The notes beneath the pieces are model-generated. The model was given only the letters and a program-made list of their open reading frames with translations, was not told the origin of the DNA and ran no database searches. From the NCBI RefSeq assembly GCF_026151205.1, contig NC_087084.1:16280227-16344226 (forward strand): a DNA stretch of 64,000 bases, given 5' to 3'. How positions within the stretch are numbered: position 1 is the first letter of the stretch; the number at the start of each line of letters is the position of its first letter. The stretch is from Bolinopsis microptera (taxonomy: Eukaryota > Ctenophora > Tentaculata > Lobata > Bolinopsidae). Positions 1 to 64,000 of this stretch are shown in pieces. The position numbers and the translations under genes were made by a program.

Positions 1-3000
1 TGGAGACTGGGGTTGTTGTCCTTATCCTAAAGCTGTGTGTTGTGACGATGGAGAGCACTGCTGTCCTCAAGGTTTGTCTCTTTAAAAAAGAACTTAAAAT
101 AAATGGTTGCAAAGTGGTGTCCAATCAGAACTTCTGATGAAACAAATAAACAATTAATTTGAATCCTTCGAAAATGTTTTACAAAATTAATTGGTAAATG
201 GGTCAAGAATCGGAGTATTTTGAATTCCAAGTTAAGATAAAGAGGCAGGACATTGAAATGAATAAATTGCTCGTATACCGCCCATTGCATTATTATTATT
301 TTTTATTTTATTTTGTCTCTTTTTAATTTAAGTTTCTTTGTCCCAGGTTACACATGTGACGTGAGTGCAGGAACATGTGACAGAGCCAGTACAAACACAG
401 AGCTCACATCCGGGTGGGATGAAGATTGCGGCGACGGTACAGCTTGTCCAGGTGGTACATCATGCTGCAAGATGACGGCCGGTTATTACGGTTGCTGTCC
501 TTACCCTAACGCTGTTTGTTGTCAAGATCAAAAACATTGCTGTCCTAATGGTTTGTTTATTATGATTTTAATTGTTTCTGATCATTTTATTTTGAACTGT
601 AAACCGTTCAGTCGCTTTAAATCGTCATTTAATGTAAATAAATTCATATTAACCTAATTTATGTGAGAGTTGGTTGAAAATGATTAAAGATTCTCGTTAT
701 GTTCTCTGTGTCTGTTGTCCAGTATTATGTTATCAATTATAGTAGTAAATCTTTCAAAGTACGAAATATCTCTTTAAAAGAGCATCCTAGGCACCTTATA
801 GATATCAAAACGCATAAAAAAGAAAACAAAACATCAACCATCTTCTAACTTCTTCCACTCCTCCCTATCTAAAGCTAAAAATCTAAGGTCTTCGAAATCA
901 GTCAAATTCTTAAGTCTAATATCAAGATTTCTACTAGTCAAGTCTTTTCTAATAACATCTAATACGTTTAAACATGGTCTACCCCGTCTCCCTTCCATAA
1001 AAATATCAGAATTTATAGCAAATAACATAGAGGTGTATGCTGGTGAGTCTTCCTGTCCTCTTAAGATATGTCCTAACATTCTCCATCGAAACTTAGAGAC
1101 TCTCACAGACAAGGGAGTGACATAACAACGAGCATAGAGTGCCTCATTAGAAATAACCCCAGTAGGCCATCTGATGTTGAGGATTCTTCGGAGGTGTTTG
1201 CGATGAGCAATATCAAGTTCATTCAACGAAGCTAGTGGTGCAGCCCAGGAGTTGCAGTTGTAGAGTAGAATAGAGACTACTTGTGCCTCGTAGATTTTGA
1301 TCTTCCTTTGGACTGAAATCTTGCTCTTCATCCAAACTTTCTGAAATTTACTAAAGGCAACATTACCAAGGAATATTCGATTCTTGATATCCTTAACAGT
1401 GCACATCAACGATCCTAAAGTTTTGTTAGAGCGCCACTCTTCATCACCTCTATACACTTTTCCAACAATCACCTTGCGTTTAACAGTGGGTTTAGGATCT
1501 GCTAAATAAAAATGGACAAATTCAGTCTTGGAAGAATTGATATGAAGGTCCCACTGCTGGAATATATCTTTAGCGATAGGAAGCATTTCTTTGAGTGGAG
1601 CAAGTTCAGTGTTATTAAAGTCAATATCATCAGAGTATCCTGTTTCGAGTGGCATGAATTCTTCTGAGATAGGAGGATTAGGGATTGGATGATTCACTGG
1701 GTAAGGTGTTGATGATACTTGGGAGAGTACAGATCTGAGGTGAATAAGTGCAGCGGCTTCAACAACAGTAAATAGATTACCTGATAGTGCATCTCCTTGA
1801 AATGCTCCAGTTGTGCTTTGGAACTCAATTGATACAGTATTATTGACTTTTACTTTCAACACTGTGTTTGATAATAGGAGCCGTACCATCCTAATTTCAT
1901 CACTAGTACAGCCAGCATCTTCAAGAACATTGAGTACTATTTCTCTGCTGATGGTGTCAAAGGCACTTGACATGTCTATACTCATTCTGTGGTAGCTCCA
2001 ATGCTTTCTAAGTACCACTGAGGTTAGCATACGTTGAGACCAAATGATATCGCCACAACTTCTACCTCTCTTGTAAGCACTTTGTGTAGGACCGGTGTAC
2101 TGATCTAGCTTGCCTTGGATACGTTTTAGGGTAATCATTGACAGTAATTTTCTGGAGCAGTTTGAGAGGGTGAGAGGTCTGATGTTTGCTGCTGGACCAA
2201 GTGGTTTCTTAGGCTTTTGGAGTGGAGTAATGTTGCCTTTTCCAATAGATGTTATGGTGGTGTTTGTTTCAAATGCGGTATTTATACAGTCTGCATATTT
2301 CTGAAATACACTTCTGTTTGCATACTTAATCAATTCACTTGGGATATCATCAGGCCCAGTGGCTCTACCACTCTTCAAAGCTTTAGCAGCTATCTCAACT
2401 TCAATAGCAGTAATAGGGTCAGCGAGAGGACTAGGTTGATCAAAGAAAGTGTCAATAGGCTCAACTGTATGTTTTGCAGTGAACTTCTCTTCAAAGTGGT
2501 TTTTTAGTGTAGCAGCTTTTTCAGTGTCTGTACCTATGAAGTTAGAGTTTTCATCATGCACACTTATGGTTGGAGCACGTTTGATACCTGCTAGTTGGCG
2601 AGTGGCTGCAAAGTATGCTCTAGAACTATCAGTTTCGTTTATCTCTTACGAGTGTCATTTTGAATACGATTGATTTTGGTACGTATAACTGATCTATCTT
2701 CAGAGGTGTTGTTCTGATTGAGTAGAGCTTGTAGAACTTTCTTTTCATCAGACATCTCTCGAATTTCAAGGTCATTACAAAAGTTTTTAGGGCGTTTCCT
2801 AGGAAGGTATCCAATACTAACCTCAGCAGCTTTATGTACATTGTGAAACAAACTATTCATTTCTTCCTCAGGGTTAGGATTAACAGGGCTGTCTGTTAGA
2901 ATATCATTCAATGTGTTGTTGTAATGCATTTTAGCAGCAGGATTACTGACAAGGGTTGTGATATCAAAATGCATTTTAGGTTTCTGTTTGGGGAAGACAA

Positions 3001-6000
3001 GGTGAGCGTCACTGAAGTTGAAACGTGTAATAACAATTTTATGATCAGATTTAACAAGAGTACCCCCATAACTTCGAGAATTCACTAAAAGTTTCTTCAA
3101 TCGACTGCTACATAGGACATAGTCAATTTGAGAGTAGTAGGGCAAAGTGCGATGTGAGTTTTTAGGAGCTGAGTAGTCTTTCATAAAACCAATTCTTGTT
3201 GTTATATGACGGACAGGGTGCTGGAAGCTAGTGTTGCAAGCAAAAAGTTTTTTATCAACAAGAAAATTAAGAAGATGCTCTCCATTTGAATTCCTCTTTC
3301 CAGACCCATACATACCCATAAAGTCATTATACCCGAAAACAATATCTGAATGAGACAATTTACCGAGTCGAGAGTTGAAATCTCCAAGAATATATAAGTC
3401 CCAACTTGATGGGATATCAACAGCTTTGCCAAGAAACTTGTAGAAATAATCACGTCTCTGCGGATACTTATCACAATTTACTTGAGTGTGTCCATAGGCA
3501 TTGATAACACGGCAAAGTCTTGGTTTACCTGATTTACTTGGTATCTCAAGATCTAGATAAGCAACCCTGTCACTGATACTGTTGTAACACTTGATGTAGT
3601 TGGTATAGACTGAATTTACAAGAAAACCAATACCTGCTTGCCACTTATTGTCAAATTGCTGAAAGTTTATGAAGCGATATTTGTGTGATTTCCCATCATC
3701 ATCTGTAAAATGCAAAACTGAATCCTCAAAGTGACGACATTTTGTTTCTTGCACAGCGAGAATGTCTATTTTACGATAATAGCAATCTCTCAAAAGTTCA
3801 TCCCGTTTAACTGGAGAAGTAATACCCAGGACATTAAAAGTAGCTAGAGTGAAGATTAGTGCTGTGCTTCTTCTTTTTTTTTTGCGTTCTGATGTAGATA
3901 ATCTACTCTGTACGTTGCCGCCAGAGCATCTGCCGAAATCACTCGAACAGGCCATCCTAAAAATTTATAATTTATTATCAATTATAATAAATCTAAAATA
4001 CTGATAAGCTGATACACTAGGTACTACTCTAAAATACTGATAAGCTGATACACTAGGTACTACTCTAAAATACGGATAAGCTGATACACTAGGTACTACT
4101 CTAAAATACTGATAAGCTGATACACTAGGTACTTGAGCCCACAGTTTGGCTCCATATTGAGCCATACTACCCATAAGTTAGTAGTTCATACTCAATTTTT
4201 CTAAAAACCCTTCTCGGAGCATATAAATCACCTTCAGAAGGATTCCGTAGAAGGAATTTCATTCCTTCATTCCATTATTGCATCTTTATACGGACTAAGG
4301 TTTAATTTGTTCTACTCACGGCAAAGTTTCCATTGCTGATAGTTCCTCTCAGGGAATGTTACCGTGTTATATCATCGTATCATATTTCAATATCCATTAT
4401 CCATTATCATTAGTGGCCAGAAAGCCAGTGAAAAGGCCTAGTATTAAATTGTTTTTATCGTTAAAACGTTATAAAGTTAGGTTAGCAAGGAAAATATACG
4501 ATTGACAATTTTCTGCGATATTTCAATAAATGTATATTGTATAGGGACATAAAGATACATAAAATGTATATTTGTATAGGTAAATTCCGCTCAAACTATA
4601 CCACCATGCATACATAACATAAGAAATCAAAGTTTCAACAATACAATACAATAAACTTCATTTCCCCTCAGGTCATACATGTGACTCCAGCTCTAAAAAG
4701 TGCTATCACCACCAATCAGAGGCCAATAACACCCTACAAGCCGGCCAGGTGATGGGTGATAACACCCTACAAGCCGGCCAGGTGATGGGTGATAACACCC
4801 TCCAAGCCGGCCAGGTGATGGGTGATAACACCCTCCAAGCCGGCCAGGTGATGGGTGATAACACCCTCCAAGCCGGCCAGGTGATGGGTGATAACACTCT
4901 ACAAGCCGGCCAGGTGATGGGTGATAACACCCTCCAAGCCGGCCAGGTGATGGGTGATAACACCCTACAAGCCGGCCAGGTGATGGGTGAGATTAGCCCT
5001 GCTCAACACATTCCTTCATCACGTGGTATGAGTAATAAAAGCATTCCTGAGGAGGGTTCTGGGGATGATGGAAAGGGGTTCTGTAAGGACGGCAAGTGGT
5101 GTGGCGTTGAGAAATGTTGTTATGATTCAGATGGTAAAACTGTTGGCTGCTGCAAGTTCGCTAAAGGTAATATTTTTGTTGAAACTCTTAGTTTTTTAGT
5201 TGAAACTCTTTATTCTTCAGTTGAAATTCTTAGTTCTTTAGTTACAACTCTTAGTTCTATCTTTGTAAATATGTGTGCCGTTATAATTGTTTGTCGTTAT
5301 AATTGTAAACAAGTTTGCGAATTTATAAGTATTTTTTATTCATTGAAATACTTTAAATTAATGAATTTATCTTTCATTCGGTGAGCTGGGAAACTCCCTA
5401 ATTCAGTTATTCAGGCCTGCTCAATGCTCAAGATAAGATAAGACTTGATAAGATAATACAGTACTTGTGACAGAAAAAACGTCATGATTTCATATTACGA
5501 GAACCTCGTGATATCAAGATAAAGTGATAACATTTTCAGGTGTGTGCTGTTCTAATGGTAAAAACTGTTGTAAGGCGACTGAAATATGTACACAGCAAGG
5601 AAGCTGCATTCCTTCCAACTCTTCTGGTATCGGTGAGAATTTTTTAATATTTTATCAATATCAGTAAGTCTGAACATTGAACAAGCTGAAATAACTGCTA
5701 ATTGTGGAGCCTTCCTACGGAATTGAGTACGAAGTAGGGTTCAAATATCAATATTCGATATTATTAATATTTTTGTGTATCAATGATACGATACTATGTA
5801 TCATTTAAAAAGGCAACATTTGTATTTATCACGTATTGACATATTTTGACAAAGCGAATTTTCAATAATTATCCCGAGCATAATTACTCAACAACCCCAA
5901 TCCAGGACCTTAAAGTAAAGTAATAATCTACCGTCTCTGAAAAAATTAGGCGTTCAGCATGTTCAGAGAAAACAATACAGGTGTTTTAATATTGAATGGG

Positions 6001-8192
6001 CGTGGTCTAAATTATTAGAATTTTCAAATTTTGACGACGGAATCCTCGAACCAGTAAGTACAGTATGCTATCTGCAAAGCAACAGCTCTCAAATATAAAA
6101 CACGGCGGAGCTATCAAGGCCAACGTATGTTCAGTGACTTTTGGCCCACCCTGTATGATGATGACATCAATGTATCTTTCTAACTGAGTAGAAAAGTCTA
6201 ATTCTGTAGCTTGTCAGGCTCCTTTTCACGGTGATTAAATTAAAGTTTCCTTGTTTCTCTTATAAACTATAGAAAATACATACGTTTATTATATACGGAA
6301 TATATGATAGAGGGAATAATGTGCATAGTGTAGCATTATAAATTACATATATATTCAGTATAATCAGTACTCAGTAGGTTACTCGATACATTCAATATTC
6401 ATGGGTATTAATTTGTATTTCCATAGTTATTCCGTGTTCCTTATACATCTAAACATCAGGGGAGGACGAGGAAAGTGCTGATTGCACCTCTTGTGCTGAA
6501 GGAGACACATGCTGTAGTGGACAGTGCTGTCCTCAATCTAACGGTGTGTGTTGTAATGACGGTGTCTCCTGCTGTCCTCATCAGTTCGAGTGTGATCTGT
6601 CACGTGGGCGTTGTATCCAGGTAAACTTGTTTGGTAAATTTTATGTTAGTTTATAGATAATTGTGATGTGATGGCTCTATATTATTGGGAGGATGTCTTT
6701 CTGCTGGTTATATTTCCCATCAAAACAATCACTGCGGTTTGTGGTTCTTCAGTAGTATAATAGGTATTTTTGAAGAAAAAAATGAGCGTGAATACTGTTT
6801 AACGATGACGACGGTTACTAGTGGAAGATTTTTGATTTTTGGTTTCTGATTTTCGAGTTTTAACTTTTCGCTCTAAAACGTAATTTGATCTTCTGCCTCG
6901 CGAATGCACGGCTTTGAATAAACAAGAAATGCGGCCGCTTTCCTTTTGTGGATGGCCGCTCAATTTCCCGATCCGGGATGAAGTATTTTATCATATTCCA
7001 TACTGCACCTGGGGACCCCTGTCTTTGCGGTTTATAAGCATGCAGATATGGCGGAGTGACAGGCCGAGCGCCGCCCAGTTGATATAATTCTATATTGAAT
7101 TTGAAAATCGTGTATATTTCTATGTAACCATATGTTTATTGTTTATGCAACCTGACACGGATTTGTGCAAAATAGTAATACTAACTCAAAATAATAATAC
7201 AATGCTATCAATTTGTCCCTAGCGGGATGCGTACATGGTGAAATTAACAATGTACTTGAACATTTCAGCACCGTGCGCCAACAATTGTTTAATTCAGATG
7301 ATCGCGCAAAATAACTTTGCGCAGGCAGACACGTGGGCGATAACTAGACTGGGGGCGAGGGCACGTACGCACGCACGCTCGCACGGTCGCAAGCTACCAT
7401 ATACAAAAAAAACCTCGATCGCTAACCCTTGTCCTTGACTCTTTTGTGCCTTCGGCACGAGTCATGGATCGGGAAAAAATCAGCTGACATCCTCTGTCCT
7501 CAGTTCAGTTCTTTTACTTGGAGAAAATAATGTTCGAAGGAACGTTGCGACCTGAACTATAGAGAGAAGAATCTGCAGTTGTTTATTAACTTGAGTACTC
7601 CATTGTGATGCAACTCATTCGAGTCACAAGACATATATACTCTATTATGATACACGATAAGTTACACGAGGATTACAGTGTTTTGCCTTCCTTATGTTGC
7701 GCGCCCGCTTCCGCCGAACGGATCGTTCATGTTAAAATGAGCGCGCACGTATGTTTATTCGCGCGCAAGTGCTGATATAAACAAACTTTATTTCATATCA
7801 TGAATTCCAGAATCCAATAACCCATGGAGACGGTGAACCCTTTAATTGATTTGCTTGATGTCTTGTAGAAGGAGTTAATGTTATTCAGTCCGAGGAGTCT
7901 CAATCCTCCCGTCTCAAGATGGCGTTTCTCTTCTATCATTATATAATACGACAAGTTGATCTTGGTGCTCGATGAATCAAAGAGAAAGTGATAGAAACTA
8001 CCATAGCGTACCTTTATTTAACATTTTACGTTTCAGAGAACCACTGGCCGGTTCCAGCCAATCAGCAAGCTAAGAAAACGGGAGAACGCACTTAGCTGTA
8101 AGACTCTGAAAGATTGTGGCAACGGCAGTTTCTGTCCTAAAGATTTGGAATGTTTGAACCTGTTCAAACTTTGCTACAGTACTCAACGAGAG
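1..8192 (+). CDS. Multi-granulin (progranulin-like) gene, 3' part, 6 exons
   Basis: Granulins are small Cys-rich secreted modules built on paired-Cys motifs, normally released from a precursor as growth-factor-like peptides. I reconstructed the exons from reading frame and GT/AG sites: 1-71 (5' incomplete), 347-550, 4672-5166, 5540-5632, 6460-6620 and 8037-8192. Internal junctions from exon 1 to exon 5 are all phase 1, and the 6620/8037 junction is phase 0, so the frame stays open throughout. Granulin motifs seen include CCPYPKAVCC, CCPYPNAVCC followed by HCCPNG, KCCYDSDGKTVGCC and SGQCCPQSNGVCC followed by SCCPHQ. They give about four modules, most of them split by an intron. Exon 3 also encodes a long repetitive linker. 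The last exon is poorer in Cys. The 5' end lies outside the window. An RTE-like LINE sits antisense in the 551-4671 intron. Family assignment is firm; orthology is not established. Confidence 0.85.
834..2561 (-). CDS. Reverse transcriptase part of RTE-like LINE
   Basis: A 575-residue frame with recognisable LINE reverse transcriptase blocks: the finger motif SGRATGPDDIPSELIKYA, a palm block with SIDMSSAFDTISREIV, the TTGAFQGDALSGNLF block, and a catalytic box read as GYSDDIDF. The usual box is F/Y-A-D-D, so here Ala is replaced by Ser. The C-terminal 200 residues carry the RRILNIRWP and RWRMLGHILRGQ segments typical of RTE-like proteins. The frame remains open upstream of the first ATG back to about 2665, next to the end of the endonuclease frame in another register. 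One functional polyprotein with a single-base lesion, or a ribosomal frameshift, is therefore more likely than two separate ORFs. Confidence 0.85.
   Translation of the reverse strand: MHDENSNFIGTDTEKAATLKNHFEEKFTAKHTVEPIDTFFDQPSPLADPITAIEVEIAAKALKSGRATGPDDIPSELIKYANRSVFQKYADCINTAFETNTTITSIGKGNITPLQKPKKPLGPAANIRPLTLSNCSRKLLSMITLKRIQGKLDQYTGPTQSAYKRGRSCGDIIWSQRMLTSVVLRKHWSYHRMSIDMSSAFDTISREIVLNVLEDAGCTSDEIRMVRLLLSNTVLKVKVNNTVSIEFQSTTGAFQGDALSGNLFTVVEAAALIHLRSVLSQVSSTPYPVNHPIPNPPISEEFMPLETGYSDDIDFNNTELAPLKEMLPIAKDIFQQWDLHINSSKTEFVHFYLADPKPTVKRKVIVGKVYRGDEEWRSNKTLGSLMCTVKDIKNRIFLGNVAFSKFQKVWMKSKISVQRKIKIYEAQVVSILLYNCNSWAAPLASLNELDIAHRKHLRRILNIRWPTGVISNEALYARCYVTPLSVRVSKFRWRMLGHILRGQEDSPAYTSMLFAINSDIFMEGRRGRPCLNVLDVIRKDLTSRNLDIRLKNLTDFEDLRFLALDREEWKKLEDG
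2639..3955 (-). CDS. APE-type endonuclease part of RTE-like LINE
   Basis: A 438-residue frame that would nick target DNA for target-primed reverse transcription. All catalytic landmarks of the exonuclease-III/APE fold are visible in order: the N-terminal Asn in TFNVLG, Glu in VQETKC, the GDFNSRLG loop, QIDYVL, and the C-terminal SDH in VKSDHKIV. The first 30 residues are basic (SERKKKRRS). The frame ends at 2639 and the reverse transcriptase continues in the -1 register just beyond. In RTE elements these two domains form one protein. The endonuclease looks intact enough to have been active recently. Confidence 0.85.
   Translation of the reverse strand: MACSSDFGRCSGGNVQSRLSTSERKKKRRSTALIFTLATFNVLGITSPVKRDELLRDCYYRKIDILAVQETKCRHFEDSVLHFTDDDGKSHKYRFINFQQFDNKWQAGIGFLVNSVYTNYIKCYNSISDRVAYLDLEIPSKSGKPRLCRVINAYGHTQVNCDKYPQRRDYFYKFLGKAVDIPSSWDLYILGDFNSRLGKLSHSDIVFGYNDFMGMYGSGKRNSNGEHLLNFLVDKKLFACNTSFQHPVRHITTRIGFMKDYSAPKNSHRTLPYYSQIDYVLCSSRLKKLLVNSRSYGGTLVKSDHKIVITRFNFSDAHLVFPKQKPKMHFDITTLVSNPAAKMHYNNTLNDILTDSPVNPNPEEEMNSLFHNVHKAAEVSIGYLPRKRPKNFCNDLEIREMSDEKKVLQALLNQNNTSEDRSVIRTKINRIQNDTRKR
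3992..4133 (-). repeat. 36-bp tandem repeat, about 4 units, at LINE 5' end
   Basis: Four near-identical 36-bp units start at 3992, 4028, 4064 and 4100, directly upstream of the endonuclease start codon when read on the minus strand. Only one or two bases differ between units (for example T to G in the third). Tandem 5' monomers are known as promoters in some other LINE families, so a promoter role is plausible but inferred. Confidence 0.85.
4724..4987 (+). repeat. 33-bp in-frame coding minisatellite (8 units) in granulin exon
   Basis: Eight head-to-tail 33-bp units encode the 11-residue repeat MGDNTLQAGQV; the first is degenerate at its start. All lie in the frame of the 4672-5166 granulin exon, between two granulin modules, and differences between units are mostly silent (CTA/CTC, ACC/ACT). 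The repeat adds 88 residues of polar, probably disordered linker. Near-identity suggests recent expansion and likely length polymorphism. Confidence 0.92.
6920..7478 (+). repeat. Dispersed repeat, copy 1 (see 18808-19262)
   Basis: This stretch in the granulin intron aligns over most of its length with 18808-19262 in the same orientation, from AACAAGAAATGCGG to the segment near GGAAAAAAT. The copies differ by scattered substitutions and indels, and this one has extra GCACGTACGCACGC-type sequence inside. There is no coding potential. It is probably a non-autonomous transposon; no terminal repeats were confirmed. Confidence 0.75.
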
Positions 8193-8650
8193 GTATGATA
8201 CACATTTTTGTTTTCTTTGATAGCACAACTGCTGCTGCAGCGCTACAATCTGCGTTTTAAGTAATAATTTATCGGTTTGCTGTGAGGGCAGCATTAAATT
8301 CACGGTTCCAGTCTGATAAAATTCAAGGGCTGGATTAAAGCATCACGAGGCAGATTCACCATTGTACCTACTTCAAGACATGAAGTGGAGTAAACATGAA
8401 GTTCATGTTTACTCCATTTTTTGTCATGATCATTTTCAAACAAAATGTTGAACGAGTGCTGTGTCTCGAAGGGCACACTGTTGTACTTCGCTTTTGATCA
8501 ACGCTCAAATGGCGTGAACACGAACAAATCCTTTGGGGTATGCTTTTAAAGCCTGGTTATAAATATTAGAATTTTGTTCATTTATCTACTTCAACTAGTG
8601 ATAATGACTTTCGTTTTCCTGTATGACACACTAATTCCAATTAATCTCAG

Positions 8651-8770
8651 GTTCACCAAAATATGATTGCGACTGCGAATGATTCTTGTGGAGTGATACG
8701 AAGAGTTTGGATGCTTTTTCAATTATCAGTCAGAGACACGATCTTCGTACTTGGCTGGTTTAATCTTTAA
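8651..8770 (+). other. Candidate terminal exon of the granulin gene
   Basis: A good acceptor (TTAATCTCAG) precedes a frame that is in phase (phase 0) with the 8037-8192 exon and runs 39 codons to a TAA at 8768-8770. The encoded tail is hydrophobic near its end (DTIFVLGWFNL) and has only one Cys, so it does not look like a granulin module. It may be the real C-terminus or a chance open frame. Confidence 0.35.
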
Positions 8771-11399
8771 GTCCAACTTCATTTTTCGGAGAAAGTTTTA
8801 TTAGTTTCAGAATAATAACAAATTCAACATATTTGAATGTCTTGAATCAGATTAAAACACAATTGTTGTTTTCATTTAATGTAATGTTTTTGCGATAATA
8901 ATTTATTCTTGACGATTGAAAAGTCCAAAACTTTGATCAATTTTTACGTTTTCTAATGTTTTATTATCATTTTTAATTGTTAAGTATTGCAGTGGCGAAT
9001 GGTTTAAATGGATTTAATTATTTAAAACTGGGTTTCTCTCTTCTTGGTAAATGCATCATAGTAAAAATGAAAGGAATTAAAGCACTTTAGCAGTATACTA
9101 CAAATCTCTAATCGAAATTTGAATTACCCTTATTTTTGTTTTTGGTGCGGAGTCATACCGGAGCCTCCAATTTGTTGTAAAAACGTGCAATGCGTGACCA
9201 AAGAAGGAAACTAGATTACTGTCTACGTATGCCCATCACGTGGCAATTATCCCTGTGTTGACCTCAACACCAAGGCTTACTCATACACGCACAATATTAA
9301 ATTTGCTTATCTCTTATTGACTGACTTGCAATTTTAAAGGGAGTGTACAGGATGTTCATTGCTTGGGGTTAGGTTGCTAAATGCTAAATCCTACTTGCCG
9401 ACGCGCAGCTCTCGGAGCACTGCTTTCTACTACACTCGGTGCAGAAAAAGGTCTTTACAATATACTTATTGTAATATCGTCTTCCAACTAAAGTAATATA
9501 TTTGGGTTTCGTTTCGTGACATGATTGTGCGCACTTATGAAAAGGGTTTTTGCGTGCGCGAGTAAGACTAGAAAAAAATTCAGGTAATTCCCTCAGGGTT
9601 CAAGGACAGCCTGCCACAGAATTAAATAAGCTATCGATTAGATTTTAAATCAATCAAATTATTAAATCAACTATGATTTTAATTGGAATACGGAGGTAAT
9701 CAATTTACTAGTTACTGAACTAAATTTGCATAAATCGGCTGGCAGCACAAGTTTAAATAAGACCATAATCTAATATCGAAATAATTTAACTATTTTCCAT
9801 CACATTTTGCAACAACGATAAAAACAGGCACCGGAACTAATTCATTATTTAATTGACACCAAAGATGTAAAAAGAATTTACCACACAAAAACTCGGTTTT
9901 TAGTAATTAACACTCATGTAACAGTTAAAATAATCCCATCGAGACTTAAGGTTTAAATCATTAAAATATTCCAATATTCCAATATGTTTAAGCATATCCA
10001 AGAGTCATATCTATAATAAAACACCTTACATGGGTCGCATGTGAATCGCATTAATTAATCTCCTACAAAAGCTGAACAGTTTACCAAATGAAACTGGATA
10101 ACATGACTAGATGTAAGAAAATTTATCAGTCATTCGCATTTTCCACGACGATAAACTTCTAGAATTCTCGAATGTTAGTCGGTAAGAGGCACCCGTAAAA
10201 TTACAGCATAATGCGTACATGGTAATAAGGAACGTGACTCAAACGAAAATTACCCGTAATTCATAATATAACATCTCGTGGGCTTAAACCCTGAAAATGG
10301 GATGACAGCCAAAATATTTGACGACACAAACATTAAAGCTTCTACGTTATTCTTCCTTAGCATACGCTTGTATTAACAGTTAATTACAAGCTTACATTGT
10401 ACACGTATTGGAATATAATAGTTGATTAACATTTTATTAGTTAATTTATAGCACATATGCTTTTCTAGTAATGAACTATTACTGAAATAAAAGCATTGAC
10501 GTCAATCGAATAATTCGATGAGTATGAAAAGATGTCCGGGGCTGTAGCATTGTTTGGCAGTGATAGAAAATTCCTGAGTAATCCCAAACAAAGTAAGGAA
10601 AGAGCAAGAAGCAAATCAGATATAGAAGTGTAACTGCCAACTGGGGGAGACGAGTCAGTGGTTTGGGGGCTCAATCCAGCGTGTATCGATTTTAGAATTT
10701 GAAATATGCACAAATTCTAAAATCTCTTTTTACTAGGGTGTCATAATATTCAACATAATCTCTGCATTTCCCTTCCTGTTACTTAGGGAAGAGTTAAGTT
10801 TAGCATCTCCGAATTAGGTTAAACATTTAGATTATCCCACCTTCAATTTTCTGAGAAAATTTAGGTAACTTCAGCATATATAACAGATTTTTAAATTTTT
10901 CATAGGCTTTGAATTATTCAATATACCATGAACTTTATCTGCATGATAATGCAAATTGAAAATTACACCCATAAATAATTCAAGACGTGGTAATGTCAAG
11001 TTTACAAACATTAAATCCAAAGTGGCAACTACAAATTAACATCTAAAATTTGATACAGAGTCCCCCTTCTTCACTGTGGTTACTTTAGTTTGGGCATGTA
11101 TATTTGATCGGTTTCTGAAGGAACATATCATGCTTTCTTTACAAAGCAGAATATTGTGAAGCTTTTCAAAAAGTGCGCTCTTTCCGGGATGGACTTAATT
11201 AATCTTGTGTAAAAAGAATAGCCCCATTCGATTTTTTAAAAGCCAAATATTTAAACCACAAATCCCATAATATAGAGTTTTGTTTGAAACACGGAAAAAT
11301 TCCAGCCACACATACATACTCTGGTGAAATAAATTCCAAGATATTATATAAGTTACAGGAATAATAAAATCTATTATAGAAACTATCCCTCTTAATAGC

Positions 11400-11540
11400 A
11401 CACTAACACAGAACATCACACTATGCCCTATAGCACTATAAGCACTAAGCAACTATAGACTATATGCACTATAGCAAGAACTATAGCACTATAACACTAT
11501 AAGCACTATAGCACTAATAAGCACTATAGCAAAGCACTCA
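11400..11540. repeat. Imperfect GCACTATA microsatellite
   Basis: About 140 bp of interrupted GCACTATA/AGCACTA words, roughly a dozen copies with variable spacing. No coding potential. Confidence 0.8.
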
Positions 11541-11715
11541 TCACCACTACGATAAAACGTGGTCCAATAAAACGGAGTTCGTGATCGATTCGGGCGATTT
11601 CCCTTTAGCCAATTAAAATCTCTCCTATAAGCTGCAGCTCAATCACCGTGGAAAATTCAAAAATATAGAAAACACGACGCTTAACAAGCTCATGTTTTTC
11701 ATATTATTTGTTGTT

Positions 11716-11716
<1 letters not shown>

Positions 11717-11766
<50 letters not shown>
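11717..11766. repeat. 50-nt homopolymer C tract
   Basis: Fifty consecutive C residues preceded by TTGTTT and followed by TCCG. Such tracts form i-motif or G-quadruplex structures and are hard to sequence, so the length given may not be exact. Confidence 0.95.
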
Positions 11767-11771
<5 letters not shown>

Positions 11772-12970
11772 ATTGTTATGGGTTGCAGTGTAACTAAGAT
11801 TAAACACAACCTGAGATATACTTTTATGTGGGTAATAGCAGCACTCCTTTGGGTGTAGGTGCTACCTATCTATGAGTTCTTTACTCTTTATCCTGTGTTG
11901 GAATCCGCTTCTTTGGGAATCAGTCTGCCATGAAATACTGCATCACATCGAAAGTTTTTCCCCAGAGAACCCTTGTTTATCTGCATGTATAGTTTTAAAA
12001 GTTATAGTTATTAAATATTAAATAATTAGTTATATAACATTCCTTAACTCGATCCTTACTTTTTTGGAAAAGACTACGCCTCGGATATTAGCGACGTATG
12101 GTTTGTATCGCCTTGTAACCAGATGTAGTTTTTATTTTTTTATCGTAAGTATAACCAAAAATGTGGAGGCTTCTAGAATATGACGTCAGTAAAAATAATT
12201 ATTGTAGGGGGCTATAATATGCAGTTTGCGTAATGTCTCTGATATAGGTGCTCACTAACCCGGTAAATGTCGATTCAAGCAATATGTTTTATCCTTAAAT
12301 TTTGAATTTAAACCCGAAATCTAGTCAGCTTCGAAATCCAATACTTCCGAAGTATACCCTACGAGACAAATTTAATTAAAAGGTACGTAATTCCATTTGC
12401 CACGGCGGTGAAATTTCGGGAGTGGTGAGGATAACAAATACCGGCGCTCTCTCATTCCGTCTGGAGGATTAAAGTCAAGTTAAAACTAACTTCGCCGGCG
12501 AAACTGTTATATAAGAGAAACAGCTTGTTACTTTTTTTTGTTAGAGGTGCCTAAACCTGGACTACACTGGAGAGAAAAAAAGATCAAAAAGAAATTGAAC
12601 TTGTAATTAGTTTTCAAATTTTATTTTATTTGATTTTCTCAATATTGGGCTTTAATTTTGTGAAATAAAGAAAGAAAAAATTGCCCAAATACCATATGTT
12701 AATTTGGGGTACGAAATCGTGGTTTTCGGCAAACATCCCATATTTTTCCGTTCCCTAAATCATTCAGGTTCGAACCAGGAATTATGTGCAATATAATTAT
12801 ATGTCGCGTAAGACGTAAAGGTAGATACCCTAGATATTATGATATCAGTTTTCTTAGAATTTCTTGTTGACGCTGGTTGGAGTGAAGATGACATATTTTT
12901 GATTCGAATAAAGTTACATAATTATAACATATTATATTGTACAATAATCCCTTAGCCAATAACTTGTATG

Positions 12971-13290
12971 TCAGGGTCAGGGTCAGGAGTCAGGGTCAGG
13001 ATCATGGTCAGGGTCAGGGTCAGGATCAGGTCAGGGTCAGGGGGGGTTTTTACCCCCCCCCCCCCCCCACCCCCCCCAGGGGGGGGGGGGGGTCAGGGTC
13101 AGGGTCAGGGTCAGGGTCCAGGGTCAGGGTCAGGGTCAGGGTCAGGTCAGGGTCAGGGTCAGTCAGGGTCAGGGTCCAGGTCAGTGTCAGGGTCAGGGTC
13201 AGGGTCAGGGTCAGTCAGGGGTCAGGGGTCATGGTCAGGGTCAGGTCAGGGTCAGGGTCAGGGTCAGGTCAGGTCAGTGTCAGGTCCGGA
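12971..13290 (+). repeat. TCAGGG-type telomere-like array with internal C/G runs
   Basis: Roughly 320 bp of GGGTCA repeats with register slips, interrupted near 13052-13092 by a long C run followed by a G run that could pair into a hairpin. The word differs from the metazoan telomere word TTAGGG by one transition. The G-rich strand is the plus strand. Open frames here (poly Gly/Ser/Gln and Arg/Val) are repeat artefacts. Confidence 0.9.
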
Positions 13291-16200
13291 ATGTACTGGT
13301 GCAGCACGATGGGAAACCTTGCAGTACTCATAGCGATTTGTTTAGACTTACATATTTTTATTAATCGGTAACTTTTATAGACAATTAAATTCACATCTAA
13401 TCAATATTCTATATTAAACATATTAGTTTCTTAAGAAAAGATTAGAAAACACGCCGTTGTTTCATTGTAACAATCTGTTATTTAAAATCATTATTTTTAC
13501 AAAAATTAAACTATTGAACTCCTCAGTTAATCTATGTCATTTTAATTCGGGCGTCTGATTACATCACTCCGATGAAGACACATCAGCTCTACATCGCTGC
13601 GTAACACAACACAATAATAAAAGATACACTACACAACACACGTGATTACTACATATTACCCCCGCATTTAATTACTACAAATGTAAAGTGATTTGGGTTA
13701 AACTGGCGCACGTTGTCTTAGACCATTATCACAGCATGCTTCAACAATACGCACATTAGCTATGAGAGAATATGAAGCTAAAACCGACACGTTAAATTTG
13801 CCAAACTATTATCTCATTAATTAATTACCTTATTTTATAATTTGAGGATTTGTCTATTTTATTGCGCCCATTTCTACATCATAATATTTATCCTGTTTTC
13901 TTTCTATATTTTATAAACCAGACTAAGACTCTCTCAAACAAGCTCCTTGATTCTTGAGTTTCCAATCGGAAGATAACTGTTAACGAATGCTTTACAATTT
14001 CCGCCAACAAATTTTTTATCCTCACAAAATACTCATATTAGACCATAGCAGCAGGGGCACCTGTTGAAAGTTTTCAAGAAACTTCCTAGATAACCCCTCC
14101 GTGCAGAGTGTAAAATAGTACTCTTAACAGTTAACCACAGCAACCAATACGTGATAAGGCAAGTGTTAGGGTTTTGGAGTATTTGTTTCCAACTATAACA
14201 CGCCGCAATTGCGAAAACCTGCTTCCAAACTGTAGAGCTTCTAGCTTTCAATTCCTTTCATAATTTAACTGAGTAACCTGAATCTTGAAATTTTAGTCCA
14301 GCCGTGTATTTTTATAGTCAGGTACTTCAGGTACTATTCAAGTTGGTAATGATCCCCCCCCCCCTCCCCCCCCCCTATGATGCAACCACTATTTAACTCA
14401 CCTGTCAGTTTGTAATTATCAATAACATATTTGCAAACGAATCGCGTTTGTGATGGACAAACTCCAAGTATTTCATAAACATTCCAATAATCCCAGTATA
14501 TTAATATTTAGGCTGGATTCAGAATGATGGTATTATCAAAAAGTAAAATGTAAGCGCATAAGGAGTCCAACATTTCTTAAAAATTCCCATTATACAAAAC
14601 CATTTTAGTATCGGAAATAGTATACCACGTGTGTGTATGTACTCAAAATTAGGAAACAGGGTCAACATGACACAGCAGCCCACGTACACGCTAATTATAT
14701 ACGCAATTAGTACACGCTAATTGCTTCTAATTACTGCAGGCCAGTTATAATTACAGCCTGTGGATGCTTTATGTGTGGGCCATCCAGCACGTTTTTAGTA
14801 AGTTACCAATGGGACCAAACGAAATGGGACTGCACAATTATACACAATGCTCACGTGCGTTAACTTAACACTATGTACGTTAATACAGTTTTAACCGCAC
14901 TTTTTTGGCGGAAGCTCTAGAACATGGAAAAAGTGGTTCTATGGAAATGAAACAGCTGTTTTTTAGAAGCAAGGTTATTTCCCATAAATATTTTGTGTAT
15001 GTGCCCCTTAACTTCGTATTCATTAGCCCCATGCTATGACGCCGCATAATATTAGGTAAGATAATATAATATGTACTATCAATGTAGACGACACGTACAT
15101 ATTTCATACCAAGTGCATTGAGGTAATGCACAAGGAGGCCCTTTTGTAACTTATGAAATTCAAAAACCCTGACTTTTGCTAAAGTAACAAACAATGAAGT
15201 AGTCCACTGATAAGCGACGCTTGAAGGCTAACGTATAATATTACGTCATTTTTTCAACATACAGTAGGACGAATTAAAAAAAGCTCAAAGTACTCCAATA
15301 TCATTTGCTGACTTCCATGTTCCTCGTGATATTACATGTCTTATTTGAGGGTAACATTTATTTAATTGTAATTTTTTGGGGAGACAATGGAAGGAGCATG
15401 GACATCCTATAGTTCATCACATGATATTTTGAGCTCAACATGTGAGTGTGAAATTTGAATCGATATTTCTTGAAAAAATTAATCATCTGGTAGTGTTTCA
15501 GAGCATGGTGACAACCGAATCCACTGCACTGGTGAGGTAACTGAGAATTTGTTTGACTAAGTTATTGCGCATCTAATATGATTTTTGTCGAACTTCTCTG
15601 GAATAAGAAATAAATCAATGCAATAAATTATGGTCTTACATTTCACCGAAACTGCCGCAATGTATTCCTTTATTCGGGGCATTGTTTTAAATCTAGCGTT
15701 TTCCCAGAAGCTAAAAAAATCCGAAAAAGTGCTACACATATTATTTGGACCCAAATTTCATAGCTTCAGCGATCTATGCTTTATAAATTTCCTAAATTTT
15801 TTGATTGAAGAATGAATTTCAAATTTCTAAATCTTAAAACATTACACTTACGTGGTAGAGAGTCTGGTCCTGGGCTGAAAGCTTTTGTTACATAAGATAT
15901 AAATATTCGGCATTACAACAATAACCCGATTCTGCTCCACGCTTCGATTATCTGAGAGAGAGATGAAAATGGCAGATCATGAAATTATTAAACAAATTCT
16001 TGATAAATAGGCCAAATGGAAAGTGCAACTTACACCGGCCAAGTAGCAGCCGGGCTTGTAAAGTCTGGACTACTATAGCCAAACGGTGATGTATATGATG
16101 TAATAATCTAGAATACCAAATATCCGCAAGTAACTAATCAGCTTCTTCCATCAGAGTTTCCGGGTTATATTATAATATTAACACCTTAATAACACCAGAA

Positions 16201-16967
16201 TGTTGTGTGTGTGGTGGTGTCTGTCTGTCTGATCGTCTGTGTGTACTTTCTAGGTCGGTTATACAAAATACAACGGTAAGAGTTACGGGACTGGTTTTTT
16301 CGGTAAGTGCTGACAAAACCTCTATGAAGCCCAAAGAACTTTTTTTTAAATCGGCCCTTGGTTAAGTGGTTTAATTGATGTTTTTGTACCACAAAATACA
16401 TAAAATTGCTTGAGCAGAACGGCAAGATTCCGGGGCTTGCTCTCTCTCTCTCATTACTGTATAATATGTTAGAGCTGCTTTTTAAGTAGCGTCATAATTG
16501 GATTAGCCCGGAAGATTCCGCTGTACTGTTAACCATAATAAGCTTATTAGGGGAGGGGGGGGACTGTAGTGTTTGGTATGTTTGGACTGCAGAGAGAGAG
16601 AGAGAGAAGAGAGTTCAACGACAATGTTATGCGGTTTTTTTCAAATATAGGCGGGTGGGTGCGGACTGCGGAGTTAACAAGGTTAATTTCTATAACGATT
16701 TAAATAAAAATGGAAAGCGTTCAAGACGGGAGTGATAGGTGTAATGTCCGGTGTCAGACCTGATGATCATGAAATGTGGTAGCCTCCGGCTAATATTGAC
16801 TTAATTATTCCACAAAAACTAACTGATTATGAGATTATTGTTTCTAAAACTATTGGGTCACCTAATGCGGGTTTTGACTCTAGCCGGGTAAATACTCCTC
16901 CCTTTTTACCTGTTAAACACTATAATATTATAAACATGTAGTGTGAACAACTATCCAATGTATCTCG

Positions 16968-17232
16968 GAGTTAGCTACACCTCGGTGTTGGCTCACCTCG
17001 TGTTGGCTACACCCAGTTTGGCTACACCTCGTTGTTCAGCAACACCTCGGTGTTTAGCTTCACCTTCGGTAGTTAGCTACACCTCAGTTGTTAGCTACAC
17101 CTCGGTGTTAGCTACACCTCGGTGTTAGCTACACCTCGGTGTTAGCTACACCTCGGTGTTAGCTTCACCTCGGTGTTAGCAACACCTCGGTGTTAGCTAC
17201 ACCTCGGTGTTAGCTACACCTCGGTGTTAGCT
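16968..17232. repeat. 17-bp hairpin minisatellite
   Basis: About 15 units of TTAGCTACACCTCGGTG, the right half near-perfect and the left half degenerate. Each unit contains the inverted pair ACACC/GGTGT around TC, so every unit can form a small hairpin. It ends about 105 bp from the 17337 exon boundary of the SDR gene, inside its next intron. Confidence 0.88.
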
Positions 17233-17336
17233 ATTGAGGATACCACCAGAATTGCAAGATCCGAGAAATAGGAATTGTAGAATATTTTCCACAACAAATT
17301 ATAATAGATAATAGATAATAGATAATATAAACATAC

Positions 17337-20300
17337 CTTGTCTCCTACCCATCCAGTTTCTAACATGGGCATGAAATAAGGCCATTTGCTCACCACTCCC
17401 TCGAACATTCCAGTCTTTATAAAGTAAGGATTTACCATCGTGAACTCTATCGGCAAATTCTGAAGGAAATATTCCACTTGTTAACAAACCATGCTGTAGC
17501 ATGTTTTGCATGAAATCGGATTTTTTTAATTAATGAAAATGGAAATGGATTATTCAGAAGATGTTTTATTATTTTATAAGCGATAGAAAAACAGAAACAA
17601 ATCAGAAAGGCGAAACCCAAGTATTTTCGCTGGCGGTGTTATTCACATACCTCTGCCATAATCTCAAATCTAAGAGCCTCGACAAGGCCCATTACAGCGA
17701 ACTTGCTGCAACTGTAATCCACCAGCTTTATCGAGCCGAACAGTCCTGCTACAGAGCTAATCGTGGTCACGTGTCCGTACCCTGAAGATAATGTTTACAG
17801 ATCTGTCACGTGTCAAACAAATATCAAGATCTGTATGTGAGAGTATTTAATGTCAGACTGATTGGCCAACCAAGCGGTCACTGACATTGGGTCCAAACTT
17901 TGGAACATCAATCTCGTTGATCTGGGGATCTATTACATTTCAGACTTCTTATCAAACGACCATAGTACCTTCATCGACTATTGTAACATCATCATGGGGG
18001 GACACGGGGGTATCCGGTAAACATGTCCTACTTTTAACGTTTAAAATATTGAATTTGTTGATCCTAATATTACACTTTCGTTTTTAAAGTCAGCAGCTGG
18101 GTAAGTTAAAGGGAATAAAATTCGTGTGTACAGTGTACACTGTACACACGAGTAAAAACATTTGTCCAACCAGCTTTTTTATTTCTGTCAATTCAATGGG
18201 TTATAGATTTAAATAGTCACCCAATAGACGGAGCAGTCGTTTTAAGAAACATTTCCTACACAGCCTCAATAAACTTTAATTTGATACAATTCCAATACAA
18301 ACTTTTGCTTTCGTGTAGGTGTATTATATAGTTATATTATATGAGACAAAAGGAGATTGTTACGGATACTGTATTGTGTATTGTGTAGTCTTTGTCACAC
18401 CTACTTAGAAACTATGCCAGGCATCTATCTGTACACACGCAAATAGTTTCCTTAGTATGCTTGAGGATTTCATCAAAACGGAAAGTTTGACTACATAGAT
18501 CCTAATTAAATTTTCTTTGTTTGGAATCACAAATTTCATAAACCGTGAACTCCCTCAATATTGTTGCAAAGTGGTATACCGTATATTATCAGCAAACGAT
18601 TTCTGGAAGGGGAAATTCCTACTTGGGAGGGTTACATCAAATATTCAAATTACTTCAGCTGGAGATAGATCAGATCGAAAAAATGCTATGGAGTTGATCT
18701 TGGCCGAGGGGGCACACTGGCACAGTGTGCACAGCTACAGTCCATTTCATTATTGCTAACTACAGTAAAACCCTGATTTAGACAAGTAGTACGGCGGATC
18801 GGGTAATTAACAAGAAATGCGGTCGCTTTTCTTTTGTGGATAGCCACTCAATTTCCTGATCCGTGATGGCGTATTTTATCATATTCCATACAACCTGGGG
18901 ACCACAGTCTTTACTGTTTATAAGCATGCAGATATGGCGGAGTGACAGGCCGAGCGCCGCCCAGTTAATATAATTGAATTTGAAAATCGTGTATATTTTT
19001 ATGTAACCATATGTTTATTGTTTATGCAACCTGACACGGATATGTGCAAAATAGTAATACTAACTCAAAATAATAATAATATGCTATTAATTAGTGCCTA
19101 GTGTGATATGTACATTACATGGATATGTACAATCATTACATGGTGAAATTAACAATGTACTTGGTCAGTTCAGCGCCCGCGCCAACAATTATTTAATTCA
19201 GATTATCGCGCAAAATAACCTCGGCACTTTGAGTCACGGATGGGGGAAAAATGTATCACGAATATGACCACGGTTATAACGGGGCACGTGATGTTGGCCA
19301 ATTCGTACTGAGGCTCCCCCCCCCCTCCCCCCTTCCCGTACTGATAATCAGAGTATTTCTTGTTAAAATTGTTTAAATCTCATTCCATATTGGCATGCAT
19401 GTGAGCTGAATTTGGCATTTTTACAATTTTGTATCTATCTTCTAACGTAACCCGTGATATTGACTATTATATCTTCTTTCCAAACCGATACAGAATTTCC
19501 TGCCAAGCAGATGTATTAAAATATATCAACATGTATTGCACGACTGTTTGCATTTTTGTTCTATTAACTTATTCTGTACACTGACCAAAGTACTATTTGA
19601 AGGTTCTAGGTGTTAAATGAAGTATGAAAAGAATGTCTATCTTAATAAAGAAGGTTTGGTTTATGTGGTTTACTACAAAGTAGCTACTTATGTAACAGAC
19701 AGCACCTACTATAAGTGTCGGTCTAGTGGCCCAGATATTCTGGAGTGTTGTGTTAATAGCATAATCTCCAGAAGACAAGGCCTGGTACCAAGACAAAGCC
19801 TGGTACCTGGAGGTATTAACTCCGAGGAACTACAACCTCCAGGGACTATGTGTACTATGTGTAGTGTGTACGTGACTACGTGTCGTGTATAATAATGGTA
19901 CACATAATGGTACACATCACAACATACTGTACATTTCGTTACGCCTGCTATATAATGTAGTGGTGACTGGTGGGAGCATTTTGTATGGGTAATTCAGTAG
20001 TTACACTCAATTGATCGCTAGATATTATCAGTAGCTCTCATAAATCCAAGTAGGTACTTACCATGTAGTTATGTAGTAGGTACTTACCAAGTAGTAAGTA
20101 CTTACCAAGTTTAGTGGGTACTTACCAAGTACTTACCAAGAAGTAGCTACTTACCATGATATTGTATAGATTATTACGGATTACCAAGAAGTTAAGTATG
20201 TACTTACCAAGCTCTCTCATGTCTTCTAGGAAAGTCTGGGTCACCCAGAAAACAGCCAACACGTTCACATCCATCGTCCTAAAACAAAATATATTATCAG

Positions 20301-23300
20301 TATAATGCAGAAAATATTAAATATATAACAACAAATTCCAGCCAATCCCGGATCATAACTAAACCCGACCTGCTACCTTACTCCTAACAATTAACATACA
20401 CTGAGCCAAAACCTTCTTAACTTTAGTGACACTAGAAAATCAGTTTTCAAATTAGAAATTAAAAAAAGAGGAACTACTTAGTATCACTTCGAGATGGCCA
20501 GGCCTACTCTCATGCTGTCTATATGTGATGATTAACTCTGAAAAACTAGGGACAACTGGGGAATGATCCCAGAACCTCGAGATTTCGCGTCTCTTGCTCT
20601 ACCAATTGAGCTACTGACCCTGATTCTCAGAGCGAAATCACCACTCATATACAGCACAATTTCATGCTTTGTGTGGAATATCATTTATCAGTTATTTAGA
20701 ATATATATTCGCATTTATCCACACTATATTTACATTACACGTACAACGTGATATCGTTATCAGTGCAGTGTGTACAACACCAACTACACCGATCAATTGC
20801 CAATCTGCGAAACATTTTAATTATTATTATCACTTCGAGATGGCCAGGCCTACTCTCATGCTGTCTATATGTGATGATTAACTCTGAAAAACCAGGGACA
20901 ACTGGGGAATGATCCCAGAACCTCGAGATTTCGCGTCTCTTGCTCTACCAATTGAGCTACTGACCCTGATTCTCAGAGCGAAATCACCACTCATATACAG
21001 CACAATTTCATGCTTTGTGTGGAATATCATTTATCAGTTATTTAGAATATATATTCGCATTTATCCACACTATATTTACATTACACGTACAACGTGATAT
21101 CGTTATCAGTGCAGTGTGTACAACACCAACTACACCGATCAATTGCCAATCTGCGAAACATTTTAATTATTATTATCACTTCGAGATGGCCAGGCCTACT
21201 CTCATGCTGTCTATATGTGATGATTAACTCTGAAAAACTAGGGACAACTGGGGAATGATCCCAGAACCTCGAGATTTCGCGTCTCTTGCTCTACCAATTG
21301 AGCTACTGACCCTGATTCTCAGAGCGAAATCACCACTCATATACAGCACAATTTCATGCTTTGTGTGGAATATCATTTATCAGTTATTTAGAATATATAT
21401 TCGCATTTATCCACACTATATTTACATTACACGTACAACGTGATATCGTTATCAGTGCAGTGTGTACAACACCAACTACACCGATCAATTGCCAATCTGC
21501 GAAACATTTTAATTATTATTATCACTTCGAGATGGCCAGGCCTACTCTCATGCTGTCTATATGTGATGATTAACTCTGAAAAACTAGGGACAACTGGGGA
21601 ATGATCCCAGAACCTCGAGATTTCGCGTCTCTTCGCTCTGAGAATCAGGGTCAGTAGCTCAATTGGTAGAGCAAGAGACGCGAAATCTCGAGGTTCTGGG
21701 ATCATTCCCCAGTTGTCCCTAGTTTTTCAGAGTTAATCATCACATATAGACAGCATGAGAGTAGGCCTGGCCATCTCGAAGTGATAATAATAATTAAAAT
21801 GTTTCGCAGATTGGCAATTGATCGGTGTAGTTGGTGTTGTACACACTGCACTGATAACGATATCACGTTGTACGTGTAATGTAAATATAGTGTGGATAAA
21901 TGCGAATATATATTCTAAATAACTGAACTACTTAGTACTTACAGTCAAATTAGAAATAAAAAAACAGGAAATACCTACAGTAAGTAATACTTACAGTTTG
22001 ATGTCAGCAGGTGTGAGGTCTCGGAAGAGTTTACCAGAAACCACGCCAGCAACGTTGAACACGTACGACACTTTTCCTACATCCGCTAAAGTCTGAAATG
22101 CAGACAAATTCATTGAACTGAATTTTTTAAATATCACATTTTATTAAAACGGTAATCAAACTGTATATCGACATACACAGTATCTCGACAATTATACCTA
22201 ATCTTATTCAACTTTCTACCTTAATTTTATGTAGTTATACACTTATTTTATGATTTAAAGTAATGATATAATATGTTAAATGTACACATTACACAATAAT
22301 ATCATCAATGTATAGATTCAAACAAGATTGCTAATACAACTGAGGTAATCTAATTAAAACATGTAAAACATGTTGGACAGATTTTTATCTTCGAGTAACT
22401 TAATGAAAATGGTAATTTGAGTAATCATTTTTCGCGCATGAATTCGATATTTAATAGAGGGTCAGTGATAAAAAACATGCCACAAAAACTTAATTTTAAA
22501 CATTTCAAGACTGTAATTACGAATGAATAGTAACAATAACCTGCTCATGAAGTTTGACGACATTTTCATGGTTAGCCACGTTACAGCAGTACCCATGCGC
22601 ACGGCCCCCAGACTGCACTATTTCGCGCACTGCGGGATATTATCTTATCTATTACTATAATTACTATTAATTATATTATCTTAATATGGTGCATCCTTGT
22701 AATACTATTGGTCATTGGTGGATAACATTAAGTTTCTGTACTACCAGTGTTAACAGAACTTGGAGTTATAATTATAATATATCGAGACATTATCAAGCAG
22801 ATCTATAATTATTAATTATTAATTATATGCATACTCTATAGAAATAGCAGCAAGTGAAATCCAGGTTATATGGTAATATTGGTGTAAGGGCAAAAGTGCA
22901 AAAGTGCAAAAGTGCAAAAGTGCAAAAGTCTACCTGTCTGTTTATTCGCCTCATCGTTGATATCAATACAGATTATCGTGTTCCCCATTGCAGCCAACTT
23001 GATAGCTAAATCTTTACCAATACCACTACCTGTACAAAGAGCTAAGTTAATAATCAGTTTCAAATTTAAAATGTAAGTACAAATGTTTTGGACAAAACTA
23101 AATCAGCAGCTTTTGGGGGTAAGAACTGTCTTATGTTATCTTGGTTGTTCTCTCGAAGAACCTAGACCAAATTCCACCACATAATTGGAGATGAGGTGCA
23201 GGTTCATAGATAAGCAGAGGGTAGGCCGGGGTAGGCCGGTAATCACTGTCATATCATATTCAATAAATTTTCCTGGTACCCATAGAGAAATTCTTATCAG

Positions 23301-25127
23301 CTGATTTGCCTCCAAAATGCCGAGCAATTTTAATGAACTGATATCATTTACCATTTACCGTCTCTTCTTTATTCAAATTTCTATCAGTCCTTAGTACGTT
23401 TTGGAGCTTTGTTTTCTTTCGAAACCATTCACCATTATATTTTAGGTTTCTCGCTTCTACAGAAATAATGTTTACGCGACAGTTGTTGTTGACGTTGTTC
23501 TTGTGTCACTGCTCTGTAGCTCACGATCAGGAGAGACGCCTCCCACCCTCAAGTGACCATGCGATAACCGAGATGAGACTCAACTTTAAGGAGGAGATGC
23601 TCAATTTGAGGGAAGAGGTAAGGAATAATTTATTTTTTATGGTTTTAGAGTGAAAAATTTAAATTTCACCTAGAATTTATAACAGGAATTAACTAAAATG
23701 TAAAAAGTTTATCGAATTTCTGTAATTAAAGATAGCGTAGCCTAGTATAGCTCCTTTAAATACAATATAATATATTATATAATAAACATCATAATCAGGT
23801 ACAAGATATATTGGGAGGTTCTGAAAGATCACTTTTTTGGATGATCAGGGAATTAATTGACGAAGTCAGAGAATATAAGGCCGAGGTAGTACAGCAAGAC
23901 AAAGTGGTGGAACAACTTAAATCAGACCTAACTACAGCTCTATACAAACTGGATGAAGTCAAGGAAAACCAGGTGATGCTGAAAAAGGGATATGATGTGG
24001 TACGATCTGAAGTCAGGCTAATATCTCAACACAAGCTGAGCTGGCAAAACACCACTGCCAGTTACAGAACAGCCGACTTCTTAGTGGACGGGGTTTACAC
24101 CAGGACAACAGACGAAACCATCAACCCAATACAACACAACTTAGCTGGGGTAAACCAGATAGTCTCCATTGATCTGGGAGGTTTCTTCAAAATACACACC
24201 GTCAAGATCTGGAACAGACTGTCTTCCTACCAGGAGCGAGGCTCGGGTCTCATAGTCTCCGCAGACCGGGTAATTATAGGTGTTACGTCAGGGTCACGTG
24301 ATTTGTACAGCGTCGTGGCCGAAACTGAGGTTTACGCCAGAACGATCACTATTAGACAACCAAATGAGGAACACATCAACCTTCTTGAGGTTCAAGTGTT
24401 TGGTTCTGGTCCTTATGGTCCGGAGGAATTTGTTTAGAACTTTAGAAGTGAGGGGGATACATACAAGAACTAAATCTAAACATTAGACTATTGAGAACGA
24501 AGTAAGAAAGGATTCATCTAGGCATTATTTTCTTGAAACCTGGTTTTGCATTGATTTAAGTAATTTGTGAGTTAACAGAAATTCGATTATATAGCAGTTT
24601 TATTGTACAAGACTAAAACAGTTAATTGGCATATGATTTTAAGTCACAATATAGGTTAACATTCCAAGTTAATTTATTTTTTACCGCCACGTTTTATGTT
24701 AAAGAAAATCTTGTGGTAATTCCTCTGATAGCCAGATAATAGCCAAAAAGTTTGATCACTTATATCATCTATCTTATTGCATTTGTTATAATTATCGTCG
24801 TGTTTCCATAATTTGTTATAAATTATCCTCGTGTTTCATTTTGATCAAATTAGCTGTGCAGGATTGGTAGAAATATGATATAATATTATTAGCTGTGCAG
24901 GATTGGTAGAAATATGATATAATATTATCAAACACAACCTAACAATAACTTGAATAAAACTAACCTGTTCCAGTTATGAGAATGTTCTCATTACAGATAA
25001 CTTTACTGTTTCTGTTGACAAACAGATAAGCAAACGCCCAGAACCACTCGTATATACCGACCTTGTAAAGCGTGAACACATCCTTTATAAAGGTGACACA
25101 TGCCGCTATAAAACTTTTCACACACAT
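17337..25127 (-). CDS. Short-chain dehydrogenase/reductase, retinol dehydrogenase 10/SDR16C-like, 7 exons, 3' end not found
   Basis: A predicted NAD(P)-dependent membrane-associated oxidoreductase, probably acting on retinoid, steroid or lipid alcohols. Exons in transcript order (minus strand): 25127-24965, 23029-22934, 22629-22541, 22092-21995, 20278-20208, 17781-17651 and 17459-17337. All have GT/AG borders and join in phase to give 257 codons. Seen in order: a hydrophobic N-terminal anchor (WFWAFAYLFV), cofactor motif TGTGSGIGK spanning the exon 1/2 junction, DIND at the end of the second strand, NVAG (usually NNAG), catalytic Ser in TISSVAG, YSCSK as the catalytic Tyr-x3-Lys, and NPYFIKTGMF, typical of the 17-beta-HSD11/RDH10 group. 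The C-terminal 40-60 residues usual in this family must lie in exons at lower coordinates that I did not find. Start chosen at the ATG preceding the anchor. Confidence 0.88.
18123..18150. repeat. Perfect 28-bp palindrome
   Basis: Fourteen-base arms with no spacer, built from GTGTACA/TGTACAC words. It lies in an intron of the SDR gene. No function is evident. Confidence 0.9.
18808..19262 (+). repeat. Dispersed repeat, copy 2 (see 6920-7478)
   Basis: Same orientation as copy 1 and clearly homologous, including the shared segment around GGCCGAGCGCCGCCCAGTT. The sequence just upstream (18765-18790, CAGTAAAACCC) resembles the terminal inverted repeat start of pogo-like DNA transposons, but no matching opposite end was found, so the class stays open. 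Confidence 0.72.
20056..20207 (-). other. Cluster of consensus 5' splice sites downstream of an SDR exon
   Basis: The SDR exon 20278-20208 ends at a consensus donor (GTAAGT at 20207-20202). In the next 150 nt of intron there are six more minus-strand GTAAGT words (at 20149, 20131, 20120, 20100, 20082 and 20056 on plus numbering), most preceded by CTTG or ATG just as the real donor is. The array looks like a degenerate duplication of the exon/intron boundary word. Confidence 0.75.
20548..20621 (-). other. tRNA-like SINE head, unit 1 (also 20894-20967 and 21240-21313)
   Basis: A 74-nt cloverleaf-like segment: acceptor stem AGGGTCA/TGTCCCT with one mismatch, A box TAGCTCAATTGGTAGAGC, an anticodon-like stem GAGA/TCTC, and a T arm CTGGG/CCCAG covering the B-box word GGGATCATTCC. 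The anticodon loop lacks the invariant U33, so I treat it as a SINE promoter head rather than a working tRNA gene. Confidence 0.7.
21647..21720 (+). other. tRNA-like SINE head in the inverted unit
   Basis: The same 74-nt tRNA-like head in plus orientation. The inverted unit begins only about 14 nt upstream of it and runs to the target-site duplication at 21924, so this unit is the only one with a free 3' end at the insertion border. Confidence 0.7.
22884..22928. repeat. 8-bp tandem repeat at an SDR splice donor
   Basis: Five copies of GTGCAAAA directly abut the donor of the SDR exon 23029-22934. Read on the minus strand the intron begins GTAGAC and then enters the repeat. Confidence 0.85.
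23468..24437 (+). CDS. Secreted coiled-coil protein with C-terminal F5/8C (fucolectin-like) domain, 2 exons
   Basis: A predicted secreted carbohydrate-binding lectin of 262 residues. Exon 1 is 23468-23617 (50 codons, donor GTAAGG) and exon 2 is 23799-24437, joining in phase 0 and ending in TAG. The N-terminus is a signal peptide (hydrophobic LLLTLFLCHCSVA). Residues about 35-115 are charged and heptad-like (VVQQDKVVEQLKSDLTTAL), a probable coiled coil for oligomerisation. Residues about 120-255 match the discoidin/fucolectin jelly-roll: TASYRTADFLVDGVYT, NQIVSIDLGGFFKIHTVKIW and the terminal NLLEVQVFG. The usual disulfide Cys residues of fucolectins are missing. The whole gene lies in the first intron of the SDR gene on the opposite strand. 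A 3' splice site 5 nt before the ATG suggests a 5' UTR intron or a trans-splice acceptor. Confidence 0.85.
24785..24927. repeat. Two short tandem duplications
   Basis: A unit of about 33 bp (ending CGTGTTTC) is repeated around 24785-24840, and a 39-bp unit containing AGCTGTGCAGGATTGG is duplicated at 24849-24927, about 40 bp from the first SDR donor site. Confidence 0.8.
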
Positions 25128-25502
25128 ACCTTGAGGGAATTTGTGGAATTTAGAGTCAATTAATTAAGTTAAGTAATTAGAATCTTTTTAATTTTAAACT
25201 TAATAAGGTTAGTGAAAATATCTGTTGATTTTGTAATTTAACTGTACGATTTACATGTTTATCAATTGGGATGGCAATTAATTTGCCACAGTATTAATTA
25301 CAGAAAGTTTGATTTTTATGAAGCGAAGGAAACGATAATAAGATATATATAAGCTGAACTATTATTTACAAATAAATTAAATATTTTATGATTATATCCT
25401 AACATTGAACACAATTAATGAAAAATATGTATATAAATCTGACGACCCGTCATATCCCTTAAAAGTGATGAACCTGTTCATGTTATATTATATAATCCTG
25501 TA

Positions 25503-28500
25503 TCTGACTGAAAAGCCGCACAATGTTTTGAGTATACGAGGTTTGTGATGTTATTTGGGTTTATTGGGGTCTATAGATCAAAAAAAAATTGGGTAGACAA
25601 AAAGTTATGTGTCCACCAGGTCTGTGGCCACGCCCTTTTATATGATCGTGGGAAAATCTTACCTTTTCCTAATATAAATTCATATTTGCTCAATCAAAGC
25701 AAGTAGGGTATCAAAACTAATGTTTTTTGACCCAAGAAATCGATTGGTGACATCTATTTGACTTTCAGACCACTCCCAGATAAGATAACCACGCCCATAT
25801 TTACAATTGAGCGTAAAAATTTCCAAAAATGTAAGCAATTTTTTTGGGCAAATTGGGTGTTGAGACCTATGTTTTTTGACCCAAGAAATCGATTGGTGAC
25901 ATCTATTTGACTTTCAGACCACTCCCAGATAAGATAACCACGCCCATATTTACAATCGAGCGCCAAGAATTCCCAAATACTCATATGGATCTGAAGACAT
26001 TCCCGTCTATATAACTTCCGGCCCGGGGTTTGAGACTTGGAATAGCTCAAGTGACCCATCAGAAACAAATATGGCCTGGGTAGAAATTGTTACTATGGTG
26101 CCGTTTTGCGCAATTGACCACGCCCTTTTTTTGGCACTTTTGCGACTTTAAAATCAAAATAACTCCGCTTCTAATTGGAATTAAAAGCTCAACTTGGCTT
26201 TGAAGTTGTTCAGAATCATCACATTTAGGGGGGTAGAGCATATTTCTAAAGTCACTAGACATCAGGTTGTTGAGTTATATGACCACACCCTTTTTTTCTC
26301 TCGAGAGTCATAATTTGCACACTTAATACGAGATATCTCGGCTTCTGATTGAGCTAGGTGCTTATCCGGGGCATTAACTTGTTCAAAATCATCAGTTTAA
26401 GTAGGGTAGAGCATAATTTCAAAGTCCTCAAAGATCAGGTTGTTGAGTTTTTTGGCCAAAACCTATTTTTACGCTCTTGCGAGTAGCAATTGCAGCGCTT
26501 AAAATTAAAATTACTCAGCTTCTGATTGAAGTTAGGAGCTAAACTCGGGCAGCAAAATGGTCAGAATTATGATATGGAGTGGGGTAGAACGTGGTTTCAA
26601 AGTCCTCAGACATCAGGTTGTTGAGGTATTAGGCCACACCCTATTCTTACGATATCGCGAGTAGCAATTGACACACTTAATACAAAATATATCGGCTTCT
26701 GATTGGAGTAAAGAGCTAAACTCGGGCAGCAAAATGGTCAGAATTATCATATTAAGTGGGGTTAAGCATAATTTAAAAGTCCTCAAACATCAGGTTGTTG
26801 AGTTTTTTGGTCAAAACCTATTTTTACGCTCTTGCAAGTAGCAATTGCAGTGCTTAAAATTAAAATTACTCAGCCTCTGATTGGAGTTAGGAGCTAAACT
26901 CGGGCAGTAAAATGGTCAGAATTATCACATTAAGTTAGGTTTCAAAGTCCTCAGTCATCAGGTTGTTAAGTTGTTAGGCCACACCATATTTCTAAGCACT
27001 TACTTGCAACAATTACAAAACTCATTAAAAGGTATCTCGGCTTCTGATTGGAGTTCGGTGCTTAGCCTGGGCATGAAGATATTTAGAATTAGAGCAGTAA
27101 GGGGAGTAGAGGCTAGATCATGGTTCTACCTGATGTCTGTGTACTCTATTCAATGCGAAGCTTTGATCATTTTAATGTCCAAGATTAACACTCAACTCCA
27201 ACCAGAAGCGGAGATATCTTAGTATTTCATTATGAAATGCTGTTATCACAAATGCGTAAACTACTAATACCACTACTACTATGTCAGAACTAAGTCCGAT
27301 CTACGCCAGATAACCCCCTCCATACATCCCTGTCCCGCATCAAGGTTCGCAGTTCATCTTTAGAGTTTGTCGGTTGTCCCAACTACCTTCAGTAACATAG
27401 ACAAGTAGCTTTGTCTTGGTCGCGTAAAGGTTATGGTCTATTAACTCATAAACTTGATACCAGAGGACTTTGAGATTACTTCTCATGTGATAGTTCTGAA
27501 CATAATAAGCATGTTAATGGCCAAATTCAGCTTCGAACAAGGCCTGACCGAGGCCGAGGAAAAATCGCTATTCCTCGGTAAAACCGAGGCCGAGGCCGAA
27601 GACTCGGTCGACACTTGGCTTCGAACTCCGATCAGAAACCGAGTTATATTGATTTTAAGTGCTATAATTGCTACTGGCGAGAGCGTTAAAATAGGTTTTG
27701 GCCAAAAACCTCAGCAACCTGATGTTTGAGGACTTTTAAATTATGCTTAACCCCACTTAATATGATAATTCTGACCATTTTGCTGCCCGTGTTTAGCTCT
27801 TTACTCCAATCAGAAGCCGATATATTTTGTATTAAGTGTGTCAATTGCTACTCGCGATATCGTAAGAATAGGGTGTGGCCTAATACCTCAACAACCTGAT
27901 GTCTGAGGACTTTGAAACCACGTTCTACCCCACTCCATATCATAATTCTGACCATTTTGCTGCCCGAGTTTAGCTCCTAACTTCAATCAGAAGCTGAGTA
28001 ATTTTAATTTTAAGCGCTGCAATTGCTACTCGCAAGAGCGTAAAAATAGGTTTTGGCCAAAAAACTCAACAACCTGATCTTTGAGGACTTTGAAATTATG
28101 CTCTACCCTACTTAAACTGATGATTTTGAACAAGTTAATGCCCCGGATAAGCACCTAGCTCAATCAGAAGCCGATATATCTCGTATTAAGTGTGCAAATT
28201 ATGACTCTCGAGAGAAAAAAAGGGTGTGGTCATATAACTCAACAACCTGATGTCTAGTGACTTTAGAAATATGCTCTACCCCCCTAAATGTGATGATTCT
28301 GAACAACTTCAAAGCCAAGTTGAGCTTTTAATTCCAATTAGAAGCGGAGTTATTTTGATTTTAAAGTCGCAAAAGTGCCAAAAAAAGGGCGTGGTCAATT
28401 GCGCAAAACTGCACCATAGTAACAATTTCTACCCAGGCCATATTTGTTTCTGATGGGTCACTTGAGCTATTCCAAGTCTCAAACCCCGGGCCAGAAGTTA

Positions 28501-29009
28501 TATAGACGGGAATGTCTTCAGATCCATATGAGTATTTGGGAATTCTTGGCGCTCGATTGTAAATATGGGCGTGGTTATCTTATCTGGGAGTGGTCTGAAA
28601 GTCAAATAGATGTCACCAATCGATTTCTTGGGTCAAAAAACATAGGTCTCAACACCCAACTTGCCAAAAAAAATTGCTTACATTTTTGGAAATTTTTACG
28701 CTCAATTGTAAATATGGGCGTGGTTATCTTATCTGGGAGTGGTCTGAAAGTCAAATAGATGTCACCAATCGATTTCTTGGGTCAAAAAACATTAGTTTTG
28801 ATACCCTACTTGCTTTGATTGAGCAAATATGAATTTATATTAGGAAAAGGTAAGATTTTCCCACGATCATATAAAAGGGCGTGGCCACAGACCTGGTGGA
28901 CACATAACTTTTTGTCTACCCAAATTTTTTTTGATCTATAGACCCCAATAAACCCAAATAACATCACAAACCTCGTATACTCAAAACATTGTGCGGCTTT
29001 TCAGTCAGA
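25503..29009. mobile_element. 3.5-kb foldback element with ~1.4-kb inverted arms
   Basis: The left arm (25503 to about 26890) and right arm (about 27640 to 29009) are inverted copies of each other, near-identical for the outer 1.2 kb and looser inside. Termini read TCTGACTGAAAAGCC and its complement, flanked by TA at 25501-25502 and 29010-29011, which fits a TA target-site duplication of the Tc1/mariner type. Within each arm a unit of about 175 bp, marked by CAGGTTGTTGAG, recurs at least five times (left arm: 26262, 26436, 26613, 26791, 26958). The centre holds GGCCGAG-rich sequence and no transposase. Mirrored open frames of up to 104 codons have no recognisable domains. Probably non-autonomous. 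Confidence 0.88.
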
Positions 29010-29011
29010 TA

Positions 29012-29365
29012 CTTGATTAATATTAGTTACAACTGCCCGGCAGTATCAAATAAAGAAATAATAACCTTAAAACCGTTATTCATCTGAAACGTCTGACTCT
29101 GAATTTTATGTACAATTTTTTGTACATAACATAATTTACAATATCTTAAATAACTAAAAACTGTATTGCCATGCTTCCTTTCAAATTTTCAAGATTTAAT
29201 CAGTCCCAGTGGCCCATCTGCATCAGTAAACATGTACATATTTATCGTGAATGAACTTCAAAGATATAAATTCTATTGCCGATCGATCTCGATAACTTTA
29301 TTAGTATCAATAGATACCAAAAGTAAGTAACTAAATGACAACAATTTACACTGAACCCTCAATCC
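29012..29365. other. Spacer and BBS7 3' UTR
   Basis: AT-rich sequence between the foldback element and the BBS7 stop codon. Apart from the polyadenylation signal I see nothing in it. Confidence 0.6.
29297..29302 (-). terminator. Polyadenylation signal of BBS7
   Basis: AATAAA on the minus strand about 64 nt after the BBS7 stop codon at 29366-29368, the only such hexamer close to the gene end. Confidence 0.6.
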
Positions 29366-31504
29366 TCATACAGCAGATATCTCAAAGAAATCAACAAGCG
29401 TCTCAAGCTCGTAGTTATCCAGAACTTCCAGCAACATCGGAACTTTACTCTTCACATTTAGTCCCTTAAACTTGAACTTGTCAATGTAAAGATCTGTTAT
29501 CATGCCATACAACCTCTCCAGATGACAGGGCTGGAGTTTGAAGGCTGCTTGAAGCTTATCTGCGTTCTGTATAATGTCCTTGTACTCCGGGGAGAGAAAG
29601 TCCAAGTTTGGTTCGTGCATGGAAAGTTCCTTCAAAGCATCAATCAGTTGAACTTTCTTAGCAAGGAGAAGCTGCTCGTCTAACTTAGGATGTATTAGTC
29701 TAAGTGAATGGGGGATTGACTCTTCATTCAGCTCGTATGTAATGTTCACAGCAATTTTCCTCTGGGTAGCTAACTTGGTGATGACGTCCTTGAGAATGGA
29801 AATAGTGCTGATGTTATCAGATCTGAACTCAACTGCACCTTGTCTGTAATTACACTCTAACTGAGTGTCCAGGAATGTACTCTGAAAGAACATCGTTATA
29901 GACTCCCCAGAAGGACACTTGTCAGGCACCTCAGGGATACAATATCCAATCCAGGAATGCACCTCACCAAGACTGAACTTACCGCTCAGCTTCAAGGTGT
30001 TCATGGGACGTTCACTGTCGATAATGTGGGTACGGCGATGAAGAGAAAGAGGTTTGATCTGGTATTGCTTAAGTTGACAAGTCTTTGGTTGGATCCTGGG
30101 GGTGATGTACACTTGTAGTGTACCGTATTGTCCCTCTATAGACCGCACTTTTACATCCAGTCTGGTAGTGTTAGCTTGGCATCTGTATGTTGCGAGGAGG
30201 TAGTTCTTATCCTCTGGATCACATGCACTGTGGCTGACTACAGCTGAATTCCTTTCCACGTCTAGCAGATCTATGGGCACGTCACATTGCAGCAGAACGT
30301 TCTCGATTGGCATCTGAATTTCTATTGATAGCAGATAATTAGCATCGACCGGGTTTAAAGTGAACTTATCATTAACATGGAACTTTACAACCGCACTGAT
30401 AGCAGAATCCGAACCGGCAGACTTTTGATACTTTTCACGCTCGGCCAGAACTTGTCGCTTGAGATCCTCAATATCTTTCTTCAGATCATCTAGCTTCGTC
30501 TTGGCAGAGGGTGATATAATGTTCTGTGCAACGTGAGACTTTACCTGGGATGTCAAACTGATCACGTGCCCAGGGTATGTTGCTACCACTACATCTGCAT
30601 GTCCAGCAGATGTGATCAGTCCTGCTCCGATTGATGTGATGGATTCTGAAACATTCTTTGAGGTTATCAATTTGGGTTGGCCTTCCGAGATAGAGTAGAC
30701 TTCGACAGTACCATCATCTCTTGCAATCACCAATTCAGACACCCCATCGTTGTTTACATCGTATGTGTCAATTGCAGTGATTCCTCCTAGATTATTTGAG
30801 TTTGCTATTTCCCATCTGTGGCAGGGATTGTCTTTATTGACAGTACATAGACCTATGATCCCATCTTTTGTGCCATATATGAGATTATTGTGTCCGAAGC
30901 CACTCATAATATCAAATAAAGCTAAAGTTTCAGGCGAACCTGGAACTTCTGCTTCGTAGAGCAGCTCACTTCCTGATAACACTCTCAGTACCCTATCCTG
31001 ACATCCTAAAACTGGGAAAATATCCTTGCCAGAACCAGGAATACCTATCATGTCGTTAATCTTATCACAGGATAAGTAGAAGTGTGTATCCTGACAATTA
31101 GTGTACATGTTGTAGATATACTGGCCCGTTATATGTAGATCAGGTCCTGAAACGAACATAGATTTAATGCTGTCACTCAGGTTGGTTTCAAACATCAGGA
31201 ATTGCTTTCCGCGCTTTGTGAAGCCCCGCACTTCTGATCCGGAGGATACGAATATCTTTTCTTGTAACGATCCCTTGGCTCCTCCCAGCTCCAACCTTTC
31301 TACTTTAGGACCAGGCAGAGTTTTGAAGTCTACAACAGTTTCACTGCGCTTCATCTGAAAGCAGGTTAAAACTCCACTGTGGTCGGCAACCGCAACACGC
31401 TGAACCATCTTTTTTGCATTTGGAGGATTTGGAAGGACTTTCATGGACTTCATGGAAGTAGATCCGACGGTCATGAGATCAATACGGGATAGCTGGAACT
31501 CCAT
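29366..31504 (-). CDS. BBS7: BBSome complex member BBS7, full length, uninterrupted coding region
   Basis: A 712-residue protein, close to the 715 of human BBS7, that aligns along its whole length with what I know of the family. BBS7 is a core BBSome subunit that assembles with BBS2 and BBS9 and moves membrane proteins in cilia. Landmarks: the N-terminal propeller with TLPGPKVERLELGG and EVRGFTKRGKQFL, the DDGTVEVYS blade, a coiled coil around residues 335-360 (LDDLKKDIEDLKRQ), then the platform and C-terminal helical part with PRIQPKTCQ, FLDTQLECNYR, LAKKVQLIDALKEL and LERLYGMITDLYIDKFKFKG. No frameshift or stop. The vertebrate gene has many introns; here the coding region has none. The only splice signal is an acceptor 14 nt upstream of the ATG (CTTTCTGTTCAG). 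Confidence 0.97.
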   Translation of the reverse strand: MEFQLSRIDLMTVGSTSMKSMKVLPNPPNAKKMVQRVAVADHSGVLTCFQMKRSETVVDFKTLPGPKVERLELGGAKGSLQEKIFVSSGSEVRGFTKRGKQFLMFETNLSDSIKSMFVSGPDLHITGQYIYNMYTNCQDTHFYLSCDKINDMIGIPGSGKDIFPVLGCQDRVLRVLSGSELLYEAEVPGSPETLALFDIMSGFGHNNLIYGTKDGIIGLCTVNKDNPCHRWEIANSNNLGGITAIDTYDVNNDGVSELVIARDDGTVEVYSISEGQPKLITSKNVSESITSIGAGLITSAGHADVVVATYPGHVISLTSQVKSHVAQNIISPSAKTKLDDLKKDIEDLKRQVLAEREKYQKSAGSDSAISAVVKFHVNDKFTLNPVDANYLLSIEIQMPIENVLLQCDVPIDLLDVERNSAVVSHSACDPEDKNYLLATYRCQANTTRLDVKVRSIEGQYGTLQVYITPRIQPKTCQLKQYQIKPLSLHRRTHIIDSERPMNTLKLSGKFSLGEVHSWIGYCIPEVPDKCPSGESITMFFQSTFLDTQLECNYRQGAVEFRSDNISTISILKDVITKLATQRKIAVNITYELNEESIPHSLRLIHPKLDEQLLLAKKVQLIDALKELSMHEPNLDFLSPEYKDIIQNADKLQAAFKLQPCHLERLYGMITDLYIDKFKFKGLNVKSKVPMLLEVLDNYELETLVDFFEISAV

Positions 31505-31520
31505 GATTACGTCCCTATCT

Positions 31521-33011
31521 GAACAGAAAGGTAGATTAAAAAGGGTTTAATAATTCATTAACATCATACGGTAGTTATATAAATTTAAAAGAAATGTCAT
31601 GAAGATTTTCCACGAACTAACAGGAACGATTGATCAAGGACCTTTTATGATCTAAATGATCGAACAGCTTTCAAATTAGAGGCCGGGTAAAATTAAAACT
31701 TTGAAAATAATGAGAAGTAAGAGAATGTGCGAGAGAGTGACATGTCACATTATATAGTGAGCTGCGAGAGCCGGAAATAAGTGAGAATTGTAAAATGTAA
31801 AATACTGATAACGCAATTTGAACTAATCGTTATCGAAATATCAAACAGCTAATGTCCTGAATAGATAAAATCCGGTCTTGGAATATTATTCATGAGAAAT
31901 GTTTTCTTGGGTAAATTTCTATTGATCCCGTTTGATGCGACAAGGAAAAGGCTCTTATCAGGAAAGGAATTATTCAACATTTCAATGCGACATCGTATTC
32001 ATGATATAAAAATATTTCTATCAAAAATTGAAAACGTAAAAAACATAAATCTGAATCAAAATTAGTGTATAATTATTTTCAATTCTTTTTTTTATATTTC
32101 AAAATTCAAATAAACTTTACATCAATGTATTACAGTTATATTTATAAAAGACCACAATATCTCCTGTGAGGCAAAAACATTGAAAGTGAGAGCTAGAAAA
32201 ATATTCCTAAGACTCAACACTACCAGACTACAGCTGGAGCTGAGAAACATTATGTTAACATCATAGTAAAATTCATTTCGGCTGATCCAAAACACGGTGG
32301 TAAAACCATATTAATTACATTGGTGCCGATGTTTCAAATTCTGTATTTTATGTAGGGTCGGCCCGACCCTACATAAAATACAGAATTTGAATCATTAATA
32401 AATAATCAAGAGAACAAATTAAAATGTATACGATACCTTCTTGCTACTACTCCACAGACGTACACGACATATCAACAAAACAACATAATTGTATATTATA
32501 TTCAATAAACTTTATCCAAAAATGCGATACAAAAAGTCATAACAAAAATTAGTTCATACGACGACAAACTTTTATAGCAATAACGTACACTCCTAGAAGT
32601 ACTACAAGACTAAATATACTACACATGATTACAAAAGCGTGGAATGCTACAACGGTGAACAAGCTAGATGATGTGAAGTGTGTAGGTATGTATCTAGTGT
32701 GACGCGAAATGGCGGGAATGGTACTGACCAATGAGAAGTGCAAAACGTGGGAGCCAAATATGGTTTGATTAAGGAGTAGAGGTAGTGTGTTAAATGCGAG
32801 GCGGAAGTGTGCGTGTCCTGAATAGAGATAACAGCTGGGCTTAATAACTCTTGAAAAAGAAAACGTAAAATATATGCTACAAAATCGAATGCCCTAAGTG
32901 TTGTAGAAATAAAGCAGTTAAAATCCAAATAAAAAACTTACATTATGATTATTCTCATTTTATCTTTTTATCGGTCCCAATCAACATTTAAAAAACACGT
33001 GACCGTAAATT
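31521..33011. other. Intergenic region between BBS7 and the UGT gene
   Basis: AT-rich, no supportable gene. Open frames on the minus strand around 32549-32928 have no recognisable domain. It contains one near-perfect long palindrome (listed separately). Confidence 0.6.
32334..32390. repeat. 57-bp perfect inverted repeat with 1-nt loop
   Basis: Two 28-base arms (32334-32361 and 32363-32390) are exact reverse complements around one C. The centre is GGGTCGG C CCGACCC and the outer parts are AT-rich. It could extrude as a cruciform or fold as an RNA hairpin. I saw no terminator-like T run or flanking gene that would explain it. Confidence 0.92.
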
Positions 33012-34686
33012 TTACTTTTCAAAAAGTAGCTGAATTCCGAAGCTGAACATTTTTATGACATAACGTACACTCTGAGTGTTAAATACGAGAAGGAGCAAAG
33101 GTATAACAAGGCAAAACTTTAAACTCAATATTGACATTCCATTGGAATATAACATCATATTATAGAGTTTAACCAAGGCATAACATAATAACCCTACCAA
33201 GGCAGTACCAATCACACAGACAGGTATGATTATATCCAAATAGTATATTTCTGCCATATTCTGTTGTTTTGTAACTGCATTCACCAAATAGTCCACATTC
33301 CCAAACTCAGCCACTTGCTCCACGTAAAACACGAGGTTCTCCCTCACATTACCCGGCTCATTCTCAACTATATCAAGCTTTCTTCATATTCCCATGATAT
33401 GTTCCATGATCAGTGATCATTGAGGTAACTACTTCTCTAGCTCGATACGGGATATCCTCCTTCATCAAGCTCTCTCCAAATCCTTTGAGCTTGACTAGCT
33501 CTGCGTTGATGAATTGGTCAGCAAACTGGGGAATACACAACGCAGGCACATTGTAGAAAATAGTCTCCAACCTACCGTTGTTACCGCAGTGGCTGACGAA
33601 AACTTTTACTTTTCCTGATCTTAGGAGATCTTTTTGGGGTGCCCAATCAAGCGGTAAAACAGATTCAGGGAATATTTTATCACAATATTTATCTACTTTA
33701 ACTATTACTCTTAGATCGAGTTCAATAAGGATGTTTATGAGTTCAGAAAACCAGGGAACATCACTCATCTTTGCATATGATCCAAAAGAGACGTAAATAA
33801 CATCCTTTCCGACTGACTCCTCTAAAAACTGAACAATTTGAGGGGAGAATTCTATAGGAGCATGTTTACTTTCCAAAAGATTTGCACACCCTATAGGGAT
33901 ATCATTTGGGGGGCGAAGAAACGGGAAAGTGAACGCAGGATGGTCGTTAGTAAGATACAATTTTACTGAATTTTTAACATCTCGTAAACTGGAGAATCCA
34001 AACTTTTCTAAGAAGGGCTGCATAGCTTCAGCCCCTGACTGGATAAAAGGCAAGAATATAAAAGCATCTTTTAACACTGATAGCTTCTCTGTAAATGAAG
34101 GAGATCGATGGAATCTGTGATTCAATAGTAAAGAGGGTTGACTGAAAACCAACATTGGGAGGTTATTATGAAGCAGTGCCAGCTCTATCATGAAACTAGG
34201 CTCGTAATTTACAACAGGGACATTTGTAACGGTACCAAGCAATGCCAAACCAGTATTTTCAACCTTCTCCCCTAGAATAACATCAAACTGAGTTCTGCTA
34301 AACATATCCAACACTTCCTCCCCTGAGAAAACTCCAGCAGATCTCTTCCAAACCTCTCTCCATACCTCAATGCAGCTAGGTCCAAACGCTTCCAATGCAT
34401 AGCCACTGTCACCTTTCATAACATCTGCTATACAATCCTTCCACATCATATCTTCATCTTGACTGTCCCACACCACAATATTGGCAACATGAATATTAGG
34501 ATGTGGGACACACTTGTCCAGTCCTCTTGATACAATGTTTACGAAGGTTATGTTGTGTCCAGAATCTGCTAAGATAAGGGCAAGGTCGTAAAGAGCAGTA
34601 AGATGACTTCCACCAAGGAGGGATCCAGCGAAGATGTTGGAAGTGTGGGAGATGGGAAGGATAAGAAGGATGACACGAAGTAACAT
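33012..34686 (-). CDS. UDP-glycosyltransferase (GT1/UGT), one frameshift before the membrane anchor
   Basis: UGTs transfer a sugar from a UDP-sugar to lipophilic acceptors and sit in the ER membrane with the active side in the lumen. The main frame (34686-33373, 437 residues) has a signal peptide (LLRVILLILPISHTS), an acceptor-binding N-terminal half, and the UGT signature: DVIYVSFGSYA, LPLDWAPQKDLL, VFVSHCGNNGRLETI, VPALCIPQFADQ. The catalytic His near residue 25, usually in GSH, is visible as GGSHLTALYDLA. It ends prematurely at MKKA-stop. The expected continuation, including a membrane helix (IIIPVCVIGTALVGLLCYALV) and a second hydrophobic stretch, follows in another register (33367-33012). 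One surplus A in an A run near 33368-33372 explains this: a recent lesion or a sequencing error. No coding introns are seen. Confidence 0.88.
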
Positions 34687-34893
34687 CCTAAGAAGTTGGT
34701 TAATGAAGCAAAGAAATACTCATCATGTAATTCGGAAATTCAAGGTAAGTCTTCCCAATTGAACGATCAGACAAGATGATGGATGTAAATCTTCAAAATA
34801 ACTGAATTATATCTTGATAAAGCATCTGCTAAACATGTTATGAATCATTGTCAGTAGCACGTCAACCTAAGTTCCTAATTTGGAACTTGATCC

Positions 34894-37800
34894 ACTTTCA
34901 ACACTACTATATAACAAATAATTTGAGGTATGACACGAGGAGAAACGGCACGAAAACGAAATGTCAAGAAAAGTCCAGAGAAAACTGGTGCTACAGCGGA
35001 TGTAACTGAAGATGAAGGAGACCGTAGTTGTGTATGCAGAAGGTATATCGCAGAGGAGTTTTCATTAGCTTGTGCAACCTGTGATATGTACTGGCATTAT
35101 TGCTGTGTTGGACTGACAGGTCTGACACAAGAAGAAGGCGACCATCTGTCTAACTGGCGTTGTCAGAATTGTTTTATATCACCTTACATAAAAAGCAAAA
35201 GGACTCAGACCTCGAACCCTGATAATGAAGAAACAAAAATACTACGGAATGTTATTAGGCAGGAACTTGAGGCTCTTACACCTTGTATCAGAGGGGTTGT
35301 TGAAAACGCAGTGAACGAGAACATTCCAACTAACTTTGAGTCTGAAAAACCTAAAGAAATATCAAAGATAGTGAACCAGGCTTTCCAGTCCTTCGCTGAT
35401 GTTACTGCAAATAGTCAGAAGAAAGTTATGGAAGAAATGAGCCTACAGCAAGCTTCACAAAGTGTTGTCAGTAAAGTTCAGACTAAGATGCATATGAGCG
35501 AAATTTAAGGAAGCTCAATCTGTGTGTTTTGAATGTACCAGAGAGCAAGAAAGCTAACTCCAAGTTACGCCAGGAAGAGGACTCGAAGTTCTGCAAGGAG
35601 ACACTAAAGATTGAAAAAAGTGACTTTATCAGTTGCCATCGTGCAGGTAAAGTGGATCCAGGTAAGCCAGACTCCTGTCGGCCATTGATCATCCAGACAG
35701 CTGACGAGGAGTCAGTTAACTATTATTCCAACCATTGCATGGCAAGGGCTGGAAAGAGTCATCATACTGGATAAATCTGGATCTCTGCAGAGCAGACCGA
35801 GAGATCCGTTTTTTAGCCAGAGAAGAGAGGAAGAAGAGGCGGGAAGAAGCAGAGAAGGAAAAGACAGAGAAAAAGGTGGAGAAGAAGTAAATAGCAGTGA
35901 TAAAGAATGTAGTCAGCCCATGAATATTTTTTATACTAATGCTAATGGACTATTTAATAAAATTGATGAACTAAAATGTATTCTATCAGTTTATAAATCC
36001 ATTCATGTAATCTGCATTACAGAAACTCATTTTAATAGTGATATTTTAGATGCTGAAATTTTTATTGAAGGTTTTAATATGTTTAGAAAAGACAGAGATT
36101 TTAAAATCGATAACTCCACTAGCAACATAAGTGGAGGTGGAGGTTCTATTATTTATATTAAAAACAGTTGCAATGCTTCATTAGTGAGCTCATTTTTAAA
36201 AGCACCAGACTCTTAAGCTATTAATGTCAATACCTCTGGTGGATTGATTAGTATTTGTTGTATTTATAGGTCTACCTCTTTAAATTTAAAACAGAATAAT
36301 ATGTTATTATCTTGCATCAAGAACATATCTAGTGAAAAGAATGTTTTTGAAACCATTATCATAGGAGATTTTAACCTACCTAATGTATCTTGGGAAACTG
36401 GTAGTGTAAATAGTGGTATTTCGAGTAAGAATCAGGTTTTAATGATTCAACAAAAGTATATTGATTTATTTAATGACAGTGGTTTGACGTGGTACTTTAC
36501 TAACGAAACAACCAGAAGACGGCTTGTGAAAGATACTCTCCAGGAGAGTCTTCTTGATCAGGTTTTGTATACAAATGATGCTCTTGTCAACGGTTGTAAG
36601 ATCATTTCTCCGCTTGGCAAAAGTGATCATGTTGGGATACTAGTCGAACTGGTTGTTTCGCCCAATACTAACAAAAGTCCCAAACAAAAGATTTTAAAGC
36701 CTATTTGGGGTAAGATTTCCTCAGAAGAGTTATTTAACTTTAGTATGAATAATATTGACTGGGATTATAGTTGTACAAATAATGTTCAAGATATGTGGGT
36801 TGAACTACATGGTAAATTGGAGTCTGTTGCTGCAGCTGTCCCAGCTGCTTCGGTTTATCTCGACAACAGACCTGTCAAGTTGCCATGGAGTACAACTTCA
36901 CTTAAAAGAATGAGGAAGAACAAGGACAGAGCATGGGCTGAATTTGATATTAATCCTTCGGATATTAACTTTAGCTGTGCAAATAGCAAGCAGCGTATTT
37001 TTGAGGTGGCAGAAATTAAAGCTAAAGTAAATTATGAAAAGAAGATTACATCTAATTTAAAACAGAATTGTAAATCTTTTTACTCGTATTTGCGTAATAA
37101 ACGTCAAGTTAAGTCAAGTGTTGTTTCTTTAGATAGAGGAGATGGTACACGCACAGATAGTTCATCTGAGTCAGCTGAGGTACTTGCTAGTGTCTTTAGT
37201 TCTGTGTTTGTGCGTGAACCACCTGGCCCTCTTCCCCAAAATGAGAGTTATAACAAACAGGTTATTGATGATATGTAAATTAGCAGTTCTGATATCAAGA
37301 AGCAGCTTTTAAAGCTTAATGTTTTTAAGAGTTCTGGTCCGGATGGCGTTCATCCAAAGTTGTTGAAATCCTTAGCATACGATGAAAAGTTTGTTGAAGC
37401 TGTAACTAAATTATTTGTTAAGTGTTCAGAAACAGGAGTCCTGCCTGACATTTGGAAGACAGCATCTGTTGTAGCATTGTTCAAAAAGGGTGTTAAATCT
37501 GATCCCTTAAATTATAGACCTGTCTCATTAACTTGTATTTTGTGCAAAGTGTATGAAAAGTTGGTGAGGGCACATTTATTAACATTTTTAGAAGAACGAA
37601 TTTCAAAGCATCAGCATGGATTTGTGAAGGGTAAATCTTGTCTATCTAATCTCTTAGAGACATTTGATAATATTCTTGATATATTTAGACGAAGGTGCTC
37701 CTGTCGATCTTTTGTATTTTGATTTTAGTAAAGCTTTTGACACAGTCCCCCACTTTAGACTTCTATCTAAATTGGAGGGGTTTGGGGTCAAGAGAAAAGT

Positions 37801-38203
37801 TTTAGATGTTATAAAAGACTTTCTGACAGACAGAACCATGAGGGTTTGTGTAGAAGGACAATGGTCTGAGGTGAAACACGTGTTATCTGGTGTTCCCCAG
37901 GGGTCAGTATTGGGTCCTTTGCTATTTATTCTTTATATAAACGATTTACCTGACAATGTTAAAAATAAGATTAAATTATTTGCAGATGATCTCAAGTTAG
38001 TTTGTAATGCAGCTAACCATAGAAGTGTATCTGATGATATTTTAGAACTCGAAATTTGGGAGAGTATTTGGCACTTAAACTTCAATCCTGCCAAGTGTAA
38101 AGTAGTCCATATTAATTTGAATAATAATCCTAACTCGAATTATATTGTAAATGGAGTAGAACTAGAAGTATCTGCACAGGAAAAAGATTTGGGGGTTATT
38201 ACC
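34894..38203 (+). mobile_element. LINE A (CR1/L2-like), 5' part of an element split by later insertions
   Basis: Starts with a 36-nt leader (34894-34929) directly followed by the ORF1 ATG and holds a PHD-type ORF1, an APE-type endonuclease and most of the reverse transcriptase. It is cut at about 38203 within the motif that follows the catalytic box (EKDLGVIT). The remainder resumes at 49981. Several frame breaks show that it is dead. Confidence 0.85.
34930..35889 (+). pseudogene. LINE A ORF1: PHD finger, coiled region, RRM-like tail (frame-broken)
   Basis: The first frame (34930-35508) begins with a basic tail and a PHD-type finger: CVCRRYIAEEFSLACATC, HYCCV, and WRCQNC closing it, about residues 35-85. 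A long helical segment follows. After a frame break near 35500 the protein continues (35529-35774) with LRQEEDSKFCKE, DFISCHRAGK and RPLIIQ, the RRM-like part of LINE ORF1 proteins. After another break near 35770 it ends with the Lys/Arg/Glu-rich sequence REERKKRREEAE, finishing at 35889. ORF1 proteins of this kind bind element RNA and act as chaperones. Confidence 0.75.
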
Positions 38204-38239
38204 TATAGCCCCAGTGGAATAAATTTTAAATATGACTAG
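35920..38239 (+). pseudogene. LINE A ORF2: APE endonuclease and reverse transcriptase (frame-broken, truncated)
   Basis: Endonuclease blocks ITETHFNSD, IIGDFNLPNVSW, LDQVLYTN and GKSDHVGIL are present across frames 35920-36216 and 36244-37278. In-frame stops at about 36214 and 37276 interrupt it. The reverse transcriptase follows in 37360-37722 (WKTASVVALFKKG, LNYRPVSLT, KHQHGFVKGKS) and 37664-38239 (YFDFSKAFDTVPH, GVPQGSVLGPLLF, catalytic FADDLKLV). The last residues before the stop at 38239 are read-through into the first monomer of LINE B. At least three lesions make it non-functional. Confidence 0.82.
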
Positions 38240-38398
38240 GAATCCAGTTTGGGAAGAAAAAAAGGCTATATATTTTTCGGCCGCTCCGCGGCTATTATTA
38301 TTACCCATAGCCCCAGTGGAATAAATTTTAAATATGACTAGGAATCCAGTTTGGGAAGAAAAAAGGCTATATATTTTTCGGCCGCTCCGCGGCCGACT
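38204..38398 (+). repeat. Two 102-bp tandem monomers at the 5' end of LINE B
   Basis: Two near-identical units with a period of 102 bp (38204-38305 and 38306-38398). Each contains ATAGCCCCAGTGG, a TATA-like GGCTATATATTTTT and a GC-rich hairpin GGCCGC/GCGGCC. The arrangement resembles promoter monomers of some LINEs. The promoter role is inferred. Confidence 0.85.
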
Positions 38399-38789
38399 GG
38401 TCACTCAAGCGATTGAGGATGCAAAATCAGTCATCGATAAACTCCTCTCGAGCTCCAGCGCAAAGGTTGTCATCTCCCTACCCACCCCAACCCCTGGATT
38501 AATCAGTGAACTTACCAACCAATTTGTCTCAGAAATAACACAATTTGTCTCAGCTAAAAGAGGGTTAAGTGACTTTTACCGCCGCCTATATACTGTAAAC
38601 AATACTGGAAACTTTTCCCGTGCCATCTCTGCTGCTGAGTCATCCCAAGACTCTCCTAACCCGTTGAAGGAGGACCAACTCCATGTCTCAGAGTATGGTT
38701 TGAAAAAACTTTGTTTGAATATTAAACTTGGCCTATACCGTGCCTTTGGTATGAGATCCCCTAGAAAGCAGCCCCCTACAGAGCGTTAG
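38399..38789 (+). pseudogene. LINE B ORF1 remnant: C-terminal part of an SGNH/GDSL esterase
   Basis: The last ~130 residues of an SGNH hydrolase: a strand VVISLPTPTP, then DQLHVSEYGLKKLC, which matches the family's D-x-x-H block carrying the catalytic Asp and His. The Gly-Asp-Ser nucleophile block and the Asn block are missing because the 5' part was lost at the junction with the monomers. Esterase domains in CR1-like ORF1s are described (Kapitonov and Jurka, 2003). Confidence 0.65.
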
Positions 38790-38841
38790 AGTAACCCTAA
38801 AATTCAAGAAAAAACAAGTATCACGAGATCAAGTCGCTGTG

Positions 38842-41800
38842 ATGTCCTGGAACATCCAGGACAGCACAGGAGACGGGTCTAACAAATTTGAAAATAGCGA
38901 ATTTTTGTCAATCCTCAAACAAGCTAACATTCTTTGTCTCCAAGAAACAAAGAAGCAAGTTAAGTTTGAAGGATACCTCTCTTTTAATAGCAACCGCAAA
39001 AATTCACGCTCAGGAGGGGTCTGCATTCTTGCTGAAAATGGCCTAAGAAAAGGTGTCTCTAGTGTGCTTTGTAATGAATCTGATGACATTATTGTTGCTA
39101 AACTGGACAAGAACTTTTTTAAACTTGATTTTGACCTATTTTTGGTATGTTATTATATTAGCCCTGCATACTCGTCCTATGTCAAGAAGAATCCAGATTA
39201 TACTGCTAATACCTTCTCTGCTCTTGACTCTATCTGTATCAGACTACGTCAAAAGGGAGAAGTTATTATGTGTGGCGATGCAAATGCAAGAACTGGAAAA
39301 CTCCCAGACTATATCCTTTCCTGTAATGCACCTGCCATCCATGACATCTATAACGACATTGGACTCGAGCACGACATAGAAGAACCAAGAAATAATTCTG
39401 ACCTTACAATATCTGAACCCCACTGCCAACACTTTCTTGACATGGTTATCAATAACCAACTCAAAATTCTTAATGGTCGTACCCTTGGGGACACCACTGG
39501 AAAAATGACCTGTCACAAATACAATGGAAGCAGTGTGGTTGACTATTTTGTAATCACCTCATGGGCAAGAGATCATGTAAACTCTCTCCAAGTAAAAGAG
39601 TTTACATCATACTCTGATCATTGTCCATTAGTCTTGAAACTCACTACATTTGAACCATTTGTCGCAAACTTCCAGCTCCCAGACTTTTCTAACTTTCCTT
39701 GTGGCTATAAGTGGGACAGCAACACCTCCCATTCACTATTTAAAAAAGCCCTTACCTCGCCCGAAATTATCAACAATCTGGAAAGCATTGTGACAAATGA
39801 ATTTAGCAGTACTCTGGAGGGCAATCACGAACTGAACGATGCAGTCATAAAATGTCTCCACAGTGCTGCTGATATAGCCTTAAAAGTGAAAAAGCCTCCC
39901 AAAAATTCTGCCCGTAAGAAATGGTTCGACCCACAAGTCAACTCCTCGCGGCGGAACCTAAATAGGCTAGCAAACCGGCTTGGTAGTAAGCACTGTAACA
40001 GTATCCTCAGACGAGAATACTTTAAGCAACGCAACAAGCATAGCAATTTTGTAAACAGTAAGAAAGTAGCTTTCCTTAAGAAGTTAAATGAAGCTATAGA
40101 AGAAGGTCACATACTCGACTGGAAAAAATTTAAACGGCTTAAACAAGAACATGACACTAGCCCCTTACTTGACAAATTTGATTTAGCTAGCTTCCATGAC
40201 TTCTTTGCATCCCTTTATAAAAAACCAGACCAGGAGCCAGATCTCACTCACCACAATCACAAACATTACCCTGAACCACCAGATCTGGATATCCTAAATA
40301 AGCTCATGTCAGAATCTGAAGTGACCTCTGCCATCAAAAATCTCAAAAAAGGTAAAAGTTGCTCAAACGACTTGATATCCAACGAGATGCTTCAGAGCGT
40401 AACTCCGCTTTGTCTCAAAGCCATCCTCAAAAACTTCAACCACTCACTGGTCTCTGGTTACTATCCATGGCACACCAGCATCATTACTCCTATTTACAAG
40501 TCTGGCAACCCTTTCAGCCCGGACAACTACAGAGCAATAGCTGTTGGTAGCTGTATGGGTAAACTGTTTTCTAGCATCTTACTTGAGCGTCTCCTGCACT
40601 TCAAAAAGCTCTACTGCCCTGACCCAAAAGAACAACTAGGGTTCTCAAAGGGTGCTCAAACAAATGACCACGTTTTTACCCTTAAGACAGTCATTGACAA
40701 ATATACCAAGGTTAAGAAAGCTCGCCTCTATGCATGCTTTGTTGATCTAAGAAAGGCCTTTGACACTGTATGTAGGGACCTCCTTCTGCACAAAATCACA
40801 TGCCTTGGAATAACTGGAAACTTCTTCAATTGCCTAAGTGATATGTATAGAAACTCAATAGCTCATATAAAAATCTCCAAACTCTTGTCCCCTAATATTG
40901 ACATTGGAAAAGGAACAGAGCAGGGACACCCTCTATCACCGGACCTTTTTAAAATCTATATCAACGACTTGTCATCTCTCCTGAAATCTGTTGGTGATTA
41001 TCCTATTCTAGCTGACGTCCTAATATCACATCTGCTCTGGGCTGACGATCTTGTCCTACTTGCCCTAAGTCCCAAGGCCTTGCAAGACAATATAAACATC
41101 CTATTCGACTTCTGTAACTCTATGGGCCTTGAAGTAAACATTAAAAAAACCAAGATTCTCATATTCTGCCCTCCTAAAAGAAAACAATCCTATGAAACAT
41201 TCATTTTGGGAGGCCAGCCCATCCAACACACCGAAAAATACTGCTATCTTGGCATTATATTCCACAGAAATGGATCTTTTACAGCAGCAAATACTGAACT
41301 GAGGGCCAAGGCTCTCCGTGCTCTCTATGGCCTCAAAGGCAATATCGTCAAAGATGCCCTCTCTCACCGTTCCCTAAACATTCTATTTGACTCTCTAATA
41401 AAACCGATACTGCTCTATGGCTGCCAAATCTTATGTCCTCACTCAAAAACCATGAGATACCTCTCCAAAACAGATAGCAAAGCCAACCCCCAGCATACTC
41501 TCAGGTACATCTCACAAGACCACTATGAAAGATTCCACCTTAAGTTTATCAAGTGGTCCTTGTCTGTCCATTCAAAAGCATCAAATATAGGCTGCTGGGG
41601 CGAAAGTGGGCGCCACCCCCTCTTCTTTGAAGCCTGCAAACTTGCAATAGATTTCTATAGTCGTCTTGAAAGCACTGAAAATGAACTCCTCTCCGCTGCA
41701 TTTCACGAGCAGATTATGCTGGGCCTTCCTTGGTACACCAACATCTCTAATCTTCTCACCAAATATAACTTCCCCCACTCATCCTCTTCAAAATCCAAGC

Positions 41801-42330
41801 TCTCTACCCAAATCAGTCACAACATGAGGGAAGAATTTGTGGATACCTGGAAATCTGCCAAGGCATCCTCACCTAAATTAGAATTCTACAATCAAATTAA
41901 ACATGATTTTGAACCAGAAACATACTTAGGAGTGGTTAAGATCCCCGATGCTCGGAAAAGCTTAACAAGGTTTCGTATTAGCTGCCACAATCTTTACATT
42001 GAGAGGGGCCGTTACGAAACCCCCCTAGTACCAAGAGAACATCGATGGTGCACTTTTTGCTTTTTCAGCAAGGGGCTTAAGCCTATTGAGGACGAAATTC
42101 ATGTTCTAACTGACTGTTTACTCTACTCCTCAGTTAGAGAAAAATTTAACTTCCATCCCAAAAATATTACTGACCTAGCCGGTTTGCTATCCGATAAAAC
42201 ACTAGACCCTACAAAATTTACTGCCACAGCAAGAGCAATCCATTCAATTCTCTCTGTGAACGAAAATTTTACAGCCTACTATAAGAGCCCAGATTTCCAC
42301 TCAAATACTGGCCAATGCATAATGCTATAG
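38842..42330 (+). CDS. LINE B ORF2: APE endonuclease - reverse transcriptase - Cys/His motif, intact
   Basis: An uninterrupted frame of 1162 residues from the first likely ATG. The endonuclease (residues about 1-230) has SWNIQD, LCLQETKK, GDANARTG, VVDYFVIT and SDHCPLVL. The reverse transcriptase (about 480-830) has TPIYKSGNPFSPDNYRAI, ACFVDLRKAFDTV, EQGHPLSPDLFKIYI and the catalytic WADDLVLLA. Near the C-terminus CTFCFFSKGLKP followed by DEIHVLTDC forms a CCHC-type zinc motif, common at the end of these proteins. All catalytic residues I can check are present. With the 3' microsatellite tail this points to a young insertion, although its ORF1 is truncated. Confidence 0.9.
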   Translation: MSWNIQDSTGDGSNKFENSEFLSILKQANILCLQETKKQVKFEGYLSFNSNRKNSRSGGVCILAENGLRKGVSSVLCNESDDIIVAKLDKNFFKLDFDLFLVCYYISPAYSSYVKKNPDYTANTFSALDSICIRLRQKGEVIMCGDANARTGKLPDYILSCNAPAIHDIYNDIGLEHDIEEPRNNSDLTISEPHCQHFLDMVINNQLKILNGRTLGDTTGKMTCHKYNGSSVVDYFVITSWARDHVNSLQVKEFTSYSDHCPLVLKLTTFEPFVANFQLPDFSNFPCGYKWDSNTSHSLFKKALTSPEIINNLESIVTNEFSSTLEGNHELNDAVIKCLHSAADIALKVKKPPKNSARKKWFDPQVNSSRRNLNRLANRLGSKHCNSILRREYFKQRNKHSNFVNSKKVAFLKKLNEAIEEGHILDWKKFKRLKQEHDTSPLLDKFDLASFHDFFASLYKKPDQEPDLTHHNHKHYPEPPDLDILNKLMSESEVTSAIKNLKKGKSCSNDLISNEMLQSVTPLCLKAILKNFNHSLVSGYYPWHTSIITPIYKSGNPFSPDNYRAIAVGSCMGKLFSSILLERLLHFKKLYCPDPKEQLGFSKGAQTNDHVFTLKTVIDKYTKVKKARLYACFVDLRKAFDTVCRDLLLHKITCLGITGNFFNCLSDMYRNSIAHIKISKLLSPNIDIGKGTEQGHPLSPDLFKIYINDLSSLLKSVGDYPILADVLISHLLWADDLVLLALSPKALQDNINILFDFCNSMGLEVNIKKTKILIFCPPKRKQSYETFILGGQPIQHTEKYCYLGIIFHRNGSFTAANTELRAKALRALYGLKGNIVKDALSHRSLNILFDSLIKPILLYGCQILCPHSKTMRYLSKTDSKANPQHTLRYISQDHYERFHLKFIKWSLSVHSKASNIGCWGESGRHPLFFEACKLAIDFYSRLESTENELLSAAFHEQIMLGLPWYTNISNLLTKYNFPHSSSSKSKLSTQISHNMREEFVDTWKSAKASSPKLEFYNQIKHDFEPETYLGVVKIPDARKSLTRFRISCHNLYIERGRYETPLVPREHRWCTFCFFSKGLKPIEDEIHVLTDCLLYSSVREKFNFHPKNITDLAGLLSDKTLDPTKFTATARAIHSILSVNENFTAYYKSPDFHSNTGQCIML

Positions 42331-42503
42331 GACCTCAAAAATAGTATTATAAAACATTTCTATTTTATCCCTACACATTTGTAAATAACTAGAATTGTGT
42401 AACCTTAAATTATTTCAGAATTATAACTATTGTGAATTCAATAAGATAATTATCACTTTTGTATCCTTTGTATCCTTGTATCCTTGTATCCTTGTATCCT
42501 GGT

Positions 42504-44279
42504 CAGCTCTTCTCCGAGGTCAAGATTAGTTTGAAATTCTTAGCATATCCATTAGAATAATTACCGGATGAATATGCAATTGTAAATTTTGAGATTAAAT
42601 AAAAAATTTCTGAGAATTCTTTGATTTATTTGAAACGCAAGGAAATATTTTTTAAACGCACTATATAGCCCCAAACTTGCTTACCAAATAGAGCGTTAAT
42701 GCTTTACTATCCCCAGCACATTGGACGATTCGCTACTTTTGAAGCGGTTTCGATCTTGTGTTGATACTTTTGAACTGACTTAGGGTCTGAAGCTTGCTTC
42801 TGCCAGGTTATATACAATCTTTGACAATGTACGATGGCAAACTTCGGATTTAAAGCGGGATAAGGATGTATAATGGAGGGGGTTATCTGGCGTAGATCTG
42901 ACTTAGTTTCGACATAGTAGTAGTAGTACTGGTAGTAGTAGTAGTTTGACATAGTAATTGACTAGACTACAATAATCTTAGGGAAAGTATACAACTCTAA
43001 AACCAAATTGTGAGTATTATTGAAATGCGGAAGCGAGCAAATCAAAAATACAATTTTAAAGTACTGTTTCACACTTGCACTGTACTCTAGATGATCTAGG
43101 ATGTGAAGCTTGCTTAAGCCTAGAACACACGAGTTCCCCTGATATAGTAGCAATGGCTAGATTCACTTCCTTCCCACTTACACTGTTGTTGAATGTTGAC
43201 TTGTAGCTACAATATTAAATTGATCGTGGAAATCGGTCTCGGATGTGAAACTAAAGGAGCCAACTTGAATCCATAAAATTTTGAATGCTAAATTTTAAAA
43301 TACCGCTCTATATTTACACCGTTCACCAGTTAATATGGCTGGGAGGATTGGGAGGATTCATAGATTGTCGATTGTTTAAGATTAACTTGATATTTTAGCG
43401 TATCAGAGCTGAAATTTTGCATGACTATTTCACATGACTATTTTACATGACTATTTTTTTCATATTCCGGGAAGTTGAGGAAGCAGGAATAGATAGCGCG
43501 CGTTTTCTGCGCGTTTTTTGGTGTCTGAATGCGCAAAAAATAGTCAAGCAATCTTATAGGTAAGAAATAGTCATGGAATCTAGGAATGCGCTCGATTCAA
43601 ACTTCGAGTCTATAAAGTAATGTAACATCGCGTGAGCCCTGAGAGCGATTATTTTAATTTAATTTTGAATTAATGTGAATATTTTTTGCACAAGAATCTT
43701 ATTTTACCGGTTATCAACAAATTTTGACTAGGTGTTAAATTCCTGGACGCCTGACTATTTGCCACTGGGCCCATAGCTCCTTGCTTTGGAATGAACAGAT
43801 CAATGAAACAAGAAATTCAATGAAACAAGAAATTTAATTTTAGCACATTTTACAGAATAAAAAGATGTAAAACAATTCATAAAATATAATGCCCATTTGG
43901 TGTATGACTTTTTGTCCTTGACTGCTAGTTTGGTTTTGGAAGGACAGGTAACTAACGGGGCAAGGAATGCGCGTGCCTGAAAGCTTTTGCACACACCGAA
44001 ACGCTAGTTCAGTTAGGTTTTTAGAGACAGGGCTCATTTTAGGACTAGAAGAAATTTGTTAGTAGACATTAGGGGTTCTGTTTATAGTTGTTACTATAGG
44101 TTGCAGTCTTGTTGTGACAAAAAGTCTACACTAAAACATGCTTTAGTTTATATTGTGTGGTTCAAGGATATAAAATGTGGCTTCAAGGTGGATATTAAAG
44201 AGCTTGCGAAAGATTATGGCCTTTGTATCAATAGTTATAATAAGCTATAAATATCTTAAACTATACAGTGCTAATTAAA
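42504..44279. other. Spacer between LINE B and LINE C
   Basis: No supportable gene. The segment 42820-42955 on the minus strand matches 27260-27360 of the foldback element core (shared TACGCCAGATAACCCCCTCC), so part of this spacer is a relic of that family. A 14-bp unit with CATGACTATTT is repeated three times near 43420-43460. Confidence 0.6.
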
Positions 44280-44433
44280 AATTTCTTTATACTTCATTCT
44301 CAGATTAGATTTAAAAATTCAAAAAATATACATTTATTTTATTAATACCTTCTCACACATTCTTTACTCACAGGACAAGACTTGGAAAACAGTAGCCTAG
44401 AGGAATTTAATTGAGATGTGTGTGAACAGCCAG

Positions 44434-47400
44434 TTATAATGTTTGGAAAATAATATTTGTGCAGTCAAAATCTTTTACGGTCCAATCAAGCAGGGCGTGG
44501 TTATGCTGATTGGCTAATAGCGCACTTTTAAGTTTTCCTCGCAAGCACATTACACTAGTAGTAAAGTCAGTCATTCTGAACTTTGGGGTTAAAATGTTAA
44601 AAATTTTGGTTGACCTAGTGTTGTGGTTGTCAGGTGGGTCTACCTGACAGATAAGAAGGCAGGGTTTCCTCGACGAACATGTGTAACCCTCATATAGGGA
44701 TATTGGAGCACGGAATTTCATTATCTTGTAGAGCTCGAGGTAACTGTGGTATGTATAGAGATTTTGTATAGCTAGAATATTATTATGCTTGAATATCGGT
44801 TTGGTGTGTTCTTTTATGAAAAATTTTTGGTCAAGTTTCTGGTGTCCTATAGGCCTAGTACGTGCACAAGTCTTAAACTTATCAAGGTACGCCAGCCTAT
44901 CACCAAATAGTACTCTGAGACAGTACTTCTGAGCAGTAAATATTGAGCTTATACGTTGCTTAGCTGCCCCACCCCATACAGATATACAGTAGGAAAGATG
45001 TGATTCGAACAGAGTATAATATAATTGTTGATGTAGAAATTCTGGAAGGGAGCAGCGAAGTCTACATAAAGTGGATGTGGAATGATTTAGGGTTCGCTTA
45101 AGAGCTTTAATGTGATCTTCCCATGATAGGTTCTCGTCAATTATAACACCCAGAAATTTTGCGGATGAAACCTTTTTGATTGGATAGTTGTCTATAGTTA
45201 GTACAGGTTCAGGGTGTGATAAAATCTCTGACTTAGGACCTGCCATGTTGGGTTTGAAGTGTATGTAGCAGCACTTGGACATGTTTATATGTAACTTATT
45301 CGCTCTCATATAAGACTGTAATGATGACAAAAGCTCATTTCCTCGTTCATATGCCTCACGTTTTGTTTTGCCGACAACAAATATATTAGTATCATCAGCA
45401 AAGGTAACAAATGATCCTAGTTTAGAACTGTTTGTGATGTCGTTCATATAAAGAAGAAATAGGAGAGGTCCAAGAATTGAACCCTGTGGGACACCAAATT
45501 GAATAGATAGGGTATCTGATTTTTCTCCTACAACTTCAGTGTATTGTTGCCTGTTTGTTAAGTAGCTTTTTATGAGGTTATTTGCAACTCCTCTCACTCC
45601 ACATCCCTCTAATTTTATAAGAAGTGTTGAATGATCGATGGTGTCAAAAGCTTTGCTAAGGTCAATGAATATTCCTAAAACATGATTCTTAAGTTTAAGA
45701 GATTTCGTAATTAAATCTACAGAGTAATTGACTGCATGCGATGTAGAGTGAGATTTCCTAAATCCAAACTGTGTCTTCGATATAACTCCCTGGGAGCTAA
45801 CAAATCCGTATATTCTAGAATATATGAGCTTTTCAAAGATCTTACCGAAGACGGACAGTGTGGAGATAGGACGGTAGTTCTCGATTTCTTCTGGGTTACC
45901 TTTCTTATATACAGGTGTTATTTTACCAGTTTTCAGGACATCAGGAAATATACCTTGGGTCATAAGGATATTGAAGTAATTCGATAATACAGGTGCAATT
46001 ACATGAGATGACTTTTTTATTACACTTATGGGAATGTCACTGGCTTTACCATTTTCGAACTCTCTTATGATTTTCAATATTTCGTTCGAGGAGCAATCTT
46101 CTAACCTAATATTTTTTTCATTTCTTGGATTCAGGAAGTCATAGAAAGTTTTCATGGGTAATATAGGCAGGCCATTAGATAGATTATTCAGTGTCTCATT
46201 CAGCTTTGGTGCAATAGAGACAAACCAAGCATTGAATCCATTAGCAATTGCTCTTCTATCAACTATTCTTTGGTTATCAATGATAAATGGGGGCTTGGTT
46301 TGCCTCTTCTTTTTGCCTCTGAGTTCGTTAATAATTTGCCAGGTTTTCTTGCTGTTTTCACAGTTGTTTAGAATTTCGTTACAGTAATGCCAACGTTTGG
46401 CAGCTTTAATGATAGCTTTGAGCATCCTACGATAATCACTAAATACTTGGTATAGCAAGATATTACCACCAGGGTTCTTATTGGTAACGGTGTCAGACCA
46501 CTCCTTACGTAGCTCATGCTTTCTTTCTACAGACTGGATGATACTGTCTGTAATCCATGGGTTAAGTTTGGGAGTTCTTTTTGTCACTTTCGGTACCTCC
46601 AGTTTGCAGTGTTTGTCGAGTGTCTGGTCAAAACATGCCGTAAACTCATCAAATTTTGTTGAAGGAGTGAGCTGGTTTACCTTTACCTCAAGTTCAGTTA
46701 CAAAGCTTTTCAATTTGGAACTTGAGTAATCATAATAGCGGACATGTTTCTGAGGCTCTGTACTGCGAGGGGTCTCTACTGAAGTGAAGGTAAATATAGG
46801 GGCATGCTCACCAAGCCGTTCTTCAATAACACCTGATAAGACTATATTCTCAATTTTATTTGTTAAAATGTTATCGATGCAGGAACTTTTACAGTTTTGA
46901 CGAAAATGTGTTGCAATGGAGATAGTCGGGTAAAAGCCGTTTCTGTATAAAGTATCCTCAAAGAGCTGGGAACTGGTAGAAATATTAAGTATGTTTGAGT
47001 TAAAGTCTCCCAACAAATTGACAGTTTTCCCATTTAGCTGCTTTGCAAGTAGTTCCAGGGTTTCACAAAAGCTATCAAAGCAGCCATTAGGGGGTCGGTA
47101 AATGACTCCATGAACAATTTTGCTGCCTGCGCTATCTGTGGTTTCAACAAAGAGGCTCTCAATATTTGTAGTACAGTGTGATACGTTTTCTAAGACCACA
47201 GTATTTAAATGGTCAGATACATAGAGTGCAACACCTGTGCCTTTTTTCTTACCTGCCAATGTTTCTTGATAGAATCCTGTGTATGATGGAATTTGGTACA
47301 GGCCCTGCTGTGCAGGATCAGTATTGGTTTCAGCAAGACCAATCATATCAAACGAGTGCCCTATACTTTTGAGTTCAATTTGGAAGCTATCAAAGTTAGA

Positions 47401-47799
47401 TGCGTTTCCATCTATATTGTAGAATAAAGTTGATAACATAGATTTTTTTGAGGAATTGAGCTGCTTGATTGCATTTAAGAACTCGAGTTTAGAGTAGCGA
47501 CGGCAACGTTCAAGTACAAGGGCATATGATGCAATTAAGGCATCTTCCTGGTTTCTATTATCATAAAATCTATCAGAATCTATAGATTCCTCATCAGATG
47601 GAAATGGGCAGTACCGTTCCTCTGCAGAACTGGCACACTCGCAGCACATCCATAGTCCATTTTTGCATGAGTATTTAGCTGATTTGAAACACTTAGTATG
47701 GATGGCATTATTACAGTTTTCACACTCTAGTAAAGGTTGTCCGATGTTAATAGATCTACTACATGGCTCACACACATCTTTAATCATTTTCATAATCAT
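44434..47799 (-). CDS. LINE C ORF2: zinc finger - APE endonuclease - reverse transcriptase, intact
   Basis: An uninterrupted 1121-residue frame. Residues about 10-55 form a PHD-like zinc finger (CEPCSRSINIG, LLECENCNNAIHTKCF, WMCCEC), unusual at the head of ORF2. The endonuclease follows (FYNIDGNA, IGLAETNTDP, NLLGDFNSN, SCIDNILT, GEHAPIFTF), then the reverse transcriptase with TPVYKKGNPEEIENYRPI, IFIDLSKAFDTIDH, GVPQGSILGPLLFLLYM and the catalytic FADDTNIF. The C-terminal thumb/connection region has LSYCISVWGGA. Asp residues of the catalytic box and the endonuclease residues are intact. The start ATG lies 5 nt after the ORF1 stop. Confidence 0.92.
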   Translation of the reverse strand: MIMKMIKDVCEPCSRSINIGQPLLECENCNNAIHTKCFKSAKYSCKNGLWMCCECASSAEERYCPFPSDEESIDSDRFYDNRNQEDALIASYALVLERCRRYSKLEFLNAIKQLNSSKKSMLSTLFYNIDGNASNFDSFQIELKSIGHSFDMIGLAETNTDPAQQGLYQIPSYTGFYQETLAGKKKGTGVALYVSDHLNTVVLENVSHCTTNIESLFVETTDSAGSKIVHGVIYRPPNGCFDSFCETLELLAKQLNGKTVNLLGDFNSNILNISTSSQLFEDTLYRNGFYPTISIATHFRQNCKSSCIDNILTNKIENIVLSGVIEERLGEHAPIFTFTSVETPRSTEPQKHVRYYDYSSSKLKSFVTELEVKVNQLTPSTKFDEFTACFDQTLDKHCKLEVPKVTKRTPKLNPWITDSIIQSVERKHELRKEWSDTVTNKNPGGNILLYQVFSDYRRMLKAIIKAAKRWHYCNEILNNCENSKKTWQIINELRGKKKRQTKPPFIIDNQRIVDRRAIANGFNAWFVSIAPKLNETLNNLSNGLPILPMKTFYDFLNPRNEKNIRLEDCSSNEILKIIREFENGKASDIPISVIKKSSHVIAPVLSNYFNILMTQGIFPDVLKTGKITPVYKKGNPEEIENYRPISTLSVFGKIFEKLIYSRIYGFVSSQGVISKTQFGFRKSHSTSHAVNYSVDLITKSLKLKNHVLGIFIDLSKAFDTIDHSTLLIKLEGCGVRGVANNLIKSYLTNRQQYTEVVGEKSDTLSIQFGVPQGSILGPLLFLLYMNDITNSSKLGSFVTFADDTNIFVVGKTKREAYERGNELLSSLQSYMRANKLHINMSKCCYIHFKPNMAGPKSEILSHPEPVLTIDNYPIKKVSSAKFLGVIIDENLSWEDHIKALKRTLNHSTSTLCRLRCSLPEFLHQQLYYTLFESHLSYCISVWGGAAKQRISSIFTAQKYCLRVLFGDRLAYLDKFKTCARTRPIGHQKLDQKFFIKEHTKPIFKHNNILAIQNLYTYHSYLELYKIMKFRAPISLYEGYTCSSRKPCLLICQVDPPDNHNTRSTKIFNILTPKFRMTDFTTSVMCLRGKLKSALLANQHNHALLDWTVKDFDCTNIIFQTL

Positions 47800-47804
47800 T
47801 TTTA

Positions 47805-49877
47805 CTAAGTGGGGTTGTTAGACCCCACTGACTGGTTGTGTTTTCCACGTCTTGTCCGCTCTTGCCTCTCTCTCACATACACCCAATGCTTCACACATCT
47901 CACAAATTTGGTAATACCATAAACTCCTAAATGAATATCATCACCACCTCTGGTCAGGTTGGTGGCAAGGAGTCCCCTACTATCTAAGAAGTGGCCAACT
48001 CCAAGGTGCCACACACTCTGGTTGAAGTTGGCACTTAACATTTCTCCAACAAGCCGATTGAAGGTCATAATGTTTTTGTTCATTTGAGGCAATCTTGATG
48101 GGAGGACTGCTGCGACGAATATTTTGATACTTGGGCAGAGCTTTCTTATCTGTTGAATCTTCAAGTGGAGAACGTCAACCAGCTGATGGATTTCATTCTC
48201 TCCTCTAAGGTTTTCTACCCGGAGGTCATTGGTACCACAAACGATAACAACGTTGCTGTACCCAATGCAGCGACAAGGGTCAATCAAACTGACTTTACCT
48301 GCCTTGACTCTTTCACCAGGGAAAGACTGGCCCATAGTACCAGCACCACACCCAAACTTGATTGTTTTGGTGTTCGAATCTCCCATAATGAGCGTGCTTC
48401 TTTTGAATTTGTTGTTAATGGCTCTAAGGGTAATGGAAAATCGTCCGTGTATGGCCGGGTTGACTTCAGTTTTTTGGGTGGCCTTGATTCCATGCTTGAA
48501 CCAAGCTTGTGAGGAACGAGTCATAATATAGGCCGAGTTGGATTCCAGGGACATTTCAGTCATTTTTGTAGGTGAATGGCCTTCATGGACAGGTACAAAG
48601 CTTATCTTTCTTACTTCTCCTATTGAAATTGTGGCTATTTCGGAGTCAGCAAGTATTTCTTGCTCATCGTCACAGTGGAAGGGTAACATGCTTTCCTCAA
48701 CCCCAGTGCTAGGAGGGAAGTAGTTTATGAGCACAGAGTTAGGCTTGTGTGTAAGTTTGCACTGGGAGGTGACTCTATCAATAGCAGCTGCTAATGGTGG
48801 TGGGATGGCTGGAGAGGAGGGGGCGTTTGTGTCTCCAGAGTATGTGTAGCTTTCTCCATATTTAAGGACTGACCTTCCGTTCATCTGGCTGAACTTACCA
48901 GCTTCTTTGCACTCAGTCAGAAAACTGGTGACCTCATCAAGCAGATTTTTGTCTAGGATGTCTACTTGGTAGTCCTTAATCGGCGGCATTACACATTTGG
49001 GGAGGGCTACTGTTGACCTCATCTCTTGTTTGACTGCTGCTGGAGGGCCCATTTGAGGGCTTCTGGATTTTTGGAAGGAGTAAATCTCTTCACTAAGTTG
49101 CGACAGTCTTGACTCAAGTGAAGATATCTCCACGGTGGGTATGCTGTTGGATACAGCACTCGAGATGGCATCAGATACAGCTTGGATGTTTTTGCTGTAG
49201 TCGACGCTAAACTTGAGAGCTTCATCCAATTTAGACGCGGTGCTGCTGTTTGGCTTGGGATGGATTGATGTGAAGCACCATGGACATTCCCAGTACTGAA
49301 GGATGGCATCAAGACCAATCTGTTGTGGGGAGCCACTTGTAATCTGGTTTGCTCCCTTGAGGTTGCTGCAGGAGGCGTGCCAATGCTGAGAGCATCTGCA
49401 ACATTTGAGAAGCCATTCTTTGCCCTCAGAGCTTGCTCGACAGGGGCAGTTACCTTTAATGGCACGTTGCTTTGGACTTCCTTGATCTTTTTCTTCTTCT
49501 TCTGTATGGAAGGGTGGGAACGGTTTGTAAATAGGGCTCATAGGGCTATGAGGACTATCTCTTAGGCCACCAGGGTCGATTATGAGGCTTGGACTAATTT
49601 TTAGGGTCAGAGATGTAGGTGGCTGTAATGTTGATGGTCCCGGTGAAGCAACAGTAAGCAGCTTTTCAGTTGGCAGACTGTTTGATCTTCGCCGTCCTGA
49701 GATGTTGGCTGCAGGGTTCTTCTGATTAGCCTTGCTTGTGAGGGGGCTCTTTCTGTGAAGAGGATTAGTCACTTTAGGGGAATGAGGTGGAGTAGCCTTA
49801 GCCTTAACAGATGCTGCAGGAGAGTTGTTTCTGGGCGAGCGTCTGTTTTGTGGTGGTGGTGTTGGAATTCTCTTCAT
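47805..49877 (-). CDS. LINE C ORF1: PHD finger - AlkB-like 2OG/Fe(II) dioxygenase - SGNH esterase fusion
   Basis: 690 residues from the first ATG (the frame is open a further 23 codons upstream into the leader). Residues ~1-140 are a basic Pro/Ser-rich tail. A PHD finger follows at ~144-201 (CPCRASSEGKEWLLKCCRC, HWHASC, WECPWC). Residues ~292-489 match the AlkB dioxygenase fold in order: YGESYTYSG, SVLINYFPP, the HxD iron ligands in PFHCDDE (H401, D403), SEIATISIGEVR, the distal ligand His in WFKHGI (H462), and RFSITLR, the Arg-x5-Arg 2-oxoglutarate signature (R479, R485). Residues ~495-680 are an SGNH hydrolase: MGDSN (Ser501), VIVCGTNDL, and DDIHLG (Asp646, His649). All catalytic residues are present. 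PHD and esterase domains are known in CR1-like ORF1s. The dioxygenase between them is, as far as I know, unusual; an RNA or DNA demethylase role is inferred. Confidence 0.85.
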   Translation of the reverse strand: MKRIPTPPPQNRRSPRNNSPAASVKAKATPPHSPKVTNPLHRKSPLTSKANQKNPAANISGRRRSNSLPTEKLLTVASPGPSTLQPPTSLTLKISPSLIIDPGGLRDSPHSPMSPIYKPFPPFHTEEEEKDQGSPKQRAIKGNCPCRASSEGKEWLLKCCRCSQHWHASCSNLKGANQITSGSPQQIGLDAILQYWECPWCFTSIHPKPNSSTASKLDEALKFSVDYSKNIQAVSDAISSAVSNSIPTVEISSLESRLSQLSEEIYSFQKSRSPQMGPPAAVKQEMRSTVALPKCVMPPIKDYQVDILDKNLLDEVTSFLTECKEAGKFSQMNGRSVLKYGESYTYSGDTNAPSSPAIPPPLAAAIDRVTSQCKLTHKPNSVLINYFPPSTGVEESMLPFHCDDEQEILADSEIATISIGEVRKISFVPVHEGHSPTKMTEMSLESNSAYIMTRSSQAWFKHGIKATQKTEVNPAIHGRFSITLRAINNKFKRSTLIMGDSNTKTIKFGCGAGTMGQSFPGERVKAGKVSLIDPCRCIGYSNVVIVCGTNDLRVENLRGENEIHQLVDVLHLKIQQIRKLCPSIKIFVAAVLPSRLPQMNKNIMTFNRLVGEMLSANFNQSVWHLGVGHFLDSRGLLATNLTRGGDDIHLGVYGITKFVRCVKHWVYVRERQERTRRGKHNQSVGSNNPT

Positions 49878-49980
49878 GACTGTGGATTGATCACGGGGAT
49901 GTGCTGAGTGCCCTCTGGGCTGCCACCACCGGCGAATTAGCTGCACCTCAAATTATTTGTTATATAGTAGTGTTGAAAGT

Positions 49981-50895
49981 ATTAAAACATAAAAGCATGT
50001 ATTTCTAAAGCAAATCGTATGATCTGCTGGATTGTAAGGAACTTAGTTATTAGAGAAAAGGTTGTAATGATAGCTATTTATAAAGCTTTGATAAGACCTC
50101 ATCTTGAGTATTGTGTCCAATTGTGGAATCCAGTTGCGGCTCATGGAAGTTGGGGGACTGTTTTGGAGCTGGAGAGCGTCCAGAGGCGGTTTACCCGTCT
50201 TATTGATGAGGTGGGTACTCTTCCATACAGCTGCAGACTGGATATCCTCAATTTGACAACGCTGGCAGAGCGGCGAATACGTGGGGACCTTATCGAAGCT
50301 TTTAAAGTAACTAGTGGTTTGACTGAATATGGATCGGGTTTGTTCAGAATGAGCAGATCTGGTCTTAATCTAGTTTCAACCAATAGGTGTAATAAGAGTG
50401 TAACTAAAGTTAAGAATCTCCAGTCTTCTTTTCTTCCAGAGCGAGTCATTCCTTACTGGAACAAACTCCCTTCAGATGTCAAGAACTGCTCGACAGTTTT
50501 AAGCTTTAAAGTTAGATTGGAAGGATTTAAGAAAGAAATGATTTCTAAAAACAGTGTAAATGATTTTTATTTTTGGAATGTTTCGAATGAAGTTTTAGGG
50601 AAAATTGAAGGACCCAGTTATTTAAGCAATAAGGAGACACATAATGAATATCTTTGGTTTCATCCTTTTGTGACAAAGAAGTGTTTCATAAATCTTTATT
50701 CCACTGGGAAGTATTAATGAATTATTTATAGATAATGTATTAGATTTTATTAATTAATAAAATTGAATTTGATAAATTATTAATGTTGATGGAAAAATAT
50801 ATTTATTTAAATTATTTTTTTATTTAGTGCAATGATATTTTGTAGACACTTGTGATGATGTTATGTCATAATCTTTACTTACTTACTTACTTACT
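49981..50895 (+). mobile_element. LINE A, 3' part
   Basis: Resumes the reverse transcriptase C-terminal region of LINE A (CISKANRMICWIVRNLVIREK), ending at a stop at 50715-50717. An AT-rich 3' UTR and a TTAC microsatellite (50874-50894) follow and probably mark the element's end. The interruption from 38204 to 49980 holds LINE B, a spacer and LINE C. Confidence 0.82.
50019..50717 (+). pseudogene. LINE A reverse transcriptase C-terminal region
   Basis: A 232-residue frame from the first ATG; homology begins slightly earlier, near 49999. Blocks YKALIRPHLEYCVQLWNP, LESVQRRFTRLI and RRIRGDLIEAFK are the conserved tail of CR1/L2-like reverse transcriptases. VIPYWNKLPSDV and LSFKVRLEGF close the protein. 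It was part of the same protein as 37664-38203 before the insertions. Confidence 0.85.
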
Positions 50896-51420
50896 CTTAG
50901 TTATTTTCATACGAACTACATAGTTAACGATTTGAAAACATAAATCATCACAACAACATGTTATTGAAAAATGCTCGCACAGTACAATTACACACAACCT
51001 TTGATCAACGATAATTTCAACTAAGAACAATATGTTTCCATAGGACCGAAAGCAGAAGGTAGATATCACTCTGTGTTAATCATAATCCTCCCATTTATCA
51101 GAAACAATTATTAAGTCAAATTCGAAAGAATTTTCTCAAAATTGTCTGGAAAGTTCCAAATTTGAAGAAAACAACTGATTATGAGATTATATCCATAGAA
51201 GGAAAAGGTCAGAGATTAAGAACTTTCAGAAATTGATAAGTCAGAGTAACTGAGACCAGGGGCGTGAGATGATGGCACTGAGGGTTTGAAGAGAAAGGCA
51301 TTTCATAGAAAGAGAGGATTGGAACCTAACTTCGTTTGAAATGAGATTTGCAAGCTGAGTCCAATATTTTTATGGGTTCTCTTGTTATTTATAATCGAAT
51401 AATCAATAATCGAAATAATC
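50896..51420. other. Spacer without identified features
   Basis: AT-rich, no gene or repeat recognised beyond the end of LINE A. Confidence 0.5.
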
Positions 51421-51876
51421 ATCACACCTTATTTTATACATGCCTTTTTATGGCCACTTTACCATGAACAAACGAACTACCTGAAAGAATTGCACTGAAA
51501 AAATCGTAGACTTATTACAATACTATAGTTATTGACGTAAAATTTCGCATAAATCTCATTACAAACCTAATTTGACTTACAGGAACATCAATTTCCCATT
51601 CAACTGTTATTTGATTAACAGAAGCAATAACCTTATTAAGCTATTATGTAACATCAAAAGAGCTGGAATCCCATCTGAGTAGAGCTGAAATCCGATTGAA
51701 ATAAGTAAAGATGTAAATAATATTAAAATTTATAATAATTATTATTGCTCCAAATGACTATTCACATTTCAGAACTATATTTTATGATGGAGCTGGAGAA
51801 CGTTTTTAAGATATCAGTAATGTGGGACAAGAAACTAATCTGACTGAGAGTAAAAATTTGTAAGGCATAGATGATA
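51421..51876 (+). repeat. Long direct repeat, copy 1 (copy 2 at 54399-54855)
   Basis: 456 bp almost identical to 54399-54855 in the same orientation, with two small indels near the right end. The copies are 2.98 kb apart and frame the restriction-like-endonuclease fragment. They lack TG...CA ends and target-site duplications, so they are not convincing LTRs. No coding potential. Confidence 0.9.
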
Positions 51877-53022
51877 GGAAAACAAATTTTTTTAAGGAAA
51901 ACAAATTTAAATTTTGGTATTTATTTATAACAATCAAAACATATCATATCATAAAAATAAAGCCGCGCGTTGGTTGACTGCCTCAGTAAGGTGAATAATT
52001 TAAGCTTGAAGGTGCCCTGCGCATTTACAGAACCTTATGCGGCGATCACATATTCATGAGGACCTGTGAGCGCCAAATTTAATTTAAAGTTTCTAGAAAT
52101 CATACATCACTACGAGTTACTCATGCTTTTGGATTATAAGAGTGCGGATTGTCAGGTATTTCATTCATTCATACTTAATCGGTTTAAAGCTGTATATTTA
52201 GAACTCACTATTGTTTAAACTACGAAAGCAGAACGTAGATAATGGACAATATACCGACGACAATACCAAGGACCCGAGTGCCGCATTGACTTTTCCGGAT
52301 CCGTTTTTACCGAAGGCTTATCCACCAGTTACTCATGCTGCATGTATAGTCTGATAATATTTTGTCTTATCTCTAGCAAGCATTCTGTAAATTAAAGTGT
52401 CGTATTTATTATAGAAGAGCCAGCCAACCTCCGCATTATAATCTTTTGTGTGCCAAGTTCGTTTATAAAATCTAATCATATAATAAGATTGATCCAATAA
52501 TCTAAGATGAACGGTATATCATAGCTCATCGATATTAAAATCCGAATGGATGAATTAATCAAGTAATGTTCCCTTTCAACATTGATAACAGTAGTAAAAC
52601 AAAATTTAGTAAAACAAAATTTTTATTTACCACAAAACAATCAATACATATTTAATATTGTTATACATTTGCAAATAAATCTAAATTTAAATTCAGCTAT
52701 ATACACAATACACAGCCCGCCGCGCAGACAGCCACACATTGCTGAGAGATTCTCAGGTGCAGATGTAAGCGCCGCGCGCGCGAGGTTTGTTATCTTACAA
52801 TTACATGTCACGATATATATTATTAATTATCAGAGAATTTTAGAAGCAAAATAATAATTGCATATTGGGAAAATTTCGGTCGTTAACGCAGTACAGGGCG
52901 TGGACACTGCAATGCTAATAACGGAAAATTTTGAGGCACGAGTTTCATTCAGCTACCCAATTTATATGTGACATGTACTTGTATTAAATTCAGATAAATG
53001 TTAGTAACAATCGACGTCAACA
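51877..53022. other. Region without identified gene
   Basis: No supportable coding exon. It contains a duplicated AAAACAAATTT word near 51880-51910 and AT-rich sequence leading into the 5'-truncated retroelement fragment. Confidence 0.5.
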
Positions 53023-53874
53023 TTGTGCAACCATGTAAACTGCAAAATACGCCAGGAGCTCGAGTCAACACCACTGGCAAAGTTGATGTTCCAACTAGCG
53101 GCTGAGAAAGGGGCAAGTGCTTGGTTAACAGCACTACCTTTAAAAGAGTATGGATATCTGATGAATAAACAACAGTTCTCAGATGCAATAGCTCTCAGAT
53201 ACAACCTGAACTTGAAGGACTGCCCTAAAACATGTACGTGTGGCCAGAAATACTCAGCAAACCATGCGCTCATCTGCAAACTTGGTGGATATGTGTCACT
53301 GCGCCACAACTCGCTGAGAGACACCTTTGCAGAACTAATGAGAACTGTGAAATGCAAGGATGTGCAGACTGAGCCAGTTCTTCTTCCAGTTGATGGTCTA
53401 GAGTTACCAAGGGGAACAGTCCTAGGAGACCAAGCCAGGCTGGACATTTCTGCAAGATCGATTTGGAATGCTTCAGAGAGGGCATTTTTTGATATAAGGG
53501 TATTTCATGCCCCAGCCCCCTCCAATGCATGCAAACCGATACCAGCAATGTACCTGTCCCATGAAAATGAGAAAAAGCGATGTTACAATGCAAGGGTTCT
53601 TGAAGTGGAGAAAGGAAGCTTCACACCTTTAGTGTTCTCGACTTCTGGTGGAATGGGTGGTGAAGCTGAGAGACTGGTCAAGAAGCTGGCCAGTAAGATG
53701 GAGTACCACACTGGCCAGAGATACTCAGACGCCGTAGGATACATAAGAAAGCGCCTTCGCTTTGAAATTCTCAGAACAACAGTGATTTCTCTCCGTGGAG
53801 ACAGAGGTGCGAGAAAAAACATTGTTGATATAAACAGTCTAGATCTTAACTTGGAGCCACAAGGCCAAGGGTAA
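53023..53874 (+). pseudogene. C-terminal fragment of a retroelement protein with zinc motif and restriction-like endonuclease-type domain
   Basis: The 283-residue open frame is a recognisable C-terminal portion of a protein family that I associate with cnidarian retroelements. Order: LAAEKGASAWLTALPL, a Cys/His motif TCTCGQKYSANHALIC, GGYVSLRHNSLRD, then GDQARLDISARSIW followed by RAFFDIRVFHAP, and HENEKKRCYNARVLE with TPLVFSTSGG. The His, the two Asp about 14 residues apart and the Lys resemble the H / PD-x12-D / K layout of the restriction-like endonuclease of R2-type LINEs; this is an inference from spacing. No reverse transcriptase lies upstream, so it is 5'-truncated. The frame is otherwise clean and ends at a TAA at 53872-53874. 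A rearranged copy of its 3' end lies at 55181-55429. Confidence 0.65.
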
Positions 53875-53974
53875 TTTTTAATTGTTAAGGGAATTTTTTG
53901 AATTCTTAAAGGGTTGATTTTATATAGGGTCATTGCTATATTATTATGTGTATATTGTTTGAATAATTTTATAT
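53727..53974 (+). repeat. 3' end of the retroelement, inverted copy at 55181-55429, diverged copy at 56700-56880
   Basis: About 248 bp, from TCAGACGCCGTAGG to the segment past the stop codon, reappears as an essentially exact reverse complement at 55181-55429 and as a more diverged direct copy at 56700-56880 (shared CAAGGCCAAGGGT and TAGGGTCATTG). This defines a repeated 3' UTR and the element family's 3' terminus. Confidence 0.85.
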
Positions 53975-54398
53975 GTAAACTGCAAAATGTTAACGTAGGG
54001 CCTGTCGTGATATCATGGATCGCTTAGGTTCCACCAGGATCTGGTAGTCCTCCTAATTCTGCGGCCTCTATGTTTCGTCATCTCGCACAACTCTTTAAGA
54101 ATCTTGTGGATTTGGCATGTGAAAATTTGCAGCCTTCCAGACATTGATTGGGTTAACGAGGTGTCGTACGTCACCTCCAGATCGGGTGACAGGGGGCTGA
54201 CCAGGCCAGAACCCAATTGATTGGGTCTTAGGTCACGTGATTATGAGCCTGAGGTCACGTGACTATGACGTCACCAGACCTTCCTCTCCGTTTCCCGCTC
54301 ATTGGACCAGTTGGACCAGGTGAGCTTGCATGCATGTGAATGTGGGTGTAAATATAGCTGTACTGTAGTTTATACCTAATTAAACCCCTATAGAAACC

Positions 54399-54855
54399 AT
54401 CACACCTTATTTTATACATGCCTTTTTATGGCCACTTTACCATGAACAAACGAACTACCTGAAAGAATTGCACTGAAAAAATCGTAGACTTATTACAATA
54501 CTATAGTTATTGACGTAAAATTTCGCATAAATCTCATTACAAACCTAATTTGACTTACAGGAACATCAATTTCCCATTCAACTGTTATTTGATTAACAGA
54601 AGCAATAACCTTATTAAGCTATTATGTAACATCAAAAGAGCTGGAATCCCATCTGAGTAGAGCTGAAATCCGATTGAAATAAGTAAAGATGTAAATAATA
54701 TTAAAATTTATAATAATTATTATTGCTCCAAATGACTATTCACATTTCAGAACTATATTTTATGATGGAGCTGGAGAACGTTTTTAAGATATCAGTAATG
54801 TGGGACAAGAAACCATCTAATCTGACTGAGAGTAATTTGTAAGGCATAGATGATA
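54399..54855 (+). repeat. Long direct repeat, copy 2
   Basis: 457 bp, see 51421-51876. Its right end is followed within 5 nt by the Helitron-like insert. Confidence 0.9.
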
Positions 54856-54859
54856 ACAA

Positions 54860-55166
54860 TCTTACTATATATAAAGCGAGACGATATATATATATTTATT
54901 TATCCGTGCCATTTTACTGACACCACGGCATCAACTTTAACGCAAAAACCGTAAAAGATATACAACTGAAACTTTTTTGACTGGTTCAAATGCTTTAATG
55001 GCCTCCAAATCAGTATGAAAAAATAAAAAATTGGCCAAGAAATAGGAGTTTTAGAGCCCAAAATTTGGTACCCCAAGTGGTGTCAAAAACGCTAATTAAA
55101 TAGGTAATAATTATTTTAGTCTCTTGAGCCTTGACACCACTTTACGGTTAGACGGGTTCCTGCTAG
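54860..55166 (+). mobile_element. Helitron/Helentron-like non-autonomous element
   Basis: About 307 bp beginning TCTTACTATATATAAAGCG and ending TTCCTGCTAG, inserted between A (54859) and T (55167), as Helitrons do. Near the 3' end AAGTGGTGTCAA and TTGACACCACTT can pair into a stem. No Rep/helicase coding. The assignment rests on termini and stem only. Confidence 0.45.
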
Positions 55167-55180
55167 TATTAATTAATATA

Positions 55181-55429
55181 TATAAAATTATTCAAACAAT
55201 ATACACATAATAATATAGCAATGACCCTATATAAAATCAACCCTTTAAGAATTCAAAAAATTCCCTTAACAATTAAAAATTACCCTTGGCCTTGTGGCTC
55301 CAAGTTAAGATCTAGACTGTTTATATCAACAATGTTTTTTCTCGCACCTCTGTCTCCACGGAGAGAAATCACTGTTGTTCTGAGAATTTCAAAGCGAAGG
55401 CGCTTTCTTATGTATCCTACGGCGTCTGA
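55181..55429 (-). repeat. Inverted copy of the retroelement 3' end
   Basis: Reverse complement of 53727-53974, nearly exact, including the last ~50 codons. The two copies form an inverted repeat with a 1.2-kb spacer that holds direct repeat copy 2 and the Helitron-like insert. Confidence 0.85.
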
Positions 55430-58063
55430 CATGATAACAATTGTTACTATGTCAAACATTTCTATTTATTAATTAACAACAAGCCCCTTTCTCTGTGCAC
55501 TGATCAGGTGATAACAAAGCTGTTCTGAAGCTCATGGATGAGACTTTGGGACTAGATCTGCTTTGAAATTCTATGCAGGTTAGTGTGGGTGCTGAGATGC
55601 ACCCCACACAAATCATTCCCAAGAAAAGAATTTTCATACTTATCAAGCAATTATTTTAATTGATATCCCTGTGTAACCTCCGCATCTAAAACGTTGTAGA
55701 GGGGCTCTATTAAGTATAATTTGATGTAAAGTGGGTTTGAGATGCACCCACATTTTTGCGCTAAATTATTGAACGCCTGCTTGTTGATGCTTAACACAAT
55801 TATGTATTAAAACAAAGTGCCGAGTTATCACGTAACATGAGATTATACATGACGTCAATACGAGCGCAGCTCCATTTGTCTCACTCCAAAAATAGAATTG
55901 AAAAACAGAAAAAATGCAGATAAACGAGACATGTGGATATAACACAACTTTGAAGCAAAATTTTGCAGTTATACTTATACTTTATAGTGTCCAAAAATCG
56001 TCTGCCTTCACATCCAGTGGGGTGTCTGGTTGATCAATATCAAAATAAAAGGCTATACAAAATTGTCATGTTATTGGTGTAGTCATGCCAAATTAGTAAC
56101 CAGGTTACAATAGTTCTAGTTGTTATCAAAAGCTTTAAACCACTATGCATTAAGCTATGGGATTCTTGAGCGTGTGCTTACATTGGAAGAAAAATACACA
56201 TCAGCAGTGATGTTCGTTAGCAGTGATGTTCGTTAGCTGCAGTCACCCCAAAGCAATGATGTGATAAATCTATGAAGTAGACCAAAGTGGCTCTTGTTTG
56301 TGAGAGGTGTAGATCAACTACCCGCCGAAGCAGTGGGTTAGGAGTCCCCCCTTTGACATACATTTCATTACAAAATTTAGCTTCTAATCCAGAATAGATT
56401 ACAAGGAACGATAAATTTCAGATACTGAATAATCCTAAAACAAGGCACTGAACAAAGATTTTTCCCATCGTATTCAGCAAAACTGAAAGGCATAAATTAT
56501 GATTAATGGCAATTTAAGCAACGTTGGCACTGACTAAACTCTGGACATCTATTCAATACAGATGAGAATAAAAGACAAGAGCAAAACATTTATTCCATAT
56601 TTGAACACGGCAATAGTACGACAAAACAAACAAAGTCCTCAGTCTTATGTAAAATGTATGTAGTAGGACTAAAACATAAAAATAAGGTTAAAAGTCAATA
56701 TTTGTGGGAGACAGAGGGGCGAGAAAGAACTTTGCTATGTAGAAAGTTTAGATTTGAAATTGGACCCGCAAGGCCAAGGGTGATTTTTAAAATATTGAGT
56801 TTTTGAAGGGTTGTTTTTATATTATAGGGTCATTGTGAGATTTTTAGTATACTGTTTGAAAAATTTGTACTTTAACAAAAATATTTGTCCAACCAATTAT
56901 TATTATGGGCGGCACTCAGCCTGCCGATCATTCCGCCAAATCTTTATGATTATGAGCATAAATATAATAGCCTGATGCCTGAGGTCCCCATGTAAAGCAT
57001 TTTATCACGTCGTGACCCCACTGTCGTTTCAACGATACAGGGGGAGCCGTGCACTCGTGCGCGGCGACGTTCATACAACGTATTATATGACAAATATTTA
57101 TTAAATTACACTTTAAGACAAAAATATTGTAGCGCGATGCGTTACTGTGCCGCGCCGCGCACTCAATGAGGCTTCTCACAGCGACCTCCTTAGATCGGCG
57201 AAATGCGCTACTGTGCCGCGCCGAGATGAATTGACATCGTCAATTAAACAAAAATAATAACACCTTTTAGTTAAGTTTAAAATTGATTGCATTTATTGTT
57301 AGTGGACTCGTTTCTAAAAATTGTGACGGGTAATAATAAAATAATATAATTATAATCTTAAAATAATTCAGAATAAAACAAATATTTTTTTTCAGAATTA
57401 AACAAATATTATATTCAAATCTCTTTATTCAACAATATTAAATCATTATAGGGACCTAATTTGTGGCTTGATCGTTATGTTAGGGCTATTCTGTTAGCTG
57501 ATGCTGACAGGCACCGCATGAGGCAGAGACTTAGGACCATTACGCTGGAGGCTTACAATGACCCTTTTTGAACCCCATGGCAGTGCTAGTTTTATTATGG
57601 TACAAATTGTAAATCGAAGTTATGAAAACGATCAGGTCACTCCTGTTTTACACTATCAACAGCTAATTTAAACAACCTAGATTGTACAACTCACTTTGAA
57701 GATTAAACTGTTAAGTGATGAGTGATTGGGCTCATTAAACATTTTAGTAGCGGAGACACGCGGATCAGCTTCTTGAGGTTCTAATAGTTCATTCAGACAA
57801 GAAATTTTACTTTTTCAAATTTAGTCGTTCAAGCTGCCTGAGTTCAGAAAGTTTGCCAAAGGGGTCCAGGTATTCTTGTCACTTTTACCCTGGGACGAGT
57901 GAATAACTTTTTTTACCTTTGATTTGAATACACCATGAGTGATTTCAAGATCGTTCAGTGCCAACATCTGACGGAATGAATTCCAAAGGCAACTAAAAGT
58001 AAAAGTAAAAGTAGTAGAAAAACTTGTCCAATGAATCAACCAAACATGTTCAGTTTTAAACTA
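55430..58063. other. Repeat-rich spacer without supported gene
   Basis: Contains the diverged third copy of the retroelement 3' end (56700-56880), a short tandem duplication of AGCAGTGATGTTCGTT near 56205-56237 and AT-rich sequence. Aside from a short exon-like frame near 57450, I see no coding. Confidence 0.5.
57450..57572 (+). other. Exon-like fragment of unknown origin
   Basis: After an acceptor-like AATCATTATAG, a short frame reads LWLDRYVRAILLADADRH, then RMRQRLRTITLEAYNDPF and a stop at about 57572. The composition is protein-like (Arg/Leu-rich helix) but I do not recognise it. It could be a last exon, a transposon relic or chance. Confidence 0.25.
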
Positions 58064-58099
58064 ATTACAACACTACAAATCTATTACATTTATTGAGAT

Positions 58100-59379
58100 A
58101 TGTTATCCCCGCAACGTTTCACACCTTTCCTGAACTCATCCACATCCTCTGAAAGTACTCAACAGCGACAAGGTAACACATTTCAATACCAGTTTGCCTA
58201 CATCAAAGACGGCACTTGTAACACCTGTAATGATGCTCTAGCTAATGACACTGCTCTTACCTGCTTTTTGTGTAAATCGTCATTTCATGCTGTTTGTCGA
58301 GATGCTGATAAAGATAGGATTAATACTGATGTAATCTGTCCTCGCACTTTCTTCAAAGCATATTCCGACAGAAACGCAACCAAGGGTGTTAACAGTTCCA
58401 GATTTGGGACTTTTACGTTTGTGTGTAATGTCTGCAAGACACACTCCGAACAGAACTCCGCAGTCAGTGCCGAAAGTAAAGTCGACCTGATTGACAGGCG
58501 AGTAGATAATCTGACCCAATCTATGGAGGACATGAAGGGTTTACTTATGAAAGTTGTGAATATGAAAACATCTCCGGACATAACTGAAATTTCTTCTCCT
58601 TCATCTCCAGCACCAGTTGCCCCTTCATATCGTTCTGTATTAATCATGTCCAGCAAAATACCAGAAAATCAAGCTCAAGATCGCAAAGATGTTGACAAAA
58701 TCATCAAAGACAACCCTATTCATGCTGACAAACGGTATGTCAACAAGAAAGGGGAAATTGTGGTTGTGTGTCCGACAACGACTGACAGGGAAAATCTTGT
58801 CAAGAAAATATCCCAGCAACTTCCAGAAATAAAAACGCACCAGCCACCAGAACGTTTGCCCACAATCTCAGTTGCTAACCTTGCTGATAATTATTCTGAA
58901 GAAGATCTAGAAGACCTGCTCACCCCAACATTAAGGCATTAAAATCCCAGGGTGAAACATTTTCCGTACTAAAAGTTAAACCTCAGATCAAAAACAGCAG
59001 CAAGCATCAAGCTACTATACGAGTTAGTAACAATATTAGGAAAATCATAGAACAACAGGGAGATCGGCTATACATCAGTTCGTTTAGTTGCAAAGTTTAT
59101 GATCAATTTCATGTAAAACGATGCAACAAATGCCAAGCTTTTGGACACTACAGGTCGGAGTGTGAATCAGAAAAAGCTATTTGTGGTTATTGTTCCAAGA
59201 ATCATACGTCAGAAGATTGTCCAGAAAAGAAAACTAATAGTCTTATCCCATGCTGCATTAACTGCTCTAAGGGCAAGTATCGGGATGAAAGAGACACACA
59301 CACGGCATTTGATAGGACATGTCCAGCTTATGTTGCTGAACAGCAGCATCTCCGCAAAACTATCAATTACTACAGTTGA
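58100..59379 (+). pseudogene. LINE D ORF1: PHD-like finger, coiled coil, CCHC knuckles (one frameshift)
   Basis: The first frame (58100-58942, 280 residues) has a PHD-type finger at about residues 31-115 (CNTCNDALANDTALTCFLC, FHAVC, FVCNVC), an acidic/helical stretch (RRVDNLTQSMEDMKGLL) and an RRM-like segment (KGEIVVVCPTTTDRENL). A single-base frame break near 58920 precedes a second frame (about 58922-59379) with zinc knuckles RCNKCQAFGHYRSEC and CGYCSKNHTSEDC and a third Cys cluster. This would be the RNA-binding ORF1 protein. Apart from the break it looks well preserved. Confidence 0.75.
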
Positions 59380-60857
59380 AAAAACTTGTAAGCAGTGGTC
59401 TGAAATCCTCTCCGACAGAGATTCTTGGCTGTTGCTGGAATGTGAGATCTCTCAACAATAAGATTCAACCAATCATGGAATCTATAATCGACCAAAGAAT
59501 CTCTGTCCTTTTTGTCACTGAGACTTGGCTCACCAGCATGAAGAATGATGTTACTGCTACCATCAAGTCTTACGGCTATAACTTGATTCACTACATCAGG
59601 AAAGACTCCGTTAAATGCAGAGGCGGAGGAGTTGGAATTATTTACAATTCAAGTGATTTGAACCTTACTCCTGTGTTTGATAAGTGTGGAGATACGTTTG
59701 AAGCAGTTTTAGGAAAATTTCGGGACTCATCGGGTGATACTGTCCTCTGTGCTTGTGTTTACCGACCAGGGTCATTGACTGATGTCTTTTTTGAAGATTT
59801 GGATGAGTTTATTGGGAACATATTCATGAAATACAAGAAGTTTTTAATCTGTGGTGATCTTAATATTCATTTGGATGAACATAAATCAAGAAACACGGCC
59901 AAACTGACTGAAGTATTGGCCAGCTATGGACTGCATCAATACGTGAGAGATCCAACTCACAACAAAGGACATATTCAGGATGTTGTGATCTCCTCCCATC
60001 AGATAGCCAATCCAAAGAGTGTCACAGTAGACTCGCACACCTCGGAAATGTTTCCAAACTGTGACCATTTCCCGGTTACTTTTAGCCTCACAAAAACAGT
60101 TGCAAGCAATCTCAACAAGAAAAAAGTTATCACATTCAGAAATGTCAAAGAAATTGACAAAAATTGTTTTGCGGATAATCTTGCTGAGGAATTGGTAACT
60201 GTAATGGATCCTGAGGGTCTATCACAAGCTGAAATGCCGTCATTTGAAAGCCGCATCAGCCTATACAACTCTAAGTGCCTAACTGTGCTGAATAACCATG
60301 CTCCTCTCCTCACAAAGGAAATCAAAGAACGTAAGTCTGCCCCTTGGTTCGATGGTGAATATAAAGCACTTAGAAGCCAAAGAAGAAAAGCCGAGACAAA
60401 GTGGAAAATCTCCGGATCTTTAACTGACAAGACACACTATGAATCAATCAGAGAGCAGTGCACAGAACTCTCAGACAGGAAGAAACATGAGTTTTTCAAA
60501 GTCGAATTCATAAAGCATTCCTATTCTTCTAAGAGTCTTTTTAGATTTGTGGACACCTTTCTTGATCGGGATAAAAGCATTGTGTTGCCTTCGTCAGAGT
60601 CTCTCAAGGACACAGTCGAAAACTTTAACGTATATTTTCAGGAGAAAATAAAGGCAATACGTAATAACTTTGATCATGTGGAGTCTGACGATCAAACGCC
60701 CTCTTACTGCGGAGAAAAACTAGCTGAGTTCTCTCCAACTACTCTAGAAGAACTAGAGGAGATAATCAAGGCATCTGAGATCAAGTCTTCTTCAATTGAC
60801 CCTCTACCTGCAAACATCTTTAAAGAAAACCTTGAGGTTCTACTACCCGTCTTAGTT
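59376..60857 (+). pseudogene. LINE D ORF2: APE endonuclease and start of reverse transcriptase (interrupted)
   Basis: The open frame overlaps the ORF1 stop and starts without an ATG; the protein begins effectively at CCWNVRSLNNKIQPI. The endonuclease is complete: LFVTETWLTS, LICGDLNIHLDEH, IQDVVISS, NCDHFPVTF. A linker and the first reverse transcriptase block follow (SSSIDPLPANIFKENLE). Host reading then runs into the Penelope-like insert and stops at 60876-60878. Confidence 0.85.
60845..60857. repeat. Target-site duplication of the Penelope-like element, left copy
   Basis: The 13-bp word ACCCGTCTTAGTT occurs here and again at 63547-63559. Removing one copy and everything between restores continuous reverse transcriptase reading frame in LINE D. 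Confidence 0.9.
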
Positions 60858-63546
60858 CAATTTGGTTTGGACACATAGTAAGACAGCACAAATATAGGTG
60901 AATTCTTCGTATATTTACATCACTAGCCTATAAAAATAAAATTAGGTTAGACTAATGAAAGCAATTTTAAAGTTAACAACTTGAAAATTCAAAACAGATT
61001 TTAATCTGAAACTTTACTAAAGAGCTCAATGTGCTAGGTAGAATGGACAACAGAGCATAACAGATTATTCAGCGAGTAACTACAATCCTATTTAAACCAA
61101 AAATATTAGTTCTAAATTTTGAAATAAGAATGCTCTCTTCTCTATCAAGTGCTGTTGGTCGGACTTTTCTTACTACACCTAATTTAAAAACTCCCATAGT
61201 GAAATCAGATTTATGCGCTAGAAAACAATGCATGGAAAGTGCCGACTTCTCAAATGACAATTCATTATCAATTTTAAACTTGTTTCTGTGTCCATTCATT
61301 CTGATATGAAATGGAGAAACCGTTTGGCCGAAATAGGTATCGTCTTTTAGGCTCTGGGGAAGTTTATTACAAATTTGGCATTGGGCGACATAAATTATAT
61401 TGCTGTCCTTACATGTCAACCGGAAATCCAGAGTTAAATCCAAACCATTGACAGTGATAACTTCGTTGGAGTTGAACAGTTGGGGACAGGTTGCACAGCC
61501 TCTCCCCCCACAGTTTTGGCTGACGGTGACAGAATCCGTTTCGGAGCACGAACTGAGTTTTCTATTGCGCACTACTGTGTTGCCTATAGATGGCTGTTTA
61601 CGTAGTGCAAACAATATCTGTACGTCTCCGCATAATTGTTTGATGTCCTCACTAGTAGAGTGCACCAACTTCCTAAGTTCAGTGACCTCTTTGAAAAATT
61701 TCACTGAAAAGACAACTTTGTCAGTGATTGGCTTCTTTTCTTCCCTCTCATACAAATCGTGTTCTATTGACCTCAAGACTGCTTCAGGCTCTGTTTCCGT
61801 TAAGGTCCCCTCCTTGTGTCCACTTTTCATTAGGTCTTCTTTAAGTTCCTCCAGGTCCTCCACACAGGTGTGATCCTGCGAATTTCGCTTGATCACTCGG
61901 ATCATCTGTGAGAATACTACTGATTTAAAGACGTGGTTTGGGTGGAAACTATCAGTATTAAGGTAAAGCCTGGCATCAGTCTCTTTCTTAAATAGTCTGT
62001 AGTCGATGTTGTTGTTCTCCCCCAGGGAGAGTTCTACATCCAAGTAGTTAACTGATTTGCCAAACTGACAATCACCGAACTGAATTCCAAATCGTTTTGC
62101 GGCTTCATTTAGTTTCGACACAAAAAGATCAAATTGCCTCCTGGAGCCCTTCCAAATTCCAAAGACATCGTCGATGAAGCGTCGCCAGAATAAAATAAGA
62201 CTCCATAGCTGTATCATTTCAGGCCAGATGTTGATGAATAGCACCCAATGAAGCATGATATCAGCGACTTGACGCGAAATACAATTTCCAGTTGGGATAC
62301 CCTTTTTGCCTGTGTACACATTTTCTTGAAAAGTGACAAAGGAGTTTGTGAAGATAATCTCCGTGAATGTTTTCAGAATAGCCTTTCGTTTATCAATCAT
62401 AGTACTACCGTTCAGGGCATGTTCCAATGCAGACATAGCTATTTCAGGTTTTATGCTTGGATACAGACTGATCACGTCTAAAGTAAACAAGTTGATGGTG
62501 CTATATTTTGACATGTCTGCAGATTCATTAAGGTTTTTTATGTTACTGAGAAGGTCTGGTGTATCCAGGAGAAACTCCTGTTGGCAGTAAATCCTACTTA
62601 CATCTGTTAGGTATGGGCTAACCCACTTTTCTAGCCTGTAAAGGGGGCCCTCCTTAGTTGCATGGACAAGCCTGGTAGGGGGAACTATTTTCCCCTCAAT
62701 CTGTTGTGGACTTAATTTATGCAGCTTAAATAGAGGGTACACATAAGGGACTACTGGTTTGAATACATGTGCATGCATTTGGTTATTATTTTCATTAAGT
62801 CCAGTAATGAGTTTCTTGTCTTTTTCTGTGATTTTCCCCTCTGATAAAGCCAGAAGAACTGCATCCTTAACATTATTCTTCACATCTGTCATTTTCTCTT
62901 CAACTGACATTTGGGAATGAGCAAAGTTCTCTCTATCTCCTAAGTTCCTTTGAACACATTCCACAGCTTCCTTATAGTCAAGAATCAAGGTCGATCCTCC
63001 TTTGTCAGCTTTGGTGACAAAGATGTTCTCATCTTCTATATTTTTCAAAATCCATCTCTTCCCTCTCCTCTCTGCTGGTGTCAGGTTAGACTTCGGGTCA
63101 GCAGGCATGAAGCTGTTTACGAAACCCATCAGTTTTGTTTTTATTTCATCAAAGAGCGGGTTGCTGTACTCAGGATGCCTTCTTGAAGGTATCCTTAAGC
63201 CAGGATGTTCGTCTTCGTTGAAACTATTGTTCTCAGTTGGGTTATCATGAAAGAACGCCTTCCATGAAACTTTACGTAAGAACTCTTTGGTGTCATACTG
63301 AAGGTCTTCCTTACTTGCCTTTTTACTTTCCACAAAGTTCAAGCCTTTGGCCAGATACAAAAATGCTATATCGGGGACTTCTACATGGGACAGATTTCTC
63401 ACAACTGTGGACGATATCTCCTTGACTCTCTGTTCCAACCATAACTTTTTCCGGTTCTGCTTGTTTTTCTGGTAGCGTTTGCGCCCGGCCTTCTTCTTTT
63501 CGGCAGATGCTTTTCTCCACTTCTTGCGTTTGGAATTTGAAGAAGA
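60858..63546 (-). mobile_element. Penelope-like element with GIY-YIG endonuclease, inserted in LINE D
   Basis: A 2.69-kb insert on the minus strand, bounded by the 13-bp duplication. It holds one long ORF and about 210 bp of AT-rich 3' sequence (61068-60858). I saw no pLTR repeats and no hammerhead core. The 5' end lies inside or just before the coding start, so it may be 5'-truncated. Confidence 0.9.
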
Positions 63547-63564
63547 ACCCGTCTTAGTTGACAT
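61069..63564 (-). CDS. Penelope-like reverse transcriptase with C-terminal GIY-YIG endonuclease
   Basis: An 831-residue open frame, in the usual size range. The N-terminus is strongly basic (SKRKKWRKASAEKKKAGRKR). Reverse transcriptase blocks: FVTKADKGGSTLILDY, PTRLVHATKEGPLYRL, LFTLDVISLYPSIKPE, GIPTGNCISRQVADI and the catalytic RRFIDDVFGIW, then VNYLDVELSL. From about residue 722 the GIY-YIG domain: IIYVAQCQICNK, TYFGQTVSP, IRMNGHR and LDREES with the metal-binding Glu. Penelope-like elements use this nuclease with a telomerase-like reverse transcriptase. The ATG and next few codons come from the target sequence of LINE D (positions above 63546), so the annotated start is fortuitous or replaces a lost one. 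Confidence 0.92.
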   Translation of the reverse strand: MSTKTGSSSNSKRKKWRKASAEKKKAGRKRYQKNKQNRKKLWLEQRVKEISSTVVRNLSHVEVPDIAFLYLAKGLNFVESKKASKEDLQYDTKEFLRKVSWKAFFHDNPTENNSFNEDEHPGLRIPSRRHPEYSNPLFDEIKTKLMGFVNSFMPADPKSNLTPAERRGKRWILKNIEDENIFVTKADKGGSTLILDYKEAVECVQRNLGDRENFAHSQMSVEEKMTDVKNNVKDAVLLALSEGKITEKDKKLITGLNENNNQMHAHVFKPVVPYVYPLFKLHKLSPQQIEGKIVPPTRLVHATKEGPLYRLEKWVSPYLTDVSRIYCQQEFLLDTPDLLSNIKNLNESADMSKYSTINLFTLDVISLYPSIKPEIAMSALEHALNGSTMIDKRKAILKTFTEIIFTNSFVTFQENVYTGKKGIPTGNCISRQVADIMLHWVLFINIWPEMIQLWSLILFWRRFIDDVFGIWKGSRRQFDLFVSKLNEAAKRFGIQFGDCQFGKSVNYLDVELSLGENNNIDYRLFKKETDARLYLNTDSFHPNHVFKSVVFSQMIRVIKRNSQDHTCVEDLEELKEDLMKSGHKEGTLTETEPEAVLRSIEHDLYEREEKKPITDKVVFSVKFFKEVTELRKLVHSTSEDIKQLCGDVQILFALRKQPSIGNTVVRNRKLSSCSETDSVTVSQNCGGRGCATCPQLFNSNEVITVNGLDLTLDFRLTCKDSNIIYVAQCQICNKLPQSLKDDTYFGQTVSPFHIRMNGHRNKFKIDNELSFEKSALSMHCFLAHKSDFTMGVFKLGVVRKVRPTALDREESILISKFRTNIFGLNRIVVTR
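63547..63559. repeat. Target-site duplication of the Penelope-like element, right copy
   Basis: Identical to 60845-60857. LINE D resumes immediately after. Confidence 0.9.
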
Positions 63565-64000
63565 AGTAAATGCTTCATTATCTTCTGGCAGTATTGATGG
63601 CGCTAAACTAGCTCATATCACACCCCTGATCAAGGGCCAGGGATTAGATAGTGATAATCTCAAGAATTACAGACCAATATCTAACCTTAGTTTTGTAGGC
63701 AAGTTGATAGGTAGGCAAGTTGATAGAAAGAGTAGTGCTCAGGCGTCTAAATGAACATCTAGAAAACAACAACCTGAACATCCCACAGCAGTCTGGATAC
63801 AAATCAAAACACAGCACCGAGACTCTGCTTGTGAGAGTTGTTAACGATCTGCTCATTGCATCTACAGAAAGCAAGGCAACTGTTGTTCTTCTCCTAGATC
63901 TCAGCGCAGCTTTTGATACAGTTGACCACTGCAATTCAAACTACTGAACATCCTCAGAAATGAGTTGGGAATAACAGGGACAGCTTGGAAATGGTTCAGC
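63560..64000 (+). pseudogene. LINE D reverse transcriptase, continuation after the insert (runs off the window)
   Basis: Reads NASLSSGSIDGAKLAHITPL, NLKNYRPISNLSFVGKLI, then after a frame break RVVLRRLNEHL, IPQQSGYKSKHSTETLL and LLDLSAAFDTVDH, the first palm block. The first break coincides with a 16-bp tandem duplication (GGCAAGTTGATAG words at about 63700-63726). A second break near 63931 precedes LLNILRNELGITGTAWKWF. The catalytic FADD box lies beyond the window. Confidence 0.85.

Follow-up and report, generated by a model that had tools for sequence, protein, structure and literature searches.

An AlkB-type dioxygenase domain, intact in sequence, is present in the ORF1 of a LINE in the genome of the ctenophore Bolinopsis microptera. 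The element lies in the 64,000-nucleotide stretch of DNA analysed here (the window) and represents a recently active LINE family, the ORF1 of which fuses a PHD finger, a helical stretch, the AlkB-type dioxygenase and an SGNH esterase (Table 1). A preliminary description of the window had proposed a LINE with an AlkB-type domain of its own; the observation is confirmed and this interpretation of it is supported.

Table 1. Features of the LINE on the minus strand of the window
Feature	Position in window	Strand	Basis
Whole LINE copy, from 5′ leader to 3′ repeats	about 43800 to about 49988	-	Compared with four near-identical copies
42-nt spliced leader, 5′ end of the window copy	49947..49988	-	Takes the place, from the same base on, of the TTTCAG-ending sequence in L058-L060
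ORF1, 690 aa, PHD - coiled coil - AlkB - SGNH	47805..49877	-	Pfam, motifs, alignment
PHD finger, residues 144-201	49275..49448	-	Sub-threshold Pfam match and conserved Cys/His ligands
Helical stretch, probably coiled coil, residues 213-270	49068..49241	-	AF2 helices of middling pLDDT
AlkB-type Fe(II)/2OG dioxygenase domain, residues 297-492	48402..48989	-	PF13532 (3.1e-17), fold, dN/dS
AlkB-domain ligands of ORF1: H401, D403, H462, R479, R485			
SGNH esterase domain, residues 493-675; S501, N550, D646, H649	47853..48401	-	
ORF2, 1121 aa, PHD/C1-like finger, EEP endonuclease and reverse transcriptase	44434..47799	-	Pfam
Two 16-17 bp repeats at the 3′ terminus, TTTCTTGTTTCATTGA(A)	43800..43832	-	Common to all five copies; flanks differ beyond

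Architecture of the window LINE

ORF1 and ORF2 are both intact, as first described, and are separated by 5 nt. The length of ORF1 is counted from the ATG at 49877, and a GTG frame extends it upstream as far as 49946. Pfam matches ORF2 to RVT_1 with an E-value of 7.2e-37, to an endonuclease slightly below the cut-off (22.9 bits against 24.5) and to a PHD/C1-like finger below threshold. With an endonuclease and a reverse transcriptase (RT) in ORF2, and with a leader and short repeats rather than LTRs at its ends, the element has the make-up of an APE-type LINE. Comparison of the near-identical copies places its 3′ end at two 16-17 bp repeats, with no poly(A). Short 3′ repeats in place of poly(A) typify CR1/L2, and the window LINE shares this trait, its RT having been compared only with others of this genome. 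Elsewhere in the window, four tRNA matches of equal score are found at 20548-21720, three of them on one strand at a spacing of 346 bases and one inverted.

Identification of the ORF1 domains

The AlkB signature had been reported as YGESYTYSG, PFHCDDE, ATISIGEVR, WFKHGI and RFSITLR, and all five motifs occur in that order. ORF1 matches the AlkB profile PF13532 with 63.9 bits against a cut-off of 31.2 (E-value 3.1e-17), far beyond chance; this is the sole 2OG family listed for ORF1 by Pfam, and no TET/JBP family appears at E-values up to 10. The AlkB part of the AF2 model fits solved AlkB folds and has their double-stranded β-helix. ALKBH2 and ALKBH3 are the closest families both by sequence profile (5.5e-10 and 1.3e-9, respectively) and by fold, and plant RNA virus replicases with AlkB are also among the Foldseek matches. 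The metal and cofactor residues that had been read from the sequence are all in place, with H401, D403, H462, R479 and R485 invariant in an alignment of 20 rows (the window and the 19 related protein clusters discussed below), and the iron and Arg ligands are kept down to 36% identity in the AlkB domain. Taking together PF13532, the ALKBH2/3 profile, the fold, the kept ligands, dN/dS and the copies, the segment is almost certainly an AlkB-family domain.

The PHD finger and the esterase, also named in the preliminary description, stand by their conserved residues, while the Pfam matches to PHD and GDSL/SGNH fall below the cut-offs. The SGNH catalytic residues S501, G548, N550, D646 and H649 are present in all 20 aligned ORF1s, giving the catalytic Ser, the Gly/Asn pair and the Asp-x-x-His of a type IV SGNH-esterase ORF1, and the SGNH part of the AF2 model fits solved folds. 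Seven of the eight PHD Cys/His ligands occur in 16/16 rows that reach this region (P0004, P0009, P0014 and P0016 start later) and the eighth, C162, in 15/16; the parts of the model with structural matches are AlkB and SGNH.

At the site of the duplex finger, ALKBH2 and the ALKBH2 gene of this genome have VFGKW and the window ORF1 has EAGKF. The VFG finger of ALKBH2 helps flip bases out of duplexes, and the replacement is a faint hint that the substrate of the LINE domain may be single-stranded.

Relatives, conserved ligands and selection

A search with residues 290-500 of ORF1 found, among 296 candidates, 19 protein clusters at 38-89% identity, all with PF13532. Five full-length copies on four contigs of this genome, the window copy included, are about 100% identical, which argues for recent activity of the family. 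Recent pick-up of the domain by a single family is ruled out by the clusters down to 38% identity and by the other layouts described below. With the SGNH part alone as the query, 15 ORF1 clusters were found among 357 candidates and 15/15 have PF13532; an SGNH ORF1 without AlkB was therefore seen in 0/15 matches of a search that relies on shared 5-residue words. A profile search for a free-standing AlkB relative gave 10 matches among 1843 candidates, of which eight continue into the SGNH domain of the window family, one (P0023) has the family linker and one (P0024) is a mere AlkB piece. A free-standing close relative was thus rejected, in a search whose need for shared 5-residue words means that distant free AlkBs, the host's own included, would be missed. 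For one cluster, P0006, the matches in this genome reach no more than 96% identity, with 64 of 1067 candidates scored. P0006 therefore probably comes from a near relative, and it is the sole hint here of the window family in another species.

We tabulated the ligands in 79 transposable element (TE) rows, near-duplicates and overlapping loci included, of which 76 have a letter at each iron and Arg site. D403, H462 and R479 are present in 76/76, and H401 and R485 each in 75/76, the exceptions being a Tyr at the start of fragment P0025 and a Gly in fragment P0021, respectively. Conservation is looser at N385, the 2OG-site Asn, with Ser or Thr in its place in four rows from layouts a and b (L046, its like, L049 and L051). 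In R-x-S-x-T-x-R, 76/76 TE rows have Ser; at this position Asn is found in the three rows from this genome that are labelled as host.

Between the window ORF1 and five copies at 84-86% DNA identity, dN/dS is 0.10-0.12 in the AlkB domain, and it is 0.15 between the two other subfamilies; the remaining parts of ORF1 give 0.10-0.14 (SGNH), 0.10-0.13 (PHD) and 0.35-0.44 (N-terminus). These six sequences amount to three independent lineages (the window; L053-L055; L056-L057). Frame shifts are present in three of the five copies, for which codons were taken one at a time from the alignment. Within a lineage the sequences are too similar for the ratio to be informative; one such pair gives 0.73 for the entire ORF from very few changes. 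The AlkB part is kept by purifying selection, and a degenerate passenger domain is ruled out by dN/dS together with the retained ligands.

Synonymous divergence is uneven along ORF1. The dS of the window against the others is 0.19-0.24 in the N-terminus and PHD and 0.83-0.93 in AlkB, so that its synonymous divergence from the sister subfamilies is about fourfold higher past the PHD (residues 231-644 against 1-230); between L053-L055 and L056-L057 the contrast is small. The cluster P0017 has a mosaic structure: it resembles the window ORF1 at 72-77% in the N-terminus and PHD and at 41-50% in AlkB and SGNH, with its breakpoint at about the place of the dS jump. The jump and the break point to a probable exchange of domains between subfamilies.

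Distribution among LINE layouts and Helitrons

The assembly searched comprises 264.65 Mb in 232 contigs, of which C1-C13 are 15-26 Mb long and together make up about 258 Mb, a pattern expected of 13 chromosomes. The ORF1 DNA has at least 42 genome matches (40 of 93 candidates scored) and PF13532 has at least 151 (150 of 587 candidates scored), with stops inside the match in one PF13532 row among the matches listed. The AlkB domain of the window is thus no isolated case. Four layouts were assigned from the best 30 PF13532 loci and fourteen larger stretches, the two sets partly overlapping. Layout a is the window type, with a PHD-AlkB-SGNH ORF1, and the PHD is below the cut-off in L048, L049 and L051. 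Layout b (L043-L046) has an ORF1 of 551-646 aa with AlkB followed by SGNH and no PHD match, and adjoins an EN-RT ORF2; L043 and L046 have this ORF2 intact, L044 has it broken into two frames, and in L045 it is short. In layout c (L025, L047 and L050), ORF1 measures 777-843 aa and begins with AlkB close to the N-terminus, followed by a coiled coil and SGNH, and the ORF2 is a different one; in a tree of RTs of this genome only, the RTs of AlkB LINEs form at least two well-separated clades, layout c against layouts a and b. Layout d is a Helitron whose reading frame extends to as much as 3388 aa across two stretches (L039, 4383-9998; L040, 2-4546) and encodes SGNH, AlkB, DUF6570, Helitron_like_N and a PIF1 helicase; further Helitrons of this type are seen at L041/L042 and L052. 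An iterated profile finds SGNH in layouts a, b and c and in the Helitrons, the SGNH of L045 being a weak Pfam match only. The window itself holds a layout-c LINE at 38325-42327 (+), with an RT identical to that of L050, in which the SGNH end of ORF1 remains; this ORF1 is 5′-truncated, which accounts for the missing AlkB part.

A spliced leader at the 5′ end

The window copy starts with 42 nt ending ...AATAATTTGAG, directly 5′ of GTGCAGCTAATTC, whereas at the same site three of the four other near-identical full-length copies, L058-L060, have in common a long sequence whose end, ...CTACTCATTTCAG, is a 3′ splice acceptor. In the remaining copy, L061, the leader is present but truncated on its 5′ side. 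Exact copies of the 26-base core of the leader number 1191 genome-wide and zero in the reversed control, and the same leader precedes other, different sequences, as in spliced-leader trans-splicing, here seen through genomic copies. As the leader stands in place of the acceptor-ending sequence, the genomic copies indicate that the mRNA of the window LINE is trans-spliced; read in this way, the window copy is the reverse transcript of a trans-spliced mRNA, minus the outron and any promoter there. With trans-spliced mRNAs, one round can be enough for an insert of this LINE to shed the region upstream of it.

The leader lies upstream of AlkB on the same strand in 19/30 LINE rows, overlapping loci being counted twice: 11/18 of layout b, 6/8 of layout c and, among three a-type stretches, L049 and L051 but not L022. 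In L051 its distance from the frame is about 1.1 kb, and it may be no part of the element. It precedes AlkB in 0/10 Helitron rows and 0/3 host-labelled rows. The same block stands before another LINE of the window (34894-34927, +), and the leader is a frequent start of LINE inserts in this genome; its sequence was not found in the papers searched. A full-length intronless BBS7 reading frame of 712 aa at 29366-31504 (-) is either an intron-poor gene or a retrocopy, and no leader was found beside it with up to 3 mismatches.

Relationship to host AlkB genes

The genome has its own ALKBH2 gene (L009, 3.9e-60) and an ALKBH3-like gene (L010, 2.5e-39). Another ALKBH3-like frame, L011 (C5:22266892), has an SGNH-like frame about 700 bases downstream and may be a decayed or domesticated element. 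It was not retained as a host ALKBH3-like gene, which leaves L009, L010 and the two human rows as the basis of the host label in the trees. A tree of 48 AlkB domains separates all TE rows from the five labelled as host (L009, L010, L011, human ALKBH2 and human ALKBH3), with support of 93/88 that is not strong. Human ALKBH2 pairs with L009 at 100/96 and the LINE domain lies elsewhere; by this tree it is not an ALKBH2 orthologue. The LINE domain shares the fold and catalytic core of host ALKBH2 and ALKBH3 but forms a separate branch, is fused to PHD and SGNH, has EAG for VFG at the ALKBH2 finger, and has Ser for Asn in R-x-N-x-T-x-R.

Helitron AlkBs group among themselves at 100/100 and adjoin the window type at 94/86, the PHD-LINEs and Helitrons making up one side of the TE AlkBs at 98/97. 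A grouping of all LINE AlkBs that excludes the Helitrons passes the AU test (p 0.136), in a data set whose AlkBs other than those of TEs are the ALKBH2 and ALKBH3-like rows named above. The AlkB and SGNH trees, both of which carry long-branch warnings, disagree on the Helitrons, placing them beside the PHD-LINEs by AlkB and beside layout c by SGNH, and co-transfer of AlkB and SGNH to the Helitrons was set aside on account of this disagreement. MT-A70, to which the m6A writers belong, is matched at three or four genomic places (7 matches, 8 candidates).

Comparison with known systems

The CR1/L2 LINEs with an esterase ORF1 (types IVA/IVB, Metcalfe and Casane 2014, PMC4120745; ZfL2-1, PMC3905857) share with the window LINE an EN-RT ORF2 and an ORF1 with a coiled coil and SGNH. 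Unlike in the window LINE, AlkB is absent from the 448 elements in the table of PMC4120745, and none of the subgroups there combines a PHD with an esterase, though CR1_7 is given with an unnamed zinc finger and an esterase; the esterase-type ORF1 is confined there to vertebrate groups, and the word AlkB is absent from the main text. A retrotransposon AlkB with intact ligands in several subfamilies is described from orchids, where a Ty3/Gypsy element has an ALKBH5-like ORF2 with RNA demethylase activity shown in vitro (PMC9289625). That element differs in being an LTR element of one plant lineage with a separate ORF of the ALKBH5 group; the LINE domain is an ORF1 fusion nearest ALKBH2/3 and is spread over several types of element within a single animal genome. 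In fungi, DNA transposons and Helitrons likewise carry a 2OG dioxygenase across unrelated TE classes, but of the TET/JBP rather than the AlkB family, according to the account in PMC12730594. The AlkB of plant RNA viruses (Alphaflexi-, Betaflexi- and Closteroviridae, as cited in PMC9289625) is also parasite-encoded and part of a multidomain replication protein, and sits in the replicase, unlike the ORF1 domain of the LINE. An IMG/VR scan with two peptide patterns from the domain profile gave 30 pattern matches, none a relative.

The preliminary description did not know AlkB as a standard LINE component, and among the open-access literature matches listed there is no report of AlkB in a LINE. 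An adenine methylation review by Iyer, Zhang and Aravind (BioEssays 2016) may cover AlkB in retroelements. A term search of PMC11203168 found no mention of AlkB.

Proposed function and alternatives

We give about even chances to the ORF1 protein being an RNP-tethered putative demethylase that acts on the element's own single-stranded nucleic acid. The protein would multimerise through its helical stretch and stay with the element's own RNA in the RNP, and the tethered AlkB domain would oxidatively strip methyl groups from that single-stranded nucleic acid, whether m6A marks or m1A/m3C adducts that stop the reverse transcriptase, on RNA and perhaps also on the first cDNA strand. The template would in this way stay readable and free of host marks ahead of target-primed reverse transcription, while the PHD finger may dock the RNP on chromatin and the esterase may act at membranes, as proposed for ZfL2-1. 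The presence of AlkB in several kinds of jumping gene suggests a use in repairing or unmarking their own nucleic acid. However, Helitrons have AlkB without an RNA intermediate, so a retrotransposition-specific substrate does not explain everything, and their AlkB argues for a substrate that both kinds have, viz., mRNA or single-stranded DNA. The in vitro activity of the orchid AlkB on RNA is a precedent (PMC9289625), and the MT-A70 matches in the genome also speak for the proposal; parts of the esterase-type ORF1 protein of ZfL2-1 form no stable complexes with oligo(A) RNA, as reported in PMC3905857, which counts against it. In mammals the m6A writer METTL3 helps L1 and the eraser ALKBH5 suppresses it (PMC7873242), and removal of m6A need not, therefore, favour a LINE.

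The closeness of the domain to ALKBH2/3 in sequence and fold, and its presence in both LINEs and Helitrons, which share single-stranded DNA stages, would also fit a role in repair rather than counter-defence, where it only mends chemical m1A/m3C damage on LINE RNA or cDNA and on Helitron single-stranded DNA, as AlkB and ALKBH3 do. We regard this as unlikely, since the host already has ALKBH2- and ALKBH3-like genes and the elements' own copy is then unexplained. Quite improbable is an action at the DNA level, by which a PHD-led ORF1 protein would demethylate chromatin DNA (6mA or other) at target sites or on the element's own copies and so relieve silencing: AlkB occurs in LINE layouts b and c without a PHD match and the window domain lacks the VFG finger of the duplex enzyme ALKBH2, despite the PHD finger of ORF1, the further finger of ORF2 and the fungal transposon TET/JBP dioxygenases, which PMC12730594 reads as an escape from silencing.

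The Ser or Thr at N385 in four rows of layouts a and b, and the Ser that replaces the Asn of R-x-N in TE rows, could mean that the domain no longer demethylates and serves as a nucleic-acid-binding or structural module, but iron and Arg ligands in nearly all rows and a dN/dS of 0.10-0.15 make this very improbable. The chance that a host gene was fused by misassembly, or that the match is spurious, is practically nil, with nothing in its favour and the E-value, the five copies on four contigs and the 19 related clusters against it; copy number and the separate branch rule out a host gene or assembly artefact.

Beyond the putative demethylase of the window LINE, it is possible, though on the whole doubtful, that in this animal mobile elements of different classes, LINEs from two or more RT clades as well as rolling-circle Helitrons, have exchanged AlkB-SGNH as a general module of counter-defence, in answer to host base-methylation marking of parasitic nucleic acid. 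The occurrence of AlkB in several LINE layouts and in Helitrons, each time with SGNH, suggests selection across transposition mechanisms. If the counter-defence reading is true, such marking by the host would amount to a hidden branch of the defence of this animal against transposons. A LINE with its own AlkB makes it testable, with one protein and one point mutation, whether base methylation of RNA or DNA restrains retrotransposons in this kind of animal and how they respond, and AlkB-bearing elements may be a source of new RNA and DNA demethylases.
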